Of a stretch of 30,550 nucleotides of DNA, positions 1 through 30,550 are shown one piece after another. Within the stretch, counting starts at the first letter, position 1, and each line of letters opens with the position of its first letter. The notes under the pieces were generated by a model. It did not search any database. It saw only the letters and a list, made by a program, of their open reading frames with translations, and was not told where the DNA came from. Both the position numbers and the translations under genes were made by a program. This DNA is from a virus. The stretch lies in the IMG/VR virus record IMGVR_UViG_3300035016_000024, positions 1-30,550 of that record. One strand, written 5' to 3'.

Positions 1-238
1 TCAGCCGCACGGCGCGCAGCTCGACCGTCTCCTCGACCTCCGACATCGCCCCGAGGTCGCCGACGCCCTCGAAGGTCAACCCGGCCCAGGTGAGCGGGCC
101 GAGCCCGGTCCAGACCCGGAAGGGGCCGGTGGCGAAGTCGAGTTCGCACAGCACGACGGGCGCGACGACCGGCGCGGTGGCCGCGGCGGCGGCCTGGAGT
201 GTCAGGCGCGGGGTGGCGCGGGCGGCGGCCTCGGTCAC
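1..238 (-). CDS. Phage tail protein, N-terminal part (runs off left edge)
   Basis: This reading frame starts with GTG at 238, which overlaps the TGA of the preceding tail gene (GTGA), and stays open to the window edge, giving 79 residues. After a low-complexity Ala-rich start it reads LDFATGPFRVWTGLGPLTW and then GVGDLGAMSEVEETVELRAV. That pattern (a short beta segment, then W-G-L/V-G, then G-x-G-x-L-G-x-I/M-S-x-I/V-E-E) is familiar from tail proteins in alphaproteobacterial siphophages, encoded downstream of the tape measure. It is probably a tail-tip or baseplate component, but I cannot assign an exact role. Position and translational coupling support a real late gene. Confidence 0.7.
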   Translation of the reverse strand, partial: MTEAAARATPRLTLQAAAAATAPVVAPVVLCELDFATGPFRVWTGLGPLTWAGLTFEGVGDLGAMSEVEETVELRAVRL

Positions 239-924
239 GGCAGCGCCTCCTCGAAGCGGCAGGTGATGGCGGTGAAGCGGCCGGGCCGCGTCGGGTTGGC
301 GGCCTCGTCGTCGGAGACCAGGCGCATCGGCACCGTCGCGTTCGTCAGCACCAGCGGCTCGCCGACCGGCGCCGCGGCGCGCAGCGGCGGCGCGACGGGA
401 ATGGTGGCGGTGCCGGTGCCAGAGGCCACCACGCGCTCCGTCGCCATGTAGAGCCGGCCGGCGATGCCGATGTGGTCGCCGGCGCCGATCGCCACCGCGT
501 TCGGATACCAGCCCTGGGTCTGGATGGAGAGCGCGCCGCGCGGCGCGCCAGCGGCGAAGGCCGGCGTGCCGGAGCCGACCACCAGCCTGGTGCCGTCAGT
601 GAAGATCGTCGAGTCCGCGAAGGAGAAAGGCCCCGAGGGCACGTCGCCCTGGCTCCGCGGATCGCCGGTGCGGTACTCCCGGCGGAAGTCGCGCAGCCGG
701 ACGGTGTTAGCCGAGCCGGCGAGCGCGGCGAGCAGGCCCTCCAGCACGCCGGCGAGGCGGGCGTTCAGCGGGTCGAAGGTGAGCTCGGCCACCCAGCGCG
801 CGCCCTCGCGCCGGAGCACCTGCGCCTGGCGGGTCACCGGGGAGACGAAGCGGAGCGTGTTGTGCTGAAGGTAGAAGACCTGCCGCGAGGGGCGGAGCTC
901 GGCGGGCCAGGCGTATTCGGTCAT
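235..924 (-). CDS. Phage tail protein of unknown role, downstream of tape measure
   Basis: This 229-residue protein starts with ATG three bases after the tape-measure stop and overlaps the next gene by GTGA. No signal peptide or membrane segment is visible. It looks beta-rich, with many short hydrophobic strands separated by Gly/Thr/Pro turns. The C-terminal half (from about residue 120) carries a GTPAFAAGAPRGALSIQ stretch and a segment like IGIAGRLYMATERV, resembling small beta-barrel or OB-like tail-tip domains. The slot after a tape measure is usually a distal tail or tail-tip protein, so that is my inference. I do not recognise a specific family. Confidence 0.72.
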   Translation of the reverse strand: MTEYAWPAELRPSRQVFYLQHNTLRFVSPVTRQAQVLRREGARWVAELTFDPLNARLAGVLEGLLAALAGSANTVRLRDFRREYRTGDPRSQGDVPSGPFSFADSTIFTDGTRLVVGSGTPAFAAGAPRGALSIQTQGWYPNAVAIGAGDHIGIAGRLYMATERVVASGTGTATIPVAPPLRAAAPVGEPLVLTNATVPMRLVSDDEAANPTRPGRFTAITCRFEEALP

Positions 925-927
925 GCC

Positions 928-3096
928 TCACCCCCGGACCGTGTCGTAGGCCGCGCCGCCACGGCGAATGGCGTCGAGCGTCATCGCCGAGGACTGGCGG
1001 GCAATCTGCCCGGCCAGCAGCCGCAGCCGCGCCTCGACGCTGGCGTCAGCGCCACGCGCGTCGATGGCGATGCTGGTGTGGATCGTGGTGCTGCCGGGCG
1101 CGGTGCCGTTCGGCAGCACCGTCCCCGACTGGCGGGGGACGAACCACTCCGGCCCGCGCTCGCCGACTACGTAGGGTTTTCCTGAGTCGACCGGCCCGCC
1201 CTCGGCCCGGAACAGCCCCCCGAGCCAAGAGCCCATGCCGCTGAACATGCTGTCGAGCGAGAAGCCGGACAGGGCGGAGGAGACCGCATTGCCGAGCGGC
1301 TCGGTGATGGTACGGCGGGCGATCACGCGGGCGATGTCCTGCAGCAGGCCCTGCATGACCTTCGACAGCTTCTCGCCGCGCACGATCGCGTCCTCGAAGG
1401 CGCTGGAGAAGGTGAGCCCGAGCTCGCGCACCGTCTCCGAGGTTCGCTCGGCGCCCTCCGCGATCCGCCGCTCGGTCCGCTCCAGGTCCTCCATCGCGCG
1501 CTCGGCCTCGCGCTGGACCGTGGCGTCGGGCAGCGGCCGGCCGATCCGCTCCGAGCGCTGGACCAGGTCGGAGAGCCGCTCCAGCCGGCGCCCGTAGCGC
1601 TCATAGGCGGTCTCGTTGTCGGCGATCAGCCGCTCGCGCTCGCGGAGGATCTCGTTGACCTCGCGCTCGGCCTCGCGCGCCTCCCGGGCGCCGTCGTTGC
1701 TCGCGCGCCGGACCGCAGCAACGCGGGGTTCCAGGCGACGCAGCGCCTCGTCGCGCTCGTGCAGGGCGAGCGTCTCAAGCCGGGTGCGCTCGGCGGCGGT
1801 GACGCCGCCGGCCGCCTCGGCCTCGCGCAGCCGGCGCAGGCGCTCCTGGTATTCGCGCTCGATGCGGAAGCGGTCGTCGAGGTCCTTCGTGAGATCGAGC
1901 ACGTCCTGCGCCGTGCGGCGGCGGCGAGCATCTGCGGCCTGCTGGCCGGCGCGCTCCCCCTCCTCGATGCGGCGCGCTGTCGCGGCGCGCTCGGCGGCGT
2001 CCACCTCGGCCAGCAGGTCGAAGTACCGCTGCCGCAGCTCGTCGAGGCGCTGCCCCGGATCCACCCCGGCCTGCTGCTGCGCGGCCCCAACCAGGCCCGC
2101 ACGGATCGTGCCGCGACGGGGCTGGGCGCGCAGGCTCGGGCGGCCGTCATTCTCTGCCTCCAGCCGGGCGATCTGGTCGGCCAGCGCCTGCAGCTGCCGC
2201 CGCTGCTCGGCCAGCCGTTCGGTGTCGGCGAGCAGGCCGGCACCCTGCCGCACACCGTCGAGCGCGCGTGCGGCGCCGGACAGCGCGCGGGCCAGCGTGT
2301 TCGACAGGCCGATGGCGCGGTCGAGCTGGCCGAGGAAATTCTCGGTGGCCGCGCTCAGCTGGCCGAAGGCGCGGCCGAGCGAAAGCGGGGCCTTGTCGAG
2401 CTCCGCGCCGAGCCGCTCGGTGGCGCGCAGCAGGGCGGGGAACACCCGCTCGGCGGTGAGCTTGCCCTCGGAGCCGAGCTTGCGCAGCTCGCCGATCGAG
2501 ACGCCGAGCTCGCGCGCCAGGCCCTCGGCCAGCAGCGGCATGGCCTCGAGGATGGAGCGGAGCTCGTCGCCCTGCAGCACGCCCGAGGCCAGCGCCTGCG
2601 CAAGCTGCAGGGTGGCGCTGCCGACCTCGGCGTTGGACGCGCCGGAAACGACGGCGACGCGCTGCAGGCCGGCCACCAGCCGGGCCACCTGATCCGAGGT
2701 GGCGCCGATCGCGCGCGCGGCGATCGAGAACCGCTGGAAGGCGTCGACGCTCTCGGAGACCGCGACGCCGGTGGACAGCGCGCTGCGATACAGCGCCTCG
2801 TAGACAGCCCCCGCCCGCTCGACCGAGCCGGTGGCGGTCTGCAGGCGCGAGAGGCTCTGTGTGAGCGCATCGCCGGCCTGGACCAGCGCCCGTGCGGCCA
2901 CTGCCGCGCCGGCGAGCTGGATGCCGCGCGTGGCCACGTCCAGCAGTTCCAGCGAGCGGGATGCGCGCTCGGCACCGCCCTTGATCTGGTCGAGTGAGCG
3001 CTGGCCGGTCTCGCCGACCTCGCGCAGCCCGGCCTTGACCCGAGCGGCGTCGTCCAGCGAGAGGCGCACCGAGACGCGGCGGGTGGCGTCGGCCAT
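928..3096 (-). CDS. Phage tail tape measure protein
   Basis: This 722-residue protein sets tail length and is threaded through the tail tube before DNA ejection. Residues about 60-260 match the tape-measure N-terminal domain (ALVQAGDALTQSLSRLQTAT, then SVDAFQRFSIAARAIGAT and LAQALASGVLQGDELRSIL). Residues about 280-560 are Arg/Glu/Ala-rich and predicted helical coiled coil. The C-terminus (about 560-722) resembles the lambda-type tape-measure C-terminal domain, with LTFSSAFEDAIVRGEKLSKV and the Gly-rich RAEGGPVDSGKPYVVGERGP segment. It begins one base after the stop of the chaperone extension frame. The length is modest for the family, implying a fairly short siphovirus tail. Confidence 0.93.
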   Translation of the reverse strand: MADATRRVSVRLSLDDAARVKAGLREVGETGQRSLDQIKGGAERASRSLELLDVATRGIQLAGAAVAARALVQAGDALTQSLSRLQTATGSVERAGAVYEALYRSALSTGVAVSESVDAFQRFSIAARAIGATSDQVARLVAGLQRVAVVSGASNAEVGSATLQLAQALASGVLQGDELRSILEAMPLLAEGLARELGVSIGELRKLGSEGKLTAERVFPALLRATERLGAELDKAPLSLGRAFGQLSAATENFLGQLDRAIGLSNTLARALSGAARALDGVRQGAGLLADTERLAEQRRQLQALADQIARLEAENDGRPSLRAQPRRGTIRAGLVGAAQQQAGVDPGQRLDELRQRYFDLLAEVDAAERAATARRIEEGERAGQQAADARRRRTAQDVLDLTKDLDDRFRIEREYQERLRRLREAEAAGGVTAAERTRLETLALHERDEALRRLEPRVAAVRRASNDGAREAREAEREVNEILRERERLIADNETAYERYGRRLERLSDLVQRSERIGRPLPDATVQREAERAMEDLERTERRIAEGAERTSETVRELGLTFSSAFEDAIVRGEKLSKVMQGLLQDIARVIARRTITEPLGNAVSSALSGFSLDSMFSGMGSWLGGLFRAEGGPVDSGKPYVVGERGPEWFVPRQSGTVLPNGTAPGSTTIHTSIAIDARGADASVEARLRLLAGQIARQSSAMTLDAIRRGGAAYDTVRG

Positions 3097-3097
3097 C

Positions 3098-3418
3098 TCA
3101 GGTGGTCTCCCCCTCGCGGCGGGCGGCCGCGCCCTCGGCCATGCCGGCGCGGATGGCGAGCAGCAGCTCGGCAGCGGCCCAGCCCGCGGCGCCGAGCTCG
3201 CGTGCCGTGGCGAGCGCGCCGGCGGTGTCGAGGGTCAGGCCGGCCATGGTCGCCTCGGCGCAGGCCGTGACCGCAGCCCAGCAGGCGTGGCCCTCGATGC
3301 TGGTCGGGGCGTGTGCGGCGTAGGGGCAGGCCTTGGCGCAATCGCGGCCGAGGGCGGCGCAGCCGCGGCAGTATTCGGGCCCGCGGCCGAAGTGCCAGGC
3401 GGCGCGGGCCCTCAGCCG
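3098..3418 (-). CDS. Tail assembly chaperone, -1 frame extension (T part of a G/GT pair)
   Basis: This frame is open from the slippery site at 3418-3424 down to a stop immediately before the tape measure. It has no ATG, GTG or TTG near its beginning. The only independent start would be CTG at 3415, overlapping the previous TGA. It encodes about 106 residues, with CRGCAALGRDCAKACPYAAH (cysteines at roughly 17, 20, 27 and 31) followed by an Ala/Glu helix. Gene order (tube, chaperone, out-of-frame extension, tape measure) and the lack of a start match the lambda G/GT arrangement. I read it as made only as a fusion, about 230 residues with the upstream frame. The Cys cluster might bind a metal. 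Initiation at CTG is the alternative. Confidence 0.75.
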   Translation of the reverse strand, partial: RLRARAAWHFGRGPEYCRGCAALGRDCAKACPYAAHAPTSIEGHACWAAVTACAEATMAGLTLDTAGALATARELGAAGWAAAELLLAIRAGMAEGAAARREGETT

Positions 3419-3789
3419 TTTCCCTCGGCGGCCACCGCCGCGACCGGCGCCGTGGCGCGGTCCCAGAACGCGGCGGCGATGTCGTCGAGGTCCATCAGGC
3501 GCTCGACCGCCTCGGGCGAGAGCGGCAGCGGCTTGCCGGCAGCGTCGCCGACGCCCTCCCAGGCCGTCACGGCGTGCCGGGCGAGCGCCTTGACAAGGAA
3601 GGCAAAGGACAGGCCGCGCGACATGTCGGGGTCGAGCTCCGGGTCGGCGATGCGGATCGCGGCCAGCCGGCGCGCGGCGGCGGCCTGGGCGGCGGCCATG
3701 ACCGCAGTCGTGACCGGGCGGATCTCCACGCGCACGCCGCGCGGCAGGTCGAGCCAGTAAGGTTCGATGGGGATGTCGAGGGTGAGCAT
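3412..3789 (-). CDS. Phage tail assembly chaperone (G-like)
   Basis: This 125-residue protein precedes the tape measure and probably chaperones it during tail assembly. I start it at the ATG at 3789 because GGAG (3796-3799) lies six bases upstream. A second in-frame ATG at 3801 lacks a clear ribosome binding site. The protein opens with MLTLDIPIEPYWLDLPRGV (beta), followed by helices (VMAAAQAAAARRLAA, FLVKALARHAVTAW) and an acidic LSPEAVERLMDLDDIAAAFW segment. It ends EGNG at a TGA, with the slippery heptamer three codons before the stop. Its natural upstream neighbour, the tail tube gene, is separated from it by the 2.7-kb kinase insertion. Confidence 0.8.
   Translation of the reverse strand: MLTLDIPIEPYWLDLPRGVRVEIRPVTTAVMAAAQAAAARRLAAIRIADPELDPDMSRGLSFAFLVKALARHAVTAWEGVGDAAGKPLPLSPEAVERLMDLDDIAAAFWDRATAPVAAVAAEGNG
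3418..3424 (-). other. Programmed -1 frameshift site, G GGA AAC
   Basis: On the minus strand the chaperone frame reads GAG GGA AAC GGC TGA, so the heptamer G GGA AAC sits in the XXXYYYZ phase needed for -1 slippage. It is one base from the lambda G-T site (G GGA AAG). Slipping leads into CGG CTG AGG and the otherwise start-less extension frame. I see no obvious pseudoknot just downstream, although the following sequence is very GC-rich. Confidence 0.82.
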
Positions 3790-4025
3790 GCCGGTCTCCA
3801 TGGCTTGCGGATGCAGATTGCCGGTCGGACCGTGTCCATTCCGGCGAAGCGGCGCCCCTGCGACCCGATCCGCTCAGCGCCATCGAGCGACCGTCTCGCC
3901 GACAGACTATTCCTGAGTCTCGGTCCGCCGTCCGTGTCGGCGATCCGGCCGCCCGCATCCAGCCGGAGGCGGCATGCCACGCTCAGACGTTGAGGATCTG
4001 CCGAGCGATTTCTCTCGCATGTTGC

Positions 4026-4048
4026 GCAACCGTTGGGCGTTCGGTTGC
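4026..4048. repeat. Inverted repeat upstream of the kinase gene
   Basis: Perfect 7-bp arms, GCAACCG and CGGTTGC, are separated by a 9-base spacer. The left arm overlaps a TTGCGCAA palindrome at 4022-4029. It lies in the 335-bp gene-free stretch (3790-4124) before the HWE kinase and overlaps the candidate -35 box. It could be an operator or a hairpin in a leader. Nothing else gene-like is visible in that stretch. Confidence 0.4.
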
Positions 4049-4073
4049 ACCTTCGCGCGGGCGGACCGAATAT
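4045..4073 (+). promoter_or_regulatory. Candidate promoter for the HWE kinase gene
   Basis: TTGCAC (4045-4050) and GAATAT (4068-4073) are spaced by 17 bases, about 50 bases upstream of the kinase ATG. AGGG at 4112-4115 supplies a ribosome binding site nine bases from that ATG. The -10 match is only moderate. A dedicated promoter would be needed because the gene opposes the surrounding late operon. Confidence 0.35.
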
Positions 4074-4124
4074 CTACGAGATGCATCGCAAACCGCGACG
4101 GACGCACCCGCAGGGAACACACCG

Positions 4125-6320
4125 ATGAATCCCTCACGGCCCGAGCCGACGACGGGCTCGGCCGCAGTCATCCCTTCCGGCGCCGAAGCGCGGGCCCCGG
4201 CCGGCGGTCTGCCGCGCCGGCCTGGCCTACGGGCACATCTGCTCGTGCTCGTCCTGGCCGTGCTGCTGCCCTCGCTCGCCTTCGGCGCTGGGGTCGCCTG
4301 GCATCTGGTCGAGAACTACCGTCGTGCCTTCGAGGAGCGCCTGACCGACACGGCGCGCGCGCTCGGCTTGGCCGTCGACAACGAGATCGAGACGCACTTC
4401 GCGGTCCTGACCGCGCTCGCCGCCTCACCCACGCTGGACGGCTGCGGCGGGGGCGCCACCGAAGATGGCGCCTGCGACCTCGGCGCCTTCGACGCCCACG
4501 CCCGGCGTGCCGCGGAGGCCCTCGGCACCGAGGTGATCCTGATCGGCCCCGACCTCCGCCAAGCCGTCAATACCAGCCTGCCCCGCGGCGTGCCGCTGCC
4601 CGTGACCGGCGCCGCCGAGGCCGCCCGCCGGGTGCTGGAGAGCGGAAAGCCGGAGGTCATCGATCTGGTGGTCGGGGCGGTGGCGCGACGGCCCGTCGCG
4701 GCCGTGCTCGCGCCCGTCCTGCGCGAGGGCCGCCGGGTCGGCGTGCTCGCGACGCGCCTCGATCCCGACCGCCTGCGCGGCATCCTGGCGGCGCAGACGA
4801 GCCGCAACGGAGAGGCGGGCGGCGGTATCTTCGCGATGCTCCTGGACGGGCGAACGACCGTGGCGGCCCGCTCGCGCGGCCATGACGACCTGGCAGGCCG
4901 GCCAGCCCCCGACTGGTACGCCCAGGCGGTCGCCGGACGCGGACGCGGTCTGGCGCACGGCCCCACGCTCGACGCCGGTGACGCCCTGGTCGCGTTTCAG
5001 AGGCTTTCCCGGGCGCCCGGCTGGACGCTGGTGGTCGCCGAGCCACTCGCCGCCTACCGCGCAAGCTGGCGCGGCCCCTTGCTGGGCCTCGCCGCCGGGG
5101 GCGCCGCTGCACTCGCGCTCGGACTCGCACTCGCGGTGGCGCTCGCGCGGCGCACGCTGCGGCCGGTGGCGGCGCTGGTGCGCCACGCGAAGGCCGTGGC
5201 CGCGGGCGCTGGCCGGGGGCCGGAAGCGCCGCCGGCCGTCGCCCCTGCCGACGTGGCCGAGTTCGAGGCGCTGCGGGTCGCGATCGAGGACGCCGAGGCG
5301 GCGCTGCGCGAGGGCGAGGACCGGCTGCGCCGGGCGCAGGAGGCGGGCGGCGTCGGTGCCTGGGAGTGGGACATCGCCTCGGGCCGGGTCCACTGGTCGG
5401 ACGGCTACTACCAGATCTGGGGCATCGACCCGGCCGAGCCGGCCTCCTACGAGGGCTTCCTGCGCCACGTCCTGCCCGAGGACCGGCCCGCCCTGGAGGC
5501 GGCGCTAGCCGAGGTGCTGCGCACCGGAGGACGCTGGCGGCACGAGTTCCGCATCCGCCGCCCGTCGGACGGCGCGCTCCGCTGGCTGGCGGGAGAGGGC
5601 GAGGTGGAGCGGGACGCCGCCACGGGACGGCCGATCCGGATGGCCGGCGTGAACCGCGATGTCACCGAACGGCGCCAGGGCGAGGAGCACCGGGCGCTCC
5701 TGATGCGCGAGCTCGTCCACCGCACCAAGAACATGCTGAACGTCGTCCAGGCTGCCGTCCGGCTGACGCCGAGAGACGATCCGGAGGCGTACGCCCGGGC
5801 GGTGGAGGGCCGGGTAGCGGCACTGGCGCGCGCGCACATCCTGCTGGCCGAAACGCGCTGGTCCGGTGCCGAGCTTCGGCCGCTCGCCGAGGCGGAGCTG
5901 GCCCCGTTCCTGCACGGCCCGCCCCCGGCGACCGGCGCCCCGCCGGTGGCCGAACTCGAGGGGCCACCGGTGGTGCTGGCGCCGGAGGCCGCGCAGGCGC
6001 TCTCGATGGCGCTGCACGAGCTGGCGACGAACGCGACCAAGCACGGAGCGCTGTCGGCACCGGGCGGGCGCGTCTCGGTGTCCTGGGGGGTGGACGCCGC
6101 CGCGGGGCTGCTGCGGCTTCGCTGGGTCGAGCGCGGCGGCCCTGTGCCGGCCGGGCCGCCGGCGCGGCGGGGCTTCGGGTCGCGCGTGGTCGAGGCGACG
6201 GTGCGCGACCAGCTCGGGGGCGCGGTGGAACGGCGGTGGGAGGCGCCCGGCCTGGTCTGCGAGCTCACCGCGCCGCTCGAGCGCGTGCTGGCGGGCGGGG
6301 CCGCACGCGCCGCGGCGTAG
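4125..6320 (+). CDS. Membrane-bound PAS-HWE sensor histidine kinase
   Basis: This 731-residue kinase starts at the ATG at 4125, behind AGGG (4112-4115). The frame is open further upstream, but that part has no kinase-like content. Order: cytoplasmic N-terminus, TM1 (about 37-60), a periplasmic Cache-like sensor region (about 60-315), TM2 (about 317-341), a HAMP-like linker, a PAS domain (about 403-515, with GAWEWDIASGRVHWSDGYY) and an HWE kinase module. Visible motifs are phospho-accepting H532 in ELVHRTKNMLNVVQA, the HWE-class N-box HELATNATKHG (H631, N636) and the diagnostic W-x-E (W667, E669). It opposes the phage late genes and sits between tail tube and tail chaperone. No receiver is adjacent; the nearest one is at 13.5 kb. 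The ligand is unknown. Confidence 0.93.
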   Translation: MNPSRPEPTTGSAAVIPSGAEARAPAGGLPRRPGLRAHLLVLVLAVLLPSLAFGAGVAWHLVENYRRAFEERLTDTARALGLAVDNEIETHFAVLTALAASPTLDGCGGGATEDGACDLGAFDAHARRAAEALGTEVILIGPDLRQAVNTSLPRGVPLPVTGAAEAARRVLESGKPEVIDLVVGAVARRPVAAVLAPVLREGRRVGVLATRLDPDRLRGILAAQTSRNGEAGGGIFAMLLDGRTTVAARSRGHDDLAGRPAPDWYAQAVAGRGRGLAHGPTLDAGDALVAFQRLSRAPGWTLVVAEPLAAYRASWRGPLLGLAAGGAAALALGLALAVALARRTLRPVAALVRHAKAVAAGAGRGPEAPPAVAPADVAEFEALRVAIEDAEAALREGEDRLRRAQEAGGVGAWEWDIASGRVHWSDGYYQIWGIDPAEPASYEGFLRHVLPEDRPALEAALAEVLRTGGRWRHEFRIRRPSDGALRWLAGEGEVERDAATGRPIRMAGVNRDVTERRQGEEHRALLMRELVHRTKNMLNVVQAAVRLTPRDDPEAYARAVEGRVAALARAHILLAETRWSGAELRPLAEAELAPFLHGPPPATGAPPVAELEGPPVVLAPEAAQALSMALHELATNATKHGALSAPGGRVSVSWGVDAAAGLLRLRWVERGGPVPAGPPARRGFGSRVVEATVRDQLGGAVERRWEAPGLVCELTAPLERVLAGGAARAAA

Positions 6321-6462
6321 GGGCTGAGGCCGCAGGTCCCTGGGTCCATCGTGCCACGGCGAGGGCGAGCCACCGTTCGTCCGTCCGGGTCGGCCTGCGG
6401 AACCACGCCGCGCCCAACGCCCGCTCCACGCCTGCCGAGGTGGCGCGGTCCGCCCGCTGGGC

Positions 6463-7419
6463 TCACGCATACTCCGTTCCTGCCTGCTGGTTCTTCAGCA
6501 CCGCGGTCATCATGCGCGTCGCAGTGGCGTTGTAGGCGGCACGGAACTCGAAGCTCGCCTCGACGCCAGCCGGCCCCTCGATCGGCGTCTTGGCAAGCGC
6601 CAGGTAGACCTCGTGCAGCGTGAAGGTGAGGCTGCGGTTCGCGTCGATGGTGAACGCGAAGGCGAACTCTGCCGCGGTGCCGTTCCCCGCCTGCGTCAGC
6701 AGCGTGGTGTCGGCGAAGCGGGCGGTGATCTGGCCGGTGGCGCGTGCGATGCCGGGATCCGCGCCCTCGATCTTGCGGTCGGCGCGGATGGTGCGCACCG
6801 CCTCGACGCTGTTCGAGTAGGCGAGCCGCGCGTCGGTGACCTGGGCCAGCGCCGCCCCGCCGCGGGTGATCGAGCCCTGTGCCTTGTGGAAGGCGGTGTA
6901 GGCGGCCGTCGTCGGCGTGCCGCCGGAGGACGAGCCGGAGCGGGCCGAGCCCTGGGCGATCAGCTTGATGGTGGCCGTGGCCGGCCCGGTCGGACTGAAG
7001 TCGATCTCCAGCGCATCCGCACGGACGCCGGTGCAGACGTCGTGGCTCGGCACGTCCGGATAGCCGATCTCGATCGCCTGGGAGGGCAGCGTCGCCGCGC
7101 CCGAGCCGAAGGTGTGGGTGTAGTTCGGAACCGTGCCGGTGGTGGTCGGCGCGCCGAGCAGCAGGCGCAGCCAGTGGCCGATGTTGATCAGGTCCACCGG
7201 CACGACCACCTCGCCCTCTACGGTGACGGTGTCAAGGAAGGGTGCAGCGGGATCGCGGTTGCCGCCGAGGCCGATGACGTCGGCGTCCAGCAGCGGCTGC
7301 TCGGCGCCCAGATTGCAGGAGAGGAAGGGCACGCGACGCCAGTTGCCGCCCGGTGCGGTGCCGTAGGTGACCTCGGGGATCATGAGCAGGCGCGAATTCG
7401 CGCCGATGGCACGAGGCAT
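6463..7419 (-). CDS. Major tail tube protein
   Basis: This 318-residue protein is predicted to polymerise into the tail tube. It begins MPRAIGANSRLLMIPEVTYG, the typical opening of siphovirus tube proteins. It continues with repeated beta segments (VTVEGEVVVPVDLINIGHWL, ALEIDFSPTGPATATIKLIA). The second half resembles the first in composition (ITRGGAALAQVTDARLAYSN), as expected for duplicated tube folds. It ends in a Thr/Ala-rich strand segment (VEASFEFRAAYNATATRMM). It lies directly downstream of the tail terminator, with a GGAG-like site upstream. It would normally be followed by the tail chaperone, but the HWE kinase gene intervenes. Confidence 0.88.
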   Translation of the reverse strand: MPRAIGANSRLLMIPEVTYGTAPGGNWRRVPFLSCNLGAEQPLLDADVIGLGGNRDPAAPFLDTVTVEGEVVVPVDLINIGHWLRLLLGAPTTTGTVPNYTHTFGSGAATLPSQAIEIGYPDVPSHDVCTGVRADALEIDFSPTGPATATIKLIAQGSARSGSSSGGTPTTAAYTAFHKAQGSITRGGAALAQVTDARLAYSNSVEAVRTIRADRKIEGADPGIARATGQITARFADTTLLTQAGNGTAAEFAFAFTIDANRSLTFTLHEVYLALAKTPIEGPAGVEASFEFRAAYNATATRMMTAVLKNQQAGTEYA

Positions 7420-7440
7420 GGGGCGTCTCCGGGAGGATGA

Positions 7441-7869
7441 TCAGGCCAGCGGCGAGCCGGCGACGGTGAAGGACAGCGCGACGGGGACCGAAGCGGCGCG
7501 GGCCGCGGCGGCGCCCTCCGTCTCGGCGTCATCGAAGGCCGGGGCGCCGGGCCCTGCCCACTCGACCGCGCCGCCGAGGGTGCGGTCGCCGGTGATCGCC
7601 GCGGCGATGTCGACCAGCAGCGCGTCGAGCAGCGCGCCGCTGGCCGCGACGACTTCGACCTCCGCCCGGTGCTCGACTGCCCAGGAAAGCGGCGAGAGGA
7701 TCGCGGTCTCCTCCACCGTCTCGCCGTCGCGCACCACCACGAGGCCGCCGGGCGGCAGGCGCTGGGGCACGGTCTTGTTGCGGAGGACCTTCGGGGCCGG
7801 GCTCCGGACGGCCAGCGACAAGGCGAGCCGGCTGTGCAGTGCCGCGATGGCGGTCTCGCGGATGCTCAT
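7441..7869 (-). CDS. Tail terminator / tail completion protein
   Basis: This protein of about 142 residues sits between the head-tail genes and the tail tube gene, the usual slot of the tail terminator (lambda gpU-like) that caps the tube. I choose the ATG at 7869 over a GTG at 7875 because it overlaps the stop of the preceding tiny membrane gene as ATGA. The protein starts MSIRETAIAALHSRLAL, followed by a beta-rich middle (GGLVVVRDGETVEETAILS, HRAEVEVVAASG), helix LLDALLVDIAAAI and a final strand VPVALSFTVAGSPLA. This short alpha/beta layout fits tail terminators. The specific family is not certain. Confidence 0.75.
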   Translation of the reverse strand: MSIRETAIAALHSRLALSLAVRSPAPKVLRNKTVPQRLPPGGLVVVRDGETVEETAILSPLSWAVEHRAEVEVVAASGALLDALLVDIAAAITGDRTLGGAVEWAGPGAPAFDDAETEGAAAARAASVPVALSFTVAGSPLA

Positions 7870-7994
7870 GCCCACCCCAGCAGCGATGCGAAGAAACGCC
7901 CGGCAACCCAGGTGAGCGCCAGACCGAAGGGGACGGCGGCTCAGGACAGCGCGACAAGCCCGAGCAGCAGGAGAAACCGAGCACGCATGATCAT
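7866..7994 (-). pseudogene. Tiny membrane protein gene with in-frame TGA
   Basis: An ATG at 7994 overlaps the stop of the DUF6441 gene (ATGA) and opens MIMRARFLLLLGLVALS, followed by TGA at 7941-7943. The same frame then continues AAVPFGLALTWVAGRFFASL to a TGA at 7866-7868, which overlaps the ATG of the tail terminator. Coupling at both ends in one frame argues for a single 42-codon gene, with a hydrophobic helix and a second amphipathic segment, split by one nonsense codon. Alternatives are a sequencing error, opal readthrough, or a 17-residue peptide only. Function is unknown; location suggests a neck or lysis-associated membrane peptide. Confidence 0.6.
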
Positions 7995-8713
7995 GCCGCG
8001 CGTCCGGTCTCGGCCTCCCAGGCCGTCACAAAGCGTCGTGGCAGGCGGCGCAGGGCGCGGAGCGCCGCCCCGCGCACGTCGAGCCGCTTGGCCAGCTTCA
8101 CCTGCGGCAAGAGCAGGAACATCGGCACCATCCCCCGTTCGAGCAGGCCGCGGGCCCAGGCCTCGTGGCCCTTGCGGTTGGCCGTCCCGACCTCGGCGAC
8201 CCCGCCGGCGATGAGGCGGGTGCGGCGGCGCCGTCCCGTCTGCTCCCCTTGGCGGAGCGGCAGGCACCAGACGAAGCCGCGTCCGGAGCGGAAGGGCCGA
8301 AGGAAGCCCTGGCCGGAGGCGACCATCTGGGCCGGCGTGACGCGCAGCCCCTTGTCGCCGCGCCCGCGCCAGCCACGGGCGGCGTTGAAGCCGGTCGGGA
8401 TGGCGAGGAAGCGCCCGCCGCCCTTGGGGCGGATCAGCGCGCCCCGCTCGAAGGCGTCGATCACCAGCGGCGTCTTGCTCCAGACCAAGCTGGCGGGGCG
8501 GAGCGATACGCCGGTGCGCGGGAAGACCTGCGCGCGCCAGGCATTCGAAATGCCGCGCGCCTTCCCGCCGAGGGAGGCGGTGACCTGCTGGCGGAGTTCG
8601 CGCTTGAGCGCGTCGGTCTCGTCGCGCACGGCGCGGGAGGCAGCGCGCTCGCCGGCGCGGACCTCCTCGGCGAGCGCCTTGCGGAGGTCGCCGACGACGG
8701 CGCCGAGCCTCAC
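7991..8713 (-). CDS. DUF6441-like phage protein of the head-tail region
   Basis: This 240-residue protein starts at the GTG at 8713, overlapping the holin stop as GTGA. The open frame continues upstream only as the shadow of the holin gene. The N-terminus is helical and charged (VGDLRKALAEEVRAGERAAS, then ETDALKRELRQQVTASLG). The middle has RAQVFPRTGVSLRPASLVWS and LIRPKGGGRFLAIPTGFNAA. The C-terminus ends LLLPQVKLAKRLDVRGAALR and then a basic LRRLPRRFVTAWEAETG. This layout matches the DUF6441 family often found between head-closure and tail genes in alphaproteobacterial phages. That assignment is from memory of the family pattern. No enzymatic motif is seen. A minor head-tail or virion protein is likely. 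Confidence 0.72.
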   Translation of the reverse strand: MRLGAVVGDLRKALAEEVRAGERAASRAVRDETDALKRELRQQVTASLGGKARGISNAWRAQVFPRTGVSLRPASLVWSKTPLVIDAFERGALIRPKGGGRFLAIPTGFNAARGWRGRGDKGLRVTPAQMVASGQGFLRPFRSGRGFVWCLPLRQGEQTGRRRRTRLIAGGVAEVGTANRKGHEAWARGLLERGMVPMFLLLPQVKLAKRLDVRGAALRALRRLPRRFVTAWEAETGRAA

Positions 8714-9030
8714 GGGGCGCCGCGGTCCGGCGGCAGCCCGGAGCGATGGCGGATGATCGCCACCGCGAGGTCGTGCAGTGCCGCCTGACCGAGGTAGCCG
8801 AACACGAAGGCGAAGAGGAAGCGGCCGTACTCGTTGAACTCGAGCGTGCCGCCGAGGGCGTAGCCAGCACTGCCGACCAGTGCCGCAGAGGGCAGTTCCC
8901 AGGCAAGGCACCAGCCGAAGCGTCGCCGGTCCGGGTTGTTCCAGCGCACCAAGCCGCCGGCGAGGCCGGCGGCGGCGCCCATAAGCAGGTCGAGCAGGAG
9001 CGACCAGGAGGCCGGGTTGTTCTGCGGAAT
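8710..9030 (-). CDS. Holin-like phage membrane protein, probable ATT start
   Basis: The safe frame starts at the ATG at 8982 (90 residues). In-frame coding character continues 16 codons upstream to an ATT at 9030 preceded by GGAG nine bases away, while the ATG lacks a good site. With ATT the protein is 106 residues and opens with PQNNPASWSLLLDLL. It carries an N-terminal membrane segment around GAAAGLAGGLVRW, then WELPSAALVGSAGYALGG and FLFAFVFGYLGQAALHDLAV, three hydrophobic stretches in all, and a short polar tail ending DRGAP. Size, topology and closeness to an endolysin gene support a holin. It lies among head-tail genes rather than in a separate lysis cassette. Confidence 0.68.
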   Translation of the reverse strand: MPQNNPASWSLLLDLLMGAAAGLAGGLVRWNNPDRRRFGWCLAWELPSAALVGSAGYALGGTLEFNEYGRFLFAFVFGYLGQAALHDLAVAIIRHRSGLPPDRGAP

Positions 9031-9042
9031 GGCGGCGGGCTC

Positions 9043-9351
9043 CTATCGCTGGCAGAGGACGCGCCAGGCGACGCCGACGGCGTCACGCTCGGCGTGCTGG
9101 GCGGTGAGCAGGTCGCCGCCGAGGGTGAAGGTGTCGCCGGCTTCGACGAGCGGCAGCGCGGCGACCGCGACGGCGAGCACATCGGTGGCCTGCACCAGGC
9201 TGGTGCCGAACGCGTCGCCGACCCGGTCCGGGCTGGAGCGGACGACCCGCAGCGGCACCCCGGGTCCGGTGCCGCCGGAGCGGAAGGTGGCGTCTGTCCC
9301 GAAGTTCGGATCCGCGGCCAGCACGTCCATGGCCGTGGCGAAGGCGGTCAC
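9043..9351 (-). CDS. Head-tail joining / head closure protein
   Basis: This 102-residue protein starts at the GTG at 9351, which overlaps the endolysin stop (GTGA). It begins TAFATAMDVLAADPNFGTDA, followed by FRSGGTGPGVPLRVVRSSPD. A beta-rich half follows, with ALPLVEAGDTFTLGGDLL and a closing segment VGVAWRVLC. This pattern (helical start with DPN, then GGTG-x-GVP-x-RV, then a G-D-x-x-x-x-G-G turn) is that of small beta-barrel head-closure proteins that bind the portal/adaptor ring. Its position between the capsid genes and the tail genes fits. I consider the general role likely and the exact family less so. Confidence 0.7.
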   Translation of the reverse strand: MTAFATAMDVLAADPNFGTDATFRSGGTGPGVPLRVVRSSPDRVGDAFGTSLVQATDVLAVAVAALPLVEAGDTFTLGGDLLTAQHAERDAVGVAWRVLCQR

Positions 9352-9752
9352 GCCGGGTGGACCCCGCGATCGAGTTCGAAGTGCGGCCCGTCGCGGAAGC
9401 TCGACCAGTCGCCACCCCAGAGGATCGCAACGCGCAGCTCGGACGCCGCGGCCTTCATGGCGGTGGCGAGCCCCCGATAGAGCGGCCAATCCCAGCGGAT
9501 CTCGCCATGCTCAGGGACACCGTCGCCGTCGTCCAGCCAGTAGGCGAGGTCCACGGCGTGGCCGGTCAGGTGGCGGCTGTCGATCGTGCGCGAGGCGCCG
9601 ATTGCCACGAGCCTGGCCTGGCGCTCGCTCGAGCGGACGCCCTCGATCACGATGAACGGGGCTGTTCCCCGAGCCCGCTCGACGACGCGCACCAGGTCCG
9701 GGTGCACGCCGGCAAGGCGCTCGCGATCGCGCCGGAGAAGCGCGGCCGTCAC
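9348..9752 (-). CDS. Endolysin, peptidase M15 type
   Basis: This 134-residue enzyme is predicted to cleave peptidoglycan peptide cross-bridges or stems for lysis or infection. It starts at the GTG at 9752, overlapping the DUF2190 stop. The M15 signature is complete: SRHLTGHAVDLAYW gives zinc ligands H61 and D68, and DGPHFEL gives H124. The early segment IVIEGVRSSERQARLVAIGA matches the substrate-binding region of M15 endopeptidases. No signal peptide is present, so a holin would be needed for release; a holin-like gene lies 0.3 kb downstream. The length is near the lower end for phage L-Ala-D-Glu endopeptidases (about 130-150 residues). Confidence 0.9.
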   Translation of the reverse strand: MTAALLRRDRERLAGVHPDLVRVVERARGTAPFIVIEGVRSSERQARLVAIGASRTIDSRHLTGHAVDLAYWLDDGDGVPEHGEIRWDWPLYRGLATAMKAAASELRVAILWGGDWSSFRDGPHFELDRGVHPA

Positions 9753-10096
9753 GCCCCGCTCGCCGGCACGCGCTGTAGCACCACCCGCACCGTGGCATCC
9801 GCCGCGAGCGCGGCCCCGGTGGCGATGCCGACCTGGAAGTTGCTCGTCGCCGTCGTGGTGATGCGGCGGTTTGTGTCGTCCCAGAACACCCGAGCGCCGG
9901 CGGTGATGGCGAGCGCGGGCTGCTTGGTGAGGTCGAACACGCCCGCCGTCTGCACCTCAATGGTGGCGTTCTGGGCGCCGTCGACCGCGGCGACGCCGAA
10001 CAGCGCGCCGACGAGGACGCCCTGACCAGAGGTGACGCCGCTTGCATAGGGCACGGCGACGGCCAGGCTGTCGCCCGGCTGGATGTAGTTGCGCAT
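9749..10096 (-). CDS. DUF2190 family phage protein (possible capsid decoration)
   Basis: This 115-residue protein starts with ATG at 10096. It opens MRNYIQPGDSLAVAVPYASG, followed by VTSGQGVLVGALFGVAAVDG and the strand motif ATIEVQTAGVFDLTK. Next comes GARVFWDDTNRRITTTATSN, and it ends in VRVVLQRVPASGA. This is the characteristic DUF2190 pattern: a single beta-rich domain of about 110 residues encoded next to the major capsid gene. Family members are regarded as virion or head-decoration candidates, so that role is inferred. A strong hairpin separates it from the upstream capsid gene. Its stop overlaps the endolysin GTG. Confidence 0.85.
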   Translation of the reverse strand: MRNYIQPGDSLAVAVPYASGVTSGQGVLVGALFGVAAVDGAQNATIEVQTAGVFDLTKQPALAITAGARVFWDDTNRRITTTATSNFQVGIATGAALAADATVRVVLQRVPASGA

Positions 10097-10115
10097 GAGG
10101 GAGCGATCTCCAGAA

Positions 10116-10149
10116 ACGCAGAAGGCGCCCCGTGAGGCGCCCTCTGCGT
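10116..10149 (-). terminator. Long hairpin downstream of the capsid gene
   Basis: Thirteen of fourteen positions pair: outer arms ACGCAGA and TCTGCGT, one A/C mismatch, inner arms GGCGCC on both sides, and a six-base loop. It lies between the capsid stop (10180) and the DUF2190 start (10096). On the minus strand it is followed only by TTTCTGG, so it may act as a partial terminator/attenuator or a 3' stabiliser that lowers expression after the highly expressed capsid gene. Confidence 0.6.
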
Positions 10150-10179
10150 GGGTTCAGACTGAAGGGATGGTGGTCGGAA

Positions 10180-12210
10180 TCAGGTGCCCGGGTTGAACCA
10201 GGCGCCGCGCCAGTCGATGGCGCCGACGCCGAAGTCGAAGATCACGCTGACCTCGACGCCGTCGACGCCCGAGACGGGGCCGGTGGTGACCTGCGGCCCC
10301 TCCGCCCCGTTCAGGTAGCCGTAGACGTAGACCGGCGTGGTCGGCGGCTCGGCGAAGAGATACCAGCGGTTCGCCGGGATCAGCGGCTCCACCACCGGCT
10401 GCAGCAGCCCGACATAGGGGTTCACCGCGCCCGAGCTGCCCGGCGTGATGGCGGCGGTGAGCTTGAGCGCCGGGAGCTCGAGCGCCGCGCCCACCAGCAC
10501 GCGCATGCTGCGGCCGAGCGAGATCGGCAGGCCGTCGAGCGTGCGCTGCTTCATGATCGCCTCGCGGCCTTTGGCGATGTTCGCCTCGTCGAGCGCGGTG
10601 CCGGCCGCCGCCTTGTTCGCCCGCGCTGCCGCCGTCGCAAAGACCGGTGCGGCGCCGGTGGTGAGCGTCGGGCCGTCGCCGTTGGCCAGGTTCAGCAAGG
10701 CATAGGCGGTGGCGTTCTCGAAGTCGGCCACGCGCCGGCCGATCATGGCGGCGAAGTCGGTGAAGGCGCCGAGGTCGTCGTTCACCAGCATCTGCCGCGT
10801 CACCCGGATCCGGCGGGCGAAGGTCTGCAGCAGGACGATCTCCTGGCTCTCGGACATGGTGCCGGCCTGGATCTCGCCGTTCTCCAGCAGCGGCTGCAGG
10901 ACGGGGAAGTCGCCGATGCGCAGATGCCGGTGCGGCTTGAAGTCGCGGAAGTCGCGCCGGAGGAAGAGCTGGCGGAAGGTCGGCGCGGCCGGCTGGTAGG
11001 CGGCGAGCAGCATCTTGTTGGCCGCGGCCGAGAGCAGCGCCGGGAAGTCGGAGGTGGTGTGAAAGGCGCGCTCGGCCAGGCGCACCGGATCGCGCGGGAC
11101 GTGGGTCTCACCGTGCAGGGTCAGCAGCTCGCGGACCATGTCGGAGGGCCGCCAGCCCATGAACTCGGCGTGGCGGCCATTCCCGGCCGGCTGGTAGCCC
11201 GGCATGGCGCGGGCCGCGATCGCCTCGGCCATGGCGTCGAGGATCTCGGTCCGTGGGGGCGCGCCATGCGCGGCGGGGTTGGCCGGCACGGAGGGTCGGG
11301 GCGCGTGGCGCACCAGGGCGTCGAACAGGGCGCGGCGGGTGTCGTCGGGGGACCAGCCGCGCTCGACGGCCTCGGCGCGCAGGGCGGCGACACGGTCGGC
11401 CGGCAGGAGGGCGCGGGCGGCCTCGACGGCGGTGTCGATACCGGCGATGCGGCCCCGCTCGGCACGGGTGGCCTCAGCGGCGGGATCGGGCTGGGGGCTG
11501 GCCGGCGCGGCGGGCGCGGGCTCGGGCGTGGTGGTCACGGTGGTCTCCTGGGGCGGGGTGGCGGGCGGCGCAGGCGGCTCCGGCGTCGTCTCGGGCATGG
11601 GCGGGTCCTCGTGCGGCAGGGCGGGTTCGATGGCGGGCGTGGGGGCGCCCTGGTCCCCCTGCGCGCGAACAGCGGCGTCGCGGTCCACCGGCAGCGGCAC
11701 GACGGAGATCTCGAAGGGCTCCCAATCCACCGCGCGGTGGACGGTGGTGCCAGTGGCGGGGTCAGGCCGCGGCTCATAACGATGCACCCGGTAGCCGACG
11801 CTGACGGCGCGCAGTGTGCCGTCGGCGATGCGCTGCCAGACCGGCTCGACGTCGGCCGCGCTGCTGAACTGCAGCGTCGCGTAGCCGCGGCCTCGCTCGA
11901 TGCGGGCAGCGGTGACGCGGCCGAGCACGTCGCGGGCATCCATGCTGCGATGGGTGTTCAGCACTGGGGCGTTGCCCGAGCGCAGCGCGTCCATGCGCAC
12001 CGCGTTCGGCGACATCTCCAGTTCCTCGGTGATCAGGCCGAGGGCGGGCACGAAGTTGCGGGCGCGCGCGCCGGTGGACCACACCACCTCGACGGTGCGC
12101 GCGGCGCGATCGACGGTGGCGGGAGCGGTAGTTGCGCGATGCGCGACAATCGGCACAACAGCGGACGCCGGCGCGGGGTTGGCCCCGCCCGGGTCGTTCA
12201 AGCATTCCAT
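10180..12210 (-). CDS. HK97-type prohead protease fused to major capsid protein
   Basis: This 676-residue fusion starts at the ATG at 12210, with AGGA eight bases upstream. Residues about 30-185 are an S78 prohead protease: H87 in NAPVLNTHRSMDARDVLGRV and S137 in RAVSVGYRV are the expected catalytic His and Ser. Residues about 186-245 form a Pro/Thr-rich linker. Residues about 250-330 are a charged helical, scaffold-like stretch. The remainder is a capsid domain (DFPALLSAAANKMLLAAYQP, FRQLFLRRDFRDFKPHRHLR, GWRYL-like segment NRWYLFAEPPTTPVYVYGYL). Protease, scaffold and capsid are usually separate genes in HK97-like phages, though fusions are known. An internal ATG at 11598 with its own GAGGA site could yield a protease-free form of 472 residues. 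Confidence 0.88.
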   Translation of the reverse strand: MECLNDPGGANPAPASAVVPIVAHRATTAPATVDRAARTVEVVWSTGARARNFVPALGLITEELEMSPNAVRMDALRSGNAPVLNTHRSMDARDVLGRVTAARIERGRGYATLQFSSAADVEPVWQRIADGTLRAVSVGYRVHRYEPRPDPATGTTVHRAVDWEPFEISVVPLPVDRDAAVRAQGDQGAPTPAIEPALPHEDPPMPETTPEPPAPPATPPQETTVTTTPEPAPAAPASPQPDPAAEATRAERGRIAGIDTAVEAARALLPADRVAALRAEAVERGWSPDDTRRALFDALVRHAPRPSVPANPAAHGAPPRTEILDAMAEAIAARAMPGYQPAGNGRHAEFMGWRPSDMVRELLTLHGETHVPRDPVRLAERAFHTTSDFPALLSAAANKMLLAAYQPAAPTFRQLFLRRDFRDFKPHRHLRIGDFPVLQPLLENGEIQAGTMSESQEIVLLQTFARRIRVTRQMLVNDDLGAFTDFAAMIGRRVADFENATAYALLNLANGDGPTLTTGAAPVFATAAARANKAAAGTALDEANIAKGREAIMKQRTLDGLPISLGRSMRVLVGAALELPALKLTAAITPGSSGAVNPYVGLLQPVVEPLIPANRWYLFAEPPTTPVYVYGYLNGAEGPQVTTGPVSGVDGVEVSVIFDFGVGAIDWRGAWFNPGT

Positions 12211-12265
12211 GAGAGCGTTCCTATGTGTGGCCCTGCGCTCGGAAACGGGGCCGGGCGGCCTTCGC

Positions 12266-13354
12266 CTAGGGCGCGCCGTTCGCTGCCGGGAACCGCATGG
12301 TCCACGCTGCCCCGCGGCCCGCATCAGGCGTCGTGGCCTCGGGCCGTCCAGTCGTCGTCTCAAGCCGACCGCCCAGCTGGGCAGCCAGGGCACGAGCGAG
12401 GCGCGTCCCGAGCCCGGTGCCTTTCGGCGGCGCCCCGGGGTCGATCCCCACGCCGTCGTCCTCGACCGACAACTCGAACTCGGCGCCATTGCGATGGAAG
12501 CCGATCGCGACGGATCCGGCGCGGTCGTCAGGAAAGGCATACTTCAGGGAGTTCGCGACCAGCTCGTTGACGATGAGGCCGAGCGCGATCGCGCGGCCGA
12601 CCGGCAGTTGGTGCGACTCGGCTTTCACCCGAAGCGCGATGGGTCGCAGGCCGATGGCCACCTCCCTGAGATCCTCGCCCAGGCCCTCCAGAAAGGCGCG
12701 GCTGTCGAGCGAGGCGTCGGTGTGCCAATGCTGCTCAAGACGACCGTTCACGCGGGCGAGCGCCTGGATCCGGGCCGCCGCCTCGCCGAGCGCCTCGCGC
12801 GCCGAGACGTCGTCCTTCGCGGCCGCGATCTGCAGATGCAGCGTCGCCGCGAGCCGCTGGAGGTCGTTGCGCCCTCGGTGGATCGCCTCGCGGAGCAGCG
12901 TTTCCTTCTCGGCATCACTTGATGCGAGCCTCTCGTTGGCCTCCGCAAGCGCGGCAGCGTCCGCCGCGATGCGCTCGCGCGACCTCGCGACCGTGGCGAA
13001 GGCGACGTGCAGCGCCTCCATAAGGAAAGCGATGAACAGCGTGATCGCAAGATAGATGGCCGCGCCGATCACATCGAACGGGTTGTCGAACCCCAGACGC
13101 CCAAGCGGGGGCACAAACAGCCAGACCGCGAGAGCACTCGAGAGGATCGCGGCATATACGCCCGTTCCCCGATCGAACAGGACACCCGTGATCACCACGA
13201 CGGGGAAGAACAGGAGGAACGGGTAGCCAGGGTTCCACCCGAAGATGAGCACACGTAGAGCCACTGCCAACACGACGAGGGCCGTTGTCGCCAAGTAGCG
13301 TGCCCAGGCGGGAAAGCCACGTGTGGTGGCGGTGTAGGCGAAGAGGCGCTCCAT
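12266..13354 (-). CDS. DUF4118/HisKA_2-type sensor histidine kinase
   Basis: This 362-residue kinase begins at the ATG at 13354. The N-terminus has about four membrane segments (residues about 18-38, 45-60, 65-83 and 94-118) of the DUF4118/KdpD-like type, with almost no periplasmic sensor domain. A coiled-coil linker (about 122-155) leads to the dimerisation helix LLREAIHRGRNDLQRLAA, with candidate phospho-acceptor H159. The ATPase domain has N-box NELVANSLKYAF (N263-F274), G1 DDGVGI (about 299-304) and G2 GTGLG (312-316). It is transcribed away from a single-domain receiver gene 173 bases off. The pair is wedged between the portal and capsid genes. The stop is 55 bases upstream of the capsid fusion ATG. 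The signal sensed is unknown. Confidence 0.92.
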   Translation of the reverse strand: MERLFAYTATTRGFPAWARYLATTALVVLAVALRVLIFGWNPGYPFLLFFPVVVITGVLFDRGTGVYAAILSSALAVWLFVPPLGRLGFDNPFDVIGAAIYLAITLFIAFLMEALHVAFATVARSRERIAADAAALAEANERLASSDAEKETLLREAIHRGRNDLQRLAATLHLQIAAAKDDVSAREALGEAAARIQALARVNGRLEQHWHTDASLDSRAFLEGLGEDLREVAIGLRPIALRVKAESHQLPVGRAIALGLIVNELVANSLKYAFPDDRAGSVAIGFHRNGAEFELSVEDDGVGIDPGAPPKGTGLGTRLARALAAQLGGRLETTTGRPEATTPDAGRGAAWTMRFPAANGAP

Positions 13355-13401
13355 CGACCCCGCCTAGCAGACCCGCCGCAATGTGTCGGTCCAACCGCGA
13401 T

Positions 13402-13430
13402 CGCAAATGCGTGAAGTTGAAAATATTCAA
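13402..13430. promoter_or_regulatory. Two adjacent palindromes in the divergent kinase/receiver promoter region
   Basis: CGCAAATGCG (13402-13411, arms CGCA/TGCG) and TTGAAAATATTCAA (13417-13430, arms TTGAA/TTCAA) lie back to back in the 172-bp gap between the divergent kinase (start 13354) and receiver (start 13527). The gap is clearly more AT-rich than its surroundings. They are candidate operators or promoter elements; no regulator is identified. Confidence 0.4.
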
Positions 13431-13526
13431 ACACGCGCGAGACTCGTGAGATTATTCGCTTGCCAGCGTCGCTGCGGGGGCTTGGGGCCGGGCGGTTGTG
13501 CAGCAGCGAGGCGGGCGGAAGCGGAA

Positions 13527-13997
13527 ATGCGGGTGCTGCTGGCGGAAGACGAAGGGATCATCGCGCTGCTCCCCCAGGATGTTCTGGAGGCGGCGGGCCA
13601 TACCGTGGTCGCGGCATCGGATGGCCAAGCCGCGGTCGAGCTTGCCGCCCGCGACGGTCCGTTCGACGCGCTGGTGACCGATCTCAACATGCCCCGGCTT
13701 GAGGGAGGTGAGGTCATCCGTCGTCTCCGGGCGGAGACGCCATCGCTGCCTGTCGTGGTTCTGACCGGCAGTCCACCTCGGGAAGGCGTCTCGGTTCTGG
13801 CGCGCGCTGGAGAGCCGCCGGTGGTGCTGCTTCTCAAGCCGGTCGCCCCTGAAGACCTGCTGCGCGGGCTCGACCGCGCCGTCGCTGCTACAGCGATGGA
13901 GGCGATCTCAGAGCAGCCGAACCCACCGGGAGAGAGGCAGGCTGGTGGACTTCAGCACGCCACGCCATCGGCGAGCCCGGCACCGGGGCCGATCTGA
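13527..13997 (+). CDS. Single-domain response regulator (CheY-like)
   Basis: This 156-residue protein consists of one receiver domain plus a Pro/Ser-rich tail (about 125-156) with no output domain. I choose the ATG at 13527 because the receiver fold starts there (MRVLLAEDEG) and a purine-rich GGAAGCGGAA precedes it. The key residues are present: acidic D8/E9, phospho-acceptor D52 in LVTDLNMPRLEG, T80 in VVVLTG, and K104 in LLLKPV. It is divergent from the adjacent membrane kinase, the obvious phosphodonor. Without an output domain it probably acts as a phosphate shuttle or sink, or by binding a protein partner. It points into the end of the portal operon. Confidence 0.9.
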   Translation: MRVLLAEDEGIIALLPQDVLEAAGHTVVAASDGQAAVELAARDGPFDALVTDLNMPRLEGGEVIRRLRAETPSLPVVVLTGSPPREGVSVLARAGEPPVVLLLKPVAPEDLLRGLDRAVAATAMEAISEQPNPPGERQAGGLQHATPSASPAPGPI

Positions 13998-14015
13998 CGG
14001 ATCCACAGACAGAGT

Positions 14016-14108
14016 TCAGCTTCGACCTGCTGAGGCTTCACGGCACTCCTTCTGTACGCTCGTGATGCCGAGCACGTACTCGGCCAGGCTGTAGCCGCCG
14101 ACCGTCAT
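14016..14108 (-). CDS. Short ORF coupled to the original portal stop
   Basis: An ATG at 14108 overlaps the TGA that would end an unshifted portal frame (ATGA) and encodes about 30 residues, beginning MTVGGYSLAEYVLGITSVQK. It stops at 14016, next to the end of the convergent response regulator gene. The coupled start suggests a genuine phage gene. It may be intact and tiny, or the first codons of a longer gene cut by the kinase/receiver insertion. I do not recognise it. Confidence 0.4.
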   Translation of the reverse strand: MTVGGYSLAEYVLGITSVQKECREASAGRS

Positions 14109-15603
14109 GCCTGTGCTGCGGAGACGTCGGAACGCGGGGGCGCCGCGGCGCCGGTGGCCGCGATCTCGATGGCGGCGAGCTGCGCCGCGTCCTGCGCAGC
14201 GCCAGATTTCGCGACGCGACGCGGCGCGGATCGGTGTCGAGCGAGATGCCGGCCTCGTCGAGGAGGGCGTTGGCCTCGCGGATCATCTCCACCGCGGCGC
14301 GGAAGTCGTAGCCGAAGGCGCCGACCGCCTCGGGCTGCGGCACGAAGCCGGCGCGCACCTGGGCGATCAGGGCGGTGGTGTCCTTCAGCGGGTCGATCAT
14401 CTCGTGCGCCGGTGGGACGTGGCTGACGCCGTCCGGCATGCCCGCTCCCCACAAGCCGAGCAGCGCGCCCTGCTGGTGGAAGCGGTCCGCGATCGGGCGG
14501 ACGAGCATGGGGATGAGCATGCCGTATTGGACCTGCTCGCAGAGGCGGCGGAACTCGATCTTGCCGGCGCGGAGCGAGGAGTAGTTCGCCTGCGTGAGGT
14601 CGCCGGAGACCTGGTCATAGGTGAGGCCCGCACCGACCGCGGCGGCCTCGAGAGCGCGGCGAGCGAAGGCGGCGTGCGACCCGCCGCCCGAGGGGTTCAC
14701 CACCTCCACGCTGCCCATTCCGCGGCGGTAGAGGATCATCCCCGGCTCGAAGCTCTCGACCGTGCGGCCCTGGGCGTCCCGCAGCAGGCCAGAGGCGGGG
14801 CCGGTCATGGCCTCGACGCCCTCCTCCGTCACCACCGCGGCGAGGCAGGCCTCGATCTTCGCCTTCATCAGCAGCGCGGCCTCGTAATCACTGAGATCGC
14901 GCAGCCGCAGCAGCACCGGCGCCAGCCAGGAGACGTCACGCAGCTGACCAGGGCGGCGCTTGCGATAGATGTGCAGCACGTCGCCGGCTGGGATGCGCTC
15001 GCTGCTGAGCCAGGAGGCACCCGGCACAGTCCAGGCGGCGCCCGGATGCACGCGATGCAGCCAGTAGCCGATCGGTTCGCCGGCCGCGCCGAGGGCGATG
15101 CCCTGGATGGTGGCGGCACCCGCCACCATGCCGTTGCGGGCGGTGTCGAGGTGATCGCTCTCCAGCACCTGCAGCCGAAGGCCGATCGGATTGGCGGACG
15201 ACGGCGGTACCATCAGGAAGCGGACGAAGCACTCGCCGCTCTCGACAACGGTGCGCATGACCAGCGCCTGCAGGCCATAGAGATCGAGCCGTCCCTCGGC
15301 GTCGCAGCCGGTGCCTTCGGCCCAGCGATGCCAGGCACGGCTGTGCGCCGCATCGGGCCAGCGCGTGGTGATGCCGGCGCCGACCGCGTTGCCGGTCCAG
15401 AGATCGACGATGCGGCTGGCATAGGGGTCGTTGCGCACGGCGTCGCGGGCGCGGCGCGCCACTGTCGGCGCGGCCATACCGACCTCGGCCGTGGCGCTGC
15501 CGCCGGACGGCGCCCAGGCGGAGGCGCGTCCGTCCTGTGCCGCGGCATAGCCACGCAGGGCGTGCCAGGCGTCACGGACGCGGCGGGTCATGCGCTCGAT
15601 CAC
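14038..15603 (-). CDS. Phage portal protein, lambda type, with frameshifted C-terminus
   Basis: The portal forms the dodecameric gate through which DNA is packaged. The start is GTG at 15603, overlapping the gpW-like stop (GTGA). The frame reads 521 residues. The first ~463 match lambda-family portals: ARDAVRNDPYASRIVDLWTG, GECFVRFLMVP, LQVLESDHLDT, AGDVLHIYRKRRPGQLRDVS and YDQVSGDLTQANYSSLRAG. After ISLDTDPRRVA the sequence turns into an Arg/Pro-rich tail. At 14211-14220 GTCGC is tandemly duplicated. With one copy removed the frame continues VAKSGAAQDAAQLAAIEIAA to a TGA at 14105, giving 497 residues. The present tail is therefore probably a mutation product. The core is intact, so function may persist. 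Confidence 0.9.
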   Translation of the reverse strand: MIERMTRRVRDAWHALRGYAAAQDGRASAWAPSGGSATAEVGMAAPTVARRARDAVRNDPYASRIVDLWTGNAVGAGITTRWPDAAHSRAWHRWAEGTGCDAEGRLDLYGLQALVMRTVVESGECFVRFLMVPPSSANPIGLRLQVLESDHLDTARNGMVAGAATIQGIALGAAGEPIGYWLHRVHPGAAWTVPGASWLSSERIPAGDVLHIYRKRRPGQLRDVSWLAPVLLRLRDLSDYEAALLMKAKIEACLAAVVTEEGVEAMTGPASGLLRDAQGRTVESFEPGMILYRRGMGSVEVVNPSGGGSHAAFARRALEAAAVGAGLTYDQVSGDLTQANYSSLRAGKIEFRRLCEQVQYGMLIPMLVRPIADRFHQQGALLGLWGAGMPDGVSHVPPAHEMIDPLKDTTALIAQVRAGFVPQPEAVGAFGYDFRAAVEMIREANALLDEAGISLDTDPRRVASRNLALRRTRRSSPPSRSRPPAPRRPRVPTSPQHRHDGRRLQPGRVRARHHERTEGVP

Positions 15604-15836
15604 GTGCCGCTCCCGCGCGCGAAGCTGGCCAGCGTCACAGACGGGCGGCGGGTGGTCGCCATCTCGGCGCCACGCAGCACCGCCAGCGCCCGGCCGAGCT
15701 CATCCAGGCTGCGGTATTCGACAGTCCGCCCGTCAAAGGTCACGCGCGTGGTGCCGCCCGTGTAGGCCGCGGCGAGGGCGGCCGCACGGCTGCCGGCCGG
15801 CTGCGCCAGCGCCCAGGCGAGGACGGTCGGATCCAT
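15600..15836 (-). CDS. gpW-like head-tail joining protein
   Basis: This 78-residue protein lies between large terminase and portal. The ATG at 15836 is preceded by a strong AGGAGG six bases away. The sequence is helix (DPTVLAWALAQPAGSRAAAL), hairpin (TTRVTFDGRTVEYRSLDELG) and helix (RALAVLRGAEM), then a polar tail. The helix-beta hairpin-helix layout with TVEYRS matches small gpW-type proteins encoded directly before the portal in lambda-like phages. In lambda, gpW completes the filled head before tail attachment. The stop overlaps the portal GTG, which couples their translation. Confidence 0.82.
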   Translation of the reverse strand: MDPTVLAWALAQPAGSRAAALAAAYTGGTTRVTFDGRTVEYRSLDELGRALAVLRGAEMATTRRPSVTLASFARGSGT

Positions 15837-15849
15837 GATCGTCCTCCTG

Positions 15850-17820
15850 TCAGCGAAGCCAGCCGCTGCGCGGCGCTAGCCAGCCGCGCGGGCGACGGCT
15901 ATCGGGCGCGGCCTGCGGTGGTGCCGGGTGGGCGACATTCCCACCGGCGGGAACATCGCCTGCCGGCAGCGACAGCGCATCCGCCATCCGCGCCCAGCGC
16001 CCGTCGCCCCAGCCGTCCATCCCCAGCGCGGCCGCAGCCGCGCGGGCATAGACCCGGCAGTCCAGCGCCTCGTTCCGCTCGCGCGTCTTGACCCATTCCA
16101 GTCGCCGAAAGCCGTTCCGCCCAGCGCGGGCCACGAGCTGCTCCGCAGTGATCTGCCGGCAGAACTCCTCGCCGGCCGCGTGGACGGGCAGGTGCACATA
16201 GCCCGGCGGGAATGGGTCCCCGCTCTCCTCCGTGGGCGGGTCGAGCTTCAGCCAGCCGTAGGTCTCGGCCTTCAGAAAGGACGAGCCCACCGGCCAGACC
16301 TTGAGTCCGCCGAGCTTTCGGCCGTTGCGCCGTACCTCCGTCGCTGCCGGCTGGCCGACCGCGGCACGCAGCCCGTCCTGGCCCTTCACGGCGATGGCGC
16401 GGCCCGCGCCGGCCCGCCGCACGAAGGCGTAGACCTCCGCCGTGGTCATGCCGTCGCCGCTGTCGATCGCCGCCATCGCCACCGGCAGACGGTGCCCGCT
16501 CGCATGCCGCCACGTCTCGCCGAGCAGCAGCCGCAGATCCTCCCAGACCTGGGCCTCAAAGGGATTGCCAGCGAGGACGCGGTGCTCGACCAGCCAGGAC
16601 TGGCGATCCTGCCCCCAGGCCCAGATGCTGGCCTCGAGCCGATCCCGCTGCACGTCGACGCCGGCCGTCAGCAGCAGCCCGCCCATCGGCACGGTGCCCG
16701 CGGGCCAGTGCTCGCGGCGATCGTAGAGCCGCTGCCAGTCGGGTGCCTCGCCGGCCTCCTGCCAGGTCTCGCCCAGCACGGTGTTCCGGAAGGTCTTGAT
16801 CGCGCGGTCGTCGCCCTGGGAGGCAAGCCAGAGCCTGGCGATCTCCGACCAGGGCATCCAGCCGGGCGGGGAGTAGAGCGCCGAGATGTGGAAGCCGATT
16901 GCGTGCGGATCTGTCGCCGTGGCGGTGGCCCGCCATTCTCCGGCGGCCAGCATCGCCGCCTTGTGCTGCTCGCCGACCGCCGCGTCGCAATCGTCACAGA
17001 GATACCGCGCCGTCTCCGGCTGGCCCTCGTCCCAGACCAGCCGCTCGAAGCGAAGATGCTGGCGGTGGCCGCAGTGGGGACACGGCACGAAGTAGCGCCG
17101 CTGGTCGGTCGCCAGGTACTCGCGCTCGATCCGCGACAGGCCGGCGATGGTGGGCGTGCTGACGAGCAGCATCTTGCGCCGCCAGCCGAAGGTGCGCGCC
17201 CGCGCCTCCGCCAGCGCGATCGGGTCGCCCTCGCCCTCGACGTCGCCCGGATAGGCGTCGATCTCGTCGAGGAACAGGAACCGCGCCGACATCGAGCGCA
17301 GCCCGACCGCGCTGTTCGCGCCGGTCATCACCAGCTGCCCGCCGGGGAACTCCTTCGAGAGCTGGCGATTGCCGCTGTCCCGCGAGCGGGCCGGCGCGAC
17401 CCGCTCCTGGATCGCCGGCGTCTCCTCGACCAGCGGATCGATGCGCTGGTCGGAGAAGCGCTTGGCCAGCTCGGTCGTCGGCTGCACCGCGAGCATCGGC
17501 CCGGGTGCGTGGTGGATGACATAGCCGATCCAGTTGTTGCCGCACTCGGTGCCGCCGACCTGGGCCCCTTTCATAAATACGACGCGCCGCGCCGGATGGG
17601 CCGGCGACAGCGCATCCATGATCTCGCGCAGATAGGGCGTGCGCGCGGTGCGCCACGGCCCTGGCTCGGCGGAGCCGCGGCTGCCGAGCAGGCGATGCCG
17701 GTCGGCCCATTCGGACACAAGCAGCGCCGGTTCGGGCGCCATGCCGTCGCGCCAGGCCTGCAGGATCTCGGCGTCGCCGTCGAAGCGGCCGAGTTCCTCC
17801 AGCAGATGCTCGCCTGCCAT
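15850..17820 (-). CDS. Terminase large subunit, GpA family
   Basis: This 656-residue packaging motor ATPase and nuclease cuts concatemers and pumps DNA into the prohead. The start at 17820 overlaps the small subunit stop (TGATG). The N-terminal ATPase has the Walker A-like VFMKGAQVGGTECGNN (about 82-96) and Walker B FLFLDEIDAYP (D185, E186). STPTIAGLSRIEREY (221-235) is the coupling region. A zinc-ribbon-like insert carries C247, C250, C275 and C278 (CPHC and CDDC). The C-terminal nuclease region starts near GGLLLTAGVDVQRDRLEASI. Length and motif order are typical of lambda gpA-like terminases, implying cos-type or related packaging. Confidence 0.95.
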   Translation of the reverse strand: MAGEHLLEELGRFDGDAEILQAWRDGMAPEPALLVSEWADRHRLLGSRGSAEPGPWRTARTPYLREIMDALSPAHPARRVVFMKGAQVGGTECGNNWIGYVIHHAPGPMLAVQPTTELAKRFSDQRIDPLVEETPAIQERVAPARSRDSGNRQLSKEFPGGQLVMTGANSAVGLRSMSARFLFLDEIDAYPGDVEGEGDPIALAEARARTFGWRRKMLLVSTPTIAGLSRIEREYLATDQRRYFVPCPHCGHRQHLRFERLVWDEGQPETARYLCDDCDAAVGEQHKAAMLAAGEWRATATATDPHAIGFHISALYSPPGWMPWSEIARLWLASQGDDRAIKTFRNTVLGETWQEAGEAPDWQRLYDRREHWPAGTVPMGGLLLTAGVDVQRDRLEASIWAWGQDRQSWLVEHRVLAGNPFEAQVWEDLRLLLGETWRHASGHRLPVAMAAIDSGDGMTTAEVYAFVRRAGAGRAIAVKGQDGLRAAVGQPAATEVRRNGRKLGGLKVWPVGSSFLKAETYGWLKLDPPTEESGDPFPPGYVHLPVHAAGEEFCRQITAEQLVARAGRNGFRRLEWVKTRERNEALDCRVYARAAAAALGMDGWGDGRWARMADALSLPAGDVPAGGNVAHPAPPQAAPDSRRPRGWLAPRSGWLR

Positions 17821-18383
17821 CAGCCGACGCTCACCCGCACATCGTGCCGCGCGGCGAGATGCTGCCGAAGGCGTGCGTCCATCATGGTCTGCAGCCGGTG
17901 CGCGTCGACGCCGAGCTCGGCGGCCATTTCGGCGGCCACCCTGGCCGGCCAGGCAAGGATGGCGTCGCGCTCCTCCTTGGCGAGGCGGTGCACAAGCAGG
18001 AGCGCGCGGGCCTTGTCGACCAGCTTGCCCTTGCGCTCGTCGAGCCGCAGCCGGCGCTCCTGCGCCTTCAGGACCTCGTTGGCCGTGCGCGCGTCGTGGA
18101 ACGTGTTCTGCGCAGCACGCGGCAGTGGATCAGGCACAGGTGCTGCGATCGGCGCCGATACCGGCCGCGGTAGTGCCGGTGTGATAAAGGCAGCAGTCTT
18201 TCGCAACGGATCGCTGCTCTCGGCAAGCCGCGCCCGCACCTTCTCGACATCCCGGGCGCCATCCGCCTCCGGCGCGATGCGGCCGGCGCGCTGCGCCTTC
18301 TGCAGCGCCGTGTGGGAGACGCCAAGGCGGCGCGCCACCTCACGCTGCGAGGCCACGCGGCCCGGCTGCGCGGAGGCGATCAT
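17820..18383 (-). CDS. Terminase small subunit (Nu1-like)
   Basis: This 187-residue protein, encoded directly upstream of and coupled to the large subunit, is predicted to recognise the packaging site. It begins with ATG at 18383. An N-terminal winged-helix/HTH (SQREVARRLGVSHTALQKAQ, residues about 12-31, then RAGRIAPEADGARDVEKVRA) resembles excisionase/Nu1-type DNA binding domains. A Pro-rich linker (about 65-92) is followed by a helical domain (TANEVLKAQERRLRLDERKG, LLLVHRLAKEERDAILAWPA) that would mediate assembly with the large subunit. The N-terminal domain is strikingly similar to that of the small HTH protein at 29526-29909. Confidence 0.88.
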   Translation of the reverse strand: MIASAQPGRVASQREVARRLGVSHTALQKAQRAGRIAPEADGARDVEKVRARLAESSDPLRKTAAFITPALPRPVSAPIAAPVPDPLPRAAQNTFHDARTANEVLKAQERRLRLDERKGKLVDKARALLLVHRLAKEERDAILAWPARVAAEMAAELGVDAHRLQTMMDARLRQHLAARHDVRVSVG

Positions 18384-18496
18384 GATGTGATCCAGACCCC
18401 CTCAAAGATAGCAATCGCCGTCGCGTCGATGACGCTTGGCTCAGCCCCACCGCAGCGCGAATGCTCCGTCACGCGATGCAGATGACGGAGACGATG

Positions 18497-18721
18497 ATGA
18501 CCAAGCGCGAAGCGAACCAGCAGCGGAGCCTCGAAGCCTTCCTGGCGAAGAAGGCGGAATTCGATGCGCTGCTCGCCGAACTGCAGCAAGCCAGCGATGA
18601 CCACTTCGGGGCGGATCCGGAGGCGGTGCTCTGGGGCGAGACGGCCTGGCTCGCCGACGCCACCGCGAAGCTGAGGGACATTGCTGACCAGCACTTCCGC
18701 CGCAGCGAATACACCCCCTGA
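18497..18721 (+). CDS. Small conserved-looking phage protein, helical
   Basis: This 74-residue protein lies on the strand opposite to the terminase genes, starting from the divergent gap. I choose the ATG at 18497 because GGAG lies six bases upstream; an ATG at 18494 is too close to it. The sequence MTKREANQQRSLEAFLAKKA is highly charged and helical, followed by EFDALLAELQQASDDHFGAD and WGETAWLADATAKLRDIADQ. It looks like a compact helical protein. I do not recognise its family or function. Codon and amino-acid character look real rather than antisense noise. Confidence 0.6.
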   Translation: MTKREANQQRSLEAFLAKKAEFDALLAELQQASDDHFGADPEAVLWGETAWLADATAKLRDIADQHFRRSEYTP

Positions 18722-18782
18722 CGCGGATCGCTCCCGCGCAGCCCCGACCGGGTTCTGCCTGGCCGGGCTCCCGGCAGTAGGA

Positions 18783-18797
18783 GGCCGAGGGTCGGCC
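18783..18797 (+). repeat. GC-rich hairpin before the DUF3489 gene
   Basis: GGCCGA, a GGG loop and TCGGCC form a perfect 6-bp stem in the 98-bp gap between two plus-strand genes. A weaker CTGCC/GGCAG pairing sits just before it. There is no T-run. It may be a weak terminator, or a leader hairpin close to the next gene's ribosome binding site (GGAG at 18807-18810). Confidence 0.35.
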
Positions 18798-18819
18798 CCC
18801 GAAACCGGAGACCCCGACG

Positions 18820-19614
18820 ATAAAGCTTTCGGACACCCAGCGCGCGATCCTCGCCGCCGCCGCACAGCATCCCGAGCACCTGGCCTACCCGCCGGAGCGA
18901 CTGCCCGCCGGCGCACGCCAGAAGGTGGCGCAGGCGCTGCTGAAGCAGGACTTGGTCATCGCGGTGCGCCGCCCCGCCTACGATGCCATTGCGAAGTGGA
19001 CGGTGGACGGCGACGAGATGCTGCTGAAGATCACCGATGACGGGCTGCGGGCGATCGGCATCGACCTAAATCCGGGCGACGCGCCGGAGGAAGACGAGCA
19101 GAGCGCTGCCGCCATCGCGCGCCGCAACACCGAGCGCCGCGCCGCCGCTGAGGCCGCCGCGGAGGGAGATGCCCCCGCGGGGGAGGCCGGCGCGGCCCAG
19201 GGGGCGCCGATGCCCGCCTCACGGGTGAGCCTGCGCGACGCCGCCGCCGCGGTGCTGGTCGCCTGGGACGACGAGGCCAACCGGGAGACGGACATGATCA
19301 CCGCCCTTGACGGCCCGATGCATGCGCTGCGCGCCGCCCTGGCCGGCAAGCCGCCCCGCGAGCCGGGCGCTGCGCGCAAGCCGCGCGAGGGCACGAAGCA
19401 GGAGGCGGTGCTCGCCCTGCTCCGCCGCGAGGAGGGCGCAACCATCGCGCAGATCTGCGAGGCGACCGGCTGGCAGGCGCACACGGTGCGCGGGTTCTTC
19501 GCCGGCCTGAAGAAGCGCCAGGGGATCGAGGTGCAGGTGCTGGAGCGCATCCGCCAGGTCGGGCCGAACAAGGAGGGCGCGAAGGGATCCTACAGCATCT
19601 ATCGCGTCGCCTAG
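18820..19614 (+). CDS. DUF3489 domain protein; start codon non-canonical
   Basis: Coding character begins at about 18820 with IKLSDTQRAILAAAAQHPEH, where GGAG (18807-18810) lies nine bases before an ATA codon. No ATG, GTG or TTG exists between the upstream in-frame stop and GTG at 18925, which would drop 35 good residues. From ATA the product is 264 residues. The N-terminal region is HTH-like (KVAQALLKQDLVIAV), the middle is an Ala/Glu-rich linker, and the C-terminal ~75 residues are a clear DUF3489 domain (EAVLALLRREEGATIAQICE, TGWQAHTVRGFFAGLKK), a winged-helix-like fold of unknown function. It could be expressed from ATA, from GTG 18925 as 230 codons, or have lost its start. Confidence 0.82.
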   Translation: MKLSDTQRAILAAAAQHPEHLAYPPERLPAGARQKVAQALLKQDLVIAVRRPAYDAIAKWTVDGDEMLLKITDDGLRAIGIDLNPGDAPEEDEQSAAAIARRNTERRAAAEAAAEGDAPAGEAGAAQGAPMPASRVSLRDAAAAVLVAWDDEANRETDMITALDGPMHALRAALAGKPPREPGAARKPREGTKQEAVLALLRREEGATIAQICEATGWQAHTVRGFFAGLKKRQGIEVQVLERIRQVGPNKEGAKGSYSIYRVA

Positions 19615-19677
19615 CCCGGCAGCGACGGCCGCGGCAGAGCGGGCATCGTATCGCCTGAGAGGTGCCTGAGTTTACCG

Positions 19678-19706
19678 TTGCACCCGCCGTGACCTCCACG
19701 TAGCGT
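19678..19706 (+). promoter_or_regulatory. Possible promoter before the YgaP-like gene
   Basis: TTGCAC (19678-19683) and TAGCGT (19701-19706) are spaced 17 bases, 38 bases before the ATG of the YgaP-like gene. The -10 match is poor. The same GTTGCACC octamer occurs before the HWE kinase gene and before the gene at 30530. Confidence 0.28.
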
Positions 19707-19743
19707 TTCCGGAACTACACAGAGATCAGGGGGAGAAGTTCAC

Positions 19744-19947
19744 ATGTCGCTGGAGCGCACAATCCTTCTTGGCGTCGGACTGGTGGTGCTCGGGAGCCTG
19801 TTGCTCGGGCTTTATCACAGCCCGATGTGGTTCTGGATCACTGGCCTCATGGGGCTCCATCTGGTGCAGGCATCATTCACCGGAATGTGCCCTGTGGTTC
19901 GGTTGCTGAAGAGGTTTGGCCTGCCCGAGCGCGCTGGGTTTGCGTGA
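19744..19947 (+). CDS. YgaP-like/DUF2892 small membrane protein
   Basis: This 67-residue protein has two hydrophobic segments (ILLGVGLVVLGSLLLGLYHS and FWITGLMGLHLVQASFTG) and ends MCPVVRLLKRFGLPERAGFA. The pattern of two helices followed by G-x-C-P-x-x-x-L matches the YgaP-type transmembrane domain (DUF2892), often found alone or fused to rhodanese. A good GGGGAG site lies upstream of the ATG at 19744. It is not a usual phage structural gene and looks like accessory cargo on the plus strand, ending 11 bases from the end of the convergent methyltransferase gene. Its function is not established; related domains are linked to sulfur metabolism. Confidence 0.82.
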   Translation: MSLERTILLGVGLVVLGSLLLGLYHSPMWFWITGLMGLHLVQASFTGMCPVVRLLKRFGLPERAGFA

Positions 19948-19958
19948 TAGCAAGCAAG

Positions 19959-21239
19959 CTAACCTGACCTGCCGGCGCCGCCGCCCGCACCACGGGTGGC
20001 GGCGACATCATCGAACACCCGGTCCTCGCCCGCCAGCACCGCAGCCCGGCCGGTGAAGGCCTGCCAGCGCCGCACCGCCACGTCGACGTAGGGCGCGTCG
20101 ATGTCCATCGCGTAGCAGACGCGCCCGGTGGTCTCCGCGGCGATGATGGTGCTGCCGCTGCCGCAGAACGGCTCGTAGACCGCATCGCTTGGGGCGCTGT
20201 TGTTCAGCATCGGCCGGCGCATGCACTCCACCGGCTTCTGCGTGCCGTGGACCGTGGCGGCGTCCTCGTCTCCGCCCGTGCTGATCGGCCAGAGCGTCGC
20301 CTGGTCGCGCGCGCCCTGCCAATGGCCGGTCGCACCCTTGCGCACGCCATAGAGGCAAGGCTCGTGCTGCCAGTGATAATCGCCGCGCCCCAGCACGAAG
20401 CGCGACTTCGCCCAGACGATCTGGCTGCGCACGGCGAAGCCGCAGGCTTCCAGGCTCTCGATCACGGTGCGGGCGTGCACGCCCGCGTGCCAGACATACG
20501 CCACGTCGCCCGGGAACAGCGCCCAGGCCTGACGCCAATCGGCGCGGTCATCGTTCGCAACCTTTCCGGTGCGCATCGTGGCGGAGACGCCCGCCTCGTT
20601 CCGCCACTCGGGATCGTAGTTCACCCCGTAGGGCGGATCGGTCGTCATCAGGTGCGGCCGCCCACCATCCAGCAGTCGGGCGACGTCCGCCGCGCTGGTG
20701 GCGTCGCCGCAGAGCAGTCGGTGCGGGCCGAGCAGCCACAGATCGCCAGGGCGCGTGACGGGCGCCTCCGGTGGCTCCGGCGCTGGCGCGTCCGGATCGC
20801 CGCTGGCCGCTGCCGGCCCGTCCGGCGCCACCTCGTCCAGCAGGCGATCGAGCATCGCGCCGTCGAAGCCGATCAGCCCGAGGTCGAACTCGTCGGTGCG
20901 CAGCGCGCGCAACTCGGCCGCCAGCAGGCTCTCGTCCCAGGTGGAGTTCAGCGCCAGCTGGTTGTCGGCCAGCCGGAAGGCACGCGCCTGCGCCTCCGTC
21001 AGATGCCCGAGCCGGATGGCGGGGACTTCCTCCAGCCCGAGCGCCTTCGCGGCGAGGACGCGGCCATGGCCGGCGATCAGCACGCCGGCATCATCCACCA
21101 GCACCGGCACGTTGAAGCCGAACTCGCCGATCGAGGCGGCCAGCTGCGCCACCTGCTCGGTGGGATGCAGCCGCGCGTTCGCCGCGTAGGGCGCGAGCGA
21201 CGCTACTGGCATCATCTCGACGCGAAGGTCAGGCAGCAT
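19959..21239 (-). CDS. ParB-N domain / DNA methyltransferase fusion (first copy)
   Basis: This 426-residue protein has a ParB/Srx-like domain (residues about 8-135; LIAGHGRVLAAKALGLEEVP with the GHGR signature at 57-60) joined to a class-beta-order DNA methyltransferase. Catalytic motif IV is DPPYG (201-205), the SAM-binding motif FCGSGST is at 358-364, and HGTQKPVECMRRPML supplies the conserved Q-K-P. DPPY suggests an N6-adenine or N4-cytosine product. The ATG at 21239 overlaps the stop of the preceding paralogue by 11 bases. No restriction gene is nearby, so it is likely an orphan phage methylase for anti-restriction or regulation. The target site cannot be read from sequence. Confidence 0.92.
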   Translation of the reverse strand: MLPDLRVEMMPVASLAPYAANARLHPTEQVAQLAASIGEFGFNVPVLVDDAGVLIAGHGRVLAAKALGLEEVPAIRLGHLTEAQARAFRLADNQLALNSTWDESLLAAELRALRTDEFDLGLIGFDGAMLDRLLDEVAPDGPAAASGDPDAPAPEPPEAPVTRPGDLWLLGPHRLLCGDATSAADVARLLDGGRPHLMTTDPPYGVNYDPEWRNEAGVSATMRTGKVANDDRADWRQAWALFPGDVAYVWHAGVHARTVIESLEACGFAVRSQIVWAKSRFVLGRGDYHWQHEPCLYGVRKGATGHWQGARDQATLWPISTGGDEDAATVHGTQKPVECMRRPMLNNSAPSDAVYEPFCGSGSTIIAAETTGRVCYAMDIDAPYVDVAVRRWQAFTGRAAVLAGEDRVFDDVAATRGAGGGAGRSG

Positions 21240-22695
21240 CGGTCATGGCCTCCGCGCGCGCCGCAGCGATGGTATCGTAATCGCGGCCATCGTCCGCCAG
21301 CGTCACCGGCAGCTCGGGATGCAGCATCCGCCAGCGGGCCACGGCCAGGTCGACATAGGCCGGCGCCAGTTCGATGGCGCGGACGCGGCGCCCCGTGCGC
21401 TGGCCGGCCAGGATCGTCGTGCCGGATCCGCCGAAGGGCTCGAACACGATGTCACCTTCGTCCGTGTAGGCGCGCATCAGGAACTCCGGCAGCGCGACGG
21501 GGAACACCGCCGGGTGCTCGGTCTCGATGCCCCGCCCCTTGTGGCGGGTGATGCGCAGCACACTGTCGGGGATCCGCATCTCCTGCACCGGCAGGCCGAT
21601 ATGGGTGTAGGCCTTCACCTCGCCGTCCGCGGCGCGGAGCCCGCTGCCCTTGTTCGGCGTGCCCGCCCATTTGCACGGCACGATTTTGTTCGCCTGCCGC
21701 GACTGGCGATTGAAATGGAAGACGAACTCGAAGGCCGGCGCGAGCCGGCCATTCCAGTCGCCGGGCAGGCCGGGCCCCTGATCCCAAGCATACAGCCCGA
21801 AGCGGCGCCACCCCTGTGCGCGCATCCAGTCGAGCCAGCCCTGCCAATACGGCTGCCATTCCCGTTCGCGGTGGATCAGCCCGAGGTTCACCAGCACCTG
21901 CGCGTCACGCCGCAGCGCGCCTTCGAGATGCTGGAACACGCCCTGCATCAGCGCGTCCCAATCGGTGCCGCCGCCAGTCGTGTAGTCGCGCTGGTTCCCG
22001 TAGGGCGGGCTGGTGAACAACATTGCCGCGCGATCGGCGGCCATGACACGGGCGACCGTGGAGCGGTTGGTGCTGTCGCCGCAGGCGAGCCGGTGCTCGC
22101 CCAGCAGCCAAATGTCGCCCACGCGCGCGACGGCCTGGCGCGGCGGCTCCGGCTCGGCGTCTGCGGGATCCTTGGCCGGCTCGGCGCCGTCCGTGACCGG
22201 CTGGTTGCCAGGAGCCAGATCCGCGCCGCTGGCAACGGCCGGCGTCGGCAGGTTGCCGGCCTCGGTTTCCAGCCCGGCCAGCAACCGCTCGATCTCCGCA
22301 CCGTCGAAGCCCGTGAGCGCCAGGTCGATCCCGCCGACCTCCTGCAGCTTCGCGACCTCGGCGGCGAGCAGCGCCTCGTCCCAGCCGGCGTTGAGCGCGG
22401 TGCAATTGTCGGCCAGCCGATACGCCGCCTTCTGCGCGTCGGAGAGGCCGGCGCGGACGATGGTCGGCACCGTGTCGAGGCCAAGCGACTTTGCGGCCAG
22501 CAGCCGGCCGTGTCCGGCGATGATCTCGCCGCGTTCGTCCACCAGCACTGGCGCAACGAAGCCGAACTCAAGGATGCTGCTCGCGATCTGCGCCACCTGC
22601 TCGGCAGAATGCGTGCGCGCGTTCCCAGCATAGGGCAGCAGCGCGGCAACCGCGCGCGCCTCGACGGCGCTCGCAGCCCAGAGGGACTCAGGCAT
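21229..22695 (-). CDS. ParB-N domain / DNA methyltransferase fusion (second copy)
   Basis: This 488-residue paralogue of the next gene begins at the ATG at 22695 (GTG at 22701 is possible; AGG lies just before the ATG). The ParB-like domain (about 10-140) carries EIIAGHGRLLAAKSLGLDTV, with GHGR at 61-64. A Pro/Ala linker follows (about 145-190), then the methyltransferase with motif IV TSPPYGNQRDY (228-238) and SAM motif FGGSGTT (421-427). SPPY, unlike the DPPY of its neighbour, is more typical of N4-cytosine enzymes, so the pair may modify different bases. A central insertion (about 280-350) is absent from the first copy. It is divergent from the cupin gene. Confidence 0.92.
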   Translation of the reverse strand: MPESLWAASAVEARAVAALLPYAGNARTHSAEQVAQIASSILEFGFVAPVLVDERGEIIAGHGRLLAAKSLGLDTVPTIVRAGLSDAQKAAYRLADNCTALNAGWDEALLAAEVAKLQEVGGIDLALTGFDGAEIERLLAGLETEAGNLPTPAVASGADLAPGNQPVTDGAEPAKDPADAEPEPPRQAVARVGDIWLLGEHRLACGDSTNRSTVARVMAADRAAMLFTSPPYGNQRDYTTGGGTDWDALMQGVFQHLEGALRRDAQVLVNLGLIHREREWQPYWQGWLDWMRAQGWRRFGLYAWDQGPGLPGDWNGRLAPAFEFVFHFNRQSRQANKIVPCKWAGTPNKGSGLRAADGEVKAYTHIGLPVQEMRIPDSVLRITRHKGRGIETEHPAVFPVALPEFLMRAYTDEGDIVFEPFGGSGTTILAGQRTGRRVRAIELAPAYVDLAVARWRMLHPELPVTLADDGRDYDTIAAARAEAMTDAA

Positions 22696-22851
22696 CTGCA
22701 CCTACGTGATGGTGGAATGGGGGGTGCCGCGGCTGGCAGATGCAATCTGCGGAGGGCGGGGGGCCGCGTCTCGAAGGAAAGGTTTGCTTGTCAGCCCAGG
22801 AACACGTGTAAGCTTCCTGCAACAAGCCTAACCAGGATGGAAGAGACGACT

Positions 22852-23298
22852 ATGCGCGAGCTGTCTGGCCCTGGCGTGCTCGAATGGTTGGGCGTGCGCT
22901 ACAAGACAATCCTCTCAGCAGCAGAAACCGGCGGCGCCATGTCCGTCGTGGACAGCCTGAGCCCCGCAGGCATCGGACCACCGCGCCACGTCCACGAACG
23001 TGAGGACGAGACGTTCATCCTCCTGAGCGGCGCATGCGAGTTCTGGCTTGAGGGGCAGAGCTTCACCAAGGCTGCAGGGGAGACCGCTTTCATACCCCGC
23101 GGACGCGAGCACACGTTCTGCGTGATTGGAACTGAGCCTTGCCGCCATCTCCTCGTCCTCTCGCCCGGTGGCTTCGAGGGGTTCTTCGCCGACATGGCTC
23201 AGGGCCAGTTCCGCATTCCCGATGACATGGAGGCCATTAGCGCGTCAGCCACGCGGCACAGTTTGCGCTTCACAGGCCCTCCGCTGGAAGCAGGGTAA
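22852..23298 (+). CDS. Cupin domain protein
   Basis: This 148-residue single-domain cupin is a small beta-barrel. I choose the ATG at 22852, six bases after a GGAAGAG site; an ATG at 22837 is possible. Metal-binding motif 1 is RHVHEREDETFILLSG (H46, H48, E53) and motif 2 contains FIPRGREHTF (H87). The sequence resembles quercetin-dioxygenase-like or general sugar/signal cupins of bacterial chromosomes. It is not a phage structural gene and is transcribed away from the methyltransferase operon, so it is probably accessory host-type cargo. The substrate is unknown. The 280 bases after it (23299-23578) hold no gene I can support. Confidence 0.88.
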   Translation: MRELSGPGVLEWLGVRYKTILSAAETGGAMSVVDSLSPAGIGPPRHVHEREDETFILLSGACEFWLEGQSFTKAAGETAFIPRGREHTFCVIGTEPCRHLLVLSPGGFEGFFADMAQGQFRIPDDMEAISASATRHSLRFTGPPLEAG

Positions 23299-23578
23299 CT
23301 CGCGCTCACGCGCTACTGGCAACGTGGCAACCTCGATGCAATGCCAGACGCTAGCGAAGTGGCGCGCGCTTGCTCCCCGCATACAGCAGGCCCAGGAAGG
23401 ACCCTGCGGCTCGCGAGCCAATCATTCGTTTGTCTGGCTCAGTGGCTCGCTCGCCACGGCCGAGTCTGGCGCATCAACTCGACGTAGCGTGTTCATAGAC
23501 CGGCTGATTCGCGCGCCGCTACAGGGTGAATTGTAACAGCGCATCCGAGACGCAGACCGAGGGATTGCCGAGCACTGC

Positions 23579-23902
23579 TCAGGCACGCTCCGCGGCGTCG
23601 CGTGTCGCGACCAGCGCAGCCAGCGTGGCCTGCGCCTGCCTCACCGCGGCCGGCTCGCTGGTGTCGATGTCGCAGAGCTGCTCCTCCGCATCGCCGACAC
23701 CGATAGCGATCTGCTCGCGCAGCTCGTCGAGCCACGCCTTCGCTTCAGAGGGATCAGCTTCCGGCGCGCGTAGCCATTCGGCGACGATCACCTCCACCTC
23801 GCGCGCCATGCGGGGCGGCTGCACGCCCTTCGCGGCGAGCGCCATCAAGCGGACGATGGCGGAGTCGACCGGACGCATGCGTGGCTGCCTCCGAGCGGCC
23901 AT
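23579..23902 (-). CDS. Small phage protein, unknown function
   Basis: This 107-residue protein starts at the ATG at 23902, with GGAG eight bases upstream. It starts MAARRQPRMRPVDSAIVRLM. A helical stretch follows (VQPPRMAREVEVIVAEWLRA), then EAKAWLDELREQIAIGVGDA and a long Ala/Glu helix to the end. There is no signal peptide, membrane segment or catalytic motif. It is a basic N-terminal tail plus acidic helical body, compatible with a DNA- or protein-binding phage accessory factor. Its position between cargo genes is unusual, but it has the coding style of the phage small genes. Confidence 0.6.
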   Translation of the reverse strand: MAARRQPRMRPVDSAIVRLMALAAKGVQPPRMAREVEVIVAEWLRAPEADPSEAKAWLDELREQIAIGVGDAEEQLCDIDTSEPAAVRQAQATLAALVATRDAAERA

Positions 23903-23978
23903 GGCTTCAGCTCCTATTGTTTCCCGCGCCTCATAGCGTGTTCTTGTCTTGTTCTCCAAGAGGGCGGTATGGTCGGGC

Positions 23979-24194
23979 ATGCCCGACGGCGCTCCGCCAC
24001 GCACCCCGCCGCCATGGCTGAGCGCTGCTGCGCTGGCGGCTGGCAGGGCTGCCCGGCGTCCGCGTGGCGCTTTTCCGCCGTGGACGGGCGACGCAGATAG
24101 CAGGGCGGTGCGCGAAGCCATCCTGGCGCACCACCCCGCCTTGCCGCTCACGATGATTGCCGAGGCAGTAGCTTACGTCCTCGACTCAGGGTGA
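23979..24194 (+). CDS. Possible small hypothetical protein
   Basis: A plus-strand frame of 71 residues from the ATG at 23979 (another ATG at 23949) fills the gap between two minus-strand genes. It begins MPDGAPPRTPPPWLSAAAL and ends VREAILAHHPALPLTMIAEA. The start is Pro/Ala-rich and the end helical. The ribosome binding site is weak. It could be a real small gene or a chance open frame in GC-rich DNA. Confidence 0.3.
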   Translation: MPDGAPPRTPPPWLSAAALAAGRAARRPRGAFPPWTGDADSRAVREAILAHHPALPLTMIAEAVAYVLDSG

Positions 24195-24202
24195 TGCCGG
24201 AG

Positions 24203-25096
24203 TCACCCGCCGAGCTCGGTCTCGATGCATGCGGCATAGCCCGGATGGTGCGTCATCGCGCCAGCCGAGATCATCGACGCTGCGAGCCTGTCGAGCGCCT
24301 CTGGCGGCAGCCGGGTGCTCTCCGCCCACAGGCCGAGCTGGCGATACCGGGCAACCGCGCGCTGCAGGCGGTGCGGCGCCACATCCGCAAAGCGGGGCGC
24401 CAGCGTCGCCGCGAGTGCCTCCTCGCTCGCCGCGTGAAGCCAGGTGAGCGCGTCGCCGAGCCCGCGCACGGTATTGCCGAACGCGGCGCGCTTTGCGGCA
24501 ATGCGCGGCACGACAGCGTAGAGTGCGCTGTAGGCAGTGGGTCCCCTGGCCGCCGCGGCATACCAGACCGCAGCGCCGTCCTCCTCCAGCGTCGCCGCAT
24601 GCGGCTCGAACAGCAGGACGGCGTCCACCCTTCCGGTCCGCACGGCCGCCGCGCCCTCGCCCATCGGCATGAAGGCTATGCCCGGCATCGCGGCGGGATT
24701 GAGCCCGGCCAGGCGCAGGTCATGCTGCAGGCACCACCAGGGAGTGGGAACCTCTGACGGGATGGCCAGACGCATCCCTTCCAGCTCGGCGAGCTTGAAC
24801 CCCGGCCGCTCGCCCATGCCGAGCAGCAGGAAGGGGTCGCGCATCACCGCGGCGCCGAAGCTGCGGAGCGTGCTCTCCGGATCGCGGCTGCGTTCCAGCA
24901 TGGGCCGCATCGGGCCACTCCAGGCCAGGTCGGCGCTGCCGTCCTTGAGCCGCGCCGCCGCCGCGTCAGGCGTTCCCGCCGTCTCGAGCGTTATGTCGAC
25001 GCCCCGGGCGGCGAAGCAGCCGCGTTCGAGCGCCACGTAGTAGGGCGCGTAGAAGATGGCCCGGAATGGCTCGATTAGGATGAGGCGGTCCGCCAT
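24203..25096 (-). CDS. NMT1/ThiY-type substrate-binding protein without signal peptide
   Basis: This 297-residue protein is of the NMT1/SsuA-like class that binds small nitrogen or sulfur compounds for ABC uptake. The ATG at 25096 lies six bases past the TctC-like gene's stop, so the two form an operon. It opens MADRLILIEPFRAIFYAPYY and VALERGCFAARGVDITLETA, the classic NMT1 start. Later motifs are GSADLAWSGPMRPM and GRVDAVLLFEPHAATLEEDG. There is no signal peptide, so it may stay cytosolic, unlike ordinary binding proteins. Thi5-like enzymes of this fold are cytosolic, but their CCCFC motif is absent. Permease and ATPase genes are not present. It is metabolic cargo inside the phage region. 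Confidence 0.85.
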   Translation of the reverse strand: MADRLILIEPFRAIFYAPYYVALERGCFAARGVDITLETAGTPDAAAARLKDGSADLAWSGPMRPMLERSRDPESTLRSFGAAVMRDPFLLLGMGERPGFKLAELEGMRLAIPSEVPTPWWCLQHDLRLAGLNPAAMPGIAFMPMGEGAAAVRTGRVDAVLLFEPHAATLEEDGAAVWYAAAARGPTAYSALYAVVPRIAAKRAAFGNTVRGLGDALTWLHAASEEALAATLAPRFADVAPHRLQRAVARYRQLGLWAESTRLPPEALDRLAASMISAGAMTHHPGYAACIETELGG

Positions 25097-25101
25097 TTGG
25101 C

Positions 25102-26076
25102 TCAGCCCGGACGTGCGCCGGTGCGCTGCAGAATCGGGATCCACTTCTCGGCCTCGGCGCGGACGAAGCGGCGCGCCTCCGTGGTGTCGCCCGGCATCGG
25201 ATCAACGCCTCGCTCTGTAAAGCTTTGTTGCACGGCGGGATCGGCAAGCACCTTCAGCACCGCCGCCGACAGGGTGGCGATGATGGCCTCCGGCGTGCGG
25301 GCCGGCGCGTAGAGGGCCTGGAAGGACGAGGCGCGATAGCCCGCGATCCCGACCTCCTCCAGCGTCGGGAGGTCGGGCAACATGCGCGACCGCCGCGTCG
25401 TGGTGACGGCCAGCGCGCGCGCCTTGCCCTCCCGCACAAAGGGGGCGAGCAGCGTCTGGCTGTCGATCATCATGTCCACACGTCCGGCGATGAAGTCCGT
25501 CACCGCCGCTGGCGTGCCGCGGTACGTCACCACCGTGAAGTCCACATTCGCCAGGCTCTTCAGGAGCTCGCCGGCCAGGTGCGATGCGGCGCCCACGCCG
25601 GTGGTGGCAAAGGTCGCCTCCCCGTTGCGGCTGCGCAGCCAGGTGAGCAGCGAGGGCATGTCGTTGGCTGGCACCGAAGGATGGACGCAGACGAGGAAGC
25701 TCTGATCCCCGACCAGGGCCACCGGCGTCAGGTCGGCAACGCTGTCGAAGCCGACGTCGGGATAGAGGGCTGGGATCACCGGATGCGCTGCACCGTTCAG
25801 CAGCAGCGTGTGCCCGTCCGGGGCGGCGCGCGCCACGACACGCGCCCCGATGGTGGAGCCCGCGCCTGGCAGGTTCTCGATCACGACGGTTTGGCCGAGC
25901 TCGCGCCCCAATGGCTCCGCGATGAGCCGGGCCACGACGTCGATAATGCCGCCCGCAGCGAAGGGTACCACGATGCGCACAGGGCGGTCTGGGTAACGCG
26001 TCTGCGCGCGCGTCGTCGTGGCCGCAAAGGGGAGCGCACCGGCGGCGGTGAGCATTGCGCGGCGTGTTGTCATCAT
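25102..26076 (-). CDS. Bug/TctC family tripartite tricarboxylate transporter receptor
   Basis: This 324-residue periplasmic solute receptor carries a Tat signal (TTRRAMLTAAGALPFAATTT; R5-R6, cleavage near residue 24-26). The mature protein begins with the family hallmark YPDRPVRIVVPFAAGGIIDV. It continues with NLPGAGSTIGARVVARAAPD, LAGELLKSLANVDFTVVTYR and the C-terminal ILQRTGARPG. Such proteins deliver carboxylates or other small acids to TctAB-type permeases, none of which is encoded here. Bug receptors are hugely expanded in Burkholderiales and Acetobacteraceae chromosomes but are not phage genes. It starts at ATGATG (26076) with a strong GGAGGGA site. Ligand unknown. Confidence 0.93.
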   Translation of the reverse strand: MMTTRRAMLTAAGALPFAATTTRAQTRYPDRPVRIVVPFAAGGIIDVVARLIAEPLGRELGQTVVIENLPGAGSTIGARVVARAAPDGHTLLLNGAAHPVIPALYPDVGFDSVADLTPVALVGDQSFLVCVHPSVPANDMPSLLTWLRSRNGEATFATTGVGAASHLAGELLKSLANVDFTVVTYRGTPAAVTDFIAGRVDMMIDSQTLLAPFVREGKARALAVTTTRRSRMLPDLPTLEEVGIAGYRASSFQALYAPARTPEAIIATLSAAVLKVLADPAVQQSFTERGVDPMPGDTTEARRFVRAEAEKWIPILQRTGARPG

Positions 26077-26213
26077 CGTGGTATCCCTCCGGCTTAATCG
26101 CAGAGTACGGGCCCAAGCTGCCTCAGAACGCTGTCGGCTCCGTTGGCGCGAGAAGGAGCGTAGACGTCATCCGGAAGCGATGGCAATGCCAGGACCGGTC
26201 GGGCACATCGCGC

Positions 26214-26771
26214 TCAGGCCGCCCGCTCTCGCGGTGTGAGGCCGAAGTGCATGGCCAGCGTGCCGAGCGCGCCGACCAGGATGCCCTGGCCAACCGGGCC
26301 ATGGACGGTGCGGCCGGCCCACCCCTGCCGCATGGCCCATTCGCGCACCGAGAACTCGAGCCCGACGACGAACCAGACGCAGGAGCCCGCAGGGCTACTG
26401 TGGCCGCCGAGGGCGTCGATCGCATTCGCCACGCGGCGTCTCGCGTCGATCTGCCGGCTCGACATCTCACCGCCGGTCGCGCCAGCCAAGCGGATCAGCT
26501 GCGAGGTGGCGATGCCGTCCAGCGCGGCGCTGCGGAACAACGTTCGGAAGATGCAGCCCGCCTCGTGCATCTGCGGCGTGATGGTGCCGTTCGCCAGCAT
26601 CAGGCCGAGCGTGTCGACGGCGCGGCGGTGCTCGACGGGGCTGCCGGTCTCGGGATCAGCCTCGCGGATCGGCGCCGAGAAGCCGCCGTGCTGCAGCCGC
26701 CACGTCGAGGGTTTCGCCAGATCCTCCTGCCGGAGGGCGCTGCAGCGCTTCGGCTTGCGCTTACTGGCCAT
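26214..26771 (-). CDS. DUF6456-like phage protein
   Basis: This 185-residue protein starts at the ATG at 26771, overlapping the previous gene's stop by 11 bases. A basic tail (MASKRKPKRCSALRQEDLAK) is followed by helices: VEHRRAVDTLGLMLANGTIT, MHEAGCIFRTLFRSAALDGI and SSRQIDARRRVANAIDALGG. It ends GWAGRTVHGPVGQGILVGAL then LAMHFGL. The spacing (R-A-x-D-x-L-x-x-L early, long helix, then a W-A-x-x-x-x-x-G-x-x-L end) resembles DUF6456-type proteins common in alphaproteobacteria and their phages; this is a resemblance, not a firm match. Its role may be transcriptional or replicative, but no catalytic motif is seen. Confidence 0.65.
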   Translation of the reverse strand: MASKRKPKRCSALRQEDLAKPSTWRLQHGGFSAPIREADPETGSPVEHRRAVDTLGLMLANGTITPQMHEAGCIFRTLFRSAALDGIATSQLIRLAGATGGEMSSRQIDARRRVANAIDALGGHSSPAGSCVWFVVGLEFSVREWAMRQGWAGRTVHGPVGQGILVGALGTLAMHFGLTPRERAA

Positions 26772-26991
26772 GGTTCTGTCCCCCGGTGCGCGGCCCCCAG
26801 CGCCGCGTGGCTTCGTTGATGACGGCTTGGCGCAGCCAGGGATCGGTGATGTCATGGATGGCGAGCGCTGCGACGCCGTGCCGGTGCCAGGCGGCGGCTC
26901 GCATGGCGCTGAGCTCTGCGTCGCTCGTCGGGCTGCGTGTGCCGCGGTCCAGGCAGGAGCGCGGCAGTTGTGGTCCGCCGGGACGGGTCAT
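26761..26991 (-). CDS. Small phage protein, unknown function
   Basis: This 76-residue protein is the first gene of a two-gene unit. The start is the ATG at 26991, with GGAGG seven bases upstream. It begins MTRPGGPQLPRSCLDRGTRS and continues helical (AELSAMRAAAWHRHGVAALA, DPWLRQAVINEATRRWGPRT). Basic and soluble, it is perhaps a DNA-binding or structural accessory. The 11-base overlap with the DUF6456-like gene suggests coupled expression. I do not recognise its family. Confidence 0.55.
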   Translation of the reverse strand: MTRPGGPQLPRSCLDRGTRSPTSDAELSAMRAAAWHRHGVAALAIHDITDPWLRQAVINEATRRWGPRTGGQNHGQ

Positions 26992-27051
26992 GGGCAGACC
27001 TCCGCGGCGGCGGCTTGAAGAGTAGTGAACCGAGGGGACCGGAGAGCGGGG

Positions 27052-27080
27052 ATAAGAGATTGATAATAATAACAATTCAA
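27052..27080 (-). promoter_or_regulatory. Candidate promoter for the two small phage genes
   Basis: On the minus strand TTGAAT (27075-27080) and TCTTAT (27052-27057) are spaced by 17 bases in the most AT-rich stretch of the window, 60 bases upstream of the ATG at 26991. Confidence 0.45.
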
Positions 27081-27088
27081 CTCTTCAG

Positions 27089-27174
27089 TACTTTTCATCC
27101 AAGCTTCCCGTCGGCCATCCACGCGTGTGCGACCCTCCCTCTCTCTTCGCGCCCGCGTGAATAGTTGAAAAGTA
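27089..27174. repeat. Spaced inverted repeat in AT-rich intergenic region
   Basis: TACTTTTCA (27089-27097) and its reverse complement TGAAAAGTA (27166-27174) flank 68 bases. The flanks TTCAAC (27076-27081) and GTTGAA (27164-27169) repeat the motif. The 216-bp gap after the primase gene contains runs such as GATAATAATAACAATT. It could be a regulator binding pair, a replication-origin-like region or a transcript terminator. Confidence 0.4.
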
Positions 27175-27207
27175 GAAATACTCGGCATTTCAAAGGCTTG
27201 CGATTTA

Positions 27208-29529
27208 TCAGGCAGCGTCATCGTTCAACTCCTCAAGGCCGGACACCGCGGTCAGCCATCCCGTCGCCGGACCCTTCGCGTTCGGCACCTCGACAAGGGC
27301 GATCTGCTTGCTCTCCAGCAGCAGGGCCACCGCCTCGTCGCGCTCGCGCTTCGTCAGCGACTGCGTCCGGCGCGCGAAGTCGCTGCGGTTGATGCGGCCC
27401 GCGGCGCGGATGACCTCCAGCACCTTCTTCACGCGACCTTCCGCCGGTGTATCTGCGAGGCGCCGATCGGCCTCGCGGAGCATGGTGCCGATGCAGTGCT
27501 CGACGAGACGGGAGGCCCAGGCGACATCTCGGGCCTGCGTCTCAGGCCGGGCCGAATTGCGGCTGACAGCGACGATCATGGCGAGCTTCGCGGTGTTCTC
27601 GGCGAGCCGGCCGAACAGCGCCGTGGCATGGGTGCCGCGATGCGCGCGGAGCCGGTTCGTCGCATGCTGCCTGACATCGGCCATCGCCGCGACGGCGTCC
27701 GCCGTCAGCGGCACCGTGTAGGGCCGGATGGGCGCGCTAGCGTCCATGATGCCGGCGAGATTGCCGCCATAGTCATGGCCGTCGGCGCCTCCCGCGATCG
27801 CCTTCAGAGAGGCAACCAGCGCCGGTGGAATGTCGAGCAGCGCCGGCGTGTCGTTGCGCTCGGGATAGTCCTCGTCGGTGAGGAAGACGAGAAAGCGGGC
27901 GAGTGAGCCATCGAGCAGCGCCGCGCCCTCCAGAGCTGCCCAGAACGGACCCGGCACGGTCACGCCCCAGAGACAGGCGCAGGGCTGCTCGATGGTGACG
28001 CGGGGCTTGGTTTTCTGATCCGCGTATTCGGCGCCGATGTAGGGCTCGGCGGCGGAGGTGTAGAGCTTCGTCAACTCCGACCAGATGGCCGCCTTGTGGA
28101 AGGGCGCGCGCGGGGAGAGGACCAGCTTCAGGAACTGGCCGAATTCATCCAGCTGAAAGAGCCGGGCAGGATGCAGCTGCAGCGACGACAGCAGCCCGGC
28201 GGACGACGCAAAGTCCTCGCCGCCGAGATAACGATCAAGGCCGGCCGCGTGCAGAGCGCGCTTCACACAGCGCCGCGCGTGGTCCTTCCCGCCGCCGCTG
28301 TCGGCGATACCGACGGCGTAAAGGTTGCTGCGCAGGTCGGAGGGCGTGCGATAGCGCCGCCCGGCGAGCGCCCCGATCAGGCAGAGCCCGGCACCGAGCG
28401 CGAGGAAGGGCTGCGGCGAGACGGCGGTCCGGGTGGCGTAGTTGACGAACAGCTTCAGGGCGCCGTCTACCTCCAGCAGGTCGGCCGGCACGCGATAGGG
28501 TGGCGGCGGTGGTGCCGCGGGCGGCTTCGCTGGGATGCCGGCGAGCATGGCCGCAGCGGGGTGCGGCTGCGCGGCGCGCCCTGCGGCAGCGGCATTCAGC
28601 GTGATCTCGGGGGGCGGCACCCAGCCGCGGTCGATCGCCCACCCATAGATGCTGCCGGCGCCAATGCGCTTCGGGCGAAGGGACTTCCAGCGACGCTCCG
28701 GCGTGTCGGCCTTCCCCGAGGTGCCGGACTTCGTGGACTGGCGCGACCAATCCAGCCAGAGTTCGCGGCCCTCCTCTCCGAGCGCCGCCTTGATGGCGTT
28801 GCCCATGGTGATCCAGGAGGCGCCGTCGAGGTCCTCGTTCGGGAGATAGGCGAGCGCGGCCTTCACCGCCTCGTAGGTCCCGCGTGGATCTGAAGGACCT
28901 ATCCATGCGCCTGCCTCGCCCGTGCCATCCAGCCCGAGAGACCGCGGCCGCAGCTCGGGTGGGATCAGCGCATAGGCTCGGTCGAGCCAGGCCATGACGC
29001 CGGCCTCGTCCACCGCCGGCAGCTTGGCCAGCGGTACGTCCAGCAGTGTCTCCTCTGGCCAGGTGTAGGACCGGCCAGTGCCGGGGTGGATGGCGTGCGC
29101 CACGAACTGCTGCCCACGCGCCAGCACCTCGAGCGGCAGGCGCTTCCGCCCCGCGAAGGGGGTGGCGGCGCGATAGACCAGCAGGCGCTTCGGGGCCTGG
29201 CCGATACGCAGGCACGGTGTGTCGCCGAGCATGCTGCTGGCCAGGCTCGCGAGCTCGATCGCCAGCGCAGCGTCCAGGACGTCGATGTCGATGCCAACGA
29301 CCGTGCCGCGAGCGATGCCGACGCCGCAGTCGGGCCAGCACTGCCAGATGTCGATCTCGAAGGGCTTCGTCGGCCGGTCGGCGTGCCGAGTCCAGTCCGG
29401 ATACGGCGCCCATCGCCCGGTGGTGAACCGCCCCGGCACCTTGCTGCCCGGCATGATCGGGATCACGGCATAGCCATTGTCGGCAAGGTGCGCCCCATGG
29501 CTCGTCATGAAGGAGAGCTGATCGCTCAT
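27208..29529 (-). CDS. Bifunctional primase-polymerase with helicase-like ATPase domain
   Basis: This 773-residue phage replication protein has an N-terminal Prim-Pol domain (about 10-190): the D-x-D pair D81/D83 in GVGIARGTVVGIDIDV and a histidine region QQFVAHAIHPGTGRSYTW (H145, H148). A PriCT-like segment follows (about 230-300; EDLDGASWITMGNAIKAALG). The C-terminal part (about 345-700) is DUF3987/helicase-like, with Walker A GIADSGGGKDHARR (408-420) and Walker B-like LFQLDEFG. The last ~70 residues (VLEVIRAAGRINRSDFARRT) look like a winged helix. The ATG at 29529 overlaps the stop of the HTH gene (ATGA). It would drive phage or plasmid-style replication initiation. Confidence 0.9.
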   Translation of the reverse strand: MSDQLSFMTSHGAHLADNGYAVIPIMPGSKVPGRFTTGRWAPYPDWTRHADRPTKPFEIDIWQCWPDCGVGIARGTVVGIDIDVLDAALAIELASLASSMLGDTPCLRIGQAPKRLLVYRAATPFAGRKRLPLEVLARGQQFVAHAIHPGTGRSYTWPEETLLDVPLAKLPAVDEAGVMAWLDRAYALIPPELRPRSLGLDGTGEAGAWIGPSDPRGTYEAVKAALAYLPNEDLDGASWITMGNAIKAALGEEGRELWLDWSRQSTKSGTSGKADTPERRWKSLRPKRIGAGSIYGWAIDRGWVPPPEITLNAAAAGRAAQPHPAAAMLAGIPAKPPAAPPPPPYRVPADLLEVDGALKLFVNYATRTAVSPQPFLALGAGLCLIGALAGRRYRTPSDLRSNLYAVGIADSGGGKDHARRCVKRALHAAGLDRYLGGEDFASSAGLLSSLQLHPARLFQLDEFGQFLKLVLSPRAPFHKAAIWSELTKLYTSAAEPYIGAEYADQKTKPRVTIEQPCACLWGVTVPGPFWAALEGAALLDGSLARFLVFLTDEDYPERNDTPALLDIPPALVASLKAIAGGADGHDYGGNLAGIMDASAPIRPYTVPLTADAVAAMADVRQHATNRLRAHRGTHATALFGRLAENTAKLAMIVAVSRNSARPETQARDVAWASRLVEHCIGTMLREADRRLADTPAEGRVKKVLEVIRAAGRINRSDFARRTQSLTKRERDEAVALLLESKQIALVEVPNAKGPATGWLTAVSGLEELNDDAA

Positions 29530-29909
29530 TCGCCTGCCTTCTCCTGCGCGGCGATGGCCGCATCGCAGGCGCGCTCAAGGCGAAGGATCTCGGGATAGAG
29601 CGCCGCGATTTGCCGTGCTGCCTGTTCGAGGGCCTGGCGAGCGGTCTCGAGCTCCCGGTGGATGCGGCGTGCCGGACCAACGATGTCCGCATCCACCTTC
29701 GCGATGTGGTGGGCAGGCTTGGCCCAGGGTCCCCGCGAGCCATAGCGGATCCGCGGCTTCGGGGTGGCGAGACTGGCCCGCACCTTCTCAACATCCCAGG
29801 AGCCATCCGGCTCCCGCGCGATGCGCCCGGCGCGCTCCGCCTTTCGGAGTGCGGTATCCGACACACCCACCTGCCGTGCCGCGGCGCGCGTTGACGCTGT
29901 GCTCTTCAT
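29526..29909 (-). CDS. Small HTH protein, paralogue of the terminase small subunit DNA-binding domain
   Basis: This 127-residue protein begins at the ATG at 29909, overlapping the stop of the DUF6511-like gene (ATGA); a longer start is not needed. The N-terminal HTH is STRAAARQVGVSDTALRKAE then RAGRIAREPDGSWDVEKVRA, followed by a basic linker (PRIRYGSRGPWAKPAHHIAK) and a long coiled coil (residues about 75-127). The HTH and the GRI..DG..DVEKVRA strand segment closely parallel the terminase small subunit at 17.8-18.4 kb. It lies between two replication-operon genes and is coupled to the primase, so it may act as an origin-binding or loading protein. That is inference. Confidence 0.72.
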   Translation of the reverse strand: MKSTASTRAAARQVGVSDTALRKAERAGRIAREPDGSWDVEKVRASLATPKPRIRYGSRGPWAKPAHHIAKVDADIVGPARRIHRELETARQALEQAARQIAALYPEILRLERACDAAIAAQEKAGE

Positions 29910-30127
29910 CGCTGCGTCCCGCTGCATGTCGCTGAAAAGGTCCGCCTCCCGTCGAGACGGCGGACGAGTTCGTCCTGGTAGGCGGTGACGACGACCTCGA
30001 GCAGCGTCAGCCACTCGACCTCGGTGAGGGTCGCGAGATCGGTCTTGCCGATGCTCTCCAGATACTCGCCCGCCGTCGGGCTGGCTGCCGCGATGGCGGC
30101 CTGCTCGTGCTCGTCTGGGTCAACCAT
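29906..30127 (-). CDS. Small DUF6511-like phage protein
   Basis: This 73-residue acidic helical protein starts at the ATG at 30127, overlapping the end of the truncated LysR frame by eight bases. It contains MVDPDEHEQAAIAAASPTAG, then EYLESIGKTDLATLTEVEWL and TLLEVVVTAYQDELVRRLDG. The SIGKTDLATL-x-x-x-EW pattern recalls DUF6511 proteins of alphaproteobacterial phages; the family name is from memory. It is the first gene of the replication operon and has no obvious ribosome binding site or own promoter, since host LysR sequence abuts it. It may depend on the LysR transcript. Confidence 0.68.
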   Translation of the reverse strand: MVDPDEHEQAAIAAASPTAGEYLESIGKTDLATLTEVEWLTLLEVVVTAYQDELVRRLDGRRTFSATCSGTQR

Positions 30128-30368
30128 GTATCGCGGCGTCGAGGCCCTCGAGCAGCGGCGCGATGCGCGCAGCCAGGCGCCGTCCCGCCTCGGTGGGCGC
30201 AACGTGGCGCGTTGTGCGATCTAACAGCCGCAGCGCGAGGTCGTGTTCCAATTCACGCAGCGTCCGCGACGCCGCCGTCGCCGACAGCCCGAGCGAGCGT
30301 CCCGCAGCCGTGATGCCGCCGTGATCGAGGGTGCGCAGGAGAAGCCGGAGGGCGGTCAGGCGGTCCAT
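30120..30368 (-). pseudogene. LysR-type regulator, truncated after its HTH domain
   Basis: Only 82 residues remain of a LysR-type transcriptional regulator, normally about 300. The winged HTH is intact (ALRLLLRTLDHGGITAAGRS, LSATAASRTLRELEHDLALR, LLDRTTRHVAPTEAGRRLAA). The frame runs past the linker helix to LLEGLDAAIHG and stops at 30120, inside phage sequence. The missing effector-binding domain and the abrupt change to a phage gene mark an integration or deletion junction. A divergent gene begins at 30530, the usual target arrangement for LysR regulators. The remnant could still bind DNA but could not sense an inducer. Confidence 0.85.
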
Positions 30369-30517
30369 GCGGCGACGCTATTGCGGCTCAGCCAGCGCAG
30401 GAAGCCGGGTGATTGCTACTGCACAAAAGACCAAATGTCCGCTTGAGGCGGTGACCCGCCTCACAGTGTGCTGGTTCGAGGGTTGCACCGGGTGGTCCGG
30501 CGCAGAGCCTCAAGCAC

Positions 30518-30523
30518 AGGAGG
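30518..30523 (+). promoter_or_regulatory. Ribosome binding site AGGAGG of the gene at 30530
   Basis: AGGAGG lies six bases before the ATG at 30530. The 161-bp divergent gap (30369-30529) between this gene and the LysR remnant probably contains both promoters and the LysR operator. Confidence 0.75.
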
Positions 30524-30529
30524 CGGGCC

Positions 30530-30550
30530 ATGGGAGAGAATACCAGCTTC
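30530..30550 (+). CDS. Start of a host gene divergent from LysR (runs off right edge)
   Basis: Only seven codons (MGENTSF) are inside the window, preceded by a perfect AGGAGG at optimal spacing. Divergent placement next to a LysR-type regulator suggests it is the regulated target gene. The product cannot be identified from this fragment. Confidence 0.6.

Follow-up and report, generated by a model that had tools for sequence, protein, structure and literature searches.

The window analyzed here, a 30,550-base IMG/VR virus record with a GC content of 72%, encodes terminase subunits, a fused head-protease protein, a head decoration protein, ParB/methyltransferase proteins, and a primase, as well as a tail module in which the genes for tail tube, tail assembly chaperone, and tape measure protein follow one another in lambda-like order. 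Its close relatives come from genomes of Roseomonas, Falsiroseomonas, Siccirubricoccus, Neoroseomonas, and other Acetobacteraceae, and the virus is of prophage type, from Roseomonas-like bacteria. Two overlapping frames lie between the tube gene (7419-6463) and the tape measure gene (from 3096), with a histidine kinase gene intervening between tube and chaperone. The features of the locus are as follows:

928-3096, minus strand: tail tape measure protein (722 aa), encoded immediately downstream of the two frames (Pfam TMP_3, E=4.2e-51; phrog_339, E=4.1e-60)
3098-3418, minus strand: T-like extension in the -1 frame, 106 codons plus stop, the first part of which has no start of its own (translation)
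3326-3370, minus strand: four-cysteine cluster, CX2C-X6-CX3C (alignments A4/A5)
3377-3411, minus strand: probable stimulatory stem-loop, 6 nt past the heptamer, GGGCCCGCG-CCG ... CGG-c-CGCGGGCCC
3412-3789, minus strand: zero-frame tail assembly chaperone, G-like, 125 aa
3418-3424, minus strand: slippery heptamer G_GGA_AAC in -1 phase (direct reading of the sequence)
3990-6320, plus strand: sensor histidine kinase (Pfam PAS and HWE domains, weak HAMP), on the opposite strand inside the tail module
6463-7419, minus strand: tail tube protein, upstream (Pfam Phage_tube_2, E=1.2e-51)

Two further observations concern genes outside this locus. Between the head protein and terminase genes, the product of 12266-13354 (minus strand) weakly matches the phage 'kinase' family phrog_10912 and is a second kinase-like protein in the window. 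The adjacent proteins encoded at 19959-21239 and 21229-22701 (both minus strand) both match ParB-nuclease/DNA-methyltransferase profiles (phrog_498), possibly reflecting a tandem duplication.

The zero-frame protein matched the phrog_313 'Tail assembly chaperone' profile (E=2.8e-15, residues 13-114 against profile positions 27-125 of 258), while Pfam and NCBIfam searches with it returned no match. With a GGAG 6 nt upstream of the ATG at 3789, its length is most likely 125 aa; an alternative start at 3801, given in the open-reading-frame listing, would yield 129 aa. The end of the frame reads GCC GAG GGA AAC GGC TGA, placing GGGAAAC in X_XXY_YYZ phase one codon ahead of the terminator (TGA, 3414-3412), with 10 nt from the start of the heptamer to the stop codon. 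Past the heptamer, the -1 frame contains 106 sense codons (3418-3101) and ends in a TGA at 3100-3098, just before the tape measure ATG at 3096, as the preliminary description had indicated; the product sizes proposed there, about 125 and about 230 aa, likewise hold with the ATG at 3789. The same description had the second frame lacking any ATG, GTG, or TTG start. This is correct for the window between the heptamer and the Cys motif, the first in-frame start downstream being an internal ATG in 'TMAGL' near 3248, but not for the region upstream, where the frame is open to 3958 and forms, on paper, an ATG-started ORF of 286 aa (3958-3098). The upstream part of that ORF is a by-product of the 72% GC content: in 12 of 242 relatives, the -1 frame is closed at or just before the heptamer, by a stop no more than 36 nt from the conserved WHFG of the extension.

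As a word, GGGAAAC is not rare in this DNA, with two copies on the minus strand of the 30,550 bases against 0.77 expected from a dinucleotide model. A chance match in phase and one codon short of the chaperone stop is unlikely, and the heptamer can be taken as more than chance because its position and phase are conserved in relatives, which we collected from IMG/VR, a genome collection, and isolated phages. The second frame stands in a -1 relation in 242 of 246 relatives, and in 240 of these 242 a canonical heptamer lies exactly 27 nt before the TGG of WHFG (GGGAAAC in 184, AAAAAAC in 53, and AAAAAAA in 3). These results bear out the lambda-type -1 site proposed at 3418-3424, together with its phase, and answer the call of the preliminary description to examine homologous loci for both. 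The arrangement is retained in distant relatives with chaperones of ~27-49% identity. The zero-frame stop, unlike the fixed heptamer, lies anywhere between -26 and +100 nt relative to WHFG and therefore does not belong to the signal, and the occurrence of different heptamers at one place would be hard to explain without selection for slipping.

Among close relatives, GGGAAAC is in phase and 10 nt before the stop in 178 of 183 distinct cores. Two of the other five are artefacts in which the heptamer is present, one behind an assembly gap of Ns (L087) and one with an upstream indel (L212); two are distant phages in which more sequence separates heptamer and stop (L083, L084); and the last, L041, is genuinely altered. 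In 171 aligned cores, picked by position alone rather than by heptamer and including the distant L084, 169 of 169 glycines encoded at the heptamer use GGA, a codon that serves for 6 of the 1,099 glycines in the rest of the chaperone gene, and no codons of that gene are under stronger synonymous constraint than the three of the heptamer.

The heptamer is lost in L041 and degenerate (ACAAAAC) in L335. In L041, a single metagenome contig, a G to T change within 3340-3420 turns GAGGGAAAC into GAGTGAAAC and creates GAGTGA, a stop overlapping a GTG (a GTGA stop-start overlap), which may mean that coupled re-initiation has naturally replaced frameshifting, that the copy is dead, or that the sequence is in error. 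L041 is at most the one relative of the kind that the preliminary description had set against its own reading, namely one without the heptamer and with a started second gene. Two other relatives, L269 and L270, carry GAAAAAAAAC, with one A more (A8), ~28 nt before WHFG, and read chaperone and extension in one frame; this may be a constitutive fusion or a homopolymer sequencing error.

The preliminary description of the site holds with respect to heptamer, phase, and frames, but did not include the probable stimulatory stem-loop that follows. This hairpin is built from the codons for A-x-A-x-W-H-F-G-x-G. In the window, its stem is GGGCCCGCGCCG...CGGcCGCGGGCCC, in which a C is bulged and the outer stem is displaced by one nt in register, while many AAAAAAC relatives have GCGCCCTTGCCG...CGGCGGGGGCGC. 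The minimum free energy of the 39-nt segment is -25.5 kcal/mol, with a z of about -2 against synonymous-codon shuffles, and mean z values are -1.5 for the GGGAAAC group and -1.8 for the AAAAAAC group. RNAalifold run on alignment A3 did not recover the long stem, returning only a 3-bp hairpin, and the long stem was assessed by counting pairs explicitly and by shuffling codons. Across 54 representatives, pairing holds in 85% of the cells of the stem in the true register versus 46-52% in slid registers, and a count on 37 relatives gave 80.9% versus 45-52%. Two-sided changes in the stem cells of these 37 relatives exceed those in all 500 shuffles, which ignore relatedness, and they are frequent at one pair only (columns 15-46), which carries most of them and may reflect a single clade-level event. 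An internal Shine-Dalgarno stimulator lies 9-14 nt upstream in the dnaX frameshift; none was evident at that distance from the heptamer.

The extension of 106 residues has invariant R1, W8, H9, F10, G11, G13, C17, C20, C31, and W47, with one further Cys at variable spacing. Alignments place four cysteines in a cluster, in agreement with the Cys-rich character ascribed to the extension beforehand, and the homologous extension of distant relatives often shows the spacing CX2C-X3-CX2C instead. The cluster may bind metal. An AlphaFold2 model (pLDDT 89.8) is helical with a short hairpin. Searches of Pfam, PHROG, NCBIfam, and PDB sequences with the extension gave no match, and a fold search of the PDB gave nothing significant, which is not proof of a new fold; matches in BFVD were weak and non-significant, and the three annotated tape-measure chaperones among them are compatible with a T-like role but do not prove it. 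We consider it possible, albeit doubtful, that the extension, with its four clustered cysteines, WHFG motif, and confident model lacking a clear solved relative, represents a distinct class of metal-binding T-domain whose own first codons double as a rate-setting RNA stem-loop. Protein and RNA signals would then share the same 35 nt, and if such a class exists, tail assembly might depend on metal loading or redox state.

Taken together, the phase and conservation of the heptamer, the absence of a start behind it, and the sizes of the products support the lambda G/GT-like interpretation given in the preliminary description. We put the probability at roughly 95% that -1 frameshifting of this kind yields a 125-aa protein and a minor 230-aa four-cysteine fusion. 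Most ribosomes would terminate at the TGA at 3414-3412 to give the G-like chaperone, while a minority would slip one base back on G_GGA_AAC, probably aided by the stem-loop with its 5' edge 6 nt downstream, and continue into the GT-like fusion with its terminal four-cysteine helical domain. In lambda, tail-tube subunits are recruited by the minor fusion, while the short form coats the tape measure protein; by analogy, the two products would have the same roles here. Both lambda products bind that protein, and gpGT is the minor one, with a gpG to gpGT ratio of ~30:1 (PMC5009743). Ribosomes of E. coli slip less readily on A_AAC than on A_AAG, favoring AAG in the A site (PMC5009743), and the rate at the present site is therefore to be judged in an alphaproteobacterium. 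The two forms are predicted to be distinguishable by their peptides, with ATAPVAAVAAEGNR or ...EGK for the fusion and ATAPVAAVAAEGNG for the short form. A tryptic peptide across the join (E-G-N/K-R-L) had been proposed as a check; the peptide would be ATAPVAAVAAEGNR (or ...EGK) and would not reach into R-L, because trypsin cuts after the first -1-frame residue.

The -1 frame could instead be an independent gene, initiated at the CTG at 3415, at an upstream in-frame ATG located within or ahead of the chaperone gene, or by coupled re-initiation at the TGA. The ATG-started ORF at 3958-3098 supplies such a start on paper, and the change from GAGGGAAAC to GAGTGAAAC in L041 supplies a stop-start overlap. 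CTG initiation is undermined because the codon is not conserved, being CTG in 96 relatives, CTA in 76, and CTC, CTT, ATC, ATA, or TTA in 70. An upstream start fits poorly with the 12 relatives whose -1 frame is interrupted by a stop no more than 36 nt from WHFG, and 26 relatives have no table-11 start at all between their last -1 stop and WHFG. Between the heptamer, itself included, and WHFG, L041 alone has an ATG, GTG, or TTG. Given that an independent gene also leaves the fixed phase and place of the heptamer unexplained, we regard it as very improbable.

More improbable still is transcriptional slippage, in which RNA polymerase would stutter on an A run and produce mixed mRNAs, some encoding the fusion. 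About a quarter of the relatives do have A6C or A7 runs, and L269 and L270 carry A8 with an in-frame reading; the process is possible in the A-run relatives. The window and 184 of the 242 relatives, however, have just GGG plus AAA, runs too short for polymerase slippage to be expected, and the X_XXY_YYZ phase with a stem-loop at 6 nt is a ribosomal signature, making it unlikely for GGGAAAC. That no recoding occurs, the heptamer being ordinary coding sequence and the -1 ORF either spurious in 72% GC DNA or a decaying gene, is barely credible even in a window holding many long spurious ORFs, as invariant Trp, His, Cys, and Gly residues persist in the -1-frame protein, itself conserved down to ~25-40% identity, a rare codon for Gly has become fixed, and heptamers of different sequence occupy one position.

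The gap between the tube and chaperone genes, positions 3802-6462 of the window, is a variable, defense-rich cargo site in relatives. In 200 relatives with both genes seen, the gap has a median of 758 nt and exceeds 500 nt in 127, and its most gene-like ORFs form 87 clusters, between which no similarity was detectable. Pfam domains were found in 14 of 20 cargo proteins scanned, most of the 14 being defense-like; the domains include TIR, SIR2 with STAND NTPase, patatin, PLD, a PD-T4-6-like kinase, GmrSD, and caspase, as well as HEPN/Toprim, Mrr, HNH, AAA_21, Schlafen AlbA_2, and RES (examples are L012, L019, L039, L045, L057, L059, L106, L149, L260, and L263). Known hotspots of prophage defense occupy P2- and P4-like elements as well as two further sites, in prophages of Vibrionaceae and Bacillus (PMC9122126). 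The position between tail tube and chaperone is not among the sites in the passages of that study covered here, and we found no description of it. From its gene content, the gap looks like a prophage defense island inside the tail operon. The cargo of the window itself is the histidine kinase gene, which none of the other relatives collected carries.

Tail-chaperone frameshifting in phages is textbook knowledge, and phage lambda G/GT resembles the window in gene position before the tape measure, type of slip, and phase. The lambda record confirms the G GGA AAG that the preliminary description had given for the corresponding position of G, with GGGAAAG lying 25 nt ahead of where the stop codon ends and an extension of similar size (144 aa). 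The two systems differ in the A-site codon, which is AAC in the window and AAG in lambda; in the extension, which is Cys-rich with WHFG in the window, whereas the lambda T translation shows neither; and in the stem-loop, which is evident in the window but weak in the corresponding lambda stretch (-6.3 kcal/mol).

Programmed frameshifts are usual in tail assembly chaperone genes (PMC8601537). Phages of the Rhodobacter RcC cluster, RcKemmy among others, have a homologous chaperone and extension with ~33% identity over the fusion. In RcKemmy, GGGAAAC is in phase as in the window, and the GenBank annotation is a two-piece joined chaperone; unlike in the window, the zero frame passes the heptamer to a stop 97 nt from the heptamer's start, the cysteines are more closely spaced, and the stem is GCGCCCTTGC...GCAAGGGCGC. 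Burkholderia phage KL1 (gp18/gp19) likewise has GGGAAAC immediately before the chaperone TGA, described as a frameshift with a predicted downstream stem-loop (PMC3483164), but its extension lacks the Cys cluster and WHFG, and an extra gene precedes the tape measure. The two main heptamers of the window's family recur in other phage groups, likened here by heptamer alone: chaperone frameshifts ahead of the tape measure gene are described for the Caulobacter phages phiCbK (AAAAAAC) and Colossus (GGGAAAC) (PMC3556154), and a G_GGA_AAC tail-chaperone frameshift for the haloarchaeal virus HCTV-1 (PMC5009743).

Thus, the type of frameshift and the GGGAAAC tail-chaperone site are already known, and existing annotations of the homologous Rhodobacter phages include the join. 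The family of the window has a conserved recoding cassette of heptamer, 6-nt spacer, probable stem-loop, and Cys-rich T-like domain, spread across Acetobacteraceae prophages and other, mostly environmental, phages, in which gene callers will overlook the extension or assign it a false start. Both of its main heptamers have AAC as the A-site codon, unlike the AAG of lambda, and the family is therefore a natural set for studying the effect of host tRNA on the choice of slip site.

Follow-up and report, generated by a model that had tools for sequence, protein, structure and literature searches.

Burkholderia prophages carry differing morons at one location, with toxin-antitoxin, metabolic and regulatory genes as cargo, and several morons of phi1026b are expressed independently of the neighbouring phage genes (PMC2920897). 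The P2/P4 anti-phage hotspots are small loci of ∼1–5 kb that adjoin the cos site (Rousset et al. 2022, PMC9122126). The locus considered here, a slot between the genes for the tail tube and the tail assembly chaperone, resembles the Burkholderia hotspots and the Tab moron of Pseudomonas JBD26 (PMC10884400) in having extra genes between conserved phage genes, with cargo that varies at one location and includes toxin-antitoxin, metabolic and regulatory genes. Like the P2/P4 hotspots, it has a pair of conserved phage genes between which gene content changes readily, and defence genes are among the cargo. It differs from the moron hotspots in being a single slot exactly at the tube-chaperone junction, 96% filled, with ≤7 kb of mostly antisense cargo; it also holds full membrane sensor kinases, with no clear contrast in base composition with the phage. 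Unlike the P2/P4 hotspots, it is not beside cos but interrupts a late operon of structural genes, and a large part of what it carries is non-defence (metal resistance, transport, two-component signalling). In the consulted sections, neither the Burkholderia morons nor the P2/P4 hotspots are placed at the tube-chaperone junction; a search of the open-access literature returned no account of a hotspot at this position or of HWE kinases in phages, which is weak evidence of absence, and the hotspot is apparently undescribed.

The window, the whole stretch of DNA analysed, is the complete IMG/VR record IMGVR_UViG_3300035016_000024, a virus contig of 30,550 bases. According to Pfam and PHROG profiles, its minus strand encodes a primase, ParB-methyltransferases, the small and large terminase, portal, protease-capsid fusion, head decoration, tail terminator, tail tube, chaperone, tape measure and distal tail proteins. 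The portal gene is at 14038–15603 (−; Pfam Phage_portal_2, 311 bits), the fused prohead protease and major capsid gene at 10180–12210 (−; phrog_4523, Phage_capsid_4; start set by coding score), and the tape measure gene at 928–3096 (−; Pfam TMP_3, phrog_339). The two genes that anchor the hotspot are the tail tube (6463–7419, −; Pfam PF18906, Phage_tube_2, 176 bits, and phrog_290) and the chaperone (3412–3801, −; phrog_313); judged against relatives, the true start of the latter is probably at 3789 (ATGCTC, with the SD motif GGAG). The cargo insert between them (3802–6462) reaches from the region of the chaperone start up to the stop codon of the tail tube, and it differs among relatives.

The insert carries one called gene, an open reading frame of 731 amino acids at 4125–6320 (+) that starts with ATG and has AGGGAA 8–9 nt upstream. 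Both flanking tail genes are on the minus strand, in keeping with the earlier note, which had described an HWE kinase on the opposite strand inside the tail operon. That note had also called it a complete membrane kinase with a Cache-like sensor, a PAS domain and an HWE core, and Pfam and the predicted helices agree: from Pfam and alignment A1, the order is TM, partial dCache, TM, PAS_3, HWE_HK core and ATPase, with two strong hydrophobic helices near residues 39–57 and 322–340. HWE_HK scores 67.1 bits (cut-off 22.8) and PAS_3 60 bits; the HATPase_c_2 and HAMP matches fall below the cut-off. The dCache_1 match is partial and under the curated cut-off, and appeared only on a separate scan of the N-terminus (E 2.7e-8); the same family is matched by 9 of the 12 proteins in the kinase alignment.

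The catalytic residues of the kinase are intact in alignment A1, namely H532, HELATN, WxE (W667, E669) and GFGSR; H532, H631-E632...N636 and W667-x-E669 are invariant, the motifs that mark an HWE kinase. The nearest solved structures are those of the Brucella LOV-HK (6ph4/5epv; 156.8 bits over residues 396–720). In both proteins a PAS-family domain feeds an HWE kinase core; LOV-HK is light-activated, as its entry names state, whereas the phage kinase would sense via its membrane dCache and PAS_3 domains. The HWE sensor kinases of Acetobacteraceae genomes have the same architecture (TM, dCache, TM, PAS, HWE core) and the same motifs, and the best full-length homologues in host-family genomes reach 51–52% identity (L162, L176). 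One difference lies in the residue that precedes the phosphoacceptor His, V in the phage kinase vs D in all 11 aligned homologues, which counts against a signalling role, as does the lack of a response regulator gene adjoining that of the kinase. Outside these genomes, the IMG/VR search gave no close viral relatives of the kinase, INPHARED phages matched weakly and in the PAS region only, and plasmid matches were all below 60% identity. The GC content of the kinase region (0.74–0.78) is at the top of the span of the window (0.64–0.78), with no clear separation.

Regarding the surroundings of the gene, its leader (3802–4124, +) is 323 bp long counted from 3802 and 335 bp from 3790. The earlier note had given it 335 bp and an inverted repeat: the length holds for the second count, while the repeat (3884–3904/3935–3955; 21 nt, 81% complementary) has a folding z of −0.47, which is not meaningful, and the leader as a whole has no significant structure (z −0.24). 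The candidate promoter proposed there was not recovered either, with no match in a scan that was restricted to sigma-70-like promoters and covers alphaproteobacterial ones poorly. The sole terminator-like site found is inside the kinase gene, on the minus strand. The window insert has no transposase, and among the 25 inverted-repeat pairs listed not one connects its two ends; transposase domains occur in a few other cargoes of the slot.

The slot was followed through tail tube scans of IMG/VR and GTDB genomes, 80 loci each; the GTDB loci are mostly from Acetobacteraceae of the Roseomonas group, with other labels on a few MAGs. Both anchors were found in 140 of all these loci. Tube and chaperone are more than 500 bp apart in 96% of the 140, and the gap has 100 distinct lengths; for the other four gaps of the tail module, the corresponding values are 0%, 0%, 11% and 3%. 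The gap measures 587–7134 bp in 135 loci and −9 to 5 bp in the remaining five, where the tube stop overlaps the chaperone start as TAATG (L076, L123, L127) or TGATG (L147), or is a few bases from it (L039). Most filled sites have a GGAG-like ribosome-binding site directly before ATGCTC. In blastn, the 140 relatives lose homology to the window near 3801, where the chaperone starts, and near 6459–6463, where the tube gene stops. The slot is bounded by the tail tube stop codon and the ribosome binding site of the chaperone. In two isolated phages whose hosts are other bacteria, Rhodobacter phage RcKvothe and Synechococcus phage Sc-Yong805-1, the gene that follows the tube gene likewise adjoins it. 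Hence the kinase is inserted, as expected of a moron, between genes that are adjacent in the five empty relatives and in these two phages, and the splitting of a normally adjacent pair, claimed by the earlier note, is borne out. The comparison of related tail modules with and without the kinase, which that note had proposed together with the mapping of the insertion ends, yielded both empty and differently filled sites, and placed the ends at the chaperone start and tube stop.

The inserts, that of the window included, fall into 83 clusters unrelated at the nucleotide level. Among pairs of loci whose tail tubes are at least 90% identical in DNA, the cargo is different in 1214 and the same in 68, with near-duplicates in both counts; the turnover of unrelated genes between two conserved anchors is high, as in a diversity hotspot. 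In cultured genomes that have several prophages, the insert differs from one prophage to the next; those of F. tokyonensis, for instance, measure 1606, 2235, 3087, 4243 and 5521 bp. As for orientation, 47 of the distinct cargoes are all antisense, 15 all sense and 17 mixed. At the level of sequence, then, the position and orientation of the kinase, the turnover of the slot, the intact motifs and the recurrence of kinases described below are established, and the kinase is probably a moron, a signalling cargo expressed by the lysogen and lodged in a hypervariable slot of the late tail operon in a family of temperate siphophages whose hosts are Acetobacteraceae of the Roseomonas group. The insertion is in any case one occupant of a cargo hotspot, which goes beyond what the earlier note had described.

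The content of the slot was surveyed with a simple codon-score gene caller, which gave 256 cargo ORFs in 153 protein clusters; the assignments that follow are predicted functions from profile matches. ParD- and ParE-like proteins top the list (clusters of 20 and 17 members), and further matches are to PemK, TIR-TPR, caspase, SIR2, STAND, Lamassu LmuB, Septu PtuA, BilD and RmrA, as well as mercury resistance, TauE, TctC, SBP_bac_5/peptide transporters, a TPP enzyme and the RNase PH family. Signalling genes are found elsewhere in the slot too, a response regulator with a kinase in L066 and a hybrid kinase with KaiC in L036/L095. This mixture bears on two other readings of the kinase. One is that it belongs to an anti-phage signalling system, for defence or counter-defence, as might be expected beside slot cargo that matches Lamassu LmuB, Septu PtuA, BilD, RmrA and further PADLOC models, or that bears TIR, caspase, SIR2 and STAND domains; however, the 2.66-kb insert has no effector gene beside the kinase, and the kinase has the architecture of host sensors, with which it aligns over nearly its full length, so that this reading appears quite improbable.

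The other reading holds that the kinase is an unselected passenger, a member of an abundant host family caught by chance in a slot that tolerates inserts, and of no use to phage or lysogen. HWE kinases number 1–27 per genome in 14 host genomes, with a mean of ∼10, and this abundance makes chance capture a serious rival: by our own estimate, taking ∼5000 genes per genome, ∼0.3 such kinases would be expected in ∼150 random cargo proteins. The cargo also includes genes of general transport and metabolism (SBP_bac_5, TctC, TPP enzymes, RNase PH family), as such a slot would allow. Nevertheless, the reading frame and all the aligned catalytic motifs of the kinase are intact, simple tolerance of inserts would hardly lead one to expect a filling of 96%, and the slot often holds toxin-antitoxin and defence-like genes; on balance, a useless passenger seems rather unlikely.

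The recurrence of kinases in the slot adds to this comparison. In a prophage of the cultured Falsiroseomonas bella CQN31 (G008, L191), on a 323-kb contig, the slot is occupied by a second HWE kinase that has the orientation of the window kinase; the prophage is 87% identical to the window in the capsid, 89% in the chaperone and 80% in the tail tube, and among the kinase homologues fetched, this copy is the only one flanked by the tail genes of the window phage. The protein has 852 residues or fewer; its PAS-HWE half is ∼60% identical to the window kinase, and its N-terminal sensor differs, with a weak match to another Pfam family. F. bella has four prophages with four cargoes, those of L091, L100 and L102 being 1239, 2073 and 1345 bp. 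Across 50 further phage records from this group, HWE_HK had no match, and two HATPase kinases were found, both in the tube-chaperone slot. The F. bella kinase came from a kinase-directed search, which inflates the weight of a second slot kinase in any argument against a passenger. The two phage kinases also stand apart in the tree, as chance capture would have it: of 200 bootstrap trees, 0% unite them as a clade, so that separate captures are likely and a single origin, in view of the starred branches, is less so.

The F. bella prophage bears also on whether the locus is an artefact in which chromosomal and phage contigs were joined during assembly; in favour of this, the window record is a virus contig known as assembled sequence alone. 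This explanation is hardly credible: the sequences on either side come from a single phage module and keep its usual order, the breakpoints of the window match those in the relatives, and a cultured isolate shows the same arrangement on a long contig. Both objections that the earlier note had raised against its own proposal, such a join and the absence of a kinase from the phage context of any other genome, are thus answered by the empty relatives, by the breakpoints shared with the relatives, and by the HWE kinase in the same slot of F. bella.

In the preferred reading, that of a moron with a signalling function, the kinase would be transcribed in the lysogen from its own promoter, antisense to a silent tail operon, and the membrane dCache and PAS domains would gate autophosphorylation at H532. 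The phosphate may then pass to a single-domain receiver of the phage itself (13527–13997), to a single-domain regulator of the host or to a PhyR-type regulator of general stress in the host, a type that in Alphaproteobacteria is often served by HWE/HisKA_2 kinases. The outcome would be a lysogenic conversion of host signalling from which the lysogen benefits.

As for the phage receiver, it is part of a second signalling locus of the same phage, absent from the earlier note and located in the gap between capsid and portal. Here, a second sensor kinase of 362 amino acids (12266–13354, −), with four TM helices and the Pfam domains DUF4118, HisKA_2 and HATPase_c, is divergent from the gene of a CheY-like receiver domain protein of 156 amino acids (13527–13997, +; Pfam Response_reg, 60 bits). 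The nearest homologues of this kinase are 55–58% identical and come from host-family genomes; in three of six fetched host-family loci (L186, L187, L188), its homologue adjoins one of the receiver (45–50% identical), which makes the two plausibly a cognate pair. In these three loci the receiver is downstream of the kinase on the same strand, whereas the window pair is divergent. The capsid-portal gap was considered as an equal second hotspot and rejected, about half of 61 loci being empty; the filled gaps inspected have mostly a sense ORF of ∼450–486 amino acids, and L080, L139 and L154 have other antisense ORFs.

A slot that is filled in almost every member of the family, between two fixed anchor genes, amounts to a catalogue of candidate genes for defence and lysogenic conversion, readable from any genome by locating the tail tube and the chaperone. 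It also raises the question of how the phage maintains expression of its late tail genes when as much as 7 kb of host-type genes, mostly antisense, lies between them. Should the kinases be active, these phages provide their hosts with whole sensory inputs, which is not described in the open-access papers found.

Regarding how cargo is exchanged, local similarity between unrelated inserts (score ≥36) clusters in the first 60 bp of each side, with 14 and 24 pairs, and drops to 0–1 pairs at 180–300 bp inward; L035 and L060, whose cargoes are unrelated, have 50 bp in common at the left end and 58 bp at the right. This clustering fits an exchange by recombination in short flanks, a mechanism that we infer. 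It is conceivable, if doubtful, that the slot works as a cassette platform, on which prophages, often several per genome, swap cargo by recombination in the ∼60-bp edges; if so, the phages would share a shuffling pool of lysogen functions, including kinases with differing sensor domains. Two structured forms of the edges were rejected: hairpin-structured ends, the mean folding z of the edges being about that of the middle, and attC-like inverted-repeat ends, with the left motif in 21 of 140 left edges and no matching reverse-copy pattern on the right. The left motif, near GCtTtGGGCGGaaAGCgG, lies ∼23–34 nt past the tube stop and recurs in unrelated cargoes (for example L035, L044, L090, L104, L139), with no hairpin signal.

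Finally, some minor features were observed in the tail modules and in the rest of the window. The gap between chaperone and tape measure holds an extra 1.5–3.1 kb in about 13 of 121 loci (such as L007, L012, L023 and L056); its lengths take few distinct values, and it may be an insertion element. The early region of the window has a host-type gene for a TctC tripartite tricarboxylate transporter receptor (25102–26076, −; Pfam TctC, 215 bits), and a TctC-like cluster is also cargo of the tail slot in five other loci. Lastly, two neighbouring genes at 19959–22701 (−) encode ParB-N6/N4 methyltransferase fusions of one family (phrog_498).

Follow-up and report, generated by a model that had tools for sequence, protein, structure and literature searches.

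A histidine kinase gene and a single-domain receiver gene lodged between the portal and capsid genes of a temperate phage are probably moron (lysogenic-conversion) cargo, that is, a host-derived (Acetobacteraceae) two-component module occupying an accessory slot. The stretch of DNA analyzed here (the window) is a 30,550-base IMG/VR virus record, which may be a fragment; it is an Acetobacteraceae-type prophage with a Roseomonas-like bacterium as host. The slot is variable among related prophages, both inserted genes are intact, and the kinase belongs to a chromosomal clade. Most likely the signaling module was captured or re-paired and acts on the host rather than within a conserved phage control circuit. 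The captured module is real and intact, ordinary in kind, and a new instance of an uncommon type of cargo.

A Kinase and a Receiver within the Structural Block

The structural genes of the window all lie on the minus strand, among them those for the tape measure protein (PF20155, 928..3096), tail tube (PF18906, 6463..7419), head decoration protein (9749-10096), a prohead protease/major capsid fusion (PF25209, phrog_4523; 10180..12207), a lambda-family portal (PF05136 by Pfam, 14038..15603), and the terminase large subunit (15850-17820); a primase gene follows at 27208-29529. The kinase and receiver genes stand between the portal and the protease/capsid gene, where the original prediction had placed them. 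Elsewhere, positions 23343-26212 form a third accessory stretch, in which genes for NMT1-like and TctC (Bug-type) periplasmic binding proteins are flanked by the phage methyltransferase and DUF6456/primase genes; the related prophage L074 has only ~1.1 kb there. An open reading frame at 29526-30014 includes a paralogue-like stretch (29776-29889) of the N-terminal part of the terminase small subunit (17820-18383).

The kinase gene (12266..13354, minus strand) encodes a 362-aa membrane histidine kinase of DUF4118-HisKA_2-HATPase_c architecture. Its Pfam domains score above cut-off (DUF4118 E = 1.2e-13; HisKA_2, PF07568, E = 4.7e-8, 33.4 bits against a cut-off of 22.3; HATPase_c E = 5.3e-12, 46.6 bits against 26.4), and H159, N263/N268, D299, and G314/G316 are invariant in an alignment with relatives. 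The best NCBIfam match is PhyK, far below threshold (equivalog NF051872, 86.7 bits against a cut-off of 750). On the plus strand, 13527..13997 encodes a 156-aa single-domain response regulator. Pfam recognizes Response_reg (PF00072; E = 2.2e-16, 60.4 bits against a cut-off of 30.2) and no output domain, and the acidic pocket E7/D8, the phosphoacceptor D52, T80, and K104 are kept in an alignment of relatives. The protein ends in a proline-rich C-terminal tail of 35-40 aa that is absent from most aligned relatives. Here too the best NCBIfam match, CpdR, is far below threshold (equivalog NF046022, 55.7 bits against 180). The receiver carries the sole Response_reg domain among the 20 main open reading frames scanned. 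The analysis thus upholds the earlier description of a DUF4118/HisKA_2 membrane kinase and a divergent, output-less receiver with intact motifs, with one correction: the most likely start of the receiver is ATG 13527 rather than GTG 13383, because all relatives align from MRVLLAEDE.

With this start, the two genes diverge from an intergenic region of 172 bp (13355..13526), which we searched with repeat and promoter scans. The prediction of a shared, palindrome-bearing promoter region did not hold up. The region contains one weak, imperfect inverted repeat (13462-13516; 14 nt arms, 86% match, 27-nt gap), and the surrounding 2.15 kb has 24 comparable pairs, a frequent kind of repeat in this GC-rich sequence. 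A consensus scan of the cassette returned no sigma-70-like promoter or terminator, although host promoters may not fit that consensus, and no EcfG-type site (GGAAC-N15-19-CGTT) occurs within it. PhyR, NepR, and EcfG were not recognized in the window. PADLOC, consulted for an anti-phage defense role, gave no match for either kinase or for the receiver.

The Portal-Capsid Junction Is a Cargo Slot

Alignment to the related prophage L071 sets the breakpoints of the inserted cassette at 12208..14018. Its GC content is 0.68 against 0.72 in the rest of the window, a modest deviation at about the 8th percentile of windows of the same size. Directly beyond the portal-side breakpoint lies a 30-codon remnant (MTVGGYSLAEYVLGITSVQKECREASAGRS*; 14019..14108, minus strand) of a 497-aa gene whose relatives are L071:15311-16804 and L073:3082-4575; the remnant begins at ATG 14108, and the cassette stands in place of the remainder. 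Two prophages of Falsiroseomonas selenitidurans are syntenic with the window and mostly share 70-90% identity with it across the structural genes. Both carry the 497-aa gene at the portal-capsid junction; the kinases and the receiver of the window are missing from both. The 497-aa protein (L071:15311-16804 and 28 further relatives) gives a weak E1_FCCH match and is possibly a structural or decoration protein.

We surveyed the junction by scanning IMG/VR and genomes for capsid and portal genes, which, after de-duplication, left 137 relatives in which both genes could be reached; several of these contigs may share one population, and the count is not one of 137 independent events. Counting a junction of <250 bp as empty, 88/137 are empty, 29/137 contain the 497-aa gene, and 20/137 contain other cargo, including a secreted cupin, an HNH endonuclease, TerB-like and DUF2726 proteins, an AraC-type regulator, and an extensin-like protein. 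Given this heterogeneous content, the portal-capsid junction is a cargo slot. Empty junctions, those with the 497-aa gene, and the one with the cassette have their flanks in common. The survey, with its exact flanks, finds one mark of a moron: additional genes set between a conserved pair of phage genes and variable among close relatives. The claim that the cassette interrupts the portal-capsid junction was right as to position, but in this phage family that junction serves as an accessory slot, and the cassette stands in place of most of a 497-aa gene. We also looked for direct or inverted repeats at the cassette borders as a trace of transposition; the borders share a single 8-mer, a level of sharing that chance would account for in sequence this rich in GC. 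A prophage of the Falsiroseomonas group has, directly behind the portal gene, an open reading frame with eight RTX calcium-binding repeat matches (L227:3146-4315).

The comparative search proposed with the original prediction found no conserved cassette: neither the kinase nor the receiver of the window occurs at any of the 137 related junctions, and no HisKA_2 kinase scores above cut-off in 50 longer related records. This lack of conservation in other prophages looks like cargo capture, into a preferred slot rather than a random place.

A Second Slot Holds the HWE Kinase

About 6 kb from the cassette, as predicted, lies a PAS_3/HWE histidine kinase gene (plus strand) in an open reading frame that opens with TTG at 3990 (3990-6320) and has a likely start at ATG 4125 (4125..6320). 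The window therefore does hold two kinases and one receiver. Comparison with L071, L073, and L163 places this gene in a second accessory slot, bordered by the tail tube gene on one side and the tail chaperone/tape measure genes on the other. Tail tube and tape measure genes are separated by 0.62-0.71 kb in five relatives and by 1.4-5.7 kb in twenty. In the tail block of a Falsiroseomonas prophage, the slot (L071:5375-8533) contains genes for MerR, MerT, a MerP-like HMA protein, and a MerA-like reductase; in L073, a prophage in the same genome, it contains an HTH-like open reading frame, a 900-aa N6 DNA methyltransferase (MmeI/BREX-like), and a PIN-domain protein (L073:10626-14259).

HWE kinases are found in two other prophages. 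L163, the only one of the 50 longer related records with an HWE kinase above cut-off, has a kinase 60% identical to that of the window; its gene, like the one in the window, sits behind the tube gene in antiparallel orientation. In L227 an HWE kinase gene lies just upstream of the portal gene. The stretches read of these two prophages contain no matching receiver. Kinases thus recur at low frequency as cargo of this prophage family, and the two in the window occupy separate slots.

Origin of the Kinase and Receiver

Among 150 Acetobacteraceae-family genomes, the kinases closest to that of the cassette are chromosomal and 51-58% identical, and the window kinase nests within an Acetobacteraceae chromosomal clade with four of them (L278-L281; support 99/96). 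In two of these four sampled relatives (L279 and L280), a single-domain receiver gene lies directly downstream of the kinase gene; the upstream neighbor, read by eye, is a glutathione synthetase gene. Signaling from kinase to receiver in the window is plausible, because this kinase clade adjoins single-domain receivers in two host chromosomes. The receivers of L279 and L280 form a clade of their own (support 100/100), whereas the window receiver belongs to a different, widespread chromosomal subfamily with relatives in 60/120 Acetobacteraceae genomes. At least two members of that subfamily (L242 and L245) sit behind a membrane protein that by eye resembles a kinase of another type. The exact pairing of the window occurs at no other sampled locus. 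Capture of a whole chromosomal kinase-receiver operon was considered and is weakened by the difference in receiver subfamily.

In phages such kinases are rare: only three of 50,697 phage records have a similar one, the best match being in Paracoccus phage Pyei1. IMG/VR yielded three more full-length DUF4118-HisKA_2 kinases (L066, L270, and L271), on stretches with no match to the structural proteins or receiver of the window. Two unannotated records labeled as Enterococcus and Listeria phages (OR846652.1 and OR847367.1, 12 kb and 3 kb) match a HisKA_2 kinase at 26-27% identity, which is odd for these hosts, and may be mislabeled fragments. A literature search returned, for the terms used, no paper on histidine kinases encoded by phages or on kinases of Roseomonas prophages.

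Possible Action and Alternative Explanations

As cargo, the module would have its own expression in the lysogen, separate from that of the late operon. Its DUF4118 membrane region would sense a signal, the cue being either membrane-borne or cytoplasmic, and the HisKA_2/HATPase core would autophosphorylate at H159 and pass the phosphoryl group to D52 of the adjacent receiver. The phosphorylated receiver may then act on host signaling proteins by protein contact or phosphotransfer, and the stress or envelope response of lysogens might change as a result. In this reading the HWE kinase would be a second, independent cargo gene in its own slot rather than a designed second input. Some observations count against a moron: the kinase gene lies on the late-gene strand and could be co-read with the late genes, and the consensus scan found no promoter or terminator for independent expression. 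Simple capture also has to contend with a receiver subfamily unlike that of L279 and L280 and with the modest GC deviation.

The original prediction went further and proposed an undescribed prophage-borne phosphorelay, for example a phosphate source or sink for host stress or cell-cycle signaling. In the form of a dedicated phage relay, both kinases would feed the one receiver, which would act in this way on those host pathways or else on prophage induction and late genes. The part that stands is a signaling module on a prophage; neither the joining of two kinases to one receiver nor control of late genes found support. Rhodobacter gene-transfer-agent production, cited in its favor, is controlled through the host's CckA-ChpT-CtrA pathway and offers an analogy only. 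The motifs of both kinases and of the receiver are intact, the best NCBIfam matches of the cassette, however far below threshold, are PhyK and CpdR, and HWE/HisKA2 kinases of Caulobacter and Sphingomonas converge on promiscuous single-domain receivers such as MrrA and SdrG (PMC5964349, PMC5898713), all of which would suit a dedicated relay. Yet the pair is absent from the related junctions and its HisKA_2 class from the longer records, the other two prophages with HWE kinases lack a matching receiver in the stretch read, and the two kinases occupy independent cargo slots that each hold unrelated cargo in relatives. Nor is the receiver recognizable as a hub of the MrrA/SdrG type: the motif PFXFATG[G/Y] of FATGUY single-domain receivers (PMC5964349) is absent and LPVVVLTGS is present instead. 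We consider a dedicated phage phosphorelay unlikely. It is also quite unlikely that cargo from the two slots has come to work as one phosphorelay, with the DUF4118/HisKA_2 and HWE kinases acting on the phage receiver to rewire host general stress or cell-cycle signaling and possibly the choice between lysis and lysogeny.

Other features raise the question of whether the insert functions at all. In a prophage remnant, accessory DNA could have replaced a phage gene and the genes could now be drifting, as suggested by the truncation of the 497-aa gene to 30 codons, by a 5-bp tandem duplication (CGACG/CGTCG, ~14211-14220) that throws the C-terminal tail of the portal protein out of frame, and by a 30.5-kb record, possibly a fragment, with no integrase or lysis gene among the main open reading frames scanned. 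However, the reading frames of the kinase, receiver, HWE kinase, terminase, capsid, tube, and tape measure genes are open and conserved, the 497-aa gene is wholly absent in 88/137 relatives so that its loss need not matter, and the frameshift is confined to a portal tail whose extreme end varies across relatives. Decay therefore has a small though by no means negligible chance of being the right account. An assembly artifact joining a chromosomal two-component fragment to a phage contig would fit the single record, the somewhat lower GC of the cassette, and the finding of no second contig with its junction. It is nonetheless very improbable: the breakpoints lie precisely within a slot whose content varies across 137 relatives, at the remnant of a phage-family gene, and the phage genes run on in register to either side, so that a chimera would have had to hit both borders.

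Cargo capture, the reading we prefer, places the window in a widespread and little-described prophage family of Roseomonas-like bacteria with at least two fixed cargo slots in the structural block, whose cargo spans sensor kinases as well as genes for metal resistance and DNA modification. An active pair would supply lysogens with a new input to host signaling, which would be an under-documented form of lysogenic conversion.

Comparison with Known Systems

Like the morons of lambdoid and related temperate phages, the extra genes of this slot stand between conserved structural genes, occur in some relatives but not in most, and are heterogeneous and cell-like; unlike them, the cassette consists of a histidine kinase with a receiver, and the consensus scan gave it no promoter or terminator of its own. 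The chromosomal loci L279 and L280 share the DUF4118-HisKA_2 kinase clade (56-57% identity) and an adjoining stand-alone receiver, but there the two genes are co-directional, whereas those of the window diverge, and the receiver comes from another subfamily. Alphaproteobacterial HWE/HisKA2 kinases commonly feed single-domain receivers in stress signaling (PMC5964349, PMC5898713), and the PhyK/LovK and Pak-type kinases of the general stress response with SdrG/MrrA resemble the window in combining the HisKA_2/HWE class with a stand-alone receiver; they differ in that the window has no FATGUY motif, no recognized PhyR, NepR, or EcfG, and a kinase below the PhyK cut-off. The GAF-HisKA_2 kinase pyei1_p30 of Paracoccus phage vB_PyeM_Pyei1 has a GAF rather than a DUF4118 sensor, no receiver annotated nearby, and a different slot, but like the kinase described here it is a HisKA_2 kinase in a temperate phage, encoded just upstream of the terminase genes.
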